64,000 nucleotides of DNA from Rhynochetos jubatus (lineage: Eukaryota > Chordata > Aves > Eurypygiformes > Rhynochetidae): contig CM050655.1 of the NCBI GenBank assembly GCA_027574665.1, forward strand, positions 11,465,170 to 11,529,169, written 5' to 3'. The notes below the pieces were generated by a model. It was not told where the DNA came from and did no database searches. It saw only the letters and a program-made list of their open reading frames with translations. Each line of letters opens with the position of its first letter. Positions within the stretch are counted from its first letter, which is position 1. Of this stretch, positions 1-64,000 are shown in pieces. A program made the position numbers and the translations under genes.

Positions 1-79
1 GCTTTTTGAGGACTTTGTCTCTGTTGGATGCAGCCCTATTTTGGCAAGGCAGTTGCAGGGGCTGAGGAAGCTTCCTTAC
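1..79. other. RGR intron 5, partial
   Basis: Sequence downstream of the exon 5 donor, cut off by the window edge. Nothing recognised in it. Confidence 0.85.
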
Positions 80-3000
80 CTTATAGTTCCCACTTTTCTT
101 GAACTTCTGGTGTATGGACTGATAGGCTGTCAGGATGATGAAGCCTGGGATCATGAAATTGAAAATGGACAGTGCAAAAAGGAACGTGATATAGTTTCTG
201 CAAAAGGTGAGGAGAGGGGGAAAAATAGGAAGCTGTTATTTTCTCTCTGGATATCTTTGTAAAGTTGCTGTAAATATTCATTAACTTCTGTTTTTAAACT
301 TGCCAAAACCACTTTTGTCAGCATGTTTTAGGCACGGAATTTGTGGAAGACCGGTTAGATTGTGCTGTGCCTTTGTGTGTGGAATGGATAGAAAATCACA
401 ACAGGTGTTTCGTTTCTAAACCCAGGCATCTGTACTCAGACATTAGTGCTGGACTGCACAAAACCATTCTAAAAGAGTTTCAGGTTCTGAACCCAGCAGC
501 TTATAGACGACCAAGGAGTAAGGGACTGGCAGAAACTTGGGTGTCAGCCTTTCCCATGGAGAAAACTGACTTTAGCTGTTCCTGTATGTCACCATGCGAG
601 TCAAGGTAGCCTTGGGTTGTGCGTGCCTTGCCCCAGCTGCTGAGGAGGGAGAGCTGTCCCAGCAACAATGTTGGGGGACAGCTCTGGGTTTTGATGTGCT
701 GTCGAGGCTACCCCAGGGGATGGCAGCCTCCACCCACCCTCCCGTGGGAGCTGGCCCTGCCCCTCACCTGTCCCCTTTGCTGTAGTCCAGGGTGCAGCAG
801 GTTCGGAGAGGTTCGTAGTCGTATTCCCCCCACCCCAGCAAGGGCATCACGGACCAGAAGGCAGCAAACAGCCACGCGAACACCATCATGGAGATGGCCG
901 TGCTCCACTGCAGCTTGCTCCCTGCAGGAAGAGGAAAAGGGGGTCTCTGTGCCCAGAATGAAACCATGGAGCAAAGCTGTCTGGTTCAGTGGAGCCAGAG
1001 CCAAGTGCCCCGGCCCTGGGGCCTCAGGCAAAACCAAGCAGGCATCTGCGTTTTGTAGCCTGAAGCTGAGCTGAGACTGAAGGAATCACCCTTGTATAAA
1101 ATTTGAGGGAAACTTTTAGACTGTAGGAAACAGCAATTAGTACTTCCCTTTTGTGCAGCACTTGGATAAATGCTGCACTGCTGCCCAGCTGTGTGCCACA
1201 CTGGAGATACAGCTGCTGTGACAAGCATTCTAGTCTTGTGTTTTGGGGACGTGTTTAAAGGCTCAGAGGAGGCAGAGAGCAGAGGGCACAGGGCGATGCA
1301 ATAGTGCTTGAAGAGCTACAGCCTTGCTGCAGGGTGCAAGGCAGGTCAGAAATGTGACCTCACAGAGTCCCCAGCCCCTGCCTACTTCCTTCCTGCCCTG
1401 CCAGGCGTGCAGGGCACACACGGATATCAAATATACCCTGTTCTAAAAATACTGATCATCAATATGTATGTGAATATATATATACAAAACCTGACAACAG
1501 ATCCTGTCTTAAAAATACCACAGGTCAAATTATTTTGCCCTTAAGCTCATTGCTTAGCCTGGAACAGGAAATGTGAAGCTCAGCATTAGTAATTTTTTTT
1601 CTAATTTTCTGATAAAAATGATCACTTGTGCCGATCTCATCCAATTCCATAAAATACCATAGGAATAGGTCAATGAATGAAATGAAAGATTGGAAACTCC
1701 TAAAACCACAGGAAGTATTTCTTCATGGAGAAGCGAGGCAGGCTTCTTGGTCGCTGCAGGACATTGTGTTAGCCTTGCTGCTTGCATGTAAAAAGGCCTG
1801 GATAATTTTGTTATCAAGGCTAACATCTGTAATCATGCCTGTGCTGAATAGCCCATGACGCCAGCAGTACCAGCAAGGAGCACGGTGACTTTGCCCGCTA
1901 CTCCTTTCTAATCAAATCTCCCATTAGGGAGAAGTAATGATGTAATTTTCACTGAGGTTGGGAAGCAATCTTTTCGTTCACTCTTATCAGCAGCGTTATG
2001 ACAGCAGGCCAGGAAGATTCAGGCCAATTCTGACCTTTCTCAGAAAGGTGAAGGACTGGAAGTGAGGTGAATGAGGTGCGGCCCTGCTGTGGGATCAGAC
2101 GTGGCTGACTTTTGGGGGCCGCACAGGCTGGAGATCCCCATAAGGCAGCAGCCCCAGGAAGGACCCCAAGCTATACGGTAGCTATTTTGTGTTGTACCAT
2201 CCCTGTTTACTTTAAAGAAGGATAATAAAGTAGGTGTGTTAAGAAAAAAGCCAGAGGTAGACTCAGCCCTATCAAAGGGCAATTTTACTATCTTCCAGAG
2301 GTTCTTTAGGGAGAAGAATCAGAGTTGGAATTGCAGTAAAAATCAACTTGGAAAAAATTGTTTGGTGCAGGTGTTCAAAAATGAGTTATGGGAAAAGATA
2401 GGTGTACACATTGCAATTTAAATATTGTGGAAAAATAACTGCCTTTTCATTAAACATTCTGTTTCAATATGGTGGACAAAAAAATCAATAGATTATTTTT
2501 TAGTCATTCAAAACATTATTTTTAATAATTAGTAATGAAGAATTACTAATAACTGTCTTTTGTATGTTTCCTACATAGAAGATATACTTCGGCTGCAAAG
2601 GCTCAAACATTGCTCTGTAGTACTGATATAATATGGCTCTAGAATGACATAGACTAAAGTAAAGGAATAGTTTCTGATTTAGGGGACTAGAAATATCAGT
2701 CAAGCTCTTTAGTAACTTGTAATTATTCTTAACCTCCCAGTCCAAAGAAGCAATGTAGTCTAAGCTACATCTTTCTGAATTGCATCCTATTTAGCTATAT
2801 GCTCAAACAAGCATGTTAGAGTTGTTCCTCATCCAAGGTTTCCATTTCCATTTGTGTTCTACATATCGGTTCTTGTAGCTTGGCTTTACACAGCTGTAAC
2901 TTGAAATTCAGTCAGGACAAAGCCTATTACACAAGCTGCCAGGTTTGTTTTGTGTTTTACCTATTCTAGAAACTTTAAAAACTCATTATCAAAAGGAGCT

Positions 3001-6000
3001 GCACTGAAAACTGGATCTGAACTGTGTTTCTTTTAAACTAAGATCATGCCAGAAAGTAGCTTTGTTGCTTTGGGAATGCAATTTTCTAAGTGGTAAGCCC
3101 TCCTGATATTCTGAAAAAAACAAACTAAATCTTGGGGTCTTTTTTTTCTGTTTATCAGCAAGTCCTATGAGATAGTTGATACCAAGTATACAAGGAGAGA
3201 ATCAGAACTTACAGAATTAAATATTTCCTTCTGGATTTAGCCTTTCGCAAAATGAGAATAATGGTGAAAATAGTCCTAGTGAAATCAGCTGTCTGTTGAC
3301 CCTCCAGGAAACATTTAATGACACATCAGAAGTAGCTAAAAATGTTTGAATGTAAAATTAAACAAACTTGGTATTATCTTAGTTTTACTCAGACAAAATA
3401 CTTTCTGTATATGAACAGCGAAAGAGTCATGCTCCGTTCACATTGCAAAAATGGCCTCTGAGAGCGCTGACAGCAGGAGAGCAAGCTGAGAGCAGTTCAG
3501 TTGCTTTTGTGCAGAGCAGGACATTGCTTTACCTTAAATGCCTTTTGTGACATGTTAAAACTTAATGTAATAGCCATGTAGGTCCTAATTCAGTTAAATC
3601 TGTATGTATGGAGTTCAGCATATGCTTAAGGATATAATTCCTAATTAGGGCCCAGCACTGGCAATTTGGTCCTATTAAGTCTAATTGCTCTTGTGCTCTC
3701 TCTTTCTCTCCTTGAAAAGCAAGAGGGAAGGTTCTGTTTTTCATACAGGGAAATACTAATTTTAAATTAGTATTAGGAGATTTTAGATTGCTTCTGTAAT
3801 TGCTTTGGAACAGAAAGAGGTTACTCTCATAAACAAAGAAACACTCATTGTTTGAGATCCTAAAATTTCAGCTTTTACAGATTACTAAAATTGTGAAGTG
3901 CTAGATAGAGCGTGGAATAATCCTTTTGATTATGCTGGTCAGTTTTTACTGACATAATCATACACTAATTCTCCATCTTTAGTCTGTGGGGACATTTATG
4001 AATTTAGATTTTTTTGAAGGTTTATAAATTGGTCAAAATCAGCTGATTTTTCATTAAAAGAATCAAAAATACATCCCTGACACAGTGTCCACCTTTCAAC
4101 TAGATGTCAGGCTGGTGTTTTCATTAGAAAAAGCTCTTTAAGATAACATAATAAAGGTTATTTTACTCCATTAATTTTTTGCTGTGATTCTCCATGATCA
4201 TAAAGCTGTCTTGGCGATTACCTCCCGCTTCAGTGAAAATGCAAGATCTGTATAAACACTGGCATTTTGTCAGGGAAAACTGATGCAGGTGCAAGACTAG
4301 ATGAAGGGAGTGTGGCAGGGTGGCTGCAGTGTGACAGGAGGTAAGGACACGCTCCTAATTTGACAGAGCTGACAGCTGCAGCAAATGGTGGTTTGCTAAT
4401 CTTTGAATACTGATTTAACAACCTAGATTTCCTTGAATGTTAAGGATTAGACAAAACTCACTGCAATTCCACTTGAAATTGAATGCTGCTGCAAAATCCC
4501 TGCTGATTTTGTATGTCTTTTCTCTTGTAATATTGAGAAAAGTAGTCACATAATTTGCTTCAGGTTTTCCATTTTCCCCTAATTCTTAAATGCAAATGTA
4601 AAATCTTCTAGATTTTTTTTTCTTTCCTTTTTACAACTGTAACTGAATGTTGTGGTTATGAAAGGTAAAAACCTAACTGGGATCCTTCCCCTCTCCATAA
4701 CCTGCTGATGGCAGCATGTTACCCTCTCACGAAAATGAACCATGCGTTAGATGGAAATGCCTTCAGCAAAGATGTCTCTGTGGTAGGTGGCTGCTTGCTT
4801 TCAGATCACCGACCCCCTGGGCTGCCCACCAGCTGCCCTCTGCCCGCCTGATCCCAGGTCCTGTGAGACCTCCCAGGCTGCTGCTTCCTTCCTCCCTTGC
4901 TGTGTTAAGAACATAATTCAGGATGTTTTCCTCATCTGAATGGCCAGGGAGGGAGAACGAACAATGTCTCCCCTGACACAAAATGTCATCATCTGTCCTG
5001 AATGCTTGGGTATTGACGGACAGCTTCCTCAGAGTTTGCCCCTTCCTCCTTCACTGTCAGGCACTAACATAAAACTGCTTCTGATTTCTCCTTTTCCCCC
5101 CTAATGATCACATTTTGAAATACAATAATCTGTTTTTCCATCTTATTGGTGATTGACACTCAAACCCTTGACTCCTCTATCTTTTCTCCTCTTCTTGCAT
5201 ACTTTTTGGCTACAGATTTCTGTAGTTCTCTCCTCCTTACTGTGAAATCTCACAGGCCTCAAAGCCACATTAGGGGATGAAAAGAGGGTTGAGTTGCCCA
5301 GCATGGTTGCCTGGGAGGAAGAAGGCAAGAGGAGGAAGAGTAAAATCTCTGAAAGTCTAGCTTCTCTGTCACGTTAGGTGGTCATGCTATTTTCATCCAT
5401 GTGCCAATCAGTATCAAGCTGTTTTCTGATGAGTGGCACGACCAGTTATCCGTACATTTAACTTTAAAAACTTGGTTAATTTTCAGGAGGTTGGTGAACA
5501 TATTAGTGTTATTAGCATCCAGAATAGCTGAAAAACCCCATTTTTTTCTCATCATTGTCACAGTAATCTCTCACATTCTTATCAGCTCTTTCTTCCTCAG
5601 AAATATGAATAGTGGATAATCAAGTGTCAAGATGAGGAATGCCACAACAAAGGTTTTCTCGGAAACTGTTAGGACAAAACAAAAACATTGGGGATGATGT
5701 AATAGAGTCTGGAAGGAGTATCAGTTCCCAGGGAATGAAGATAAAAGGTTGATAGCTTTGTTTTTTAGGCAAAGGTATTTTGTACCTTCTGTACAGGCAT
5801 GCAACTCGCACCAGTGTTAACAGGAGTTTAATGTATGGATTGAGAACACAGTATAGCCTGTAGGCTTGCTATATCAGATCTGTGAAATACGACTTAATCT
5901 TCCTTGCAATCAGCATGTGAAGGATCAAACTAGAAGTGGCTGGTGTTACTGGAATAGCTACAGAACATGGGCTTTTTAAACCTTCTGAGTTTTTGGTTTT

Positions 6001-9000
6001 GTTTTGTTGTTCAGAACGTTCAGTAATAGCAGCAAAGTTTGACTATCAGTACGTAACAATTTGAGCAAAGTAAAGAAGCTTGTGCCCTTAGGGTCTCTCT
6101 GTCTCTTAATGTAGTGTGCTCTTGACTGGAGGAGTGCCTGACATGAAAGCATTAAAGTCAATGTTGCAGAGAGTAAAATGTCTTTCCAAGGACATGCTTA
6201 TTTTCAAGCTGTCTCTCTTGTAAGATACAGATGCTACTCTTCGAGTTCCAAACGCATTTCAGTGTCCAAAGGGTGTTGGTATGGATTTCGTTTACAGCCT
6301 GCATTATCTGGGGCCTTTGGACGTGAAAAAAAAATCTCCTTGCCTGAGTTGAATTCTTGACAAAAGTTGCAGAACAAAAAGTTGGCGACCTTTCCAACCT
6401 CAGTGGGATCATCCGGTAAAACATGTTTGCCGTGTGCTCCGGGTGTGTTTTACCACTTGCAGCTTTAATCATACGGAGGCCATGCCTGAAGGGCTGCGTG
6501 GATGTGAACGGCAGAGGGGATTGAAGCGCTGCAGCTCAGCAGTTTCTTCCCCAGCCAACTTTTACACTTTAGAAATATTTTGTGAAGCGCTCTGAGCAAC
6601 CTGTGTTTTAGCACAAGAAAAGGAGGGCTGCGTTTTTCTATCGACATTGCCAAAGGGACACGTTTCTGGGGTGAAGGGTGCAGTCGTGTGGGGTGTTCTG
6701 GACTCCTTGCCCCTCTGGAAAGGGCCTGGATTTAGCAGGAAACCCAAAAGCTGTAGATCTGCATGGGAGGACCTCATCCACTTCTCCCAGGTGGCAGAGC
6801 TCCCACACAACAGCCAAAAAGGCCAAATGGTGCCTAATAGGGCATTTCTAGCATTACGGAGTTCTAAGATGTCCTTTCAGAATGTTTTTATTCCATATCG
6901 TGGCTTCCTCCCTTTTCCTAATGAGGGCCATGAGATTGCACGCCCTGTGTTTGTCACTCAGCTCTTTCCTAATGACTTTTGGAAACATTGGCTGCTTAGA
7001 GGTAAACTGGAGAGAGAAGTGGGGACTGACAGGTACTAAGTTTCTGCATTTACTGTGGAAGGTGGTGGCTGGGGAGAGGTGAGGTCCCATGAAAGCACCC
7101 ATAGAGCAGTCAGCACTATGTCAGGTCTATCTTAGACCAAAGCAAACATAATCCCTGTGCACCGTACTCACAAGGAAGCAGGTTTTTGCCAGTTCTGACA
7201 CTCACAAGGCTGCTAGTTTGTTTTACTGCAGATGGTAATGCCCCTTGCTGTGCTTCCCCATTTCTGTGCTGAGAGAATACAATTATTCCCCTGTTCTCCC
7301 ATCTGCAGTGGTGACTGGAGTACAGTTGGAATCCCAGCACAAATCCAACTCAGCACCCTAATTCAGCAGAAATTGCCACTCATGTTACATGAATGCACAA
7401 ATCCAGTACTGCCAGAGTTTGGAATGTAGTTCTGTAACAGAAGACAGAGCATCTCTATAAATCCATATATTTGACAATCTTGTCAATCTCTCTTTCTCAC
7501 CTAAATCAAAAATATGCTTCCAAATGTCCACAAAAAATCGGTAAATTTCTTTTCCTGGGTTGATCTCCCTGTCAGTTAAGTTACACTGTTAGATTACCAC
7601 TAAATCCAGCTAAGGCCTCAGAGCTAGTTAACAACTAAATTGCAAGAAAAACCAAACCCCGGCCTTCACTATGAGAAGAAAAATAACATATTCCTCATCA
7701 GTACTTAAAAATAGCTCTTCCACTTTTAGCGAAACTTGCAGATAGTTTGCTCCTTGCTTGGAAACAAATGTGGCGAGTTCCAGTCTTCGTAAGGGGGCCT
7801 GGAAACGTAGCACAAACCCCACAAATGGCTCCTGCGCCCCAAAGTGCCTGTGTGTCACACCACGGGGCAGCAGAGCTCTGTCTGCCCGATCGTGCCCCTG
7901 CAGAAGTGCCTTGCTGTGGGCTCTGTTCCAGCTGCTGTCTCTGCAGAGACAGCTCTCTAGCTACACCAAATTTGTCTGTAATTAGTAAACTCTGCAGGGG
8001 CATGAAGATCTGTTTGGTACACAGCAGGGTGCTGGATGGAAGCCCAAGGTACATAGATTTTTTTTTTTTAAGTATGAGGAGTTGGAGATTTTGTTTAGGA
8101 TGGTGAAGATTACTTATGGAGAAGGTGAAAGAGTGGCAAGAGGGTCAGAACCTGGATGTGATCTGGAAGAGTAAATATCTCCTGTAGGTGGTTGGTTAGT
8201 GCGCCCGGTATGGGAAGAGGTCTTTTGGAGAGATTGTTTGTATTTGCACCATCTCTACTGTGTAAGATAAACATACATTCACATATGATATGCAGATAAT
8301 AAATATGTGCTTGCTTTGATTCTCTGAAATCTAAGCAAACTGCCTCATAGCAGGGTTTGGGTACAGCTGCTAGGTAAATTGTAGCCCTTACTTGTACAGT
8401 AGTGATGATAGCGGTCCCAGGCGACTGCAGCGCTGGAGCTAATGCTGGCCAGTGCTGTCAAGAAGCCCTGGAATCCGTGAATTTGACAGCCGTCAGAGCC
8501 GTAGGGCCAGTATCTGTCAACGAACAAGGAATATGTTAAGAAAATGATGGAAAAAGGTGAAGACATATTTGGAAATTGCATTACCAGAGAGGGTAAAATG
8601 ATAGCCTGTGCATGTGCTTTCTAAGAAAACATTGAGAAATATTGTGAAAGCTGTTACTCTGGTTGCCTTTAGGTATTTGCTAGCATTTCTCTTGCTGTGC
8701 TGTCTGATATTGTACAAAAGCTATTTTTACTCTTAATATGAAGATGAAAATATAACCCTGGATTTGTATGTTGGATTTTTTTTTTTTTTTTAATTATTTG
8801 AAATCTACATTTTCAAATGGGACTTCTTGGTAGGCTGAGAAACTTCTGTTCCCATTTAAAGGAAAAGGTCCTGCGGTTGTTTAAACCAAGCTCATTCTGA
8901 TGTATTGACCTTAGCCTTGGAGCTCCAGTTCAGTAAAGGGATCTTTGTTGATTTCAGTGAGCATAAGTTTTTGAAACAAGAGTGACCTTTACAGAAGGTA

Positions 9001-12000
9001 AAATAGTTTTGAATAAGGCTTCATTGGAGCTTATTATTGACCTGTTAATTTGAAGAAATGTTTTTATATCCATTAAGAGAGAAAGAAATGGTCACGTTCT
9101 GGCTTGAAATGTGTTTCTGTTCTCTAATAAAAGTATTTGCAGGGTTTAGAAATATATTAAAAAAACCCATCAGCTATTTTATAGGGTGGTGGAGGGTTTT
9201 GTCAGTGTGGTTTGCTCATGATTTGTTTGTTGTAATTATTCACTGAAATACTTGGTAGTGTCCTCTGATTAAATGATTGGCATGTGAAAATGTGGAAACC
9301 CAAACATTTACTGATGTGAACTCCTTGCTAACAGATCTGCATTTTCATTTTCAACAAACTTCTCAAATAAGTGTGTTAATGAAAAGGTTCATAGCAAAAC
9401 AGAAAGACTTGCAGATAAATTTGGGGTCAAATGAAAATGTAGTACTATGTTGATATTCAAGTAGCTTCTAGTATAACCACTGGTAAAGCTGTCCGGTTAA
9501 ATGTCTTCTGTAGTCAGCCTAATAATCTGTCGGTGATCATACTCAGTAAGGTATGCTTTTTTACTTGCCTGGTAGAACTACCTAGAGTTTGTTTGCTGTT
9601 TCAGATTAAGAAAATCTGGTTTAACAGGTCGTTTAGGTGGTATGCTAGAAAGAGAGTAATTTAATTAATTTGACCTCTTAGAATGTAAGCATTTTCATGC
9701 AGTTCTGAGCGTCTTTTAGGAAAAAGAAAATATACCTTAGGAAGCTGGAAAAGGCAGCGACGAATGCGTTGATGCAGATCCCACAGTCGGCCAGTGCAAT
9801 GCTGAGAACGAGCAGGTTGCTGGGTGTTCGGAGTTCTTTGATTTTTCGGAAAGAAATGATTGTCAAGCCATTCAGACAGAAACCAAGCAGGGCTGAAATA
9901 CAGAATTGTCTGGTATGATTCAACTGGAACTGGAAAATATCTACAATATGTACAATATCTCCAATGATACTACTCTTTTCTTTAATGAGAAAACAACAAT
10001 TACTGTGGAAACCTGTGCCCAGGGATTATCTGTAGTAGTTACAGTCTGCATGTAAGTTGTAAAGACTTTCAGAAGAGAAGTCACAGGCAACAGCTGACGC
10101 CAATGCTTCAGACTGCATCAGGGACATGGCCACTTATTCAGAGCAGAAGTAGTTTAATCTTATTTGTAATTCTACCTTTTGTTTTAATAGGGAAACCTGG
10201 TTGCCATGCTCCATCCAGGGGCACATGGGTCAGAGCACGGAGATGCAGAGGAGGCAGCTTCAGAGGGGCTGGCAGCTGGCACACGCGTGCTGCTGGCACA
10301 CACCTCTCCAGGCCCGTCTTTGGTAGAGAAATGGTTGTGTCTAATAGCAATTGTAACATGCTTTTGTGTTGAAACATAGATATCCCTCCATCGTTTTTCA
10401 GTCAGCCTGCCTCTCTTTGGGCTTCTATCTAAAGTTAACCCAAACAGTGCTTGAATCACGCCAGCTCAATCTTATTACTGCCCTTCGTCAATAGACTATA
10501 CATGGAAAGGAATAATCTAATGATAAAAAGAAGTCACTGAAAGGTTTAAAAAAATAAGTTAATGTTGGTCCTCAGAGAGGAGCATCCAAGCAACTCCAGC
10601 TATTCACCCAGCATAGACCTGTGCCACCCTGAAACCCATTCTTTCCTGGTTTAAACTCAAGCTTTGTCCTTTTCAAGGTGACCTGAATTATTTTAGCTCT
10701 GATGAGGCTCTGACTCAACATCTCATCTCTAAGTCTCAGTTAGATGAGGTGCAATATGCCTTTTTCTGTGTGCTCCTCTTTGAAAGAGAAATGACGTAGT
10801 GCAGATCCACACCCCCCCCCCCCCCCGCCCCCCATATCCCCTAATTCTGTAGCATAGTTACTTATTGTCTTAATTCTGCAGTTACATAAGATGGATGATT
10901 TTGTCTAGTCAGAAATCTTGCTCCTACCTTAATTGAATTAATGGTTGATGGCATAACCACAGTAACAGCTGATGTGTATCTTTCATTACACAACACATAA
11001 TATTTCCAGAAGAAATGTTTGGAGCTATTTGAGATCTGCTGTTCTTATTTCTTCCCTGCCATCTTTTCTCCCACCCATAGGGTAAAGCTGCTGCCAACTC
11101 TCCCAAATGCAGCCAAGCCTTTAGGAGAGGTATGTTGTGACCATATTTAGAGTAGACCTGAAGAGTTATAATGGTATCAACTTTTTTCTGTCTTCTGTTT
11201 TTAGAAGCTTCAGGCTTCACCCCACCCTGCTTTCTTGAAGGCTAGCAAATACAAACTTACTAATGTAAAAAAAAAAAATAAAAAAAAAAAATAAAAAAAA
11301 AAAATAGCACTGAGTTTTCATTTTCAGAACAGCAAATTTCTTTAGTTAATAAGGTGATTGCAAGGTTTTCCTCTTCCTCAGCAATTTTTGTGACCTGCAC
11401 TTAGAAGCTGCAGTGAAAAAAGTCTTCATTACCTTTCCCTCAGGGTCTCTGAGAAAGCGAATTAATCTTTAATTATTTAGTTGGATGTCCTAAGTCAAAT
11501 GACAAAGTATTACCCAATCTGCTGGGCACATTCTGCCTAAAACCTTATGGAAAATACTTGTGTCTACTTAAACATACGTGTGTTAGAGCACGTCTAGTCT
11601 CAAGGGAAGGTTACCAGCAGGTACTTTGCTTGGACCTCAACACGTGCAGGTGCCCAGCAGGCACAGCCCCCCACGCACAGGTGGGTGGTGGCAGGGCCGT
11701 AGTATCACTACTGTTCCTCGGTTGGACCCTGGCTGTTGGGCTCCACCAGCACCGGACAGTGTCCCTGTCCTCCTGCCCCTTCTCACCCCTCGGTGACAAA
11801 GTGCCAAGTCATGTCAGGACGTGCCAGGTCCTGCAGATGGGTTAAGGGCTGCTGGCCAGGGTTAGCCCTGAACTCAGTTTAGGAAGCAGCTTGCCCCTGG
11901 GCCAGTAGTAGAAGCTTTTTCTTCTCTCTCTCTTTCCTGGAACCGTTTGTGACACAGCTCTTCAACTTTCCTTTGCAGTCAGATAGGATGCTGCTTTCCT

Positions 12001-12956
12001 GCTATGCTGGCCTGCAAGGAGAAGAGGGCGAGCATCCTTTCTCCCATGGTCCGCATTCGTGGGATGAGCTGATAAGCGTTTATCCCATTCTGATAGTGCT
12101 TACAGCTCCTCCTCCTCTGCTGTTGAGCCCTACAATCCCTGCATCTCCAGCTGACCAGCACTATGCAGGAATATGGGGTTCCAGGCCCCGACTGGGATGC
12201 AGCTCAGAACAGCCGCCCGTGACGGACACTGAAATAATCCTAGCTCCAAGCCTGTCCGTCACTAGCTGCCAGGTAGATATAAATTCACAGTTTTGTTGCA
12301 GTCTCTCAAAGTGGCACATGCCTTAAGAAAAGTCCACATAGGCTGAGTGAAGTGAATACGGTCTCTTACCTCAAGTTTTGCTTCTTAACACTGAGAGAGC
12401 TTTTGGATCTCACGCAGGTATATTTCTGTTTGTTACTTTTACCCAGCAGTCATTAACTGCAGCACTACCAATGCAAGCTGGATGTATGCTAATAGTTAAC
12501 AGGCTGTTTTGGACCTATCATCTTTGATTATAAGGTGGCCATCACAGCCCATAAAACAAGCAGCTCAATTTTACTGAGAGATCATCATTCATTTCAACAT
12601 CCTTCCCCCAAGGAAGATAAAATTGCCTTTAAAAATCAATAACAAAATCTGACTTCCCAAGTTCTTGATAAGAAAGGTAAGTAGTAGGTACTTCCTCGCC
12701 ACAGGGCGGCTACGTATACGAAGCAGATCTTCGCTGCAAACAGCTTGCAACTTACCACCATAGGTCTGGGTCAGAGTACCACAAATACTGCTGTTTGCTT
12801 CAATTCTCCTTCCCCCTCCCACCAGGAATAATAGGGGCAAAAATCTTATTGCTGCTGAGGTCCCGCACTGAGCTTACCTTCTACTAGCAGGGCAGTGCCG
12901 ATGGCAAACACCTCTAACTCAGTGAAGCCTTCAGGGAGAGGGTATGTGGTGACCAT
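1..12956 (-). CDS. RGR: RGR, retinal G-protein-coupled receptor (opsin family), 5' five coding exons; 3' end outside window
   Basis: Role (known for the family): seven-helix opsin of retinal pigment epithelium and Mueller glia that binds all-trans-retinal and photoisomerises it to the 11-cis form for the visual cycle. Seen: five minus-strand exons, 12878-12956, 9736-9892, 8392-8513, 768-921 and 80-197, each with GT-AG sites. They join in frame into 210 residues (630 bases). Landmarks are the TM2 motif ELRTPSNLLVLSIALAD (about residues 46-62), Cys88 and His91 at the start of TM3, a WDRY motif at 111-114, and GWGEYDYEPLRTCCTLDYSK in extracellular loop 2. The protein is normally about 295 residues, so roughly 85, including the TM7 retinal-linking Lys near 255, are encoded to the left of base 1. 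The ATG at 12954-12956 has A at -3 and G at +4. The gene is divergent from LRIT1. Confidence 0.97.
80..197 (-). CDS. RGR: RGR coding exon 5 (TM5)
   Basis: 118 bases, acceptor TTGCAG and donor GTAAGG. It encodes residues 171-210: TM5 (TFLFALSIFNFMIPGFIIL) and the start of cytoplasmic loop 3 (QKFKKSGNYK). It ends in phase 0. The next exons would lie at lower coordinates, outside the window. Confidence 0.96.
198..767. other. RGR intron 4
   Basis: 570-base GT-AG intron on the minus strand. It has GC-rich sequence near exon 4 and no further open exon with usable splice sites. Open frames across it on either strand are not homologous to anything I know. Confidence 0.85.
768..921 (-). CDS. RGR: RGR coding exon 4 (TM4, extracellular loop 2)
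   Basis: 154 bases, acceptor CTGCAG and donor GTGAGG. It encodes residues 120-171: TM4 (AISMMVFAWLFAAFWSVMP) and loop 2 with the conserved CC pair (161-162), one of which should pair with Cys88. It ends inside Arg171. Confidence 0.97.
3752..3774. repeat. Inverted repeat, 11-base arms with 1-base centre
   Basis: AATACTAATTT, one T, then AAATTAGTATT: exactly complementary arms around 3763. It is AT-rich and could extrude a small hairpin. No function known; it lies deep in RGR intron 3. Confidence 0.8.
7934..7953. repeat. Perfect 20-base palindrome
   Basis: GCTGTCTCTGCAGAGACAGC equals its own reverse complement, without a spacer. It lies in RGR intron 3 within a GC-richer patch. It might bind a dimeric protein, but no factor is assigned. 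Confidence 0.85.
8392..8513 (-). CDS. RGR: RGR coding exon 3 (TM3)
   Basis: 122 bases, acceptor GACAG and donor GTAAGG. It encodes residues 79-120 with the TM3 disulfide Cys88, His91 (the position found near the chromophore in RGR), and the cytoplasmic WDRYHHYC motif. The E/DRY-like triplet here is DRY; human RGR, as I recall it, has GRY. Confidence 0.96.
8514..9735. other. RGR intron 2
   Basis: 1.2 kb AT-rich GT-AG intron. It contains a run of 16 T at 8776-8791, which on the gene's strand is an A tract. No coding exon or RNA gene recognised. Confidence 0.85.
8776..8791. repeat. T16 homopolymer
   Basis: Sixteen consecutive T within RGR intron 2. No adjacent retroposon body recognised, so a simple slippage tract is the plain reading. 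Confidence 0.85.
9736..9892 (-). CDS. RGR: RGR coding exon 2 (TM1 end, TM2)
   Basis: 157 bases. Acceptor TTTCAG is just above 9892 and donor GTATA just below 9736. It completes Ala27, then runs from LLGFCLNGLTIISF through the loop-1 motif RKIKELRTPSN into TM2, ending inside the codon for Arg79. Phases match exons 1 and 3. Confidence 0.96.
10812..10833. repeat. C-tract (C15 G C6)
   Basis: Fifteen C, one G, then six C. The minus strand, which is the coding strand of RGR, is G-rich here and could form a G-quadruplex if transcribed. Such tracts are also prone to length error in assemblies. Confidence 0.85.
11267..11305. repeat. Three exact tandem copies of a 13-mer (A12 T)
   Basis: Twelve A followed by T, repeated three times without a mismatch, preceded by TAATGT. 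An exact higher-order unit in an A tract suggests recent unit-wise expansion rather than an old eroded poly(A). Confidence 0.85.
12878..12956 (-). CDS. RGR: RGR coding exon 1
   Basis: 79 bases, residues 1-26 plus one base. It encodes a short extracellular N-terminus (MVTTYPLPEGF...) running into TM1 (...VFAIGTALLVE). The donor GTAAG lies at 12877-12873. No earlier in-frame ATG is needed, because the length and start match remembered RGR proteins. Confidence 0.95.
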
Positions 12957-13094
12957 ACTTGCACGAAAAATGCCGACAGGTTTAACCTCTGCCCTCTCTT
13001 GTAGCTGTAGGGCTGCCTTTTCTCCCTATCCCCCTTCTTCCACTGTCCCAAGGCTTCTTAAAGGAACAGCTCACGTGCAGACACATGCTCGTTA

Positions 13095-13101
13095 TTATAT
13101 A
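13095..13101 (-). promoter_or_regulatory. Candidate TATA box for RGR
   Basis: On the minus strand this reads TATATAA, about 140 bases upstream of the RGR start codon. A start of transcription near 13065-13070 would leave a 5' UTR of about 110 bases. An E-box CACGTG sits at 13072-13077, close to that point. Position and motif are seen; promoter function is inferred. Confidence 0.35.
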
Positions 13102-16100
13102 AAAGCTTTGGGGTTTTTACTCCCACCACTGCAATCCCTGCAAGAATGTTATTAATGATGGGACTAGCACCAACCCGCACTCCCCCTTCCCCTGTAAATC
13201 GTATTTCAAACACCAGCAAAATGAAAGCATTCATTGCAATTACAACAAGTTCTTTATAGAGACAAGATTAAGAACCTTGTCCAGTTAATTCTGCAACACT
13301 GGAAAAGAATTAAAGGTTGTGGAACGAAGGAAACGTAATATATAATTGGGGAGTGACCTGAAAAACAAAGGGGCACTCACTGAGCTAGTAATTAGGGGTA
13401 AAGTATGAACCAAGAATTTCTGCGGCTTGTAGGTCTTCCCCTCACGCTTTTTTTAGAAACAGGCCAGTGTATTTTTCTGGCAATGCCTGTTCTGTATATT
13501 AACATATCTCCTCTTCGTAACTGAGGCTGAAATTAAGGTGCACACTGGCACAGCCTGGTTAAAGGCACGCATTTACAAATCACTGATTTTGGGCCTCAGA
13601 TACGTGAGTTGCCCAGTGGTGAGCGCTCACAGGAACTCCCTTACTGCCCTTTTGGAGGTGTTTGAAGGCTGGGGTCCTGGTGTAGCGTGGCTCTGGAGTA
13701 TGTGCAACACGCAGCTTGTCCAGCCTCCACATCCTTAACTGCTGGCTGACTTCCCATCACGAGCAAACCACACGATGGATCCAAGATGTGCATGAGCCCT
13801 TGTCATTTCCCAGCAAAGTCAACAATTTTCCTTTCATTTCGTGTACTAGTGATTGATTAATTAACTCTTTGGGAATTTGAATGCCTGGATCCTGCAGAAC
13901 GAAAGACAGCAGCTTTCAGTGAAACAAATGAAAGATTTTTAGCTCTACAACTACTGTTTATGTAATTTTCAACACCTATCCCTTAAAAGTGAGCAACTGC
14001 TCAATGTTCAATCTATATTTAGAGTAACAATAGCTACGACAGGTTTGTTTTGTTTTAACGGTACCTTATTCCACCCTTTTTAGTGCATTTATTTCCTTTT
14101 TCTTCACTTCTCATTCCTTACTACTTTCCCAACTTAACAGCGAGGTGCCACTAGCATGATAGTTGCTACTCTGATGTGTAACTTTCTTCATCCTCATAAT
14201 CCTACTGCAAAATGGGAGCAAGAAGGGAGCTGAAGCACAATGGATATTGTCTTCCCTCAGCTCAGGCCCCACGCTGGGCTGACCTGGCTCTTGGTTGGTT
14301 GAGATGTCAGGCAGAATGAATCTGGTCCAGATGCATCCAGAGCTTGTTCCCGGCTCTCCTGACTACACAGTGGAGGTGTGTTCACAGTCAGGGGTCTTGG
14401 TTGAAGACAGAGGTCGACTTTTTGCAGTTTTCCTGAAATTCGTGCTTACAGCCTGTGATGCCAAGGAGAACTGATTGGAGCTTTAAGGCTGTTGTGACGT
14501 CATTTTGCTGTGTTTTGTGATCTCTGGCATTCAATTTACAGCTGGTTTTGATGTAGGTAATTGCCTTGATGGATATGCTCTTGGATTTTGAAGTAGGATT
14601 CAGGAGGGCATATTTGTTAGGCTATACAGATGTTTGGTTTAAGCAGAGCAAAAATTACATTGCACCATGTAAATCCATCATTATGTTTGTCTTTCACTCA
14701 CCTGCATGTCTTGATGACAAAGAAGGTGACAGCCTTGCCTTCTAGCAGGGCAAATGACTGATCTAAGCTTGTGTTTTAATAGTGATCCTTTGTGTGTTCA
14801 TGCAAAAAATTAGTGCTTGATCTTGTAAATATGCTGTAAATATTTTGAGTGTGATAGTTTTGAAAATAGACAACTCACAGTAAGGCTTGTCAACACAAAG
14901 CTGCATGGCTCTTCTAGACTAGGGATAAAGGACACGGATATTGTGTGGATTGCCCTCATGAGGGCTGCCAGGTGCTTGTGGTCACCTGCCACTGTACTTT
15001 GCCCTTGCTCCCAAGCCAACCTCCCAAATGCGTCACACTGCTGGTATTTTTTGTGGTGTGTATTAAAGCCTGTGGTGCAAACCGCTCATTCCAAACCCAT
15101 TTTTTCCATGAAAGTATGCTACTACCCCAACCCCTATGGATTTAGCAGTTCTTTATTAGAATGAATATTGCAAACTTGTTGGCTGCTTTTCTTCAAGTGT
15201 CTTAAAAATTTCCATGTCTAAACCTTATTTACTTTATCGATGCTGGGTCTAATAACACAAGACAGTCACAGCCAAGCTTTCCAGTGGTGGTTGAGTGTCT
15301 GACTCAAGTGCAATTGGTATCAATAGGGAATCAGGCTCTTGATACCTATTTTTGATGCTGTGTTAAGCTGACTTTCAAATAGTTCATTGGGATAGTATGG
15401 GATGTTGTATGGTCCAATATGGCTTCTAAATTCAGTTAGTTATAAAGGGTTTTTTTTCAGCGACGGAAGAGGTGTAAATAGGGAATAAATTATTGTTTGA
15501 CAGAATCTACTAATGACAGTTCTTTTTCCAGTTGGCAAAACAACACTGCATTTATTTCCTTTCCCTCAATTTTATGTAAGACATAACCTTACATCACATA
15601 TCCCTGTGAATTCAGTGAAAACATGCAACGGATAACAGGTTTGTCAGAGACATTTATTAACACCTTAAATAATGAAGATTTTAGCGATCCCTTTCTACTT
15701 TGTGCACTCTTTTGATAGCTACTTGCTGTTTCCAAATTCAGGGGAAAAATTCTTTTATTCAATCTGGTGTTATCTTGCAACTTCATATTTTGAATTCCCA
15801 CTGATCTCCTCTCTGCATCAATAAAACATCCTTTTCATTTTACCCTCTCACTTAAGAATACTTCACTGATTCCTAATCTGTTTGCAAGGAACACACAGAA
15901 AAAAGATCTGATAGGTTCTTGCCAGACTTCCCCATGGATTTCTTAAGACTGTATGGATTTGGTGGGAGCATATTAATCTTTGTAAAATATGCATTGGTAC
16001 AAGCACAACAAAAAAAGGTGCACTACAAAGATAACAGAGCGCTCATGCACACTGAATTTTCTTCCAGTAATCAATGCAGAGTACTGACATACTTTTTTAT

Positions 16101-18457
16101 ATTCACAGCAAGAACTTTGCTAAATTGATGCATTATTATTCCTCTGCCTTCCTAATCCTTTCTTCTGATTCAGGTTTAGCCAAATCGTCTTTGACTTTTT
16201 ATATTGAAAAACACCTTTAAATGACAAACTGCGGTATTTTGGCTGAGCGGGCTGGGAATACAGCCCCATAGGACTTCAGTTTGATATCTCAGAAATGAGT
16301 GGTAATCTTGGTCCCCACGGGAAATGCTTCTCATCAAGGAAAGGAAACCAGAAAGCATGTTGTCTGAAGACCTTCTAGTTGCAGTTGTGTAAATTCGTTT
16401 TGATCTGGAAGCAGTGATTGGGAATACACTCCAGACTGCAAATAGGCGCCTGCTGTTGGCCACAGGAGGGAAGATGCAGGAGACAAGGCCACAGAGCAGC
16501 ATGTGGACAGGCATCAGCCCTCTGGACAAGCCTGTGGCCTCCTAATAACTGTTCTCCTCAACAGTTTGTCAGTCTAACATGCTTCTCAATATTAAGAAGC
16601 AGTCCAATCATTTGTACCAGAAGGTAAAAGATTCGGGGCTTTCTGCTTCTTTTGAAGCTTGGAGTTAACTACAGTCATTGCCTGCGCTTCCTTTCTTCAG
16701 GCTTCTTCCTTCTCCTGAAGGCTCCTATGGAAACCTGACCAGATATACATTGTTTGTAACAGATGTATCATCACCTGTGAATTAACCAGGGCTTTCCCTA
16801 GATTTCCATAAAATAAATATTACTGGTTTTTTTAAAGATCGCCTAGTTGCTTTAGCTTTTGTTATCCCATCCTTTGAGCTCAGTGTAATAAGCAATTTCT
16901 TCAAGCTGAGTTGCCTTTTATAATAGAAGCCACGAGACTTGTAAAAACTACATTATGTTATCTCACAAGACCAAATTAATCATGATGAAGGCAAAGCCTT
17001 CAGTTGTGCTTTTGTTGTCATCTCTAATGTGAGTATGTTGGTGAATTATTGTTTGTTTTGTAGCTAGCTAATGAAGGAGGAGAGATTTCATAATGTGTCA
17101 TTTCAAAATGATGGTTCCAGGCTCTCTTGTTCACCTTCCAGGTACTTTGGTCCTGGTAATTTTTTTCTTTTTGCAAGAAAAAAACCCAATCAGCTCCTGA
17201 ATAGAATCTTTAGTAGGCAGAATCTCACCATAAATTGGAAGTCTTGATTGGGAAATTGCTTTTCAGACGGACAAAATATATGAACCATAAGTTACATAGG
17301 GATCTTATAGGTAACCTGCCACTTCGGAATAAGAGACAATGCCCAGGAAACAAATTTGATTGTGTTCCTCCAGTGAAATGAAGTAACCTGCCAAACACTT
17401 TACATGAGACACTGAAGCAAATGTAAATGGTGATTTTAAAACTTTAATGGATGCATTTGCTTAATAAGGTAGAAATGCCTAGGGTTGTTGAGGTTAAAAT
17501 ACTGGCATTGAGGAGTAAACTGTCAAGAAAACAAGAGAAGCTTTGTATTTTTTTCCAATATATTGTTAAGAGAGCCTAATGTTCATTATGACAGACGAAT
17601 AAACCCCAGATGACCTTCCGAAGACCTTGCACACCCCTTTGTTTCTGTGGGAATTCCTTAGGGAAATCCCTCACCAAAACTTCATCTCCTCATACATTTC
17701 CTGCAGGCTGCAACACAAGTGCTACCTCCTGCTGTTGCCTTTGGAGTTTTAGCCTTCCCTGTGTATCTAGAGTCCGAGTGGGGCTCTAGGACTGCTTTTG
17801 CCCCAGCAAAGATCCTCTGAAGTAAATTGAGTTTCTCTGAAAATGGGTCTGTGTGGGTTTAATGTTACTGTGTCTGCAGGCAGATGGGTCAGAGAAGTCA
17901 GTGCTTAGAGGAAGCTCCTGATCATTGTAGGCTTCCCTCATCTTCCCAGGTTTCTTTCTCACTCTTATCTTGGTAAGGATAGGTCATCAAAATTAGGCCA
18001 GTTATATATCTTCATGGGTTGAACAAACGAAGGATGTGTCGTAAAGCAAATCAGAACTAAAGCATGGCACTTTTCCTTTTGCCCTTTTGTGGGTCAGAAG
18101 GATGGTTGTGGGGTTGAGAGGCTACCTGATGCATGCCCTGATTTTCTGCTATTACCTCCCCAAACTCCCCCTCTCTTATTTCAGAAGTAATCATATTTGG
18201 AAATAAAAAAGTATGTAACAAAGCATTTAGTCCAAGAACAATCAGAATAAAACTAAGAACAGTTGCACAGGAAATGTAATTCTCCTATTATGACCCTACC
18301 ACATGCATATATATACAGACATTGCATAACTGAAGTTAATAGATTGAGAGGAGCTTATTGCTCTGAGAAAAATAAAGTTAAGAAAATAGCATATCAGGGC
18401 AAAATATTTCCTTTTGCCTTTCTTCCTACCTTTTCTCCCTTCTGCAGTTTCCGTCTC

Positions 18458-18475
18458 TTTTTTTTTTTTTTTTTT
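18458..18475. repeat. T18 homopolymer
   Basis: Eighteen T following a pyrimidine-rich stretch (18420-18457) in the RGR-LRIT1 spacer. No retroposon body recognised beside it. Confidence 0.8.
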
Positions 18476-21400
18476 CTATTGGTCCCTGTGTGTAGGACTT
18501 GACTTGCAGCTTCCAAGAGGTTTATTAGAACCACCACAAGGGCATGTACGTGGCCTGCAAAATCCTGAGGCTGTAGGCAGGTAAGGCGGGATCAGAGAGC
18601 TGGTGATTATCAGACTGGAAAGAGGGTAGAGGGGTTGCTGTGTAAAACATTACGCTCCATCTGCATCCAGGAGCCAGATAAACAGTGCCGGACGTTTAAT
18701 TCTTCTTGCATGCCTGAGGAAGCAAAATGAAACGGGCACTGTTTCCTAAGCAGAGGTGACTCTGCAGGGCTTAGACTAATACTATTAAGGTCCAAATCAG
18801 AAAAGGTTGGTTCAGTCAGCAATATTACTGCATGACCCCCTCTGTCATGCAGCTAAGGATGCTGAGCCCAAAGTTAGCTGATTTTGTTAAACTGTAGGAA
18901 CCTTACTGGATTTTAGGGAACAAAGCTACAATAGAGAAGAGGGGCCAGGAATATAAACCTAAAATGTTTTACCCATTTAAAATACGTCAGATATGATTGT
19001 GGTGTGTCCAGTCATCAAAATGCACTACTGTGGACGGGTATGTGTCTGTGGCATCTCAGAGAAGAATAGTATATTTTCCTGTGAGAATGATGCTGCTGGA
19101 CAGTACATTTATGCTGTTCTAGGTGTATGTTTTGGTAACTCTGAGTGTGTGCATGTGCGAACAGACACATAAATACTTTCCAGACTTACTCACTGTGTAT
19201 TTGGTTTCCTTCCTTAAAAGACTTGTAAAAATTCCTCTCTAGCTAGTATACTGATCACAAAACAGACAACAGCTGATGGCTGGCAGAGCGTATGTATTAA
19301 TTTTTCTATTTGTGATAACATAAGCTTTAAATCCAGATGTTTATATATATATATGTACCAGTAAATTATACATCTGTTTATGTTTCTTTCCCTAATCTTT
19401 GCATCATATGTTCTAATGGAGCACAGCCAAAGTGGTACAGTGTTGGTCTTTGATAAAAACTTTTAGAGTGCCTACTCCTTACTAGACCTCCTGGGCATTG
19501 TTTCAGTATAAATATCAAGTAGTGAGTACTTTGTGAACCATACATTCCAACAGTGAGAATTTTCTGCAATGCTCCTCTTCTCCTCCTCTTCTTCACCCCT
19601 GTCCCCCACTACAACGAGCTGTAATGTCAAGAGAGTTGGCATAGCAGAAAGCTGATAGATGACTGTAGCATGTGTGAGTGATACTTGTGTTGAGCTTTAA
19701 AGGTCTTTTGGTGTGTGTAACAAAACTAGTGAGAAACATCATTATCCTCAAAAGGTTCGCTCTGTGCAACTCAGGTGAGTTTTTCACATTTGTGTTATTT
19801 TTTTGACATTACCTTGGTGGGTGGTTTTATGATAGTTAAGGCATTTACTGACATGGAATTATACTTTCTGTGCATTTATTGCTTGTGGGGGGAAGCATCT
19901 TCCAGCTTCCATCTAGTGGGCAGCACAAGTTCGCCCTCTCATTAGTGTGCGACTAATAGCCTCAAAGACAGGTTTGCAGAGGGCTTTTAAGAAAGAGTTC
20001 ATCTGCTGTTTTCCCTCTGCAGAGGAGTTTACAGAGTTTGTCCCAGGGAATTTTGCTCTGGAGTCCTGCATGTCTGATCCCAGTGGCATTTGCCTGTCCC
20101 TGTGGGGCGTTTGGAGGAGTAGAAGAGCTGTGGCTGTGGTGGCTGGCCCGCTTCTCCCCTAAGGAGAGGCAAGAGTTGTTGTCGCTTTGTCCACCCCAGG
20201 GCCAAACTTGGCTCACTGGTTACTGAGGGGATCCGGAGGTCCTGGGTGCAGTAGGGTCATGGGCACCCATCACTCTAAATTTGCATCAGTCTTGATGAGG
20301 CCTGCCTAGGTGCACGAGCTCAAAGGGACGAGGAGGGAGAGGCGAGGTGGGTTGGTGACACCTCCACCTTCTGCTAGACTTTGCCTCACTGAGCATTGCT
20401 GGTTGCAACGTGGCCTTGTGAAGCAGCTTCTGCTGCTTGAACAGAAATGGGTCAAAGGCTGCATTCATAAGTTAGGTGTATGCATTTATCTCCCCTTGGG
20501 TTAGAGGTCTGTACTCCTGCTGTTCTGTGCTGGCTATAACAGCTGAGGTAAGTTTATGCACAAATGAAATACCATTGATAGACTTCTAATGCTCCATGCC
20601 AAGAACAGTTTGGGTTTCTTTATTTCTGCAGCACACCTAAAGGTCTATTAATGACTTCAGTACTTTAGATCTGGAGGAGCTGTCTTCATCAGCATTAAGT
20701 GCAAGATCCAATTTAGAATGACGTAATGCAATAACGTGCTCTTGACTTGCATCAGTGGGAAGGATTTTCCACTTTACAAGATGTGCCCTGCCAGAAGCTT
20801 CTTGGAGATGCATTTATCTAATGAAATTGATTTAGTGTCTGGCCTGCATTTCCTGCTAATAAAACCGTTCAGATAAAATCATGATAATAAGGTATTTTAT
20901 GGCTTTCATTTATGATAAAATATGCTGGTTTATTTGCTTTATGCCATATTTTTCTATGTATATGGGGAAAAGAAGTAAAAATAAATTCTGTCCGATGGCC
21001 ATATTAAAAATGAATTTCTTAGTGGAGCGTATTGAGTTTGTCACTCAACTTTTGCTTTTGAGCTCGTAAGTAGAATCTGCTGATAAAACATTTCTCGGTT
21101 CAAAATGTCTATATGGGGAAAAATTGGAAACTATAATGTCAAGTAATTAACTTAATCTTATTAAAAATAAAAAAATTTCTCTGAATTATACCCCACTTAG
21201 GAAAGGTTGCAGTGTGCTGAACTTGGCTGACAGCAGACTTTGTCCTCATTTGCTTTGTGTTTACTTACACCAAAAATATAAACAGACGATCTGACTCGTC
21301 TCAGAGAACGCAAAACAAACTTCTTACCCTTCTGCTGAATGACACTTGCTGACTGCTTCTTTGTATGGTTTTTTCTCCAGCTGATGACTTCAGCATGGTG

Positions 21401-24400
21401 CAGAGAAGAAACTCTTTACTTCCTAAGCAAGCAGCAAGGAGCACTATTTTTATGATTTAGAGTGCAGAAGTGTAGTGTCTAACTCCCACTGGTTTCATTA
21501 AGGAATGGAATTGGCTGTCATGAAAAAACTGGTTTTTCTTTGCACCGGTACCTTTGGCACTTGCAAAAGGTGATATTGATTTTAAAAAGCCTCATATAAA
21601 TATCACCTGCACCTACATGGAAATTAACTAATGAGCATTCATTTTCAATTAAGTAGCATAATGTGTGAATAACTGTTCAGTAATTGGGAGGAAGTAATAG
21701 ACACAAGCCTTAAAAATACAATGAAGACCTAGAAAGCTGTTGCAGTGCAGACAAGTGGTCTCCTGCACACAGTAGCCAGATTTTGCTTTCATTTTATCTC
21801 TTCCATCTCACTGAATTAGGGAGGGAGCACCAATGCAACCAGAAGCATCTTGCAGCCCACTCGTTGACACTGCCTTGTGCATGCTTGCAGTTGCTGTAAT
21901 GTGGTCCAGGAGGGGCAAGTTCTGGTGTCCAGCCTTGTGTTTTTAGGTATCTCAGTTCATTGCCTTTGTTTTACCAATTCTCCCTCTTCTGCCTGCTCCT
22001 TTCTGTTGCATCTATGAAGCCTGTGCACCAGGGGAACATATCTGCTTGCTGTACACCAAGGCCTTCCTCCTCGTCCTCCAGCTGCTTATGTCCAAAGTCT
22101 ACCTGAGCTGGTTTCCCCACCTCCTGATGGACCCCTTGTTGAGTTTCCTCATGGTGAGGCCAGTCTCACTCTCTTGGCCATTCAGATCAAGCTTAACAGG
22201 GGTGCATCTGTGGCTTGACGTTAACCCCTCATTTGCATCATGTGGTGGTGATGTACCAATGAAGGGTTTTAAGAGAATATAGCCAACGGGGAGGAAAACC
22301 TTAAGCATCTAAGTGGTGCTAACACAGAACAGGGTCATTAGTTGACTGGTCCTTTTCCCTCCCTTTTTGATGTCTCTGACACACCTGCGGACACAGTCTA
22401 AGGTGAGAAACGTGTTATTTTTACCACTTTTATTTATCTTTTTTAATTAATCTCTCGGTCTACCACCAGGGCTTTCTCTTCCTTGTTCAGAAGCGAGTCT
22501 GTCATGTTAACTAAATAGCAGCTTTCTTGACAAAGTGCATAGCATTAGCAGCTGCTAAGGCATGCTTTATTGATTGCTGTTGTTTTTTATAAATTAAGCT
22601 TACTTCTACTGCTACCGGCATTTAGTTGTAACTTAGATGTGTCATTTGTGAAGCAAAATTGAGGTTCAGGAAAGCAAATCTTACCCTACAGTTACTAGCT
22701 ACTTTCTACAAGTTTATTATTCCTGAGCTCCAATGAGGGGAAACCACTTTATCAGATGCATTGAAAAAAAATAGAGGCAAGAAGTTAATTATGTTTAATT
22801 GCTTTTTCAAGTAGAATTTAACTTCAGTGATGAGAGAGATGTTTCAGTCAATGTTGCAAGTATTGAGCTGAGGCAGAGTCTGGGCAGCAAGGCAAATTGA
22901 CCAATGAGTGCACTAAAAATACCGATGAGCTCGGTCTCAGCTTGGAGATCATTAAGGGAACCGAGAACTCATTAAATCTAGAAAGGGGACCTAATGGAAG
23001 TCGATGAGAGAACAACTATGGATATTTAATGAGCAGCACTGCATCGTGTTCTTATCTTTTCAGAAATAAATAATGAGATACTTGAATTTCTCTTTGAACA
23101 ACAATAAATGTAGAATGTGAAAATAGCATGGGGAAAAATAATCCTTTGGGCCATCCTCTCAGTAAGTGATTTCTACAAGTCTTAATTAATTATCTGAGTT
23201 ACTTGAGAAACAAGTTTATGTGAAACTATGGCACCATAAAATGTCTGTTTAATAGTTAGCCCCAAACCACATCTAGATTACCTTGCAAATCTGAGAGTTC
23301 ATTACCCAAAATTATTGAAAAAATTGCCAGTGTAATTTCATTCTGCTGAAGGATACAGGATGAATTCTGCATGAAAACGGCTATATGCCAGCAATCCTGG
23401 TAAGCAATCTTTGTTAGGAACAACACCTTGTTCTGTTACTGTAACATACTCATTAACCTTCAGGTAGTTTGCACGTAGGAATAGGTGTGCTATTGCTGCA
23501 CTTCTGACTGGTAACTTCTGATTACATATTTAAGAGGAAAAGCAAAATCAAGAGGTCCACAACAGGGAGGAGTGTTGGCCAGGTGGGAGGTGAACTCTGG
23601 AGCTGTTTCAGCTGGTTTATCCCACAGGGATACTCCTTGCACAGGCAGATCCTCACCCAGGGCAGGAGAGCAGTGGGGAACAGTGGAGACATGAGGGTAG
23701 TTACACCATGGAGCTGGGGAACTGGGCTCCCTTAATTCCCTCTGTTGCCAACAGGAAAAGAGAGCAGCTTCAGCAGCAGATAACTCAAGTTGTCCATGTT
23801 ACGCTCATTTTGGAAGATCCCGTCCATCTTGGCAGCTACCTTGGATTAGCTTTTTGTTAGGGAACTGAGATAGCTGTACAAGTGTGGGAGAGATTTGAAT
23901 GCTGAGGATTAACATCCACAGCAGCCCTTCAAAATATCTGTCTCTCAGAGCACTCTCAGGTGGAAGGTTTGCATGTTGCATGGTCTTTCATGGGTTCGTT
24001 TGTTTGGTGTTTTTTTAAAATCGTTTCTTCTAACCTCCAAAATGTCTTTTGGGTTAGATTGTTCATATTTCTTTCTTGGCTTTATGGTAGTTCATATGAT
24101 TTGATTCGTCTATGCAGCTGCAGAAGGGCGGCTGTAGATACAACCAGGCTTTTAAAAGGTGCAGAGCTGTAGTTCTCTCCTAGGGAAATCTGAAATCAGA
24201 TGGTTATCTACAAGAGATGGACAGAAGAGTGGAGTCTTCAAACACTGATAAAAGAGAGTGTGATGGCCACTTTTTCTGATCAATATGACTGTAATTAAGA
24301 TCCTAAACCTAATTTTTAGAGAAATCTTTATGGTTGTAATTGTTTTTCCCTTCTCTGACTTCAGGTAAAGAAACAGGAAACTGGGAAGCGACCGGTGCTG

Positions 24401-25746
24401 AAAGGCCAACAGAATGCCAGGATTCTGCCTCAATCAGCCACATTTGATCTCACATTTCCATTTCTTCAGGTGAAGCAGATGACAGAGTTCCTATCGAGTT
24501 AACAGAAGCCAGGATTTTAGTAGGATTGCTCATGTTTTACGCTGGAGTGAGGCATCTGGGACTCTCCCCTGTAATCCTCCTGGGCACTGAGGCTTTCCGG
24601 GGCTCCAGAACTGGAAGAGAAATATTTTCCTAAAGCATCTCTGAAGGAGTAGTGTGTACTTAGTGCTTTATTCTTAATGGTCAGCTCCATTCAGTTACCC
24701 CTCACATCTGTTAACTTTGACCTTGTGTTTTCTGTTTTGTGTCAGACACAGGGGTCAATTTTTCTGCCAATGCAGTATGGCTGGGAAGTGGGGGAGTGAC
24801 AACCTAATCAGGCTGAAAATAATCATCTGTTAGTTTCTTCAAATCTTTTTACTTTGAAGGGAACGTTGCACATGTGTGGTGTGAGGGATTTATATACTTT
24901 CTCACTCAACAGAAAATAATAGTCTTTGTAAACATGAGATGTCCTTGCTAGTATGAATAAAAGTCTGCTCCTGTCTCAAGTAACAGCTTCTTAAGCTTTA
25001 TATTTGTGTGTATTTGGGCTCTACTCAGGTGTACTCTGTTCTTTGGATTCAGATGCAGACTGCTGAAAACATTGGTGGTCTCCATCTGCTTTGCAATTAT
25101 GGCTGCCTTTGCTAATAGATGGGAAACAGCTGTCTTCAAGGAACTAGACGAAAACAGTTTGTCACTTGGGTCTGGACTGTTCTTAAGACAGAGGTGAGCT
25201 TTTCCTAGCATTCCTGAAGCTGTCCCATGGCCCTGCCTCAGATGGCACTCCCAAAAATGGTCCCTCACCTGGGCTTTGCTGTATCAGCAAGTCAGAGCAC
25301 CGTGCTCAGTCCTGCAGCTCTCATATGAACGATGTGCATGTTTACTGGGTTATGCATTGTTTTTAATATCAGGCATGTTGCCAACAGTTCAATAATTGCT
25401 AGATCAAACTAGGAGTTTTTAAAATAAAATAAAGCCTTTTGATAGCATCACTATATGTTTTTAGTATTCTTATGCAGGAGTCTTATGTTCCATTAACACA
25501 AGAAACTGGTTTTAGATATTCCCAGTTCCCTATGAAGAAGTAAATTATTGCTAATTCTTGGTCAGATAACAGTTGTCTTGCCTGTGATGCAGGTCCCCCA
25601 AAATTATGTTTGCTTTTTTCTTGCACAAGAACCACATATTACCCGAGGAGGGGGTTTTGATGGGGCTCCCTGAGGGAAGAAATGCTGTCGGTACGGTTCC
25701 AGGAAGCAATAAGCACCTTCATGAAAATAACTCAAGTCCCCATCCT

Positions 25747-25784
25747 TAATCCCTGCCTATCCTTTTTTATCTGATGGACTCAGC
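25747..25784. promoter_or_regulatory. Candidate photoreceptor promoter motifs upstream of LRIT1
   Basis: TAATCC, the preferred core of CRX/OTX homeodomain proteins, lies at 25747-25752. GACTCAGC, most of a MAF/NRL recognition element, lies at 25777-25784. They are about 170 and 140 bases upstream of the LRIT1 ATG. The pairing is typical of photoreceptor promoters (known), but both motifs are short and could occur by chance. Confidence 0.35.
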
Positions 25785-25917
25785 GAGGGCTGGAAGATCA
25801 CAGTGTGGCTGAAAACGAAAGGGAGTTAACAAGATGTGACCAGTCAATGGATAAAACAATAGGCGAAACCCTCTGCGTTGTCTAGTGCCCAGGTGTCCTT
25901 CCCATGCACAGGTAGCC

Positions 25918-26039
25918 ATGTGGATCGCGGTGAGTTTACTCTGCTGCCTCACCCTCGGAGGGCTGCCACGGGCGGGCGGCTCGTGCCCGTCGCAGTGCAG
26001 CTGCGCCTTCCACAGCCTCAGCGAAGGGACGAAAGCCAG
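25918..26039 (+). CDS. LRIT1: LRIT1 coding exon 1 (signal peptide, LRR N-cap)
   Basis: 122 bases, 40 codons plus two bases, ending AG before donor GTATGC. It encodes a hydrophobic leader (IAVSLLCCLTLGGLP) and the first cysteines of the LRR N-cap. The frame is open a little upstream, but without an ATG. Confidence 0.94.
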
Positions 26040-29000
26040 GTATGCCGATACTCTCCCCTGGGGGGTTGCCGCTCTTGCTATGGGTGTCGGGGATTTATTT
26101 CTTCTTCTCTATAAGGATGCTTGGAGGAGAAAATATTGCATCCAGGCTTCATGTCTGTTATTTTTCCAGTTGCTTTGTGCTCTAGCTTTATTTGCAGAGG
26201 ATTAGCTTCTGAAAACACAGTAAGCTGATTTCAGAGAAAGCGTTTGGGCATCTCATCTCTGAGAACACAAGTGACATAATTACCGCTAGTGCAGAGGCAA
26301 AAAAGGAATAAAATTTAAACAATGTTTTGGGTTTTTTACCCTTGTGCTGAATATGCTAGTTTTAAAAGGCTTTATTCTGCTCTGCTGTTTTGTTTCTAAA
26401 GTGTAACTAGATTCGGTTTATGCTGTAGTACCAAAAACTGTAATTCCATTTACTTAAAGAATCCTTCAGTTGCAGATTTTGGGCATAGCGATAGACTGCA
26501 GATGAGAGTGAACCAAAAAAATAGATAATAATAACAACAATAATAATAAAAATAAAATAAGATACTTTTCAGACTGCAAACTTCCAGTTAAGAAAGAAAA
26601 CAAGACCAGAACCACATCCATTTTTTGAATGCAACGCCATTGTACAGGCATTTCTCTGGAGAACTGTAATAAAAAAGTCTTTCTGAAGGGTAATCGCAAA
26701 GGAATGATCTGCCTTAATGAAATACAGGCTATGTTTCTATAAGGTGCAGTTCACAGTAGAGAAGGTTTTGTGACAGGGCTAGAGTATGTGCAAAATCCTT
26801 TGGAAGAAATTTGTTTCTAGACAAGACCACAGTACTGAAATGAAAGGCTGTCCCCTATATTTTGGATCCCCATGAAATAGACCTACTTTCTTATCTCTTT
26901 TATGGTGCTGTAGATTTAATAGCAGAAACCTTTTCAGTAAGAAATGTAGTAGAGACACAAATAGTCTACAATTGTTAAAAGGGAGTGCAATGGCGGGAGA
27001 GCCAATTATTGCTCCATAAATGTCACAGTTCCCAGAAGAATTTCCTCTCAGTGACTGGAAAAAGCTGTAGTGTGTTTTGATAAGATACATAATGAAGCAA
27101 ATATTCATTAGTCCCTTAAGGAGCATAATGTCACCTTTTTTTCCACACTATGATTCCTATTGTTCACTAGTAGGAGGTTATCCCGTAGATTAAATGTTTA
27201 GTGCTCACTGACATAGTTTAGGGACACTGTGAGAGACACACTGTTTTACTGCCATAGAGTCTCTGTCATCAAACATTTTGTGCCATGACTACACACAAAA
27301 ATGTTTTATTGAAAGAGGATTTCTGGTTTTTTCTTATTTGATAGATTTTTCTCTTCTTTAAAATCTCAACTTCCAGAAGAGAGTGGGCAGGATTTAATGC
27401 TGCATTAAAAATGCTGGATGAAGAGTAATATATTATGCTTTGATTATAAATTAACAATTGAACCGTGGGCTCAAAGAACATTTAACACCGGGAAACTTGC
27501 ATGAGCAGTTCAGCGATATTTGGTTTTGTTGATAGTAGAAGAATAATTGCTTTCAGCCAAAACCAATCTGGTTTGGGCAGCTTTGTAATATTCTGTTTAT
27601 CAGTCAGGCAGTATGATAAGAAAATGTTACTTGACTGATCACATTACATTTCTTGCGGTATCTTGTTTAGCGTGTGGAGTGGGACATGCCTACCTAACCT
27701 GTTACCTTTTGCAAGGTGGCTTTGTATTTTGAGAACTTGCCTTTCTCTCCCTGCTGATAGGCAAATTAAAGTGCAACCTGGGAGATGTATTTTGTCTCCC
27801 TTCATTCCTCGTGGCTATCTACAGTCCCACATCTCAGCAAAGTTGAAGTCACAATTTTTTGTATGAAGGCTGCAAAAATGCAGCATGGGTGTTTCATTAT
27901 TTGACCTCTGGAGATTACAAATGGGAAGGAACAATTAAGAAACAAAAATCTGCTTTGCTTTTTGTGTAACGTTTCCCAAAGAGTTAATTTTCTGCACTTC
28001 CACAGCTGTGCATGCCTGTGGTGCAGTGACTGCAACCATCTGTATGCACCTTCCAGACTATTTCCTGGTAAAGCAGAGATTGCTGCGGTGTATTTCCAGC
28101 GAGTTGTTAGTTGACCTTCTAATCCTCATTTCACAAACGAAAGATCCTGTGCCGTATTTGATCTATATTGCTTCCTGCCATCCCACACATCAGTTAGGCT
28201 TCTTATATCTTTTAACATTCAATTTATGGATCCTTTTGTTTTAACATGCACTAGAATCCTCTGTTGTGCATGAATGTTGTCACTGCTGTCCACTCTAAGT
28301 AGTATAAAAAAAATTGGAAGGATTAAAAAGCAGGAACGTTATATGGGCCAGACTCAGACTCACACCTCTCCAGGAGAGGCACAACACTGCAGTCTCTGCA
28401 GTCAAAGGGTACATATGAATTGCTGCCAAATGATGTACCTACGGTGATGATGTAGACAGCAGCAGCAAGTAAGAAATGACAAGAAGAAAGCTCGTGAAAA
28501 AAAGAAAGGCAGATCAGAATTTTGCAATGAGATAGTTTCAAAACCTTTTCAAACCACAACAAAGTCGTGTGTGTGTGTGTGTGTGTGTGTTTTCCCACCA
28601 GGACAGTGCTGTGTAATGACCCCGAGATGACCCTCACTCCTGTGAACATCCCTGTAGACACATCCAAGCTTCGGATTGAGAAGACAGCCATCCGCAGGGT
28701 GCCAGGAGAGGCTTTCCACGCGCTCCACAACCTGGAGTACCTCTGGATGCCCTATAACTCCCTGGCCACCCTCAGCGGGATCACCTTCAAGGGACTCCGT
28801 CGCTTGCAGGAGCTGAGGCTGGATGGGAACGACTTAATATCATTCCCCTGGGAAACCCTGGCTGACATGCCACAGCTAAGGCTTCTGGATTTGCACAACA
28901 ACGAACTTACCTCAATCCCTCCTGATGCTGCTCGTTATGTCAAGAATATCACATACCTGGACCTGTCTAGCAATAAGCTGATGACTCTTCCTCAGGTCCT

Positions 29001-32000
29001 TATTGCCACCTGGGCCAACCTTCAGGCTGTTCCTTACTTCCCCAACGATAACGCCAAGATCATCCTAGGTAAGAGAAGTGCCTGTCATTTTGCAGGGGGC
29101 ACACATGACGAGAGCCCCACATCTTATTGCAGCATTTTCACCTACTGTGGTTATCACAGCAAGTACACAGTGATGCAATACCCCACATAAAGTGCGCAAA
29201 TTCATTTACATATTAACTCACCTCAGGCTCCCCACGCCTGGCTTATTACCCCATAAACTTCATCACTTGCTCGTATCTTTGTAACACAAAACTGGTGACT
29301 TGCTCAAGCCTTTTTTATTTATTGACACTGTCATTTTTGACAGAAATACAAATATGATTAGAGCTCCACATCATTCATGTGCTCTTTTCTAATAAGTTAT
29401 TATGGTATCAATCCATTTTAAGCAGCATTAAATAAAAAAATTGATATTTTTAATGTCCAAATTAAAGTGGAATATAAAGCCATCACTGAGCCTAAAATCT
29501 GGGTCAGGATTGCCAGTTTGTCTCTTTCTGGAGCCTAGTTTATTCACACAGAATTAAACCCTAGTCTCCCCAAAGCCACCAAGATAGTGCTGCCTTCAAG
29601 GGCAGCTATAAAGTTAAAAGAATACATTTTTTGGTGACAATTCTGGGCTCACCAGAAGTATGACTTTGGGGCAATTGTTCATTTTTGTGTCAGAGGGCAT
29701 ATTACAGATGACTGTGTCGAATCCTCTCGGTTGCAGTGTCCCCAGATGAGGTTTCGAGCACATTTACTAGTTCAGGGGATTACTGTTCAGCCCTTTAGCC
29801 ATCATGCACCAGTTCAAATCCACGGCAGGTCGATGATGGTTCAGAGTTGTTGCCATCTGCTGTCTTCACTTGCTACGAGCTGACCCAGCCACACTGACTG
29901 TGTCTGATCTGCGTGGCATGTGCATCTGTGTGTACTGCCTCTACAGGCACGGATGTGAGTTCAGGCATTTGCCGACCACCTCATCAGAGACACTGCAAGT
30001 TTTCTCTCACTCTGGGAAGCACCCGCTGCTCTTTGTTCTCTCTATAAATTTGGGGCAGTAAATATTTAAAACCAGATTGCAGTGTAAAGAGACACAAGAC
30101 ACTAAAAAGATTCGAACTGCCACCTACAAAGCTTTTAGTGTCTTTAGCAGATGCTGTTTAAGGTTTCATTAGCACCAGGAGAGGAGCAGATGTTTCGTCA
30201 TCCCATTCTGCCAGATGTGGTGTCAAGTGTTTTAAGCCAAATACGGTTGTTTGGGGTTGCACATTCCATTTGTGGCATGAGAAGACACTGCCTAGATGAT
30301 ACTCTTTATTTATCTTTTTACAGTTAGACGTAAAATAAGTTGTTCTATTCTATATAGATTAGGGGAGTATTTTGTCGTAAAAGAACAGATCGTGCCTTGA
30401 TGCTCATAGCCATCCTGAGTGTTTAGGTAGCCAGCTGTGCACAGGTTGCTTGTGCCAAGTTCCTAAAAATTTCATGTAGGCAAATGAGTATAATGTCAAG
30501 ATTACTATGGTAATGTATAGACACTCCAGATCCCAGCTCTTATCCTGCTGACACCCGTAGGAACCAGGTATGTGAAACTCATGTCCCTTGCAGGAGCAGA
30601 ATGGGAGAACACAGCTGCGCATTTCCGTTTCACTCTGCCCATGACTGTTGCTCATGAAGGCATAAAAAAATCCACGAATAATAAAGAGGCAGCCCAGTCC
30701 CTTCCTTTCTCTACAGTGCATCATTGGGACTGCTCTTCAGAGCCCTTGCTTGTAGACTGCTTCAAGAAGAAGTATTTCCAGTGGTAGCTTGCTGACTGAG
30801 AGTCTGTGCCATGGCTGCAAGCATTTGCAAGTAAGGATTGCCCACATGAGCCCACAGGACTGTGCTGTGCAGGGCACCAAAGGGCTCCTTGGGGCTTCGG
30901 GACTGCTGCAGCATCAGCTGGGGCTCCTGCCAAGGAATCTGGAATAAGTACTTATCTATCTGGTGCGTGAAGTCAGAAGTAAGCAGCTAGCAAAAATGCC
31001 ACAAGATAACCAAGCCAAGTTCTGAAGTTTAATTCTTTATTTAGTCCCCTTACCTTTAACACGTTATTTTAGAAGAACTGCCCTCCTGCCAAGGCTCACC
31101 ACTTCAGACCCCCTTCCAAGCCAGGGGAGGTTGCTATGCAATAGGCTCAGAAGAGATTTTTCAGCAGACTGTTTAAACCAGTTTACTTGAGGCCCTGGGG
31201 CTTTTGATTGACCCTGTGTTTCTCTAGCAAATTCAAGCAGCCCCTTGGTGCTCATGATGCCTCACAGCGCACTGCGCCGAAACCGGGTTCTTGCTGGAAA
31301 GCCGTGGCTTGCATGACTACTGCTGCAGTGAGCCAGGGACCAGCAAGAGCGGGCACCGTAGGGCAGGCAGCTGTCGTTTCCTCCTGCCAGGAATTGAGGG
31401 AGTACTAGTACTCTTCACTTTCAGGCAGTTGCCGGCACCGAGCCATATCCTTGGGCTGCCTGCGGAAAAGAGGAGGTGAAGACCCCTTGGAGGGAGCAGA
31501 GCTCACTCCTGTGGCGGGCAGAAGTCCTGGGACATCATGCTCCTGGCTCAGGCTTTTTAAATGCACTCCTGGGGATAGGTGGTATAAATATCCCCAGTGC
31601 CAATTCTGCTAGCCAAAGTCGCTAGAGACCATGAACTGTCCATAGGACAGGTGAATGGGAATACTTGTAAGAAGAATGACACAGTTTTGGTCAGAATTCA
31701 GCAACTTCTGTTCCTGCATTTCTCTAGTTATGGTTTTGCTTTTTCAGTACCATCTTCACATGTCTACTTTTATTAATGTCTCAGTTTTTCAGAATCTGAG
31801 TTCAAGGGGCGCACACTGAGATAGCAGAAAAAAGAAAAAGATTATGGGCCTCTGAAACATGGCAGTATTCTTCAACATAGCTCTTTCTATGTGTATATTA
31901 ATATAATTATTTATTTATGTTCTTTTATATACCATAACCTGTATATTCTTTAATTTGCTCCCTAAGAAAGTTCTTTTCATCTTATCAAGCGTAAGTTAGC

Positions 32001-35000
32001 ATTTCAGTAAAAACAATTGGTTACTAAAATATGAAAGTAACTTAGAATAACAGGGCTGGCAAGAGAACTCTCACAGTCAAGTAGGATCACCCACACCTAT
32101 TGCAGGCCTGACAGTTGGTCTGATAATGTGGTTAATATTTTAATAATCTCCAATGAGAATAATTTCCTAGCCTGTCTAAGGAAGTGACTCCATAAGCCTC
32201 TTTGTACCAAAAAACCCCACACCCCAAAACAAACCCAAGCTCCCCCATGGCTACTTGTTTTTTCCATCCTGGAACCAAATATGTTTATAACAAATTCTTG
32301 TTTTGCTTCTTTACATGCATAAATACTGATGTTTTAATTATATTAATAATATTGCTTTGAACTTACAGAATATTCTTACAGCTCCAGATTTTGAGAATCC
32401 TTAGTAAGCCATGTTTTTTCCTTTCTACTAACTGGCAACTGCGGGATCAACCAACCTCAGCCAACAGCAGCGCGTGCTGTTGGGACCCCCACCATCCTTC
32501 CTGCATATCCCTGCATATGCACAGACAGTCCTTACCAGGACAGATCAGCAGCCTATCACAGTTTGTTCTGCTGAAAAATAAACCCAAAAGTGACAGAAAC
32601 AAAAGGTGCTGTTGGAGTGACTTAGTGCTCTGGTTTATTTTGACAGGCTTGCAAGACAATCCTTGGGTATGTGACTGCAGTCTGTATGAAATGGTGCATT
32701 TCATAAACTTCCAGTCTCCTAACATAGCGTTCATCGAGCCCAGGCTGAAATGCTTCACCCCCCGGAGCCTCGCAGGAGTCTTCTTCAGCCAGGTGGAGCT
32801 AAGGAAGTGTCAAAGCCCCGTTGTACATACATCCGTGGCCAAAGTAAAGACCATCCTGGGCAGCACCGTGCTACTGCGATGTGGGACAACGGGGGTGCCC
32901 ATTCCTGAGCTCAGCTGGAGAAGGGCTGACGGTGCTCCACTGAATGGCACAGGTGGGTTTGGTTTAGGCTTTTCTCGTACACGTCGAGTGAATGAGGCAG
33001 ACCTGCACCTTTATTTTCTGAGGACTGTACAGCAAATGGAAGGTTCTATAACAACAGAGCCTTCCTACCCCTAAAAGACACAAAAAAAGAAAGTGGTGCA
33101 AAATTAAGATTCACTATAATTCACAAGAGTGTTTAATTCACTGTAGCACAGTGATTTTCCATAGACTATTAGATTACTTACATGCTGATGTAAATATTGT
33201 CAGATAAATGTATACTATCATGTGTAAAAAGTTAGTTTTGCTCTGTTTTGTATCAATTGCGGTGGTGAGACAAGTCAAGGGGGTTTCTGCAAGTCCGTTG
33301 GAGCTGAAGGAATTAAATATGTCCAGCTGTAGCAAGAGGCTTTTTCAGGTTAGTTATTCAGTCACTGGAAAGGTTTCCCACTGAATTATTTTATGGGTCT
33401 TTGAGAGTAATGATGAGCTGCTATTAATCAGTTAGCAAACATATCTGTCAGAGATGTCTGACATGAATTCAACTGGGATTCCAGTCTGTTGTGGCAAAGT
33501 AAGAAAAGATTGCAAACACACAGTATCACTGATATATTAATAGAGAAAAGAGTCACTAAACTGCTGAAGGATATGATACTTCAGTGACAATGCGTCCAAG
33601 AAATGGTCCCTTGGGGAAATGCTGACCAGGTCCCCTCCTCTGTGGCGGGAGCCTTCAAACAACCTCTCTTTTTGTGATTGATCATGCTTTCATTTCCATT
33701 CTCAAGAACAACGGGACCCCACATTTTAATGTCAGTCCTTTAATGTGTGGGGAATTTAGGGAAGAAACTTCTGCTGCACTTAAGGCAGTCATCCTTAGCA
33801 TTTTGCCCTAAAGGTTTTAAACTGGGACCTGAGCCTTCATCCCTCCAACTTCCCCTGAACATTACTGTGTCCCAGGTCTGGCCCTGACTTTCACAGCAGG
33901 TCTAAAATCAGTAGCTAGACTGCTAAGCATGGGGTCTGATCTTCAGGGGGTTACTGGGCACCTCAGTGCCCAGAAACAAGGGAGAGAGCGTTTTTCTTTC
34001 ACAGCAGTAGAACTACTTGTAATAAATATTGTTTTCTTGAGATCGGCACAAGCCATTGCTCGCTGTGCGTGATGTGCAGGATGTAGCAGAGGTGCTCCTC
34101 ATAATGATGCCTACCCATCAAGCTGTGAACATCCCTCCTACACTTGAAAGAGAACCACAACACAACATAAAACAGGGAATGCTTTCCTGAAAGCGTATGT
34201 TGAGTTTACTCTGGGCTACAACGGAGCATGATGTGTTTTGTGCCCCATTAAATCAGACTTCAGCACCTTTCAATAAAAAGTTGGCTGAAAATATACATTA
34301 TTTCTCAGCAGTGGCACTTTGGTGCAAATGCTGTAATATGACTGTTTGAAATGTTGGCTTTCTCAATAGAAAGGAGTGGGAAACAGCCCACAGTATGCGG
34401 AGGTGCTGTAGGAAGATCGGTAGCTTTATGTTTTTTAATACGCCCATTCAGTAAATAATCAAACTGAAAAGGTAACTTCTCCTGCCACTGTATTTCACTG
34501 AGACTGGAATGTGCCCTGGTTGCCAAGGCTGAATCCTGACCCCATGAGGACCTGGGAGAAGTTTGCATCCTGTCTTACCTTTGCCTTTCAGACATCTGCC
34601 TTGTTTATCTTTCGGTACGAAAGGGCAGAGCCAGTGTGTGCTCATCCTAAGGAGGCTGGTTAAATAATGAAGAAGGTGCTTTACCCTTCTGCATGATCCC
34701 AGCTGTTGTTTTCTGCATAAGTAGAAAAAGACAAAAAAAAAAGCTAGTTGTAGCCTCTGGGTAGTCCAAGCGAGAAAGTAACACTCAGCTGTGTACATAT
34801 TGTTCATTGGTAAGTGATCTGACTTCCCTGTATTTAGCTCAATATAAAACCCTACACTAATTTAGCAGTAAAAGTGATATTATTTTTCAGCTATTTTTCT
34901 CCATGTACTTTAGACTAGGCAAATATATGTTTTTTAGAAGAAAGTCTCCACTATTTATATTGACTGTGACTCAGAAAACTGCATCTAATGTTCAACCAGG

Positions 35001-36369
35001 TCATGTTACTACCTACTCCTTCCACTCTTTTGAGTGTTGTACCTACATCAGAGCTTTAAGCTGGTTTTTTTTTTTTTTTTTTTTTAATGGAAGAACCTTT
35101 CCTGTTTTGTTTTCTACCTTTTTGTCAGTTGAGAGGAAATAACATCAAACGCTTTACATATATTTGGTCGAAGGCAGTGTAAATCTCAACATAACCCAAT
35201 TTTAGTGCTAATGCCCTTTTCTTGCACTTACTTTAGTTTTGTAATGTTCTTGGTCACAAAAAGAAATGACAATTCTTCTGTATTGAGCAGACGTTTGGCG
35301 GATTGAATCTTAATGTTTTACAAAATGTGTTATTAACTCTATTGATTATTGCCTATTTATTTTACACTTTTCTTTCCTCATAGTTCACCAAGAGATTTCC
35401 AGTGATGGGATGAGCTGGTCTATTCTGGGCCTGCCTGTAGTCTCTTATCTCGACTCTGGAGAGTACATCTGTAAAGCAAAGAATTTTCTGGGGGCAACTG
35501 AGGCGTTCATATCTCTCATCATCACAGACTCAGAAAGCACGGATGACCCCAACTATAATGCCAAAGGCTCATGGAGCGGGAAGGCGAGCGGGATGGAAGC
35601 AGCTGCCTACAATGACAAGCTAGTGGCAAGGTATGTTATCACCACCTCCACCGTGCCTACGCTGAGGGCTGGAGTGGGCACCGGAGAGGACCTCCTTCTC
35701 CCAGATGTGGCACAAGATAGCAACCCCAGAAACCTGCTGGTGAGCCCCCCTACCGATCAACAGGAGCCGGAGCGAATTGTGAGGTCTGTCAGGGTGATAG
35801 GAGACACCGACCAGAGTATCACCCTGGCCTGGAAGGCGCCTCTGGCAAAGAACACGACAGTGTTCAGTGTCCTCTATGCTGTCTTTGGAGAGAGAGACAT
35901 GCGGCGGATCAACGTGGAGCCAGGGAAGACCAAGGTCTCCATTTATGGGCTGCTGCCAAAGACCAAATACATCGTGTGCGTCTGCATGAAAGGGCTGATC
36001 CCCAAGAAGGAGCAATGCATCATATTTTCCACAGATGAAGTTGCCAGTGCAGGAGGGACCCAGAAGCTCATCAATGTGGTTGTCATCAGCGTGGCCTGTG
36101 TCATTGCTGTTCCTCTGACACTGGTGGTCTGCTGCGGGGCACTGAAAAGACGCTGCAAAAAATGCTTCGTGCGGAAACCCAAGGAAATTCAGGAGTCCTA
36201 TGTCACCTTTGAAAGCCTGTCTCCTGGGGCCAAGGCGAAAGGTGTGGAAGGAGAGTACTTGACTAGACATACCCCTGATGAGTCGAACAGGCTGCTGTCT
36301 GCCCGATCCAGCGTGGACTCTGAAGCAATACCAAAGATAGAGGGGCAACCTAACGAATACTTTTGCTGA
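25918..36369 (+). CDS. LRIT1: LRIT1, leucine-rich repeat / Ig-like / transmembrane domain protein 1, complete
   Basis: Role (known): retina-specific type I membrane protein at photoreceptor synapses, modulating transmission to bipolar cells. Seen: exons 25918-26039, 28602-29068, 32647-32952 and 35384-36369, all GT-AG and frame-consistent, giving 626 residues (human about 623). Order: signal peptide (1 to about 21), LRR N-cap with CPSQCSC (23-29), LRRs to about 195 (for example LRLLDLHNNELTSIP), LRR C-cap starting NPWVCDC (201-207), Ig domain with Cys275 and Cys328, FN3 domain about 425-515, transmembrane helix about 527-551 (NVVVISVACVIAVPLTLVV), and a cytoplasmic tail ending NEYFC, as in human LRIT1. 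The ATG at 25918 is followed at once by the signal peptide. The gene is co-oriented with LRIT2. AATAAA at 37684 is a candidate 3' end signal. Confidence 0.97.
26522..26563. repeat. AAT-rich simple repeat
   Basis: Imperfect AAT/AAC/AAAAT units in LRIT1 intron 1. Low-complexity sequence with no coding sense. Confidence 0.75.
28567..28590. repeat. (GT)12 microsatellite at the LRIT1 exon 2 acceptor
   Basis: Twelve GT units run up to 28590, followed by TTTCCCACCAG and exon 2. The repeat occupies the place where a polypyrimidine tract is normally expected. The open frame through it would read as alternating Cys-Val and is not coding. Confidence 0.9.
28602..29068 (+). CDS. LRIT1: LRIT1 coding exon 2 (leucine-rich repeats)
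   Basis: 467 bases, residues 41-197. The acceptor CCACCAG lies directly behind a (GT)12 run and the donor is GTAAGA. It encodes the last N-cap Cys and the LRRs with LxxLxLxxN spacing ([25 protein letters not shown]). It ends in phase 1. Confidence 0.97.
29069..32646. other. LRIT1 intron 2
   Basis: 3.58 kb GT-AG intron, phase 1, separating the LRRs from the LRR C-cap. LRIT2 has no intron at the matching place. No coding exon or transposon body recognised. Open frames near 31208-31479 have no domain support. Confidence 0.85.
32647..32952 (+). CDS. LRIT1: LRIT1 coding exon 3 (LRR C-cap, start of Ig domain)
   Basis: 306 bases, acceptor TTGACAG and donor GTGGGT. It begins GLQDNPWVCDC, runs through FIEPRLKCFTPRSLAGV, and enters the Ig domain with LLRCGTTG (Cys275). 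The open frame extends upstream to 32391 and past the donor, but those parts are intronic. Confidence 0.96.
32953..35383. other. LRIT1 intron 3
   Basis: 2.43 kb GT-AG intron, phase 1, inside the Ig domain. It contains a T21 tract at 35065-35085. No coding exon recognised. Confidence 0.85.
35065..35085. repeat. T21 homopolymer
   Basis: Twenty-one T in LRIT1 intron 3, about 300 bases before exon 4. No identifiable retroposon body on either side. Confidence 0.85.
35384..36369 (+). CDS. LRIT1: LRIT1 coding exon 4 (Ig, FN3, transmembrane, tail)
   Basis: 986 bases to the TGA at 36367-36369, with acceptor TCATAG. It encodes residues 299-626: the second Ig Cys (GEYICKAKN, Cys328), the FN3 module (SITLAWKAP ... 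LLPKTKYIVCVC), the membrane helix and the whole cytoplasmic tail. Confidence 0.97.
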
Positions 36370-37683
36370 TTGTAGCCAGGCTGATTGTTGGCTCTCTAGG
36401 TGGAGAGCACATCGCTGTATATGTGGGGTTCTGCTCCAGCATCGAAGGCCACCCTGTCAATGCTTCTGTCTCCAACACGTTCTGGAGAAGGATCAAAAGG
36501 GGTAAATGGTGCCCAAGCTTCACAGAAAAATGTTGCTCATCCCACTTGGGATTTGCCGTTTTGTACCCAGTCAAAAGCTGCTGTGATAATGGCCTCATTC
36601 TCCTGGACCACTTTTATTTTCGTAAAATGAAGCATGCACACTGAGTGTGAGGACATTAAGCAACATTTCTGAACTTGCTCTGCTTGGTGGTGTTTAGTAC
36701 CTGCTCTGCAATATGCTAAGTATTTTATTCTCAGCTCTTTTAACGTTCTTTTGGTTGACAAACAGGGGAGTGTTTAGTAATTTTAGTACAGATATCTATG
36801 AAGGTGAAGATTGAGAATCTGACCTTTTACACCCCAATGTTTGTATGAAACATGCAGCTTGATGCTTAATAGATGTACAGCAACCCTTTCTAGTATGTCC
36901 AAATTAATAACAGCTCTATGCTCTGAATTCAGAGAAATGTGCAAAGGAGGTAGAAATCAAGCGAAAACCCCCAATCCACTCCTAAGAATACATAATAGAG
37001 AGCATTTTGTGATTGCATTTTGGCCCTAAACACTATTCTTAAGATTTTCTTGAACAACAGTACCACACAGGTCTTTCAGTATCAGGCCTAGACGGTGTTT
37101 TCTAGCTGTATTGTAGTTAGTAGAGTATGTTTTAGGTCAGCTGTGCTAGTTAAAAGTCACACAATACCCTACTCTGCAAATTGTGTGTGGTGGTGACATG
37201 CTTTGTCATCGTACTGAAAAACCTACATTAGACCGTTCTGCAAAAGTCTCCCAGAGCAGCCCTGTCACTGCTGCCAGCTCTCCTGACAAAACCGGTGGTG
37301 AAGATCAGAGGGCTCAGCCAGACACTTGTGGTTTGGTCATGAAAACACCTCGCTGCTTGCAGAGCAGTGATATGGGATGCGGTGGCAGACTGCTGCCCAG
37401 GCACGCATCAGCCATACTTCCACCACGGCGGCTGTGGTGGCAGAGGCTCAGTGCGGACTTCTGGATTTCAAACATTTTACAAGTTCAAGGTCCCTGAAAA
37501 AAACCGTCTTAATATTCATCTAAATGTACTTTCCTAGCTAGTGGTGAGCTACTCGGTTATTTAAGTCCTGCAGCACCACTGGAATTTGCATCTCAGTGCT
37601 TATCTCAAAGCACTTCCCAGCTGTATAGTTTTCCACTCCAGTCCCTCATGTAGTAATACTGTATATAAAGTTTTTCTCTTTGT

Positions 37684-37689
37684 AATAAA
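37684..37689 (+). terminator. Candidate LRIT1 polyadenylation signal
   Basis: AATAAA, 1.3 kb after the LRIT1 stop codon. A second AATAAA lies at 38098-38103. Which one is used cannot be told from sequence. Confidence 0.35.
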
Positions 37690-40600
37690 TATTATTCATG
37701 AAGAAAATTATGTATGTTCTGCCAAAAGTTGAATGGGAGCGACCCAGCCAAGTTGAAATGGTAACTGATAAAGCTTGCTGAATTGTTTTGAAATGTGTAT
37801 TTGTAAATTTATTGAAAGGGTCTGCACTCACATTCTGGATGGGTATGCACAATGTAGGTTAACAAAATTCACTGGCTGGAACGGAGCCCTGTGTGGATTT
37901 TACAAGTGCTCCTTGTACAGAAGGGTCTCGGTTACGTCAGAATGCTTGGCCTGATGGAGACAGCAAGTCATTTGATCTCGACATAAATACTAGCAACAGT
38001 GGAGAGAGCAGAACAGAATAGTTTCTGATAGGGCTTCCTGTACTCCTTACGTTAACGATTAAGAATTACTCTTGTACTGGGAGAATTTGTCAGTCTAAAT
38101 AAATACGTACAATAATTTATGCTACTTCTATCACTGGACTGCATGGATTTTTAGGTTTACAGATAATGTTTTGCAAAATCATGTATTTTAATACAACAGA
38201 CTAATTGACAAAACTTGTAATATCTAATAGATCTATTATTTATACAGTTGCATTTCCCAGGATGATTTTTAGAGTCTCTCTCCAAGGTAGAACTAATATA
38301 TTCTTCCAGTGGCCATTTTTGGGTTGAGTTGCAGCACTGCTGTATTCCTGAGCCCGATTCCTGCCCACAGCTGCAGCAGTATCACTGCGTTGTGCAGAAA
38401 GCAGCCTGGCATGGCCCTGGATGGGTAAGCTAGCCCAGAAGGATCAAGGCTGTCCTAAAGGTGGACAGAGCGGACCTACTGCCCGAGGACTTTCCTGCAA
38501 GTCGGGTTCACAGGAGCTGGCTGGGAGGAGAGGTATTTACCTTTTGGCTGCCTGGAGGCAAGAGCTGGGTCATTTGCCCATCCAGGCATCGCGAGGAGCA
38601 GCTCCCACCTGCTCCATCAGTTCATGCTCCAACACACGGTCTGTGAGCCGGCAACGGAAAAGGCACCAGCTGGTCTGCGCTGTTGCTCTTTGCTTGCGAG
38701 GATGGAGAGGTAATCCTGTGACATTCACCGGGGATGGGCTAAGTTTTACAGACTCTACTGGGGATTATTTGCACTGTGAATAAATAGTGACCCCAAGCAG
38801 GACACACGTGATTTTTCTTCTCTATTTCCTATGGCTATTCTCACTGTCTCATAGATGAGGCGTTACAGTTTAGCATCTCAGCTGCTGCTGCTCCAAAACA
38901 AGTTTCTCTACTGCACTGTTACATCCGGTAGAAACTTGTGTAAGCTCGGTGTCATCTGGTGTCAGTCAGAAGAGGAACCCTATACTTCCTACGCGGCAGG
39001 TGAAGTTTCAAACTGATTTTCTGCAGAATGTGACTTCAAGGCTCTGGGTTTCCAGCAGTATGAGGCAGGTTAAAATAAACCTCACTGGGTATTTTGTGGT
39101 TGTTTTAACCGAAGAGGTATTAGACTTCAGCAGGGTTAGGTCAGGCAAGCTTCCCTCTCTGATCCTAAGACAAGTGAATGGAGCTGGTTCAGAGTTCAGG
39201 CAAGGAGAATATTCATCCCTGGAAACAATTTCTTACTTGGTTAAAGTCAATCCTTGAAAAAACTTGTGCTATAAGAACCAAAACAAACATGTGAATATCT
39301 TTGGGAATTAGTATATTAGTAAAATATTTTTTTCCCTTTTTTATTTTTGACACTGTTTTCTTTTTCCTTGGAAAATGTTTCCTCTGTTAATATTCTCTTT
39401 GTGTCAGGTTTTGACCAATTTATTGCTTTTGGGGGCCTATTTCAAAATATTGTGGCCCTGTTAAGCAATATATTATGGAATCTCTTGGAGTACAATGTTC
39501 TCTACTTTCGCTATTAAACCATTTTAAGATTTCTTCTTAGGTAAGTGTTGGACCACTTCAGTGATACTTAGGAACATGGTAACTGTCCAGCTGTACTAGG
39601 CAGCACCGCCTGCCTGGGCTGAGTGCTTTGGAGCAGAGTACAAGTCACCACTCGATGGGCACTTCATGTGATGTATAACAAAGACAAGCACCTCCTTCCA
39701 CAGTATCTTTTTATACTTATTTTGGAAATCAGAGTACTTTAAAATTGAAAAATTAAGGATAAGATTTTTAAAAAAAAGGTAATCTTCTTTTAAAAATGAA
39801 TCCAAATGTCTCTGAACTGTACTCAAAAATTGTTATTACTTCTTTTCCTAAAAGGATCTGGAAAAAACAGCTATCAAAATGAGGGTACTGAGCAGAATAT
39901 AAATGGAATAATGTGCCCAAGGTGATTAAAAAGGAGTACTGCAAGTAGTTGAAGTGCAAGAAGAAATGTAAAAGAATATGTTGAGGCTTTGAAATATGGT
40001 TTTTCAAACATCTTAAAAAGTGTCCAAGAATATCTGGTGAGTAGATCCAGACAAAGGCTAATACTGTCTTTGAATTATAAAGTCTCTGTAAATATTTTTA
40101 ATGCCACATGTATATAAAAATTCCACAAATGCACAAAAAGTTCAGGCTGAGAAACATCTTATTTCCACAATGTGATTTAAGCATGTTGAAAGGCTATAAT
40201 TGCATTAAGTCTGGTCACTTCCACCTTTATTTCTGTGTACCCAGAAGGAATAAACTAAAAGGTCTTTAAATGATTTAAAGTCAATGAACGGAAGATGCAA
40301 ACTGTTGCCCAAAACAGAGAGAAAGTATTATCCCCTGATTTACTTTCTTATTAATCAAAATTGGAAAGAAAGAATTTAGCAAGTGCCAGCACAGGTTCAA
40401 AGTGATGAGAAATATGTGTTTACACCTCAGAGAGCAGAACCAGCAGCTTCTCAGAGGTGGCAGGGAGCCTTGGAGCAGTGCCCATTTTTCCCTAGAGCCA
40501 GGAGCTGCTGGCGGTGACATGGGGCTGCTGCAGTCACACCCCGTGAGAGTGTGTTGGCCTTTGGATCTTGGTTTTGGCATGGGAGATGGACCCTGCTCCT

Positions 40601-42119
40601 GTCCTGAGATGCCCTGAGAGAGTGACAAATCCTTGCTTTTCCTCCGAAGGATGGAAGGGGCATGTTGTGCCCCTTTGCCAGCCCCTTGTGGGACTTGCTG
40701 TGCTGGGGCTGGAGCTGTGGACCCCGCAAAGGGTGTTGGCTTACTGGAAAAAAATGGGGAAAGACTGGAAGATTGTACAGCTGCTGTTGTTGAAGGCTTG
40801 TGAAGGAAAAGTCTTATTTATCTCTTTTCGTGTCACTTTCCTCTTTTTCAAAGCTGCTTTTTCAAGCCTGTGCTATTTGGCATTACATGCACTGTATCTG
40901 AAATACCCAACTGCGGCCTTCACCTCTGATGTCCTCCCCAGCAGGGATTTCTAACACTGATAGCCCTGGCAGAGGGACTGTAATTGTAAAGTATCAGCTC
41001 GGATGTGATTTCTTACAGACCTGTGTGCGCCTGTCGTTTCAAGACGGAGTTCGACTCCCTCGCCATTGCTGGGAGCACGCAGTGGGCATCCTTTTGGCGT
41101 TTTGCGTTGGCAATCAGAGCGGTCTCTTGAACTCCATTTCCCATAGATTAGCAGACAATGTCTCTATGGAGATTTATTTTGACAGCTTGGGTTTTAGACA
41201 GCTTGTTCTGCATTTTGGCTTTGGCCAGGATGCCACATGATATTAAAGAGCAGCTGAACTGAATGGACATCTGCTGTCACAAAAGTGACTATTAAATTTA
41301 CAGGCGAGCATAAACTGGGCTGAATTAAAAAGGCAACAAAATCCCACTCCAGTAGGGAACATAAACATATCTGCTTCAGCTAATGCTGCTTGGGGGATAT
41401 TTTTCCTTTACGTTTTTTCTTGCTCTCTTTTCTTTCCGCCCCTCTCTTTACCCTAGGGAGTAGGGATTCATCTGATTTTGGTAAGTAATTCACTACTAGT
41501 TTCTCAGCTTAATACTGAACCTTCTGAGTACACTTGGGGTTTGGGAATATTTAGAGAAATGGCCTCTCAAGCAGCAAATAAATATCAGCCTGAAAACAGC
41601 CGGAGCATTGGCCCACGGTGCTGGCTGACACCACTCTGAAAGGCCGTTTTCCAGCCTTGTAGAACTGGGAGGAGAGCTCATGTGGGAGAGAGAAAACTGC
41701 ATTTTTTTTAGTGTTAATCAACCCATTTGTTTAAATTAATGCATTTCTAACAGAGAAGCTTGGATGAAATTTTACTTGCTGCATCCCAGGACATTGGGCA
41801 TTATGCACCTGTACTCTGTCCAAAGATGTACATGGGTGGAGGGAACTATGTTTTAACTCCATATATAAAACTGTAAATAACACTTTTCACGGAAGATTTT
41901 TGAAGATGTGACAGCTGCAAAGGTAGAGGTAAGTGCAGTGTTTGCCTCCCCAGAGGCCCATGTCCATGCAGGCTGGGTATGGGGTCCCTGAGGCCCTACT
42001 TAAACAGCTGATGGGTGACGGGGAAGGACACATCCTCTCGTTGCAGCTGCCAGGGTCCCTCCAGCACCATTCCCAGTTTAGCCAGCCAGTCCCACCGATG
42101 GGTGTCCCCTTTAATGCTA

Positions 42120-42233
42120 AGCTGTGCTTTGGGCAACCTGGTCTAACAGAGGGTGTCCCTGCCCATGGCACAGAGGTTGGAACTCGATGGTCTTTAAGGT
42201 CCCTTCCCACTTAAACTGTTCTGTGATTCTGTG
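42120..42233 (+). mobile_element. CR1 LINE, 3'-end fragment
   Basis: Sense-strand match, by memory of the consensus, to the CR1 3' end: GGGCAACCTGGTCTAAC, GGTGTCCCTGCCCATGGCA, TTGGAACTCGATGGTCTTTA, AGGTCCCTTCCCAC. It ends in two copies of the 8-base tail unit (TTCTGTGA TTCTGTG). CR1 is a non-LTR retroposon abundant in birds and usually 5'-truncated, as here. A few substitutions from the consensus suggest an old copy. No coding capacity remains. Confidence 0.85.
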
Positions 42234-43798
42234 AAAGTGCATAGGGATTGTCTGCCTTGGCTCACAGGGGCTGTACTGGTGCCACTCTCACTGCAACAGC
42301 TTCACCAAGAAATGTCCCCAGTGCCTACCACAGTCTGGGGAGGGGAGGCTATAGCTGCTGCATCTGCTGTGCCACAAACGGGCAGCATTTCTCCTTCATG
42401 CGTGGCTTACTGACGTGTTAAAATGTAGGGCAGCTGGTGAAATGTCATGGACAAAAAAGGAATATTCCAGAAAGAAAAAATCCCATACGCTTGTGGTTGC
42501 GAGCAACAGCAGCCCACCGCACCCACTGCTCATTGCCTGCTGCCTGGACATGGGAGGCAATTGCAAAGCGCTGCAGCAGTCCCCAGCGGTTCTCCCACCA
42601 GTGCATGTTGCTGATTTGCCTTGAAATCAAAGTGCCTGTCAATTTAAACGCTGCAGAATCAATCCTATGGCTTCTGCTGGCTTACAGCGGCTACACTATT
42701 GCACGCGCCCCGGCAGCCATGTATAGATCTAAGCTGTCACGCTATAAATGTTTTTCTATCCTGGTCCCACAGGTTAGAGGTTAAGTAGGTTCAGGCTAAT
42801 CTTGATTTGTGACCCAGCTTCACACGTACTGGCAGTGAGGTTAAGCCCTTTTCCGGCGGCATGCTGCCTTCTGCGAGCTGTCATGAAGCCCATACACACT
42901 AGATGGCCCCAGGAGAACGCAGCGCTGCTTGGAAATCATAACCAAAACCTGCTCTTTTGGATTAGAAAAAAAAAAAGATAAATACATTTGGTTACACCAA
43001 ATCCCTCCTCATGGAATTATTTAGACTGAGTTTTTCAAGGTGACCAAAAGCCAATCGGCACGTGTCTTCTGGGGAAGCCAGAGAATAGCACTGGAATTTA
43101 TATTTATACCATAGAGATTAACTTCTGAGATACTATTTTCTCAGGGAAACTCGCAGACTGGTTACAGCTATGTTGCTGTTTCATGACCAGCGCGTAAGAA
43201 TGGAGGTAGAGTGCGTGTGTGGGAAACACGTTTCAGAGGAAAATAAGTGCCTACCTATGACTTCGAGCAACTAAATCTGGGGAGTGGTAGCTCACCATGT
43301 GCAATGGTACACCCCACACAGAGCTGCAGGCAGGGTTCGGGGCCTGATAACTGTGCAATGTGGCACTACGCACTGACAAATGTCAGCTGTGAAGTCTGGC
43401 CCTTACTGTGGTTTTCTGACTTGATAAATGCCATTAAAATACAGGAGATTGAGACAGACCCCTTGAAATAATTAAAAAAATAAAAGAGTAAATAGACCTG
43501 GTTAACTACTTCTAAGGACTTGGGAACAGAAGTGGTTTTGGCTCCATCTTCATATTATCAACCAAATAAACATGTCTGTCAGAATCCCTGCAGTTAAATG
43601 AATGCCAAGAGTGGTCCTGGGGGTGATTTTTAGCACTTCGACACAGGCTATGAACCATACTACATGTCTTCTTTAGGGTCGGGTCCCCAGCAGGATTTAT
43701 TTCTGCGTCAAGGAAGATTACAGCTAATAGGATTTGCTTCTTGGAGGCTGTTGGCATGTTTGGTGCAAACCCTGCACAGTGCTTTCTTAAAGGAGAAT

Positions 43799-43908
43799 AT
43801 GGACCCTATTTGTTATATTTTTCTTCTTCTTCTGGCCTTCCACAAGATAAACCCATCTGTTTCGTCCTGTGTCACAGGATGCTCTTGTTCTCAAGACAGC
43901 TTTGGAAG
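43799..43908 (+). CDS. LRIT2: LRIT2 coding exon 1 (signal peptide, LRR N-cap)
   Basis: 110 bases, 36 codons plus AG before donor GTAAGA. It encodes the hydrophobic leader and [14 protein letters not shown]. The phase (2) is the same as in LRIT1 exon 1. The open frame continues upstream, but this ATG directly precedes the leader. Confidence 0.93.
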
Positions 43909-46900
43909 GTAAGAACGCGTTACCCTAGTTGTAGCACCAGCGGAGCAGCTCAGAGACTCCCAGTATATGTATTTGCCGATGCTGTGAGCACCAAAACCAA
44001 GCAGATGGCCGCATGGTATGCCTCCTCTAACACTTGAATAATACTAGCTTGAGCATAGAGTGCGCGTTCTATTATTTCCCTGAGATATGCGGTTGCGTAC
44101 ATACCAATTTTTATGACTTACTGGATTTCTTTGTGGGGAAAATGGTTGTAAAACCCGGGCAAGGATGGATGCATGGCGCATGCATGTCTTGTCTACGATA
44201 CCTTATAATTATCTGAGTGCTTGTAGACCTGTATAGAGTTCTGCTTTATTAGCCGTGAACGTGGTTTGCAACCTGGATAATTTTCTGGGTTTTTTCCTTA
44301 GGACTTTGCTCTGCATGTCTGCACTGTTGAGGCAGATCCCTGCAAACATCCCTCAGGACATCCGGAAAATTAGAATAGAAAATTCTCACCTAACAGAATT
44401 GCCTCGGGGCTCTTTTGAGAACGTTAGTGCCTTGGAGTACCTCTGGCTCAATTTTAACAACATCACGGTGATGCACATCAAGAGCCTGGAGTACCTGCAG
44501 GCTCTGAAGGAGCTGCGCTTGCAAGGGAACAAATTAAGTTCGGTGCCATGGACAGCATTTCAAGATACCCCAGCTCTGAAAATCCTGGATCTGAAGCACA
44601 ACCGGCTGGATGTCCTTCCAGAACACGCGCTCCGCTATCTGCCCAACCTGACCTATTTAGATCTATCCTCAAATCAGCTTACTGTCATATCCAGGGATGT
44701 CTTCTACAGCTGGCCTGTCTACCAGAGAAGCCAGAGGGTGGAGGAGCAGGGAGAAGCTATTTCCAACGCCGTCCTGGCCCTTCATGACAACCCCTGGATT
44801 TGCGACTGTCGCCTGCGGGGATTTGTCCAGTTTATCAAGTCAGTCGGCCCACCTATTATTCTGATGAATTCCTATTTAACTTGCTCAAGCCCAAAATTCA
44901 GGGCCGGGAAGTTTTTTCATGAAGTGGAGCTCAACAGCTGCATGAAGCCCCTGACCTCAGCCCTTGACACCAACCTGACAGTCCCAGTGGGGTTGAACGT
45001 CACCCTGACCTGCTTTGTGCAAGCCAGCCCTTCCCCGGCAGTCTGGTGGACCTATGCACTCAAACTTTTAAGGGCATTCAATGGTAAGCAAAGCTTTTTC
45101 TTCTTTTTTGTTTTCATTACAAATGTACGTTCTACTTATGTAGGTCTTCAGGCCATCCCAGTCACCACACCAGTTCTCAACCCATTTAGACCTTTACAGT
45201 TATTGTGGTGGCAATAATCCAAATAATCTTAATTGTTTTATGTGTCTAAGCACGTCTGACTGGTATGGGAAGAACTGCTTCATGCAGGATATCAGTCAAA
45301 GATGGAAGGAGCACGGCCTCATTTTTACACAATTTTATGTGTGGATTTTTAGTAGTAGCCCTTTCATCATGACACATGACGTAGGAACTATTAATAATAC
45401 ATCAGTTGTACATATATAATAAATACGTAGTTACGTAGACATGCATATATATTTACACTATATATTATATGCACACATACTAGATAATTATGTTTACATG
45501 TACATGTGTGTTGGTAGGAGCATGCACACACAGAGGTTGTCGTTCTCCATCAGCCTTGCTTATTTATAGTCCTTATTGAAGGCCTTGTAAGATGAAGCCT
45601 TTGCCTCTTCCTTCCCATCCAGCTTGGCTCTTACACACCCTCCCTCACATTTATTTTTACTAAGAGCCTTCAATAGGACAAGTTGCTATTTTCATCAGGT
45701 AAGCTAATAATGCATACGGGCACTGCACAGGCTATGTGTGCTCCTAAGAAGCCAGATAGCTAAATAAGATAGCATTAGCCCTTAATCCTGGGCTGATATT
45801 TGCTTTAATTGCAGCACTGTAGCAGCACTTCAGCATCTTTCCATAAGCACATGCTGAATTAATTACAGACTTTTCCCAACCACAACCACACATCCCTGTC
45901 TGGGTAGATGATGGGGTGTTTTGTACTGTTCTGAAAGCTGCATCTCACTTCCAGCCCAACGCTTCCTGGCCCCACACGTCTGTCTTTGGCCTGAGCCTCT
46001 TGAGATGCATTCCACGTCTCCTGTGCTCGGGCGTCCTGGTGCGTTTATTGCCTTTTGGCCCGGGTAACGCTTTGCTGATGATCTCTGTGGGGTTCGGTGC
46101 ACTCCCACACCCCTCTTCCTCTTTCCCTGGGCAGGGCAGGTCCTGCCTGACCTCCTGGCCCTCATCCCACACAGGAGTGGTCTTGGGTCTGCATGGGCAG
46201 GAGGGACCCTCGCTTGCTGACACAACCTGCTTCTGCCCACAGTGTCCACCGAGCCCATCAGCGAGGAGACCGTCCGCTCAGAGCTGCTGATCCCTGCAGC
46301 ACGGCCAGCGGACGCCGGCAACTACACCTGCACGGCCGCCAACTTCTTGGGCAACACCTCAGTGGCCATCACCCTTCATGTGAGGACACCGTGGGCGTCC
46401 ACCACTCCCCCGGGCTGGGCCCCCATCGCCCCTGCTGAGACAGGGGCCCACGTAGAAGTGCGCATCGCCAAGCAGACGGTCTACGGCATCACCCTGGAGT
46501 GGTTTGCGGCGGCGGCAGCAGCAGCAGAGCAGGGTGAGACGTGGTACACCCTCCTGGTGGGCCGCTACGATGCCGCCCAGAAGGATGCCATCTACATCGG
46601 CCCAGGCGTCAACACCTACTCAGTGACCGACCTGCTGCCCGCCACCAAGTACGAGGTCTGCGTGGCTGTGCGCAACCAGGCACCCCGCAAGGGCCAGTGC
46701 GTCGTCTTTGTCACGGGCAGTGACGTCAGCCAGCTGGAGCAGCGCGAGAAGCTCATCCACATCGTCGTCATCGTCTGCGCCATGGTGCTGGCCGTGCCCG
46801 CTGGCATGTACGCCTGCACCGCCGAGGCCCGCCCTGGCTGCCTGGCCCGCTGCCCCGGCGCCTGCCCCAGGCGCCGCCGCGGGGGACAGGCACAGGCCGC

Positions 46901-47054
46901 AGGCAGCAAGGAGAGCACGCTGGACAGCCTGCCTGCTGGCAGCGAGGACGGGCTCTGCCGCCCCGATGGCGGCCGTGGTGCCCGGCGTCCCCCAGCCTGC
47001 GAAGAGCCTGGCAAGACCCGTCCACCCCACAGGAACAGTGCTGACCTTTACTAG
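43799..47054 (+). CDS. LRIT2: LRIT2, leucine-rich repeat / Ig-like / transmembrane domain protein 2, complete
   Basis: Retinal paralogue of LRIT1; its function is less well established. Seen: exons 43799-43908, 44302-45083 and 46243-47054, GT-AG and frame-consistent, giving 567 residues (human about 550). Order: signal peptide (1 to about 20, [16 protein letters not shown]), LRR N-cap (CVTGCSC), LRRs to about 190 ([26 protein letters not shown]), C-cap NPWICDC (200-206), Ig domain with Cys274 and Cys327, FN3 domain about 368-455 with a seven-Ala run, transmembrane helix about 468-490 ([19 protein letters not shown]), and a Pro/Arg/Gly-rich tail. The ATG has A at -3 and G at +4. It is LRIT2 rather than LRIT1 because LYEM/LHNL-type LRIT1 signatures and the NEYFC end are missing, and because of gene order. 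Confidence 0.96.
43909..44301. other. LRIT2 intron 1
   Basis: 393-base GT-AG intron, phase 2. Nothing recognised in it. Confidence 0.9.
44302..45083 (+). CDS. LRIT2: LRIT2 coding exon 2 (all LRRs, C-cap, start of Ig)
   Basis: 782 bases, acceptor TTCCTTAG and donor GTAAGC. One exon covers what LRIT1 divides between exons 2 and 3. It encodes residues 37-298 and ends in phase 1 in the Ig domain after LKLLRAFN, the same position and phase as the LRIT1 Ig intron. Confidence 0.97.
45084..46242. other. LRIT2 intron 2
   Basis: 1.16 kb GT-AG intron, phase 1. The left half is AT-rich with TA/TG-rich low complexity (about 45400-45515); the right end becomes GC-rich towards exon 3. Open frames of 124-152 codons at 45863-46321 on both strands are by-products of this GC-richness. 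Confidence 0.85.
46243..47054 (+). CDS. LRIT2: LRIT2 coding exon 3 (Ig, FN3, transmembrane, tail)
   Basis: 812 bases to TAG at 47052-47054, with acceptor GCCCACAG. It encodes residues 298-567. Very GC-rich and CpG-rich compared with exon 2. It includes the Ig Cys327 (GNYTCTAAN), the FN3 core ([18 protein letters not shown]), the membrane helix and a low-complexity basic tail. Confidence 0.95.
46507..46527 (+). repeat. GCG/GCA triplet run (seven Ala) in LRIT2
   Basis: Three GCG then four GCA codons in frame, giving seven alanines inside the FN3 domain after LEWF. Human LRIT2, as remembered, has no Ala run here. A triplet tract of this kind may vary in length. Confidence 0.85.
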
Positions 47055-48402
47055 CCCGGCCCCGGTGAGCCCTGCGAACGCGGTCGCAGCGGCAGCTTTG
47101 GCAGATGGCCGTGAGCCACAGCATGTGCTGGTTTCCTTGAAGGACAATGCAAGGAAGGCTCCGTGCTGCAGGGACGTGGGGCACACGACCGGGATTCACA
47201 GCAGGCTTGGGGAGCACTGGCAATCGGGATGGCTGGGGTGTGCATCTCATCAGAGGTGTTGGGTGTTGGTTTTGGGAGTGGGGTGTTTAGTTTGGTTTGT
47301 TTTGCTTTGTTTTATTGTGTTTGGTTTTTTTTTTTCTTACTCCACCTTAAGGTTTACACAGCCCTAAGAGGTTCACAGCCTCGGATGTACCTGGTTACGG
47401 TACAGGATGAGGGTGAACACTTACAGAGCACCAGCATGATGTAGCCATAGCATGGGGATTTGAGTTGTTCAGCTGGGTTTTTTCTACTAGGGAGTAGGGG
47501 AGGGCCTTTTACTTGTGTCCAAACATAGCTTAGACACCATTTTAGTTTCACACTAACTAGCTAACCCACATACACGCACTCTTTAACATCCCCTTCCCCC
47601 AACACCTATTGCTACACAACTGGCAATACATTCTTTTTAAAGTTAAAAGACAAGCGCTGGTAAAAAACGAGCGGTTTGTCTGTTGCAGGCAAACACTCCC
47701 TCAGCAGCTGTTTCCCCTTTCACTCTGCCCACCTCTTGTCTCCCTCTCCCTGAGGTGGTGCGGGGGCTGTGGGGTGATGGGGACACTAGGCCTAACCTGG
47801 GCTGGTGGAACAAGTGGCCGAAGCAAAGGAGGTGGTGGAGCTGGAGTTTGGGGGGGCTGGAGCTGCGAGCCAAGCACTTTCCCCAGATGCAGACGGGCCA
47901 CCTGCCCATCCTGCTGCTCTGAAACCAAACCTTGCCTCCTTTCTAGAGGCAGAGAAACCCAAATACGCATGCAAAAGCAACCGGAGCAGCTCATGCTGTG
48001 TTTCTCGGGGTCTGAGGACACGTGGCTTATTTTTTTCTATGTTGGCCTCGTGCTTTCCAGCACAACCAAAGCCCATGGCTGCTGGACCGCAGTTCTTGTC
48101 ATGTGTGTTGTTATAGACCACCTCAAAAAGAAAAAACCTAGAGTAGAGACCTCAGCTGTAAGCAGAGATAAAGCCTAATGTGAGCTTCACCATGTGGCAG
48201 GTTGGCTTTCTAGTTGTATTTTGGTTTTTGCTGTGTGTTCTCTACAATGTCTCTCCCCAGGCCCCACGTTCCCCCCCTCAGCACCTCCTTCTGCTATAAC
48301 TTTCTGCGCAGCTTTTGAACAGAGACCTGTTTTGTCCATGCAGACTCTCGGTGTTGTACTTCAAGGGACTTCCTAGTCTTGTCAGTCTTCTAGCATCAAG
48401 GT

Positions 48403-48408
48403 AATAAA
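48403..48408 (+). terminator. Candidate LRIT2 polyadenylation signal
   Basis: First clear AATAAA on the plus strand after the LRIT2 stop, 1.35 kb downstream. Another AATAAA at 49269-49274 is further away. Confidence 0.35.
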
Positions 48409-49279
48409 CGCCACGAATTTTCAGAATACGCAGATGTCTTCTGCTTCGTTTGTGTTCTTAGAGTTATGAACTGCAAAGAAACCTGAATGCCAAGGAGCTG
48501 CGGGGTTCAGCTGCAGGGCCGGGGGGGCCCGGCAGTTGCAGCACGTGTGATGGGGCGTCTGGAACGGTGAGGAAGGGGAGACAACTGTGTCCTGGGGAAG
48601 AGACGGTGCATACAGGGTCAGGTACGAGCTGGTGCTAGTTGAAGGCCAGCACAGGGCCAAGTGCAAGAGGGTGTGAGAAACAAACCAGTGCCTGTGATGA
48701 CTGGCCTTCACCCACCTCCGTCAACAGGGAGGAACAACGATGAAGTGTAAAGGCTGAAGAGAGAGAGTGCTGCTGCATCACAGTGAGGAAACAGCCAGGG
48801 AAAGACAGAACACCCCATCACCGCATGCAGAAAGCTCACGATAAATCATGTACCCAGTGAGCTCTGGCATCGCACTGAACCTGCCGACTCACGACGAGCC
48901 GTCCTGCCCCGGGGCCATGCTGCAGTGGGCCACAGAGCACAGCTGGCCAAGGGCTTATCTGTGACCCTGCCTGTCCCCCATGTCCCACCACATCCTGCTC
49001 CTCACCTCCCCTCCTTTGGGGCTGGTGCTGCCCAAAAGCCACACACAGCCCCTTCTCCTGACTTGTGGTTGGCAAAAGGGGCCATCTGGTCATCCTGGAA
49101 AGGCGTCCGGCTTCCCCTGCGGTCACAGAGCAAGCAATGACAAGGCATCATTAGCAGCAGAAGCACACCATGCACAGAAGTACCTTTTGCAGGTTTTTTT
49201 TTATTTGTAAAAAAATCCCCCCTGAAATTGAAATACAGAATAACTGGAAAAAAGTCTCACAACATAGTAATAAAACATC

Positions 49280-49285
49280 TTTATT
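49280..49285 (-). terminator. Candidate CDHR1 polyadenylation signal
   Basis: AATAAA on the minus strand, about 2.1 kb after the CDHR1 stop at 51399. A second copy lies at 49200-49205. Choice of site is unknown. Confidence 0.3.
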
Positions 49286-50232
49286 CCCTCTTAAATATAA
49301 TCTCTAAGACTATAAGCCTATAATTCCTGTTAAATCTCACTTAATTGAATGGTCTTTATAGGCTTTCCTCATTGGAGAATGAACATGGAATACTGGCTTC
49401 AACACAACACAGGGAAAACAGTAGCACGGGGAATAAATCACTGACTCTGGGTACCTTGGGAAACGTTGCAGAACCCGGCGGAGACACAACGAGCAGAAGG
49501 TGTGTGCTCATGCCGGGCAGCAGGAGCGGGACCGGGGCTGCACGTCCCTCCCTCCCACCAGAGAACAAGGAGGAGGTGACCACACACAACGTGGGAGCCT
49601 GGGAGCCCCAGGAAGAGGGATGAAAACTGTGAAGGAAATGAGAGATGCAGCAGGAGAGGTTCTGGGAGCAGCGCTGCTGCCACGGTCCCCAGCCTCTTGG
49701 CTACAACTCCTGGCTCAGCCCACGGGTAATGTGAGCCATGGTGACCCTTTGGCTTCTAGGTGGGTTGAACTGAAGCTACAAGATACAGGATTTACCCCAT
49801 AAGTGGGTAACTTCTTGTTCAACCTGCTGTCCCCTAAGCTGATGAAGTCCTGGTGCAAAGGGAATTAGACCAGCTAGTGGGGCAGGAGAAGAGGAGCCCC
49901 TGAGGCCAGGTCTGCTGGTCCAGCTGAAATGACAGCTGGAGAAGAGTCTCATGAACCCCTAGTACTAACGCAGTGTCCTGTCCTGTAGGGTTTACTCCCC
50001 ATCTTGATGTTCATGGTGCTGATCCAGCTGCCCTGTAGGGCCAGGGCTCAGGCAGAGGCTGCTCCCCAGCCAGCCTGGTGCATGCTGCCTTCTCCCCAGC
50101 CAGGCCCCGCTGAAAAGCATCTGCTCAGAAACAGACATCCAGGAGAAACTGTGGGGTAGATCATCCAGTGAAAAAACTGCTCTGCCTTCGGTGCCTTTTT
50201 ACTGTCATGTAATAAGGAAAAAAAGTATCAAC

Positions 50233-50258
50233 TCCCCCACCCCCCACCCCCCCTCCCC
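50233..50258. repeat. C-rich tract (CCCCCA-like units)
   Basis: Runs of five to seven C separated by A or T. The opposite strand has four closely spaced G runs and fits a G-quadruplex pattern. It lies in the probable CDHR1 3' UTR or just beyond. Confidence 0.8.
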
Positions 50259-51398
50259 GTTAACTATTGCATAAGTCACTCAAAAATACTGATAGGGCAT
50301 ACTGGAATACTTTATGAAAACCTCCTTTTGCTCTCACCAGTCCCTTAAGCAAGCCAGGAGAGGTGATGAAATACATCCCCCAACACCTCCTGCTAGCAGT
50401 GCACAAAACCAAATGATCTTTCCAGACACTTCCCTGACCGACATATGTGACTTTCCAGCACTTGTCTATATTTTTCACTTATCATCTCTCTCTCAGCTTT
50501 ACCTTGTCTTCCCTGCTGCTTTAATCATGTCCTTCTCCTGCTGGCCTCCCCCCTCGTCAGGTATCAGAAAGAGGCAGTGTCGAGCCAGCGCAGCTCCTGA
50601 ACTTCTCTGCTCGAACTGTCCCCTAGCTGGTCTAGGGAAGGCTGGGGTGACCTTCCTGCCCCCGCGATTAGCAGGCAAATCCAGGGCAGAAGCGAAGCGC
50701 AGCATCATGTCGATGTACTCTGGCAAAACCCAGCATAAGCTGCAGGAAAACGAAGAACTCCAAGCCTTCCCGCTTACCTTTTGGGAATGAAGGTAGTCAG
50801 GCCATGAGCACATCGCTCCGCCAGCTGTTGCATGGCGCGTCGCGCCCCCGAGAGCTGCAGGCACCAGCTACGCGCTACCCCCTTGCAGCGCGGAGCGTCG
50901 ACTGCATGGCGACTCAGCGCTGGTGCCACAGCCAGGCCAGCGTCTTCAAGAGCGGGTCTGGGATTTGAAGGGATGGGCTTTTGGACGCCTCCAACCCACC
51001 TGCCAGACCAGTTCAGAAGTGGCATCCTCCAGTGCCTTGGTTGTGGAGCGCCTTGTCTGAAACCAGGACTCTGGGTAGGGACCTCCAACACAGGGGGAAC
51101 CTGAATCCCCCTTCACTTGGGGAGACTGTGGCTGGCGTGAGGGTACTCAGCACCCTGGTCAGACTGCTGCAGGGAGGGACGAGCACTGGGACACGAGCCG
51201 AAGGAACTGCAGTCACGACCGGACCGCAGCGTTTGCTAGGGGTGCAGTGACTCCGCAGCATCTAATACTTGCAGAAGGTGAGGGGGCGAGAAAGCGCTCT
51301 CAGTTCACAGGGTGCTGACAGACACGGGGAACACCACGGCACATAAACGTATCCATGCGCAGCCACAATCCGCAGCCTCTGGGAGCTGCCAAGAGCGC

Positions 51399-51950
51399 CT
51401 AGATGTGGGGCTCACCGATAGCTGCGTTCCTCTTCTCAAACTTCATTTTGAGCTCTGACACCAGGGCGTTGTGGGTGCTGCTATGGCCTCTCTTCTTCAG
51501 CTGCTTGTTTATAAACTTGGGGGTGAGGGATCCGGACACGGTCGACACCCGCCACCCCGAGTCGCCCCCCCTGGGAGCCAGGGCAGGGAGCGGTGGGGGC
51601 GAGGGGGCGGATGGTGGCACGGGGGCAACGTGGCTGTTGTTGTTGCTGTTCTCGTTGTGTAGGCTCTTGGCATCATCCTCAACGACAAACTTCTCTGCAG
51701 CATTGCTGGGCCTCTTGAACTTGAGCCACTCCATCCTGACTGTCCGGGACGGCGGGGTCTGTCTCTTTTTTATGATCCTTCTCACCGGCATGATTTTGTT
51801 GGACCGCTTATTGCGCCAGAACATGGCAGTAGAGATCATGATAGTTATCAGCACCATTATGCCCATGACACCAGCTAGCACTCCTAAGGCTTTCATGGGG
51901 TTATCTTTAGTTTGCATCAAAAAGGCGGCCATAGGCCCTTTGTGAAGAGT
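51399..51950 (-). CDS. CDHR1: CDHR1 canonical terminal exon (transmembrane segment and long tail)
   Basis: 552 bases, phase 0, 183 residues plus TAG at 51401-51399. The acceptor is CTTTTACAG. It starts [20 protein letters not shown], then the membrane helix, FWRNKRSNK and the tail. A possible donor (CG|GTGAGC) lies at 51415-51410, five codons before the stop, so the last residues (GEPHI) could be replaced if splicing occurs there. I favour the open stop. Confidence 0.9.
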   Translation of the reverse strand, partial: TLHKGPMAAFLMQTKDNPMKALGVLAGVMGIMVLITIMISTAMFWRNKRSNKIMPVRRIIKKRQTPPSRTVRMEWLKFKRPSNAAEKFVVEDDAKSLHNENSNNNSHVAPVPPSAPSPPPLPALAPRGGDSGWRVSTVSGSLTPKFINKQLKKRGHSSTHNALVSELKMKFEKRNAAIGEPHI

Positions 51951-54900
51951 CTGTAAAAGAGTACAAAGAAAACACGTGACTTACTCTATGGGACAGACAG
52001 TGACCCAGAAATTTCATTTGTCCAAAATATGTAACAAGCAGGGCTGACTAATGGAAGTTGTCTCTAAAAAAAATGAGAGTCAAAGGGCCAGTCCAGGTTT
52101 GGAGAATTTAGCTGGAGCGGGAGACTGGCCACGACAATACTGTGAGATGGATGACTGTCGAACACGAAAGCTTACAGGAGTATTACCGCCAAATTAGGAC
52201 GGATTCCTGCGTGTCACCATAGCGTTTGTGTAACCTGCAGGAACTGAGCAAGAAAATAATTGGGTCCACGATCTGCAGCTGTATTGTTGTACATTTCAGA
52301 GTGAATTTCCTAGGAATAACAGTGTTGAACCCAAACGGAAGTTTGTTAGCAGAAAATGAGCTTTCAAAAACAGTTGCAGGTGATATGGTGATGCAGTTTA
52401 TAGGGCTGTTACTGAGCATGGCCTTGAAAAGATTCTGAGAAAAGTTAATTTGATAAAATTACAGTGTACAAAGGAGTAGCTAGCAGGTATGTGCTGCATT
52501 CTGTTTTCAAGTACTCTTTTACAGACACAACAAAACTCTTTGAGGTAGGGGAGATGAGTAGAGCTAAAGAGCTTTGTTTTTACAAATAAAAGAAATAAGC
52601 AGTAACGTAACCTACGTATGGCATATTAAGGACAAATGAATGGCCAGTTCACTTTGCAGCTTAGCACACTCTGCGCCTCGGAGGTCCCCGTATAATTTTG
52701 CGGATTTTGCCCTGCGGGTGGAGCCTGGATCTTTTCACACTTTTCCAGTACATGATGGTGGAGATCACCATTGTTACAGAAATGGTGGAAAGGACGCCAC
52801 TCATGCAAATTCCAAATATCGTCCATGGATGCTTCTTGAGGCCTAAAATATAGGATTTTACCCTGGACTTGATCTGGAAATATCAAAAATAAGATAAACG
52901 GTCAACCCTCACGTGGTTATATTTGAAAGAGGCCTTTCAAATCTATTATAAATATTATATCTATTATAAATACAGTTAGGGAGCTAGAGTGAAACGTGTA
53001 CAGGGTAGAGAGCATGTAAAATAAAGGGAGCTAAGTGCTGAACTAGGCACAGGAGAGGAGGCAGCTGCAATGACATTGAACTGAATCCAGAAACACTAAG
53101 AGACGTTAGGGAGCACGTATAAACACCCGGTTGATCAGGGAATAAAGGGTAGCAGCACAGCACATAGATCACCCTTATTCCTGGCGTGGAGTCCACCCTC
53201 GGACTACATTTCCAAGAGTTCATAATGAACATAAGGTCCTGCAACGGTATCTGGGCAGCCAGTAGTGTTGCGCAAGGCCAGGAGATCCTTCAGAAATGGC
53301 ACATTCACAAACAGGTTTATTTATCAAGAGCTGATCATAAAGCTATGTGCAGCTGTGGAGTGACATATCTACTCATCGTGACCCACTCCTCTGGCTGTGA
53401 CCTCAGGAGGGAACCATCACCCAAACTTTGCATGTCTAGTAACAGGTTATCTGCATTGCAGTTAGCGGTCTAAGCTCCCAGCTTTTAGTCGGTGAGGAGA
53501 AAAGGACACCTCCAGAGTAGTAGTCACCACATGCTAAAACAGGTATCAAAGACAGTGAGTATAAGGAGAGCCTTGTGACTAGCTTGGACTTGGACCTCTG
53601 GCTTTTAGACATTTAAAGAGATCAGATGGATTTCCCTGTATGACTCTAAACTAGGACGCTCATCTCTTTTATCTTCCCCAGTCTGTGGAGGGAGATGGCT
53701 AAGAGTATCACCAAAGAATGCTTCAGAATATCTCGTCATGTGTTACACAGGAACACCATTTTTAAATCACATCCCTAATGTATATCCATTAGTAAACACC
53801 CCATTGTCTTCATGTCTGTATTTTCACAACCTACCTCAAACACATCATCTAAGCCCACTCTTCCCCTGCTCTGAATGTTTCCTATTGCCAAAGGAAACTG
53901 GGCAAAGAAATGCTATTCAAACTCATGGACCACATTACTTTACAGGTAGTGACCAATTGGCATCATTTTGCTGGGCAAAAAGTTTTTCCATTATTTAATT
54001 AGGAATGGACCTGGGCTAGAAACCAAAAGCAGAGCAGCCCATGACTTTGGCAGAGCTTGGATTCACGTCAGCTTTGCTGTTTGTTCTGCCTTAGATGGAT
54101 TTTGTGTACTTAAATCCCATCAGATGACAGAAACTCTACCCTGGCTTACTTAACTTCATGTGAAAGTCTGATGAATTAAGTGCCAGATAAGCCCTGCTAA
54201 GTACTACATGACCTGAAACGAGTCCACTTATTATGAGTGTTGTCAAGATCTATTTTGTAGTGAGGCACTGGTGGCTAAATAGTATAGGACCAACACAAGG
54301 AGAAAGATGACATGTACCTAAGAAGAGCTATATCTCAGCAATAATTATTTGACTAGCTATTTGAAAACGTTGAATAAATGGGATTAGACAGAAATATGTG
54401 TCAATGTCGCCAGCGTACAACAGTTGCAGGGCTAAGAACTGATGGAAATCATATGTGGAGTTTCAGAATTCGTCTTCCTTCAACTCCCCCTTGTCGCACC
54501 AAGTTCAGACTCCCAGTGATTAGTACCAAAACTAAAACCATTGATAGTTAGCTGGTTCAGCCTATATTTTAGTTAATTGGCCTGTAGCTTTGCCTAGAAT
54601 CAGCCTTGGATAACAAATCTTCTGTAATGTCTGCATAAAAACATAAGGAATTTTGTAAGCACACAGCTGGAGAATTTCTGTTCGTCCTGGCCATGAGACT
54701 CATAGGATAAACAGGAGGAATAACTTGCAAACCAAGCCTGGAATGACATCATCTTAGCCAGCCTGCAGAGAGGGTTAATGTAAGTGCATTTGTCACCAAA
54801 AAGCTTTGCAATCTTGTCTGTGTCACCACTTTGGCCTGATCAGTTAACACACAGAACAGGCCCGCGAGAGGTCTGAGGACCCCCTGACAGTGAAAGTCTG

Positions 54901-57900
54901 GGAGCATTTGGACACCTAAATTTACGCAGTGTGCCCCTGAGCACTACCCTGCATGTTCAAAACACCTTCAAGTCCTTGTATCGATTACCATCAGTGCCCC
55001 AGAACTGGGTCAACAGATAGTGCCAGTTTGTAACTTATTTGGCGGTTGTTTTTCCCTAAGAGGCATACAGCATTTTGGAGAATACTGATTTTTCTTGTAC
55101 ATATAAACCAGAAGCAGATACACAATGAAATGAAAGCTGCTATGGGAAGCACTGTCATGTCTCCATGGGCCAAAATGTGGAAGAAATGCTCACTTTCTTA
55201 ATAGCCATCAAAGGAGTTAAAAGACTACTGCTCACAAGAGATAATACTCCACTGTTTTTTTTGCTGTGACTTCAGAGTCATGATGAGCACTGGCCTAGAG
55301 AAGGGTTGGGGACACTTAAAGGTTTACAGAGCTCTGGCAGAAGTTTGGAAGTAGCTATGCTGTTTCTATCAGCTTTGAGAAAGGAAAAGTCCAATCCTGA
55401 GGCAAGAATACAATTTAAAAGATTAAAGAAACTGTTTGGATCAAAAGATGCCATCATCTATTTTGTATTTAATGGACATGTGTGGTCCCTTGCAGAACCC
55501 TTGTGACTGTCCGTCTCCTGCAGAGATGCTCCTCAGCCCAAGTCCCGTGGGGTGCTGAAGTGTCCAGCAGTCACTGGGACTCATCAGCTTTTGAGGGGCT
55601 CTAACATTGACACATGCCTTTGAGCCCAGCATTGTAAGATCCAGCACCATGCAGTTTAAGTGTGGATAGATGCTTTCAGGCTGTGTACCTGAAGGGCAGG
55701 CTGTGGCAAACACCCCTCTGCAGCATGTGGCGCTTATTCTTGCCATCCTTCCTTTACAGTGGCTTCCTTGTTAGAAACCTGCATTTTCCAGAGAGGAGGC
55801 CTATGTCTCTCTCTGCTACTGAAATGGTGACTTACTGCCTTTGTTTTTCTCTCTCCTGACAGTTTGCAGTGTTCACACATCCACACCTGGCAGCTTCTCA
55901 AGAAGCCTTTCATAATGCATGGGCGATGTACCCAGAAGTTGGACACAACAGGAGTGTGTGGTTGAGCCGTTCAACCACGAGACCAGCTAAGGCTCACCAG
56001 CTATATTTAGAAGTCTAAGTAGGTGAAGCTGTTAAGAGTCCAAGCTATCACAGATTATAGACAATCCAGGCTGTGTTGACTTGGGCAAGTGGATCGGTAC
56101 AACGAACAAGCTGATTCTGAGGAGCCCGCTTCCATGTATTCAGCATTTCTGGGGTTTTGCTTCAGATTGCCCTAGCCTGGCTGCAGGGACTGACTGCTCC
56201 CCAGACACATTCACATCTGAAAGAAGTCCACTTTGTGTACTTGGAGCTGTCTGAGGCACGAGGAGCCATCCCACAGCATGCAGGGATGATCGGGAGATTT
56301 GCTTCGGAAGTAACTCCTGAACTGAGGCAGAACACAAGCTGTCCCCTCCAGTGCTTATCCCAAAGAGCCATACATGAAGGCTGCATTTACCTCACTTTGC
56401 AATACAAACACCGGCATGGGGCAAGACTTCTCAAATCAAAGCAGCCTTCCCTGAATAACTTTTTTCAAGGTCCACGTAACTGTGGAAAGAAGGTGCTAAC
56501 TGCTCAGCAAATGTGGCAAGGGATGTTTGGCACCCTCAGCAGCCACAGTCCCCATGGTTGCAGAGTTAGTATGAGAGAGGAGGAGATATTAATTCACATA
56601 ACGCACTTGTTGAACCTTTCAATTAGCAGGTTCTAAACCTGAGACTTGCCAGCTATATTTAGAAGTCTAAATGAGTGGCCAAAGCTATTAAGAACCACAG
56701 ATTACGTTGTCTAAATGTGGACTTAAGCCTCAGTCCATGAAGAGTTGTAAATAAACGCCCCCATATATTTGCAGAACCTCAGTGTAGTCATGAAGGGGCA
56801 GAGGAATCCCCCCCAACAGGCCAACCTTCAGGATCAGGAGTGGGAATCAGATTTCCATGAAAATCTCAGGCATCAGGAATAGATTTTTGACTGAGACATA
56901 AGCGTGCATAGAGTGGCTTTTTCAGCATATGTTTCTTATTCTGTTGAGAAAGGACAAAAGATTAACAGATGCCACTCAATACCAATTTCCATAAACCCAG
57001 ACTCAGTTAAATTAAAAGGCCTCTGGAATTTTTTATCGCTGTATTATTCCAAGAGCAAAGGGTCCTTTTGATGTGCAATACTGCTGAACTTAGCCACAAG
57101 GCATCTGTCTAGAAGGGCACAGCCTTGTGCTAATTGCAATGGTAAACATTAATCAGAAACTACGCCTGTTTAATTGCTTAGTGTGATTAACACTGCAGGA
57201 AACCTCTAGAAGATGCATTCAAAAATATCCTCCTTATCCAAAAGCAGTAATACATGAATGCCCACCAAACAGTCAACTAGAAGAGACTTTGTTCAGCTGG
57301 AGCACAGAGAGGTGAATTGTACATTTGTAAAGCCTGAGAAAGACACAGAGAGAGAGAGTGAGGGGGAGAGGGGGTGGGCCGACAGTGGGGACAGTGCCTG
57401 AGGTCACCTGGTGCCATGTCCTGTGAGAAGCCTGTGATGCAAGGCAGGGAGGATGAGTGCTCCCACTGTTGGCTGTGGGTAGCAATTCTTATTTGTTGTA
57501 TAAAACTGCCTAAACGTATGGTTTCCATGGGAAACCAAAGGGTTAAGAAGATTATTCCCTTGATATCAGTAAGAATGGCTAAATCCCTAGACTCATCACA
57601 GGGACCCAGCATGCGCAGTGCCCCAGCTCCATATGGCAAAGCCTCGAAGCATCACGCCCTGTCCATGCCGGGCCCCAGCGCCGCCGTATGGCAGCTTTCA
57701 TGGAGGTGTCGCATCAAGGCTCCTGATCATTAGCGTCAGTGGAGTAAGAGGAGGCAGAGAAAACAGAGACTGTAACAGATAAAGGAGTAGTGGGTGCATT
57801 TTGACCAAACAAAGAGAAGGCCAGCTGCTGTCTGAAGGAAGAGGTTTGCATCTTTGCCCAGTATGTGTGTGGTCCAGAGACTGTCAGGTTAATGATGTGT

Positions 57901-60900
57901 TTCTCATCTACTTTAAAGCCCATTTCCTCCCTGCTGGTACCAACTTAAAGGCATGGCAAGACAGTGACAATAAGCAAGAATCATGCAAGCATGTGCTGCT
58001 CACCATAAATTGCTGCTTGTTCTTTGGTTGACATAAAAGTTGGGCTCACGGGACACTCTCAACCTACGTGTGTTATCTTTCAGAGTCTCCTTGTTTCACT
58101 GCTAATAATACTGCATTTATTAAACTCACATCCAAAATTCTATGTACTTTAAAGCATTTCCATAAAGTTTTCTCACTTTTCTTATGTCACTTATGTTGAC
58201 ACACTTGCAAAACTGGGCTGACATATTTCACTCTGGTCCCATCTTACTTTCTCCACACTTTTTGTAGGGGAAAAGGATACAGGGGAAAAAAGATTGTTTT
58301 CTTCTCCTGAATGAAAACAAAAAAGCAGAAATGTAGCAGTCAGGATTTATCTTTACTCTCAGGAGTTGATAGTCCTTAATTTGCATCTATCTCTAACATT
58401 CAGACGCAAGGAACTCATCTCCCAACATCACGCTCCTACCTTTGTACCTTTGCAATTCCTCTGATCAAATTGTCTTATACATTTGTGGCTGTAGAATCCA
58501 GCTCCACCACAAGGCTCTAGAAACACTCTACAAAACAGAGCTAGCAAGAACAGAGAAATAATGGCTGGCAACATTTTAGCTGTTGATTTCAACACCTGAA
58601 GCATTTTTAAAGTAGTCTCAGGAATGGGGCAAGCAGTGACTACTCTTTGGTGCCTCTTGAGGATCTTCTCACCTAAGGATTTTTCTAAAAAGTTTGCTTA
58701 CCTCCTCTGTAATGTCAATCTTCAGAACTGCCGTGGTACTGAAGGACGGGGAGCCTCGGTCTTTGGCCTGCACCACCACTGACCATATGCAGTCTTTGTT
58801 CTTTGTGATGTTGTGGATGATGTCCAGGGAACGGATATAGGATTTCAGCTTGATTTCCCCAGTGCTTTGGTCTATATCAAACACATTGGCTGGATCTGCT
58901 TGCATGATGGAATAATCCACGATGTTGTTGGGCTCTTCTGCATCTTGATCTATAGCCTGGTAGGGGAGATGTAAAGAACAAAGGTGTTATTGTTTGTATC
59001 TTTGCCTGAAGACAAAACTCTAAAAGTTTCTGAGCATTCACTTCTGATAATATCCATGCTGTGAGATGACTGGGCTGGTTTTGTTTCATCTTGGAAACAA
59101 TTTTCCCCTTTCTGGTATCAGCTAGGCTACATTTTCAAGTGAAAAACAGCAGGAGTAGAGTTCTTTCTGTATAAGCGATTTCTATTTGAGATTAAATAAA
59201 ATCAGAGGAAAAACTGAACCATAACCTATCCGTAGAATGCAAATGGTCCACTGCTGTGGAGTTTCTCACACAGCACGGGGGGACAGATGCGAAGTGACAG
59301 GGAACAATGGGATTAGCTCCACACTACAAACTATAGCTGCCTTAATTTTTGTGCCGTGATAGTTATTCCACTAACGTTAGGTGTTGTGCAATCAGGCTTC
59401 ACTATATGCATTCAAATACTTGTAACATAGGATGTTCTGCTCCTTTAGCTGTGAATTGTTACTGCATTTTTTTACCTCCTGTTCCACACTGGATCAGTGA
59501 ATACAATTCTGCAAAGCCAAGGGAAAGAAGTTGTGTGGTTGAGCACAAAGGCGTGGCGGGAAGGTTAAGTATCCAAACACCTGTACTTTCAATTCACTTT
59601 TCTTATGATCACTGTATAATCCAGGATCTTCCACCAGCTGAGGGTTCAAATACTGTAACACAACTTTATCTTTTGCCCATAGAATTTATTTCTCCTTTCC
59701 ATAAATACTGTGATTCCATACTTTAATCCATTTGTTACATAAAAATGGATATGCAAAATAAAGCCCCAGGAAAAGCCAACTTTCAGACATACATCACGAT
59801 CCCTAAGCAATAAACAGCAGAGCTGGGGCTTTTCCAAAGTGCTCTGCTTTGTCACACGCTGTGTTGTAGTCTCTCACCTCTATCTTCACCGGTGACCCGA
59901 TGACCATCGTCTTTTCCTGGATGTTTTCATTGAACTCTGGAGAGTGGTCATTGACATCCAGCACAGTGATGAACACTTCAGCCAGGCTGTATTTCCCATC
60001 TGTGTCCTCTGCCTTCACATAGAAATTGTACTTCGAGTTCACTTCAGCATCTAAGACAGCCCAGGGCTGGGTGTAAATGATACCTGTTGATGGGTGGATT
60101 AAGAACCTGGGAAAGAAACATGGAAAGACTTTTGGGTTTTTTTGTCACTTAATGTGTGTTTAGAGCCTGGAGCAAAAGTGGGCTCTAAACATCGAAATGC
60201 TGTGAACAAAGATTGCTACTCTTCACCTAACTCCTGTCTGGTGGGTGTTTCCAAACCATTCACTCTACCTATTTTTGGCTAGTTCCTCTAGGCCTGAAAA
60301 CCAGAAAACTCTCAGCATCTGGGGTTTTTTTCTATCTATTATACATTAGCCATTTTAGCTGTATTTTCTGTTAAAGTCTTTGTCCTCAGTAAATGCTCAG
60401 TGTGATAGCCCTCTCCCAGAGTGATTTCTTTGCGGTAAAACATTAAGGAACTGCCTATTTTTTTCAGTTTATAAGTACAATGTATTAGATCATGTCCTGC
60501 ATTAATTAAGATTGATTGATAACACTTCAATAGCTATGGGAAGTGTGCTGCATATCATATTTAAGCTCTTCACTTCTCAGAAAGGGTAAGAAAAATGGCT
60601 GCTCTCAAATCCCCCAAAGTGCAGGCCAAATTATCTCCTCCAAAAATAATCACTTTTCCATAGACTAGCACTGGGATGGAGTGGGTGTTCAGATTGATCT
60701 GTAACAAGTTCAATTCTGCACAGTTGTAATTACTGAGACACTGTCAAAAGTGTCATCCAAAAGCTTGGATTTATAGAAAAGAAGTGTCTTTTTAAAATGG
60801 AGAGCCAGTGCAGGCTCCAAGCAGTAGGGTTTTTTACAGATGAAAGGTTTTATATACTCTTTAATTAATGTACAGGATAAGAAAATATTTTCTGTATACC

Positions 60901-63900
60901 AACTGTGAAGTGCAATTGAGTGATTATAAAAGGTGCACTTAATAGTCCAGAAACTTCAATTGTTTTCATTACCCTGTTAAATACAAATGAAAGCCGAGAC
61001 CTGGAAGTGGAAAGAGTCATGCAAACTCTTGGTAGGAGACAGTGCCCATGCTGAGTGCTTCCTTAGCACCCAACCCTGCCTGACCATGCAGAAAGGGCTC
61101 TCATCACCCACATTTTAGCAGAAGAATAGAAGCACTGAGATGTGAAGAGGTTACAGCAGTGTACCCCACTCCCACTTGGATGTAGGACTACCAGCATAAT
61201 GGTTTTGTCTTCAACAGTTAACACTATTCTTCTCACTCCAGTACAACTCATCTTTCTGCCAACACAACTGCATATCCACTGATGTAACCCCTGAGGCAGA
61301 AAAAATCATGCCTCTAATTGAAACTCTTAAATCTGCATTAAACTGTGTTCAGCAGATCTGGAGGTCCCAGGGCGAGGAAATCAATCCAGCCTTGCAGAGC
61401 CATGCCATTCTGGCACAAGGAAAGGCAAGGAAAAAAATAAAATCATACTTAAGAAGGAAAAGTCTTCACATCTTAATTTCCTCATTCAACAGCATAAGAC
61501 AGAGTCTGTGCATCCCGGTAACTCCCATCAGAATAAAGTTACACTCACATTTTTCCTAAATCCTTCATCAACAACCTTCACAAACTTCTTTGTACCAGCT
61601 GCTACATTTTAAACCTGAGAGGTCTGCTTGTACAACATGACCTTCCCCTGCTGGCTTCTATGCAGTTTGCAGCTAGCTTAAGGATTTAGAGAAGAGCTCA
61701 AAATAATCCATTCTGGAAATGCTCCCATAGGTGTAGCCTTCTGGCTACAGAAGAGATTCACCCTTAACATCTTGGATTTTGGACTTTGATTGTGCCTCTT
61801 AAATGGCCTTCACCTTAACAAAAAGAGTTCAGCTTTAACTCCAGGTGGATAATGTATGGAGAAAAATGGATTCTGGGGATAAGCGCCTGAAAAGCTCATT
61901 CATTTCCAGTATTTTGCCCTGCAGCCCCACCATATCCAAGAGCTGCAGGTTTCAGCAGCAGTATCTGTGATGGCCAGTGATGCTAGCCACAGCTGGGAGC
62001 CCCAGCCGGGAGCCCCAGCCAATGGGCCAGGGCAACTGCTGGGTTGGAAGCAGTTGCACTGGGAGAAACCAGTGTTTCAGGGTGTTCTTACCCCAGCACT
62101 GTCCTCAAAGACAGGGAGAGGGAGCTAAGCTTCATTACAAAATCAGGTAGGCGTCAGACTCCCTTCTTCCCTGACGCAGGACCATTAGGTATAAATATAT
62201 AAACCATATCAAAGACCCAATACAGTTGGCCTCCAAAGCTACAGTTTATGTTCTTGAAAGTCTTGCCTTCTTGATCTGTTTTGACAACCATTGAGACTGA
62301 ATGATTTGTACAGCTGTATGGAAAGGGAAGGGGAAAGAGCAAGGGATTTCCACCCCCCACACACCCCCCGAACTAACTTTTCACATCTAGACCAAAGCCT
62401 CTTCTTTCTCTTACAAGTGTTTTTTCAAATGGTGATTGAACAGATTCTGTGTATTGGTTCTTCAGCTGCCTTATGTCTCTTCGGGGGCTTGCGGGTAAGG
62501 TTCTATGGGTTCATGAAGCAGATGCTTAATGATCACGCCAGTTTTCCTGTTGTTTTCACAGAACTTACAAAGAACATGGCGTAAATGTCCTTGGAAATGA
62601 ACAGGTCAAGAGCCTGTTCTCTTTTAAAAAAAATTATTTTAAGTCCCTGCTTAAAACTCTGCTTAGAGGTTATGTAGGGTGGGTTCTTTTATGTTTTGTG
62701 TTTGTTGGTTTTTTTTTTACTTACAGATCTGCTCCTGTTCCATAGATAGAGTACTTGACTTCTCCCCAGAGCCCTGAATCTGGATCTGTAGCCTTAAGAA
62801 AATAAAATAAGAGTAAATTTTACTAAATTGCAAGAAGAACTGTTTTTTCTTTTAACAACAGGCCATGAAAAACTCCAAATGCTTTTCCCTCTTTACTGAC
62901 ATCACATTTTTAGGGGGAAATCACATAAACAAATGTGCACCTAGAAAACTGCAAAATCCAACATAAGGCTGACCTTGGAAGCTGCTAGGACGCTTCTGTC
63001 CCCTGGCCAGGCTGGTGCCAGAGGCACTGGCAGGGAGAAAGCCACTAGGTGGCCCCATCTATTGATATTTAACTCTCCCTGCCTTTGACAGGGATGAACC
63101 TCGTCTCAATGACGCAAACAAACTGCCCACTCTCAAGCCTTCCTAATTACCAGTTAAATATTAATGCGTATTCCCTGGACAAAATTATTTACTTTAAATA
63201 GACTACTTTTTTAAGCCTCTGCTTGCTTAATTGATTCAATTTAAAGTAATGCATAACAAACGTTTCAATCTATACACAACATTTCATCGTTGTTTAGATT
63301 TTAACCACTCTTGTGACTGTGTGACTTCTAGTAAAGCGGCTACACCAGATGATATCTTTGTTCCAGACTCTTGTTGGCTTCCTCTCTTAGCTCAGGAAAG
63401 CTATTGATTTGGTAACAGCCAGTTCCATAAGCTCCTGCTTCTCTGATAGCTCTGAGGAGGTGCTACATTATACTGTTGTAGCTGGACATCGCAATTCACG
63501 GTGGCAGCGGTCGATTCAATCATCTTCCTGTTTAAATATTGAACACTGGAACAATGTCTTTGATTTGAAGTGCTCAAGGCCAGGCTTTGAGCAACCTGAT
63601 CCAGTGTAAAGTGTCCCTGCTTGTGGCAGGGGGGGTTGAAACTTGATGGTCTGTAAGGTCTCTTCCAACCCAAACCATTTGGTGACTCCTGCATGGTTAA
63701 CAGAACACAGCTGCAGCCCTGCTGATGGGTGGTTTTTTTAGTTCTTTGACATGAGCTTGTCAGATTCTCTCACCCCAAAATTTTGACCTCAGTCTACTTT
63801 AGGACTGCCTAACTTTTCCTAAAATATTTGCACACCTGGGACTTCTGCCAGAATTGCCACCCTGAGTACCTGGAGTGTCTCAGTTTGTCAGGTATATTTG

Positions 63901-64000
63901 TGAATCTGGGTCAAGCTCTGAGCTGACAGCACATGACACTAAATTTTACATGGACTCCTCAGCCACGCTGGGCTCAGAATGACTAGTTTTGTTGCTTTTG
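51399..64000 (-). CDS. CDHR1: CDHR1 (photoreceptor cadherin, PCDH21), 3' part; 5' exons outside window
   Basis: Role (known): cadherin-related protein at the base of rod and cone outer segments, needed for normal disc formation; loss causes retinal degeneration. Seen on the minus strand: exons 62725-62792, 59878-60106 and 58702-58956, then terminal exon 51399-51950, all frame-consistent with GT-AG sites. The extracellular part shows cadherin calcium motifs: [25 protein letters not shown] (DxND linker), [11 protein letters not shown], and AKDRGSPSF. The terminal exon has a transmembrane helix ([19 protein letters not shown]) and a tail with [26 protein letters not shown], a Pro-rich segment, TVSGSLTP and [13 protein letters not shown]. 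Human CDHR1 is about 859 residues, so most cadherin repeats lie to the right of base 64000. A second candidate terminal exon is at 52661-52873. Confidence 0.95.
51951..52660. other. Sequence between the two CDHR1 terminal exons
   Basis: 710 bases: intron if the canonical exon is used, or 3' UTR of the alternative transcript. On the minus strand a variant polyadenylation hexamer TATAAA occurs at 52402-52397; no AATAAA seen. Nothing else recognised. Confidence 0.7.
52661..52873 (-). CDS. CDHR1: CDHR1 candidate alternative terminal exon (second transmembrane segment, short basic tail)
   Basis: 213 bases, phase 0, 70 residues plus TAA at 52663-52661. The acceptor TTGATATTTCCAG has a long pyrimidine-rich, AG-free stretch and a branch-point-like TTGAC upstream. 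It begins [17 protein letters not shown], then a hydrophobic helix ([20 protein letters not shown]), MYW, and a basic tail ending RRRVC. It resembles the canonical exon piece by piece: [10 protein letters not shown] with [19 protein letters not shown] with [23 protein letters not shown] with [17 protein letters not shown]. The exon 58702-58956 ends in phase 0 and can join either. No transcript evidence is available; I do not know whether other species use it. Confidence 0.72.
   Translation of the reverse strand: MKSRVKSYILGLKKHPWTIFGICMSGVLSTISVTMVISTIMYWKSVKRSRLHPQGKIRKIIRGPPRRRVC
52941..52971. repeat. Two copies of ATCTATTATAAAT
   Basis: The 13-base unit occurs twice, separated by five bases, about 70 bases upstream (minus strand) of the candidate alternative exon. 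Simple local duplication. Confidence 0.8.
55997..56062 (+). repeat. Direct repeat, left copy
   Basis: Starts with a 22-base stretch (CCAGCTATATTTAGAAGTCT AA) found again exactly at 56649, followed by weaker shared pieces (CAAGCTAT, ACAGATTA). The two copies are 652 bases apart. They could be ends or internal repeats of an unrecognised old element. Confidence 0.7.
56649..56711 (+). repeat. Direct repeat, right copy
   Basis: Partner of 55997-56062 in the same orientation. The first 22 bases are identical, and CAAAGCTAT and ACAGATTA follow with different spacing. Confidence 0.7.
57336..57377. repeat. Purine-rich tract with (AG)n and G runs
   Basis: Mostly A and G, including an (AG)6-7 run and two G5 runs. 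The plus strand could form triplex or quadruplex structures. It lies in a CDHR1 intron. Confidence 0.75.
58702..58956 (-). CDS. CDHR1: CDHR1 exon encoding the last membrane-proximal cadherin segment
   Basis: 255 bases, 85 codons, phase 0 at both ends. Acceptor CTACCAG and donor GTAAGC. It begins [11 protein letters not shown] (DxDxxxxN calcium motif) and contains [15 protein letters not shown] and [22 protein letters not shown]. Both ends in phase 0 mean it can splice to either terminal exon. Confidence 0.95.
58957..59877. other. CDHR1 intron
   Basis: 921-base GT-AG intron, phase 0. Nothing recognised in it. Confidence 0.88.
59878..60106 (-). CDS. CDHR1: CDHR1 cadherin-repeat exon
   Basis: 229 bases, one base plus 76 codons. 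Acceptor TTCCCAG and donor GTGAGA. It encodes [28 protein letters not shown], and the linker [11 protein letters not shown], then [10 protein letters not shown], joining the next exon in phase 0. Confidence 0.95.
60107..62724. other. CDHR1 intron
   Basis: 2.6 kb GT-AG intron, phase 2. A 13-base duplication (GGGAGCCCCAGCC twice) is at about 61995-62020. No coding exon recognised. Confidence 0.85.
62725..62792 (-). CDS. CDHR1: CDHR1 small cadherin exon
   Basis: 68 bases, 22 codons plus two bases. Acceptor TTCTTAAG and donor GTAAGT. It encodes [20 protein letters not shown], the DxDxG start of a cadherin repeat, and joins 60106 to complete a Leu codon (CT|G). Its short length makes it easy to miss, but phase and motif agree. 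Confidence 0.9.
62793..64000. other. CDHR1 intron, partial
   Basis: Upstream intron, cut off by the window edge. It contains a CR1 3' fragment near its right end. No earlier cadherin exon found before the edge. Confidence 0.75.
63571..63688 (+). mobile_element. CR1 LINE, 3'-end fragment
   Basis: Sense-strand CR1 3' signature: TCAAGGCCAGG, TTTGAGCAACCTGATCCAGT, GTGTCCCTGCTTGTGGCAGG, GGTTGAAACTTGATGGTCTG, TCTTCCAACCCAAACCATTT. The usual terminal 8-base repeats are eroded. It is antisense to CDHR1, inside an intron, with no coding capacity left. Confidence 0.85.

Follow-up and report, generated by a model that had tools for sequence, protein, structure and literature searches.

A conserved alternative 3′-terminal exon of CDHR1 in Rhynochetos jubatus, probably an ancient copy of the first, anchor-coding part of the last exon

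The CDHR1 locus and its two last exons

The window, that is the whole 64-kb stretch of Rhynochetos jubatus DNA that was analysed, carries on its minus strand the 3′ part of CDHR1, the photoreceptor cadherin also named PCDH21, with three shared exons followed by two alternative endings. The window exons match CDHR1 of Zonotrichia (P0002) at 97% over a 254-residue query, and the exons for residues 175-512 of the same protein were found further upstream on the same contig. The features of the gene in the window are listed below in transcript order.

62725..62792, minus strand: shared upstream CDHR1 exon
59878..60106, minus strand: shared upstream CDHR1 exon
58702..58956, minus strand: shared penultimate exon, with a donor able to join either last exon (phase 0)
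52661..52873, minus strand: alternative last exon (70 codons, stop TAA), identified from the sequence and from CDHR1 proteins with a homologous tail, 58 of the 118 that were classified
52862..52873, minus strand: possible 12-base microexon (IKSR) at the start of the alternative exon, followed by a donor-like AGG/GTAAAA
52823..52873, minus strand: juxtamembrane residues 1-17 of the alternative exon (limits set by hand)
52745..52822, minus strand: predicted transmembrane segment, residues 18-43 of the alternative exon (Kyte-Doolittle; limits set by hand)
52664..52744, minus strand: basic cytoplasmic tail of the alternative exon, 27 residues, net charge +11 (K/R minus D/E)
52397..52402, minus strand: TATAAA, a weak variant of the poly(A) signal, 261 bases past the alternative stop
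51399..51950, minus strand: canonical last exon, 183 codons and stop, matching the canonical tails in 60 of the 118 classified proteins

Elsewhere in the window, two neighbouring genes on the plus strand (28531-36369 and 44237-47054) encode leucine-rich repeats, Ig and fibronectin III domains, as judged by Pfam on parts of them, and they resemble LRIT1 and LRIT2. An open frame at 9678-10025 on the minus strand resembles part of a retinal opsin-type receptor such as RGR; this fragment has no Pfam match.

The alternative exon sits within CDHR1, downstream of the shared penultimate exon, and its end (52661) is separated from the start of the canonical exon (51950) by 710 bases. The penultimate exon (58956-58702) ends in phase 0 with the donor GAG/GTAAGC, and the alternative exon opens in phase 0 behind the acceptor GATATTTCCAG/ATC. 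The canonical acceptor has the same phase, so that the donor at 58702 is able to splice to either last exon. Each last exon carries its own stop, so that choosing the first one ends the protein. The coordinates and motifs that the sequence-only reading had given for 52873-52661 hold on re-reading of the sequence, the acceptor and the phase.

Hydropathy analysis revealed a hydrophobic segment in both last exons; in the alternative exon the top 19-residue Kyte-Doolittle mean is 2.05, at residues 19-37. Pfam matched no family on its 70 residues. The alternative cytoplasmic tail has 27 residues, compared to 138 in the canonical one.

By a crude pyrimidine measure the alternative acceptor scores 0.73, compared to 0.87 for the four other CDHR1 acceptors in the window, and is the weakest of the five. 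By the same measure, 17 of the 457 AGs in the same intron score as well, that acceptor included. Open frames of 70 or more codons follow 281 of the 4786 AGs on the minus strand. An open frame behind an acceptor was therefore rejected as evidence for an exon, both being frequent by chance. At the 3′ end, neither AATAAA nor ATTAAA occurs past the alternative stop as far as the canonical exon, a stretch where only TATAAA and AATACA were found; AATAAA is absent for the canonical exon too, in the 1.9 kb scanned.

Duplication, occurrence and conservation of the alternative exon

Pairwise alignment of the alternative against the canonical exon covers 69 columns with 28% identity and a local BLOSUM62 score of 90, a likeness beyond chance. 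Neither 1000 shuffles of the whole sequence (maximum 49) nor 1000 shuffles within three segments (maximum 62) reached this score. A tblastn search of the 64-kb window with the alternative exon found the canonical exon as the only non-self match at E<0.1 (E 3.8e-6; next 0.44), and thus no third copy in the window at that threshold. At the DNA level, the alternative exon has a single match in its own 1.33 Gb genome, namely itself. The two are thus paralogous alternative exons, each coding for a transmembrane segment, as seen from alignment and hydropathy.

Phylogenetic analysis was performed on 38 tails picked from the classified proteins, 21 alternative and 17 canonical, in an unrooted tree. 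The canonical tails form one clade, split from the alternative tails with an ultrafast bootstrap of 100 and a branch length of 1.86. This clade attaches to the alternative tails beside sturgeon with a support of 45, in departure from the species tree, and relations within the groups also fit the species tree poorly. The tree split, together with the alignment and the tblastn match, supports the origin by exon duplication and subsequent divergence that had been suggested from the sequence. Tetrapods and ray-finned fishes each have both kinds of tail, which places the duplication before the ancestor that they share. It may also predate sharks, as the shark and ray tails are all of the alternative kind in a set that holds no shark canonical tail. 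No firm placement before the jawed-vertebrate ancestor is made, given an unrooted tree without a shark canonical tail.

The distribution of the alternative tail was followed by three protein searches. The first query, 67 tail residues plus two shared residues, gave 32 candidates and 14 clusters: one led by Zonotrichia (44 members, 96%), a python, eight frogs, gar, bowfin and two eels. The second, composed of four diverse tails and run at E up to 10, gave 7075 candidates and 42 clusters, which include the previous 14 and 28 further ones from ray-finned fishes. The third, exons 14-16 joined to the alternative tail, matched 769 proteins at E up to 1e-30, and the 120 listed add a sturgeon, two sharks and a ray with the alternative tail; turtle and crocodilian proteins among these 120 of 769 have the canonical tail. 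Three of the 121 proteins from the searches (P0118, P0120 and P0121) have no recognisable junction and were excluded. Among the 118 classified, 58 carry the alternative tail (64-71 residues, 53 distinct sequences) and 60 the canonical one, proportions that mirror the queries and not prevalence because the queries included the alternative tail. The alternative tail thus occurs in birds, python, frogs, gar, bowfin, sturgeon, eels, teleosts, two sharks and a ray, largely in predicted gene models. Gadus macrocephalus has two CDHR1 genes (P0024 and P0101), both with the alternative exon.

In the databases the alternative tail ends CDHR1 models labelled "isoform X2" or "isoform 2-T2", to which the tail of the window exon is homologous. 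An alternative-tail isoform annotated in other species, which the sequence-only reading had thought possible, therefore exists in CDHR1 models of many vertebrates, and these models support use of the exon as an alternative last exon. Disabling changes (stops or frameshifts) in other birds, named beforehand as part of what would speak against it, were not borne out: the Zonotrichia exon, the sole sequence read of the 44-member cluster, is intact and shares 66 of 70 residues with the window exon.

In a number of models the last part begins with VRPMAAF, namely in Apteryx (P0049-P0053, P0056, P0060 and P0076), Anser (P0054, P0058 and P0071), Anolis (P0074, P0084 and P0092) and Cairina (P0116). 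Either this start is an artefact of gene prediction, or the junction allows a further splice choice.

Compared to python, frogs, ray-finned fishes, sharks and a ray, the alternative tail of the window is 50-77% identical. A matched comparison was possible with bowfin, the only species for which both tails were retrieved: the alternative tail (74% identical over 65 residues) is as well conserved as the matching first 72 residues of the canonical exon (71% over 68), and the whole canonical exon is 53% identical over 160. In unmatched comparisons, the canonical start (76% and 80% against two frogs) is similar to or somewhat better conserved than the alternative tail (70% and 77% against two other frogs). 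Across 59 rows, 15 of 70 columns are conserved at 0.9 or above, with 6 of 17 in the juxtamembrane segment, 5 of 26 in the helix and 4 of 27 in the tail. This pattern points to a constraint on the alternative exon at the protein level, spread over all three segments.

Altogether, 52873-52661 is a real, constrained alternative terminal exon. We consider it, with a probability of about 0.92, to be a conserved alternative 3′-terminal exon of CDHR1 that derives from an ancient copy of the first, anchor-coding part of the last exon.

Human isoform 2 and other readings of the exon

Human CDHR1 isoforms 1 and 2 have 859 and 745 residues, respectively, of which the first 680 are identical, according to the cited passage of PMC6201214; this is the single statement on the two isoforms found in open-licence PMC papers, and PMC3688712 and PMC7917623 have no bearing on the alternative exon. 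From the variant c.2040+5, named in a passage of PMC5539332, it follows that codon 680 is the last of exon 16. By these passages human isoform 2 would thus leave at the same junction, with a private tail of 65 residues that falls within the 64-71 range of the alternative tails. From length and junction, the window exon likely corresponds to the tail of human isoform 2 (NP_001165442.1). A CDHR1 variant has been named on NM_001171971.3 in a passage of PMC9368980.

It is possible, if rather doubtful, that human isoform 2 ends instead in an unrelated exon and that the alternative exon was lost or greatly changed in mammals, a question that touches the human link only. No mammalian protein with the alternative tail occurs among the matches of the tail queries or among the 120 listed of 769, and platypus and four marsupials (P0093, P0097, P0104, P0107 and P0114), also among these 120, have the canonical tail. 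However, the departure after residue 680 (PMC6201214), at the end of exon 16 as placed by c.2040+5 (PMC5539332), and the 65 further residues, to the extent that these passages give them, argue for the shared exon, and the searches required shared 5-residue words, worked on 90% clusters and listed 120 of 769 matches.

It is very unlikely that the exon serves mainly as a regulatory ending, which cuts the output of the long form by premature termination and leaves the short protein of little weight. The weak poly(A)-like hexamers past the alternative stop would suit such a role, but a purely regulatory ending need not keep 15 of 70 positions at 90% or above in 59 rows, nor a hydrophobic helix and a basic tail.

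Another reading takes a 12-base microexon as the main product, in which IKSR alone is inserted before the canonical tail via the internal donor. A donor-like AGG/GTAAAA does follow directly after these 12 bases, and the Zootoca vivipara model P0079 reads IKSR and then the canonical tail. Nevertheless, this arrangement appears in only one of 60 canonical tails, compared to the whole exon in 58 proteins, and conservation extends along the whole alternative exon. Moreover, residue 5 is F, M, I or L instead of V in many teleost, eel and shark rows, which by codon reasoning excludes a GT at that place in those rows. The microexon is thus extremely unlikely as the main product; the donor-like site and the Zootoca model suggest that a third CDHR1 form, IKSR followed by the canonical tail, may exist.

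That the exon is a relic out of use, open by chance in this bird, is hardly credible: a strong poly(A) signal is missing after its stop and frames this long behind an AG are frequent (281 of 4786), but the near-identity with Zonotrichia (66 of 70 residues), the 50-77% identity as far as sharks and a ray, and the steady length of 64-71 residues throughout speak against it.

Proposed product and comparison with known systems

We propose that a copy of the first, anchor-coding part of the last exon gave rise to the alternative exon before tetrapods and ray-finned fishes diverged, perhaps before the split of sharks, and that its protein was conserved afterwards. The donor of the penultimate exon would join either the alternative or the canonical exon, in phase 0 both ways, and we infer that the alternative exon is spliced in Rhynochetos jubatus. 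The resulting product would keep the ectodomain unchanged and acquire a new extracellular juxtamembrane segment, a new transmembrane helix and a new tail.

The alternative anchor might alter how the ectodomain is held in the membrane, through shedding, membrane compartment or the loss of long-tail partners, while binding by the ectodomain would stay as it is; we give such a function about even odds. The change affects the membrane-adjacent stretch and the tail, so the most economical guess is a difference in shedding or routing. In the passages cited, proteolysis is reported to remove the CDHR1 ectodomain (Rattner 2004, as cited in PMC13090022), and CDHR1, in a construct of human isoform 1, to bind Prom1 (PMC10659291). 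More tentatively, CDHR1 may have had two duplicated, separately constrained anchors since early vertebrates, which give it long- and short-tail fates; cleavage or routing of the short form might be distinct, for example in rods as opposed to cones or in retina as opposed to olfactory bulb. In mammals the second anchor may have been altered or lost, in which case mammalian work would miss it.

According to passages of PMC5539332 and PMC13090022, variants of CDHR1 cause recessive cone-rod and related retinal dystrophies. A second anchor kept from sharks to birds would mean two membrane-bound CDHR1 forms under separate constraint, which could differ in ectodomain cleavage and the calyceal process link (PMC13090022) and in Prom1 binding (PMC10659291), as far as these functions are described in the passages cited. 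If human isoform 2 ends in the alternative exon, variants in this exon deserve screening. Within the open-licence PMC literature, no study appears to have examined such an anchor duplication in a gene linked to retinal disease, hence its moderate interest.

The alternative CDHR1 ending is not new, since database models already have the isoform. The isoform X2 or isoform 2 models, such as those of Zonotrichia albicollis (P0002) and Xenopus laevis (P0012), belong to the same gene, use the same junction and end in a homologous tail of 64-71 residues that includes a hydrophobic segment of its own; no difference from the window exon was found, which is another orthologue.

PCDH15, a cadherin of photoreceptors and hair cells, also has alternative C-terminal exons, which give isoforms of the cytoplasmic domain. 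Unlike the CDHR1 pair, these isoforms have their transmembrane segment in common and are not known to be duplicates of each other. In Drosophila N-cadherin, exons 18a and 18b are internal. Similar to the CDHR1 pair, they are paralogous alternative exons that yield isoforms of a cadherin transmembrane domain, but they are mutually exclusive, as described in the cited passage (PMC3303723), whereas the CDHR1 exons are terminal, each with its own stop, and the genes are different. The same passage reports that no difference in subcellular localisation was seen between the 18a and 18b forms, which calls for caution over different fates for the two CDHR1 anchors. By analogy, and without a claim to membership in the fly gene family, the CDHR1 exon pair may work like 18a and 18b of fly N-cadherin.
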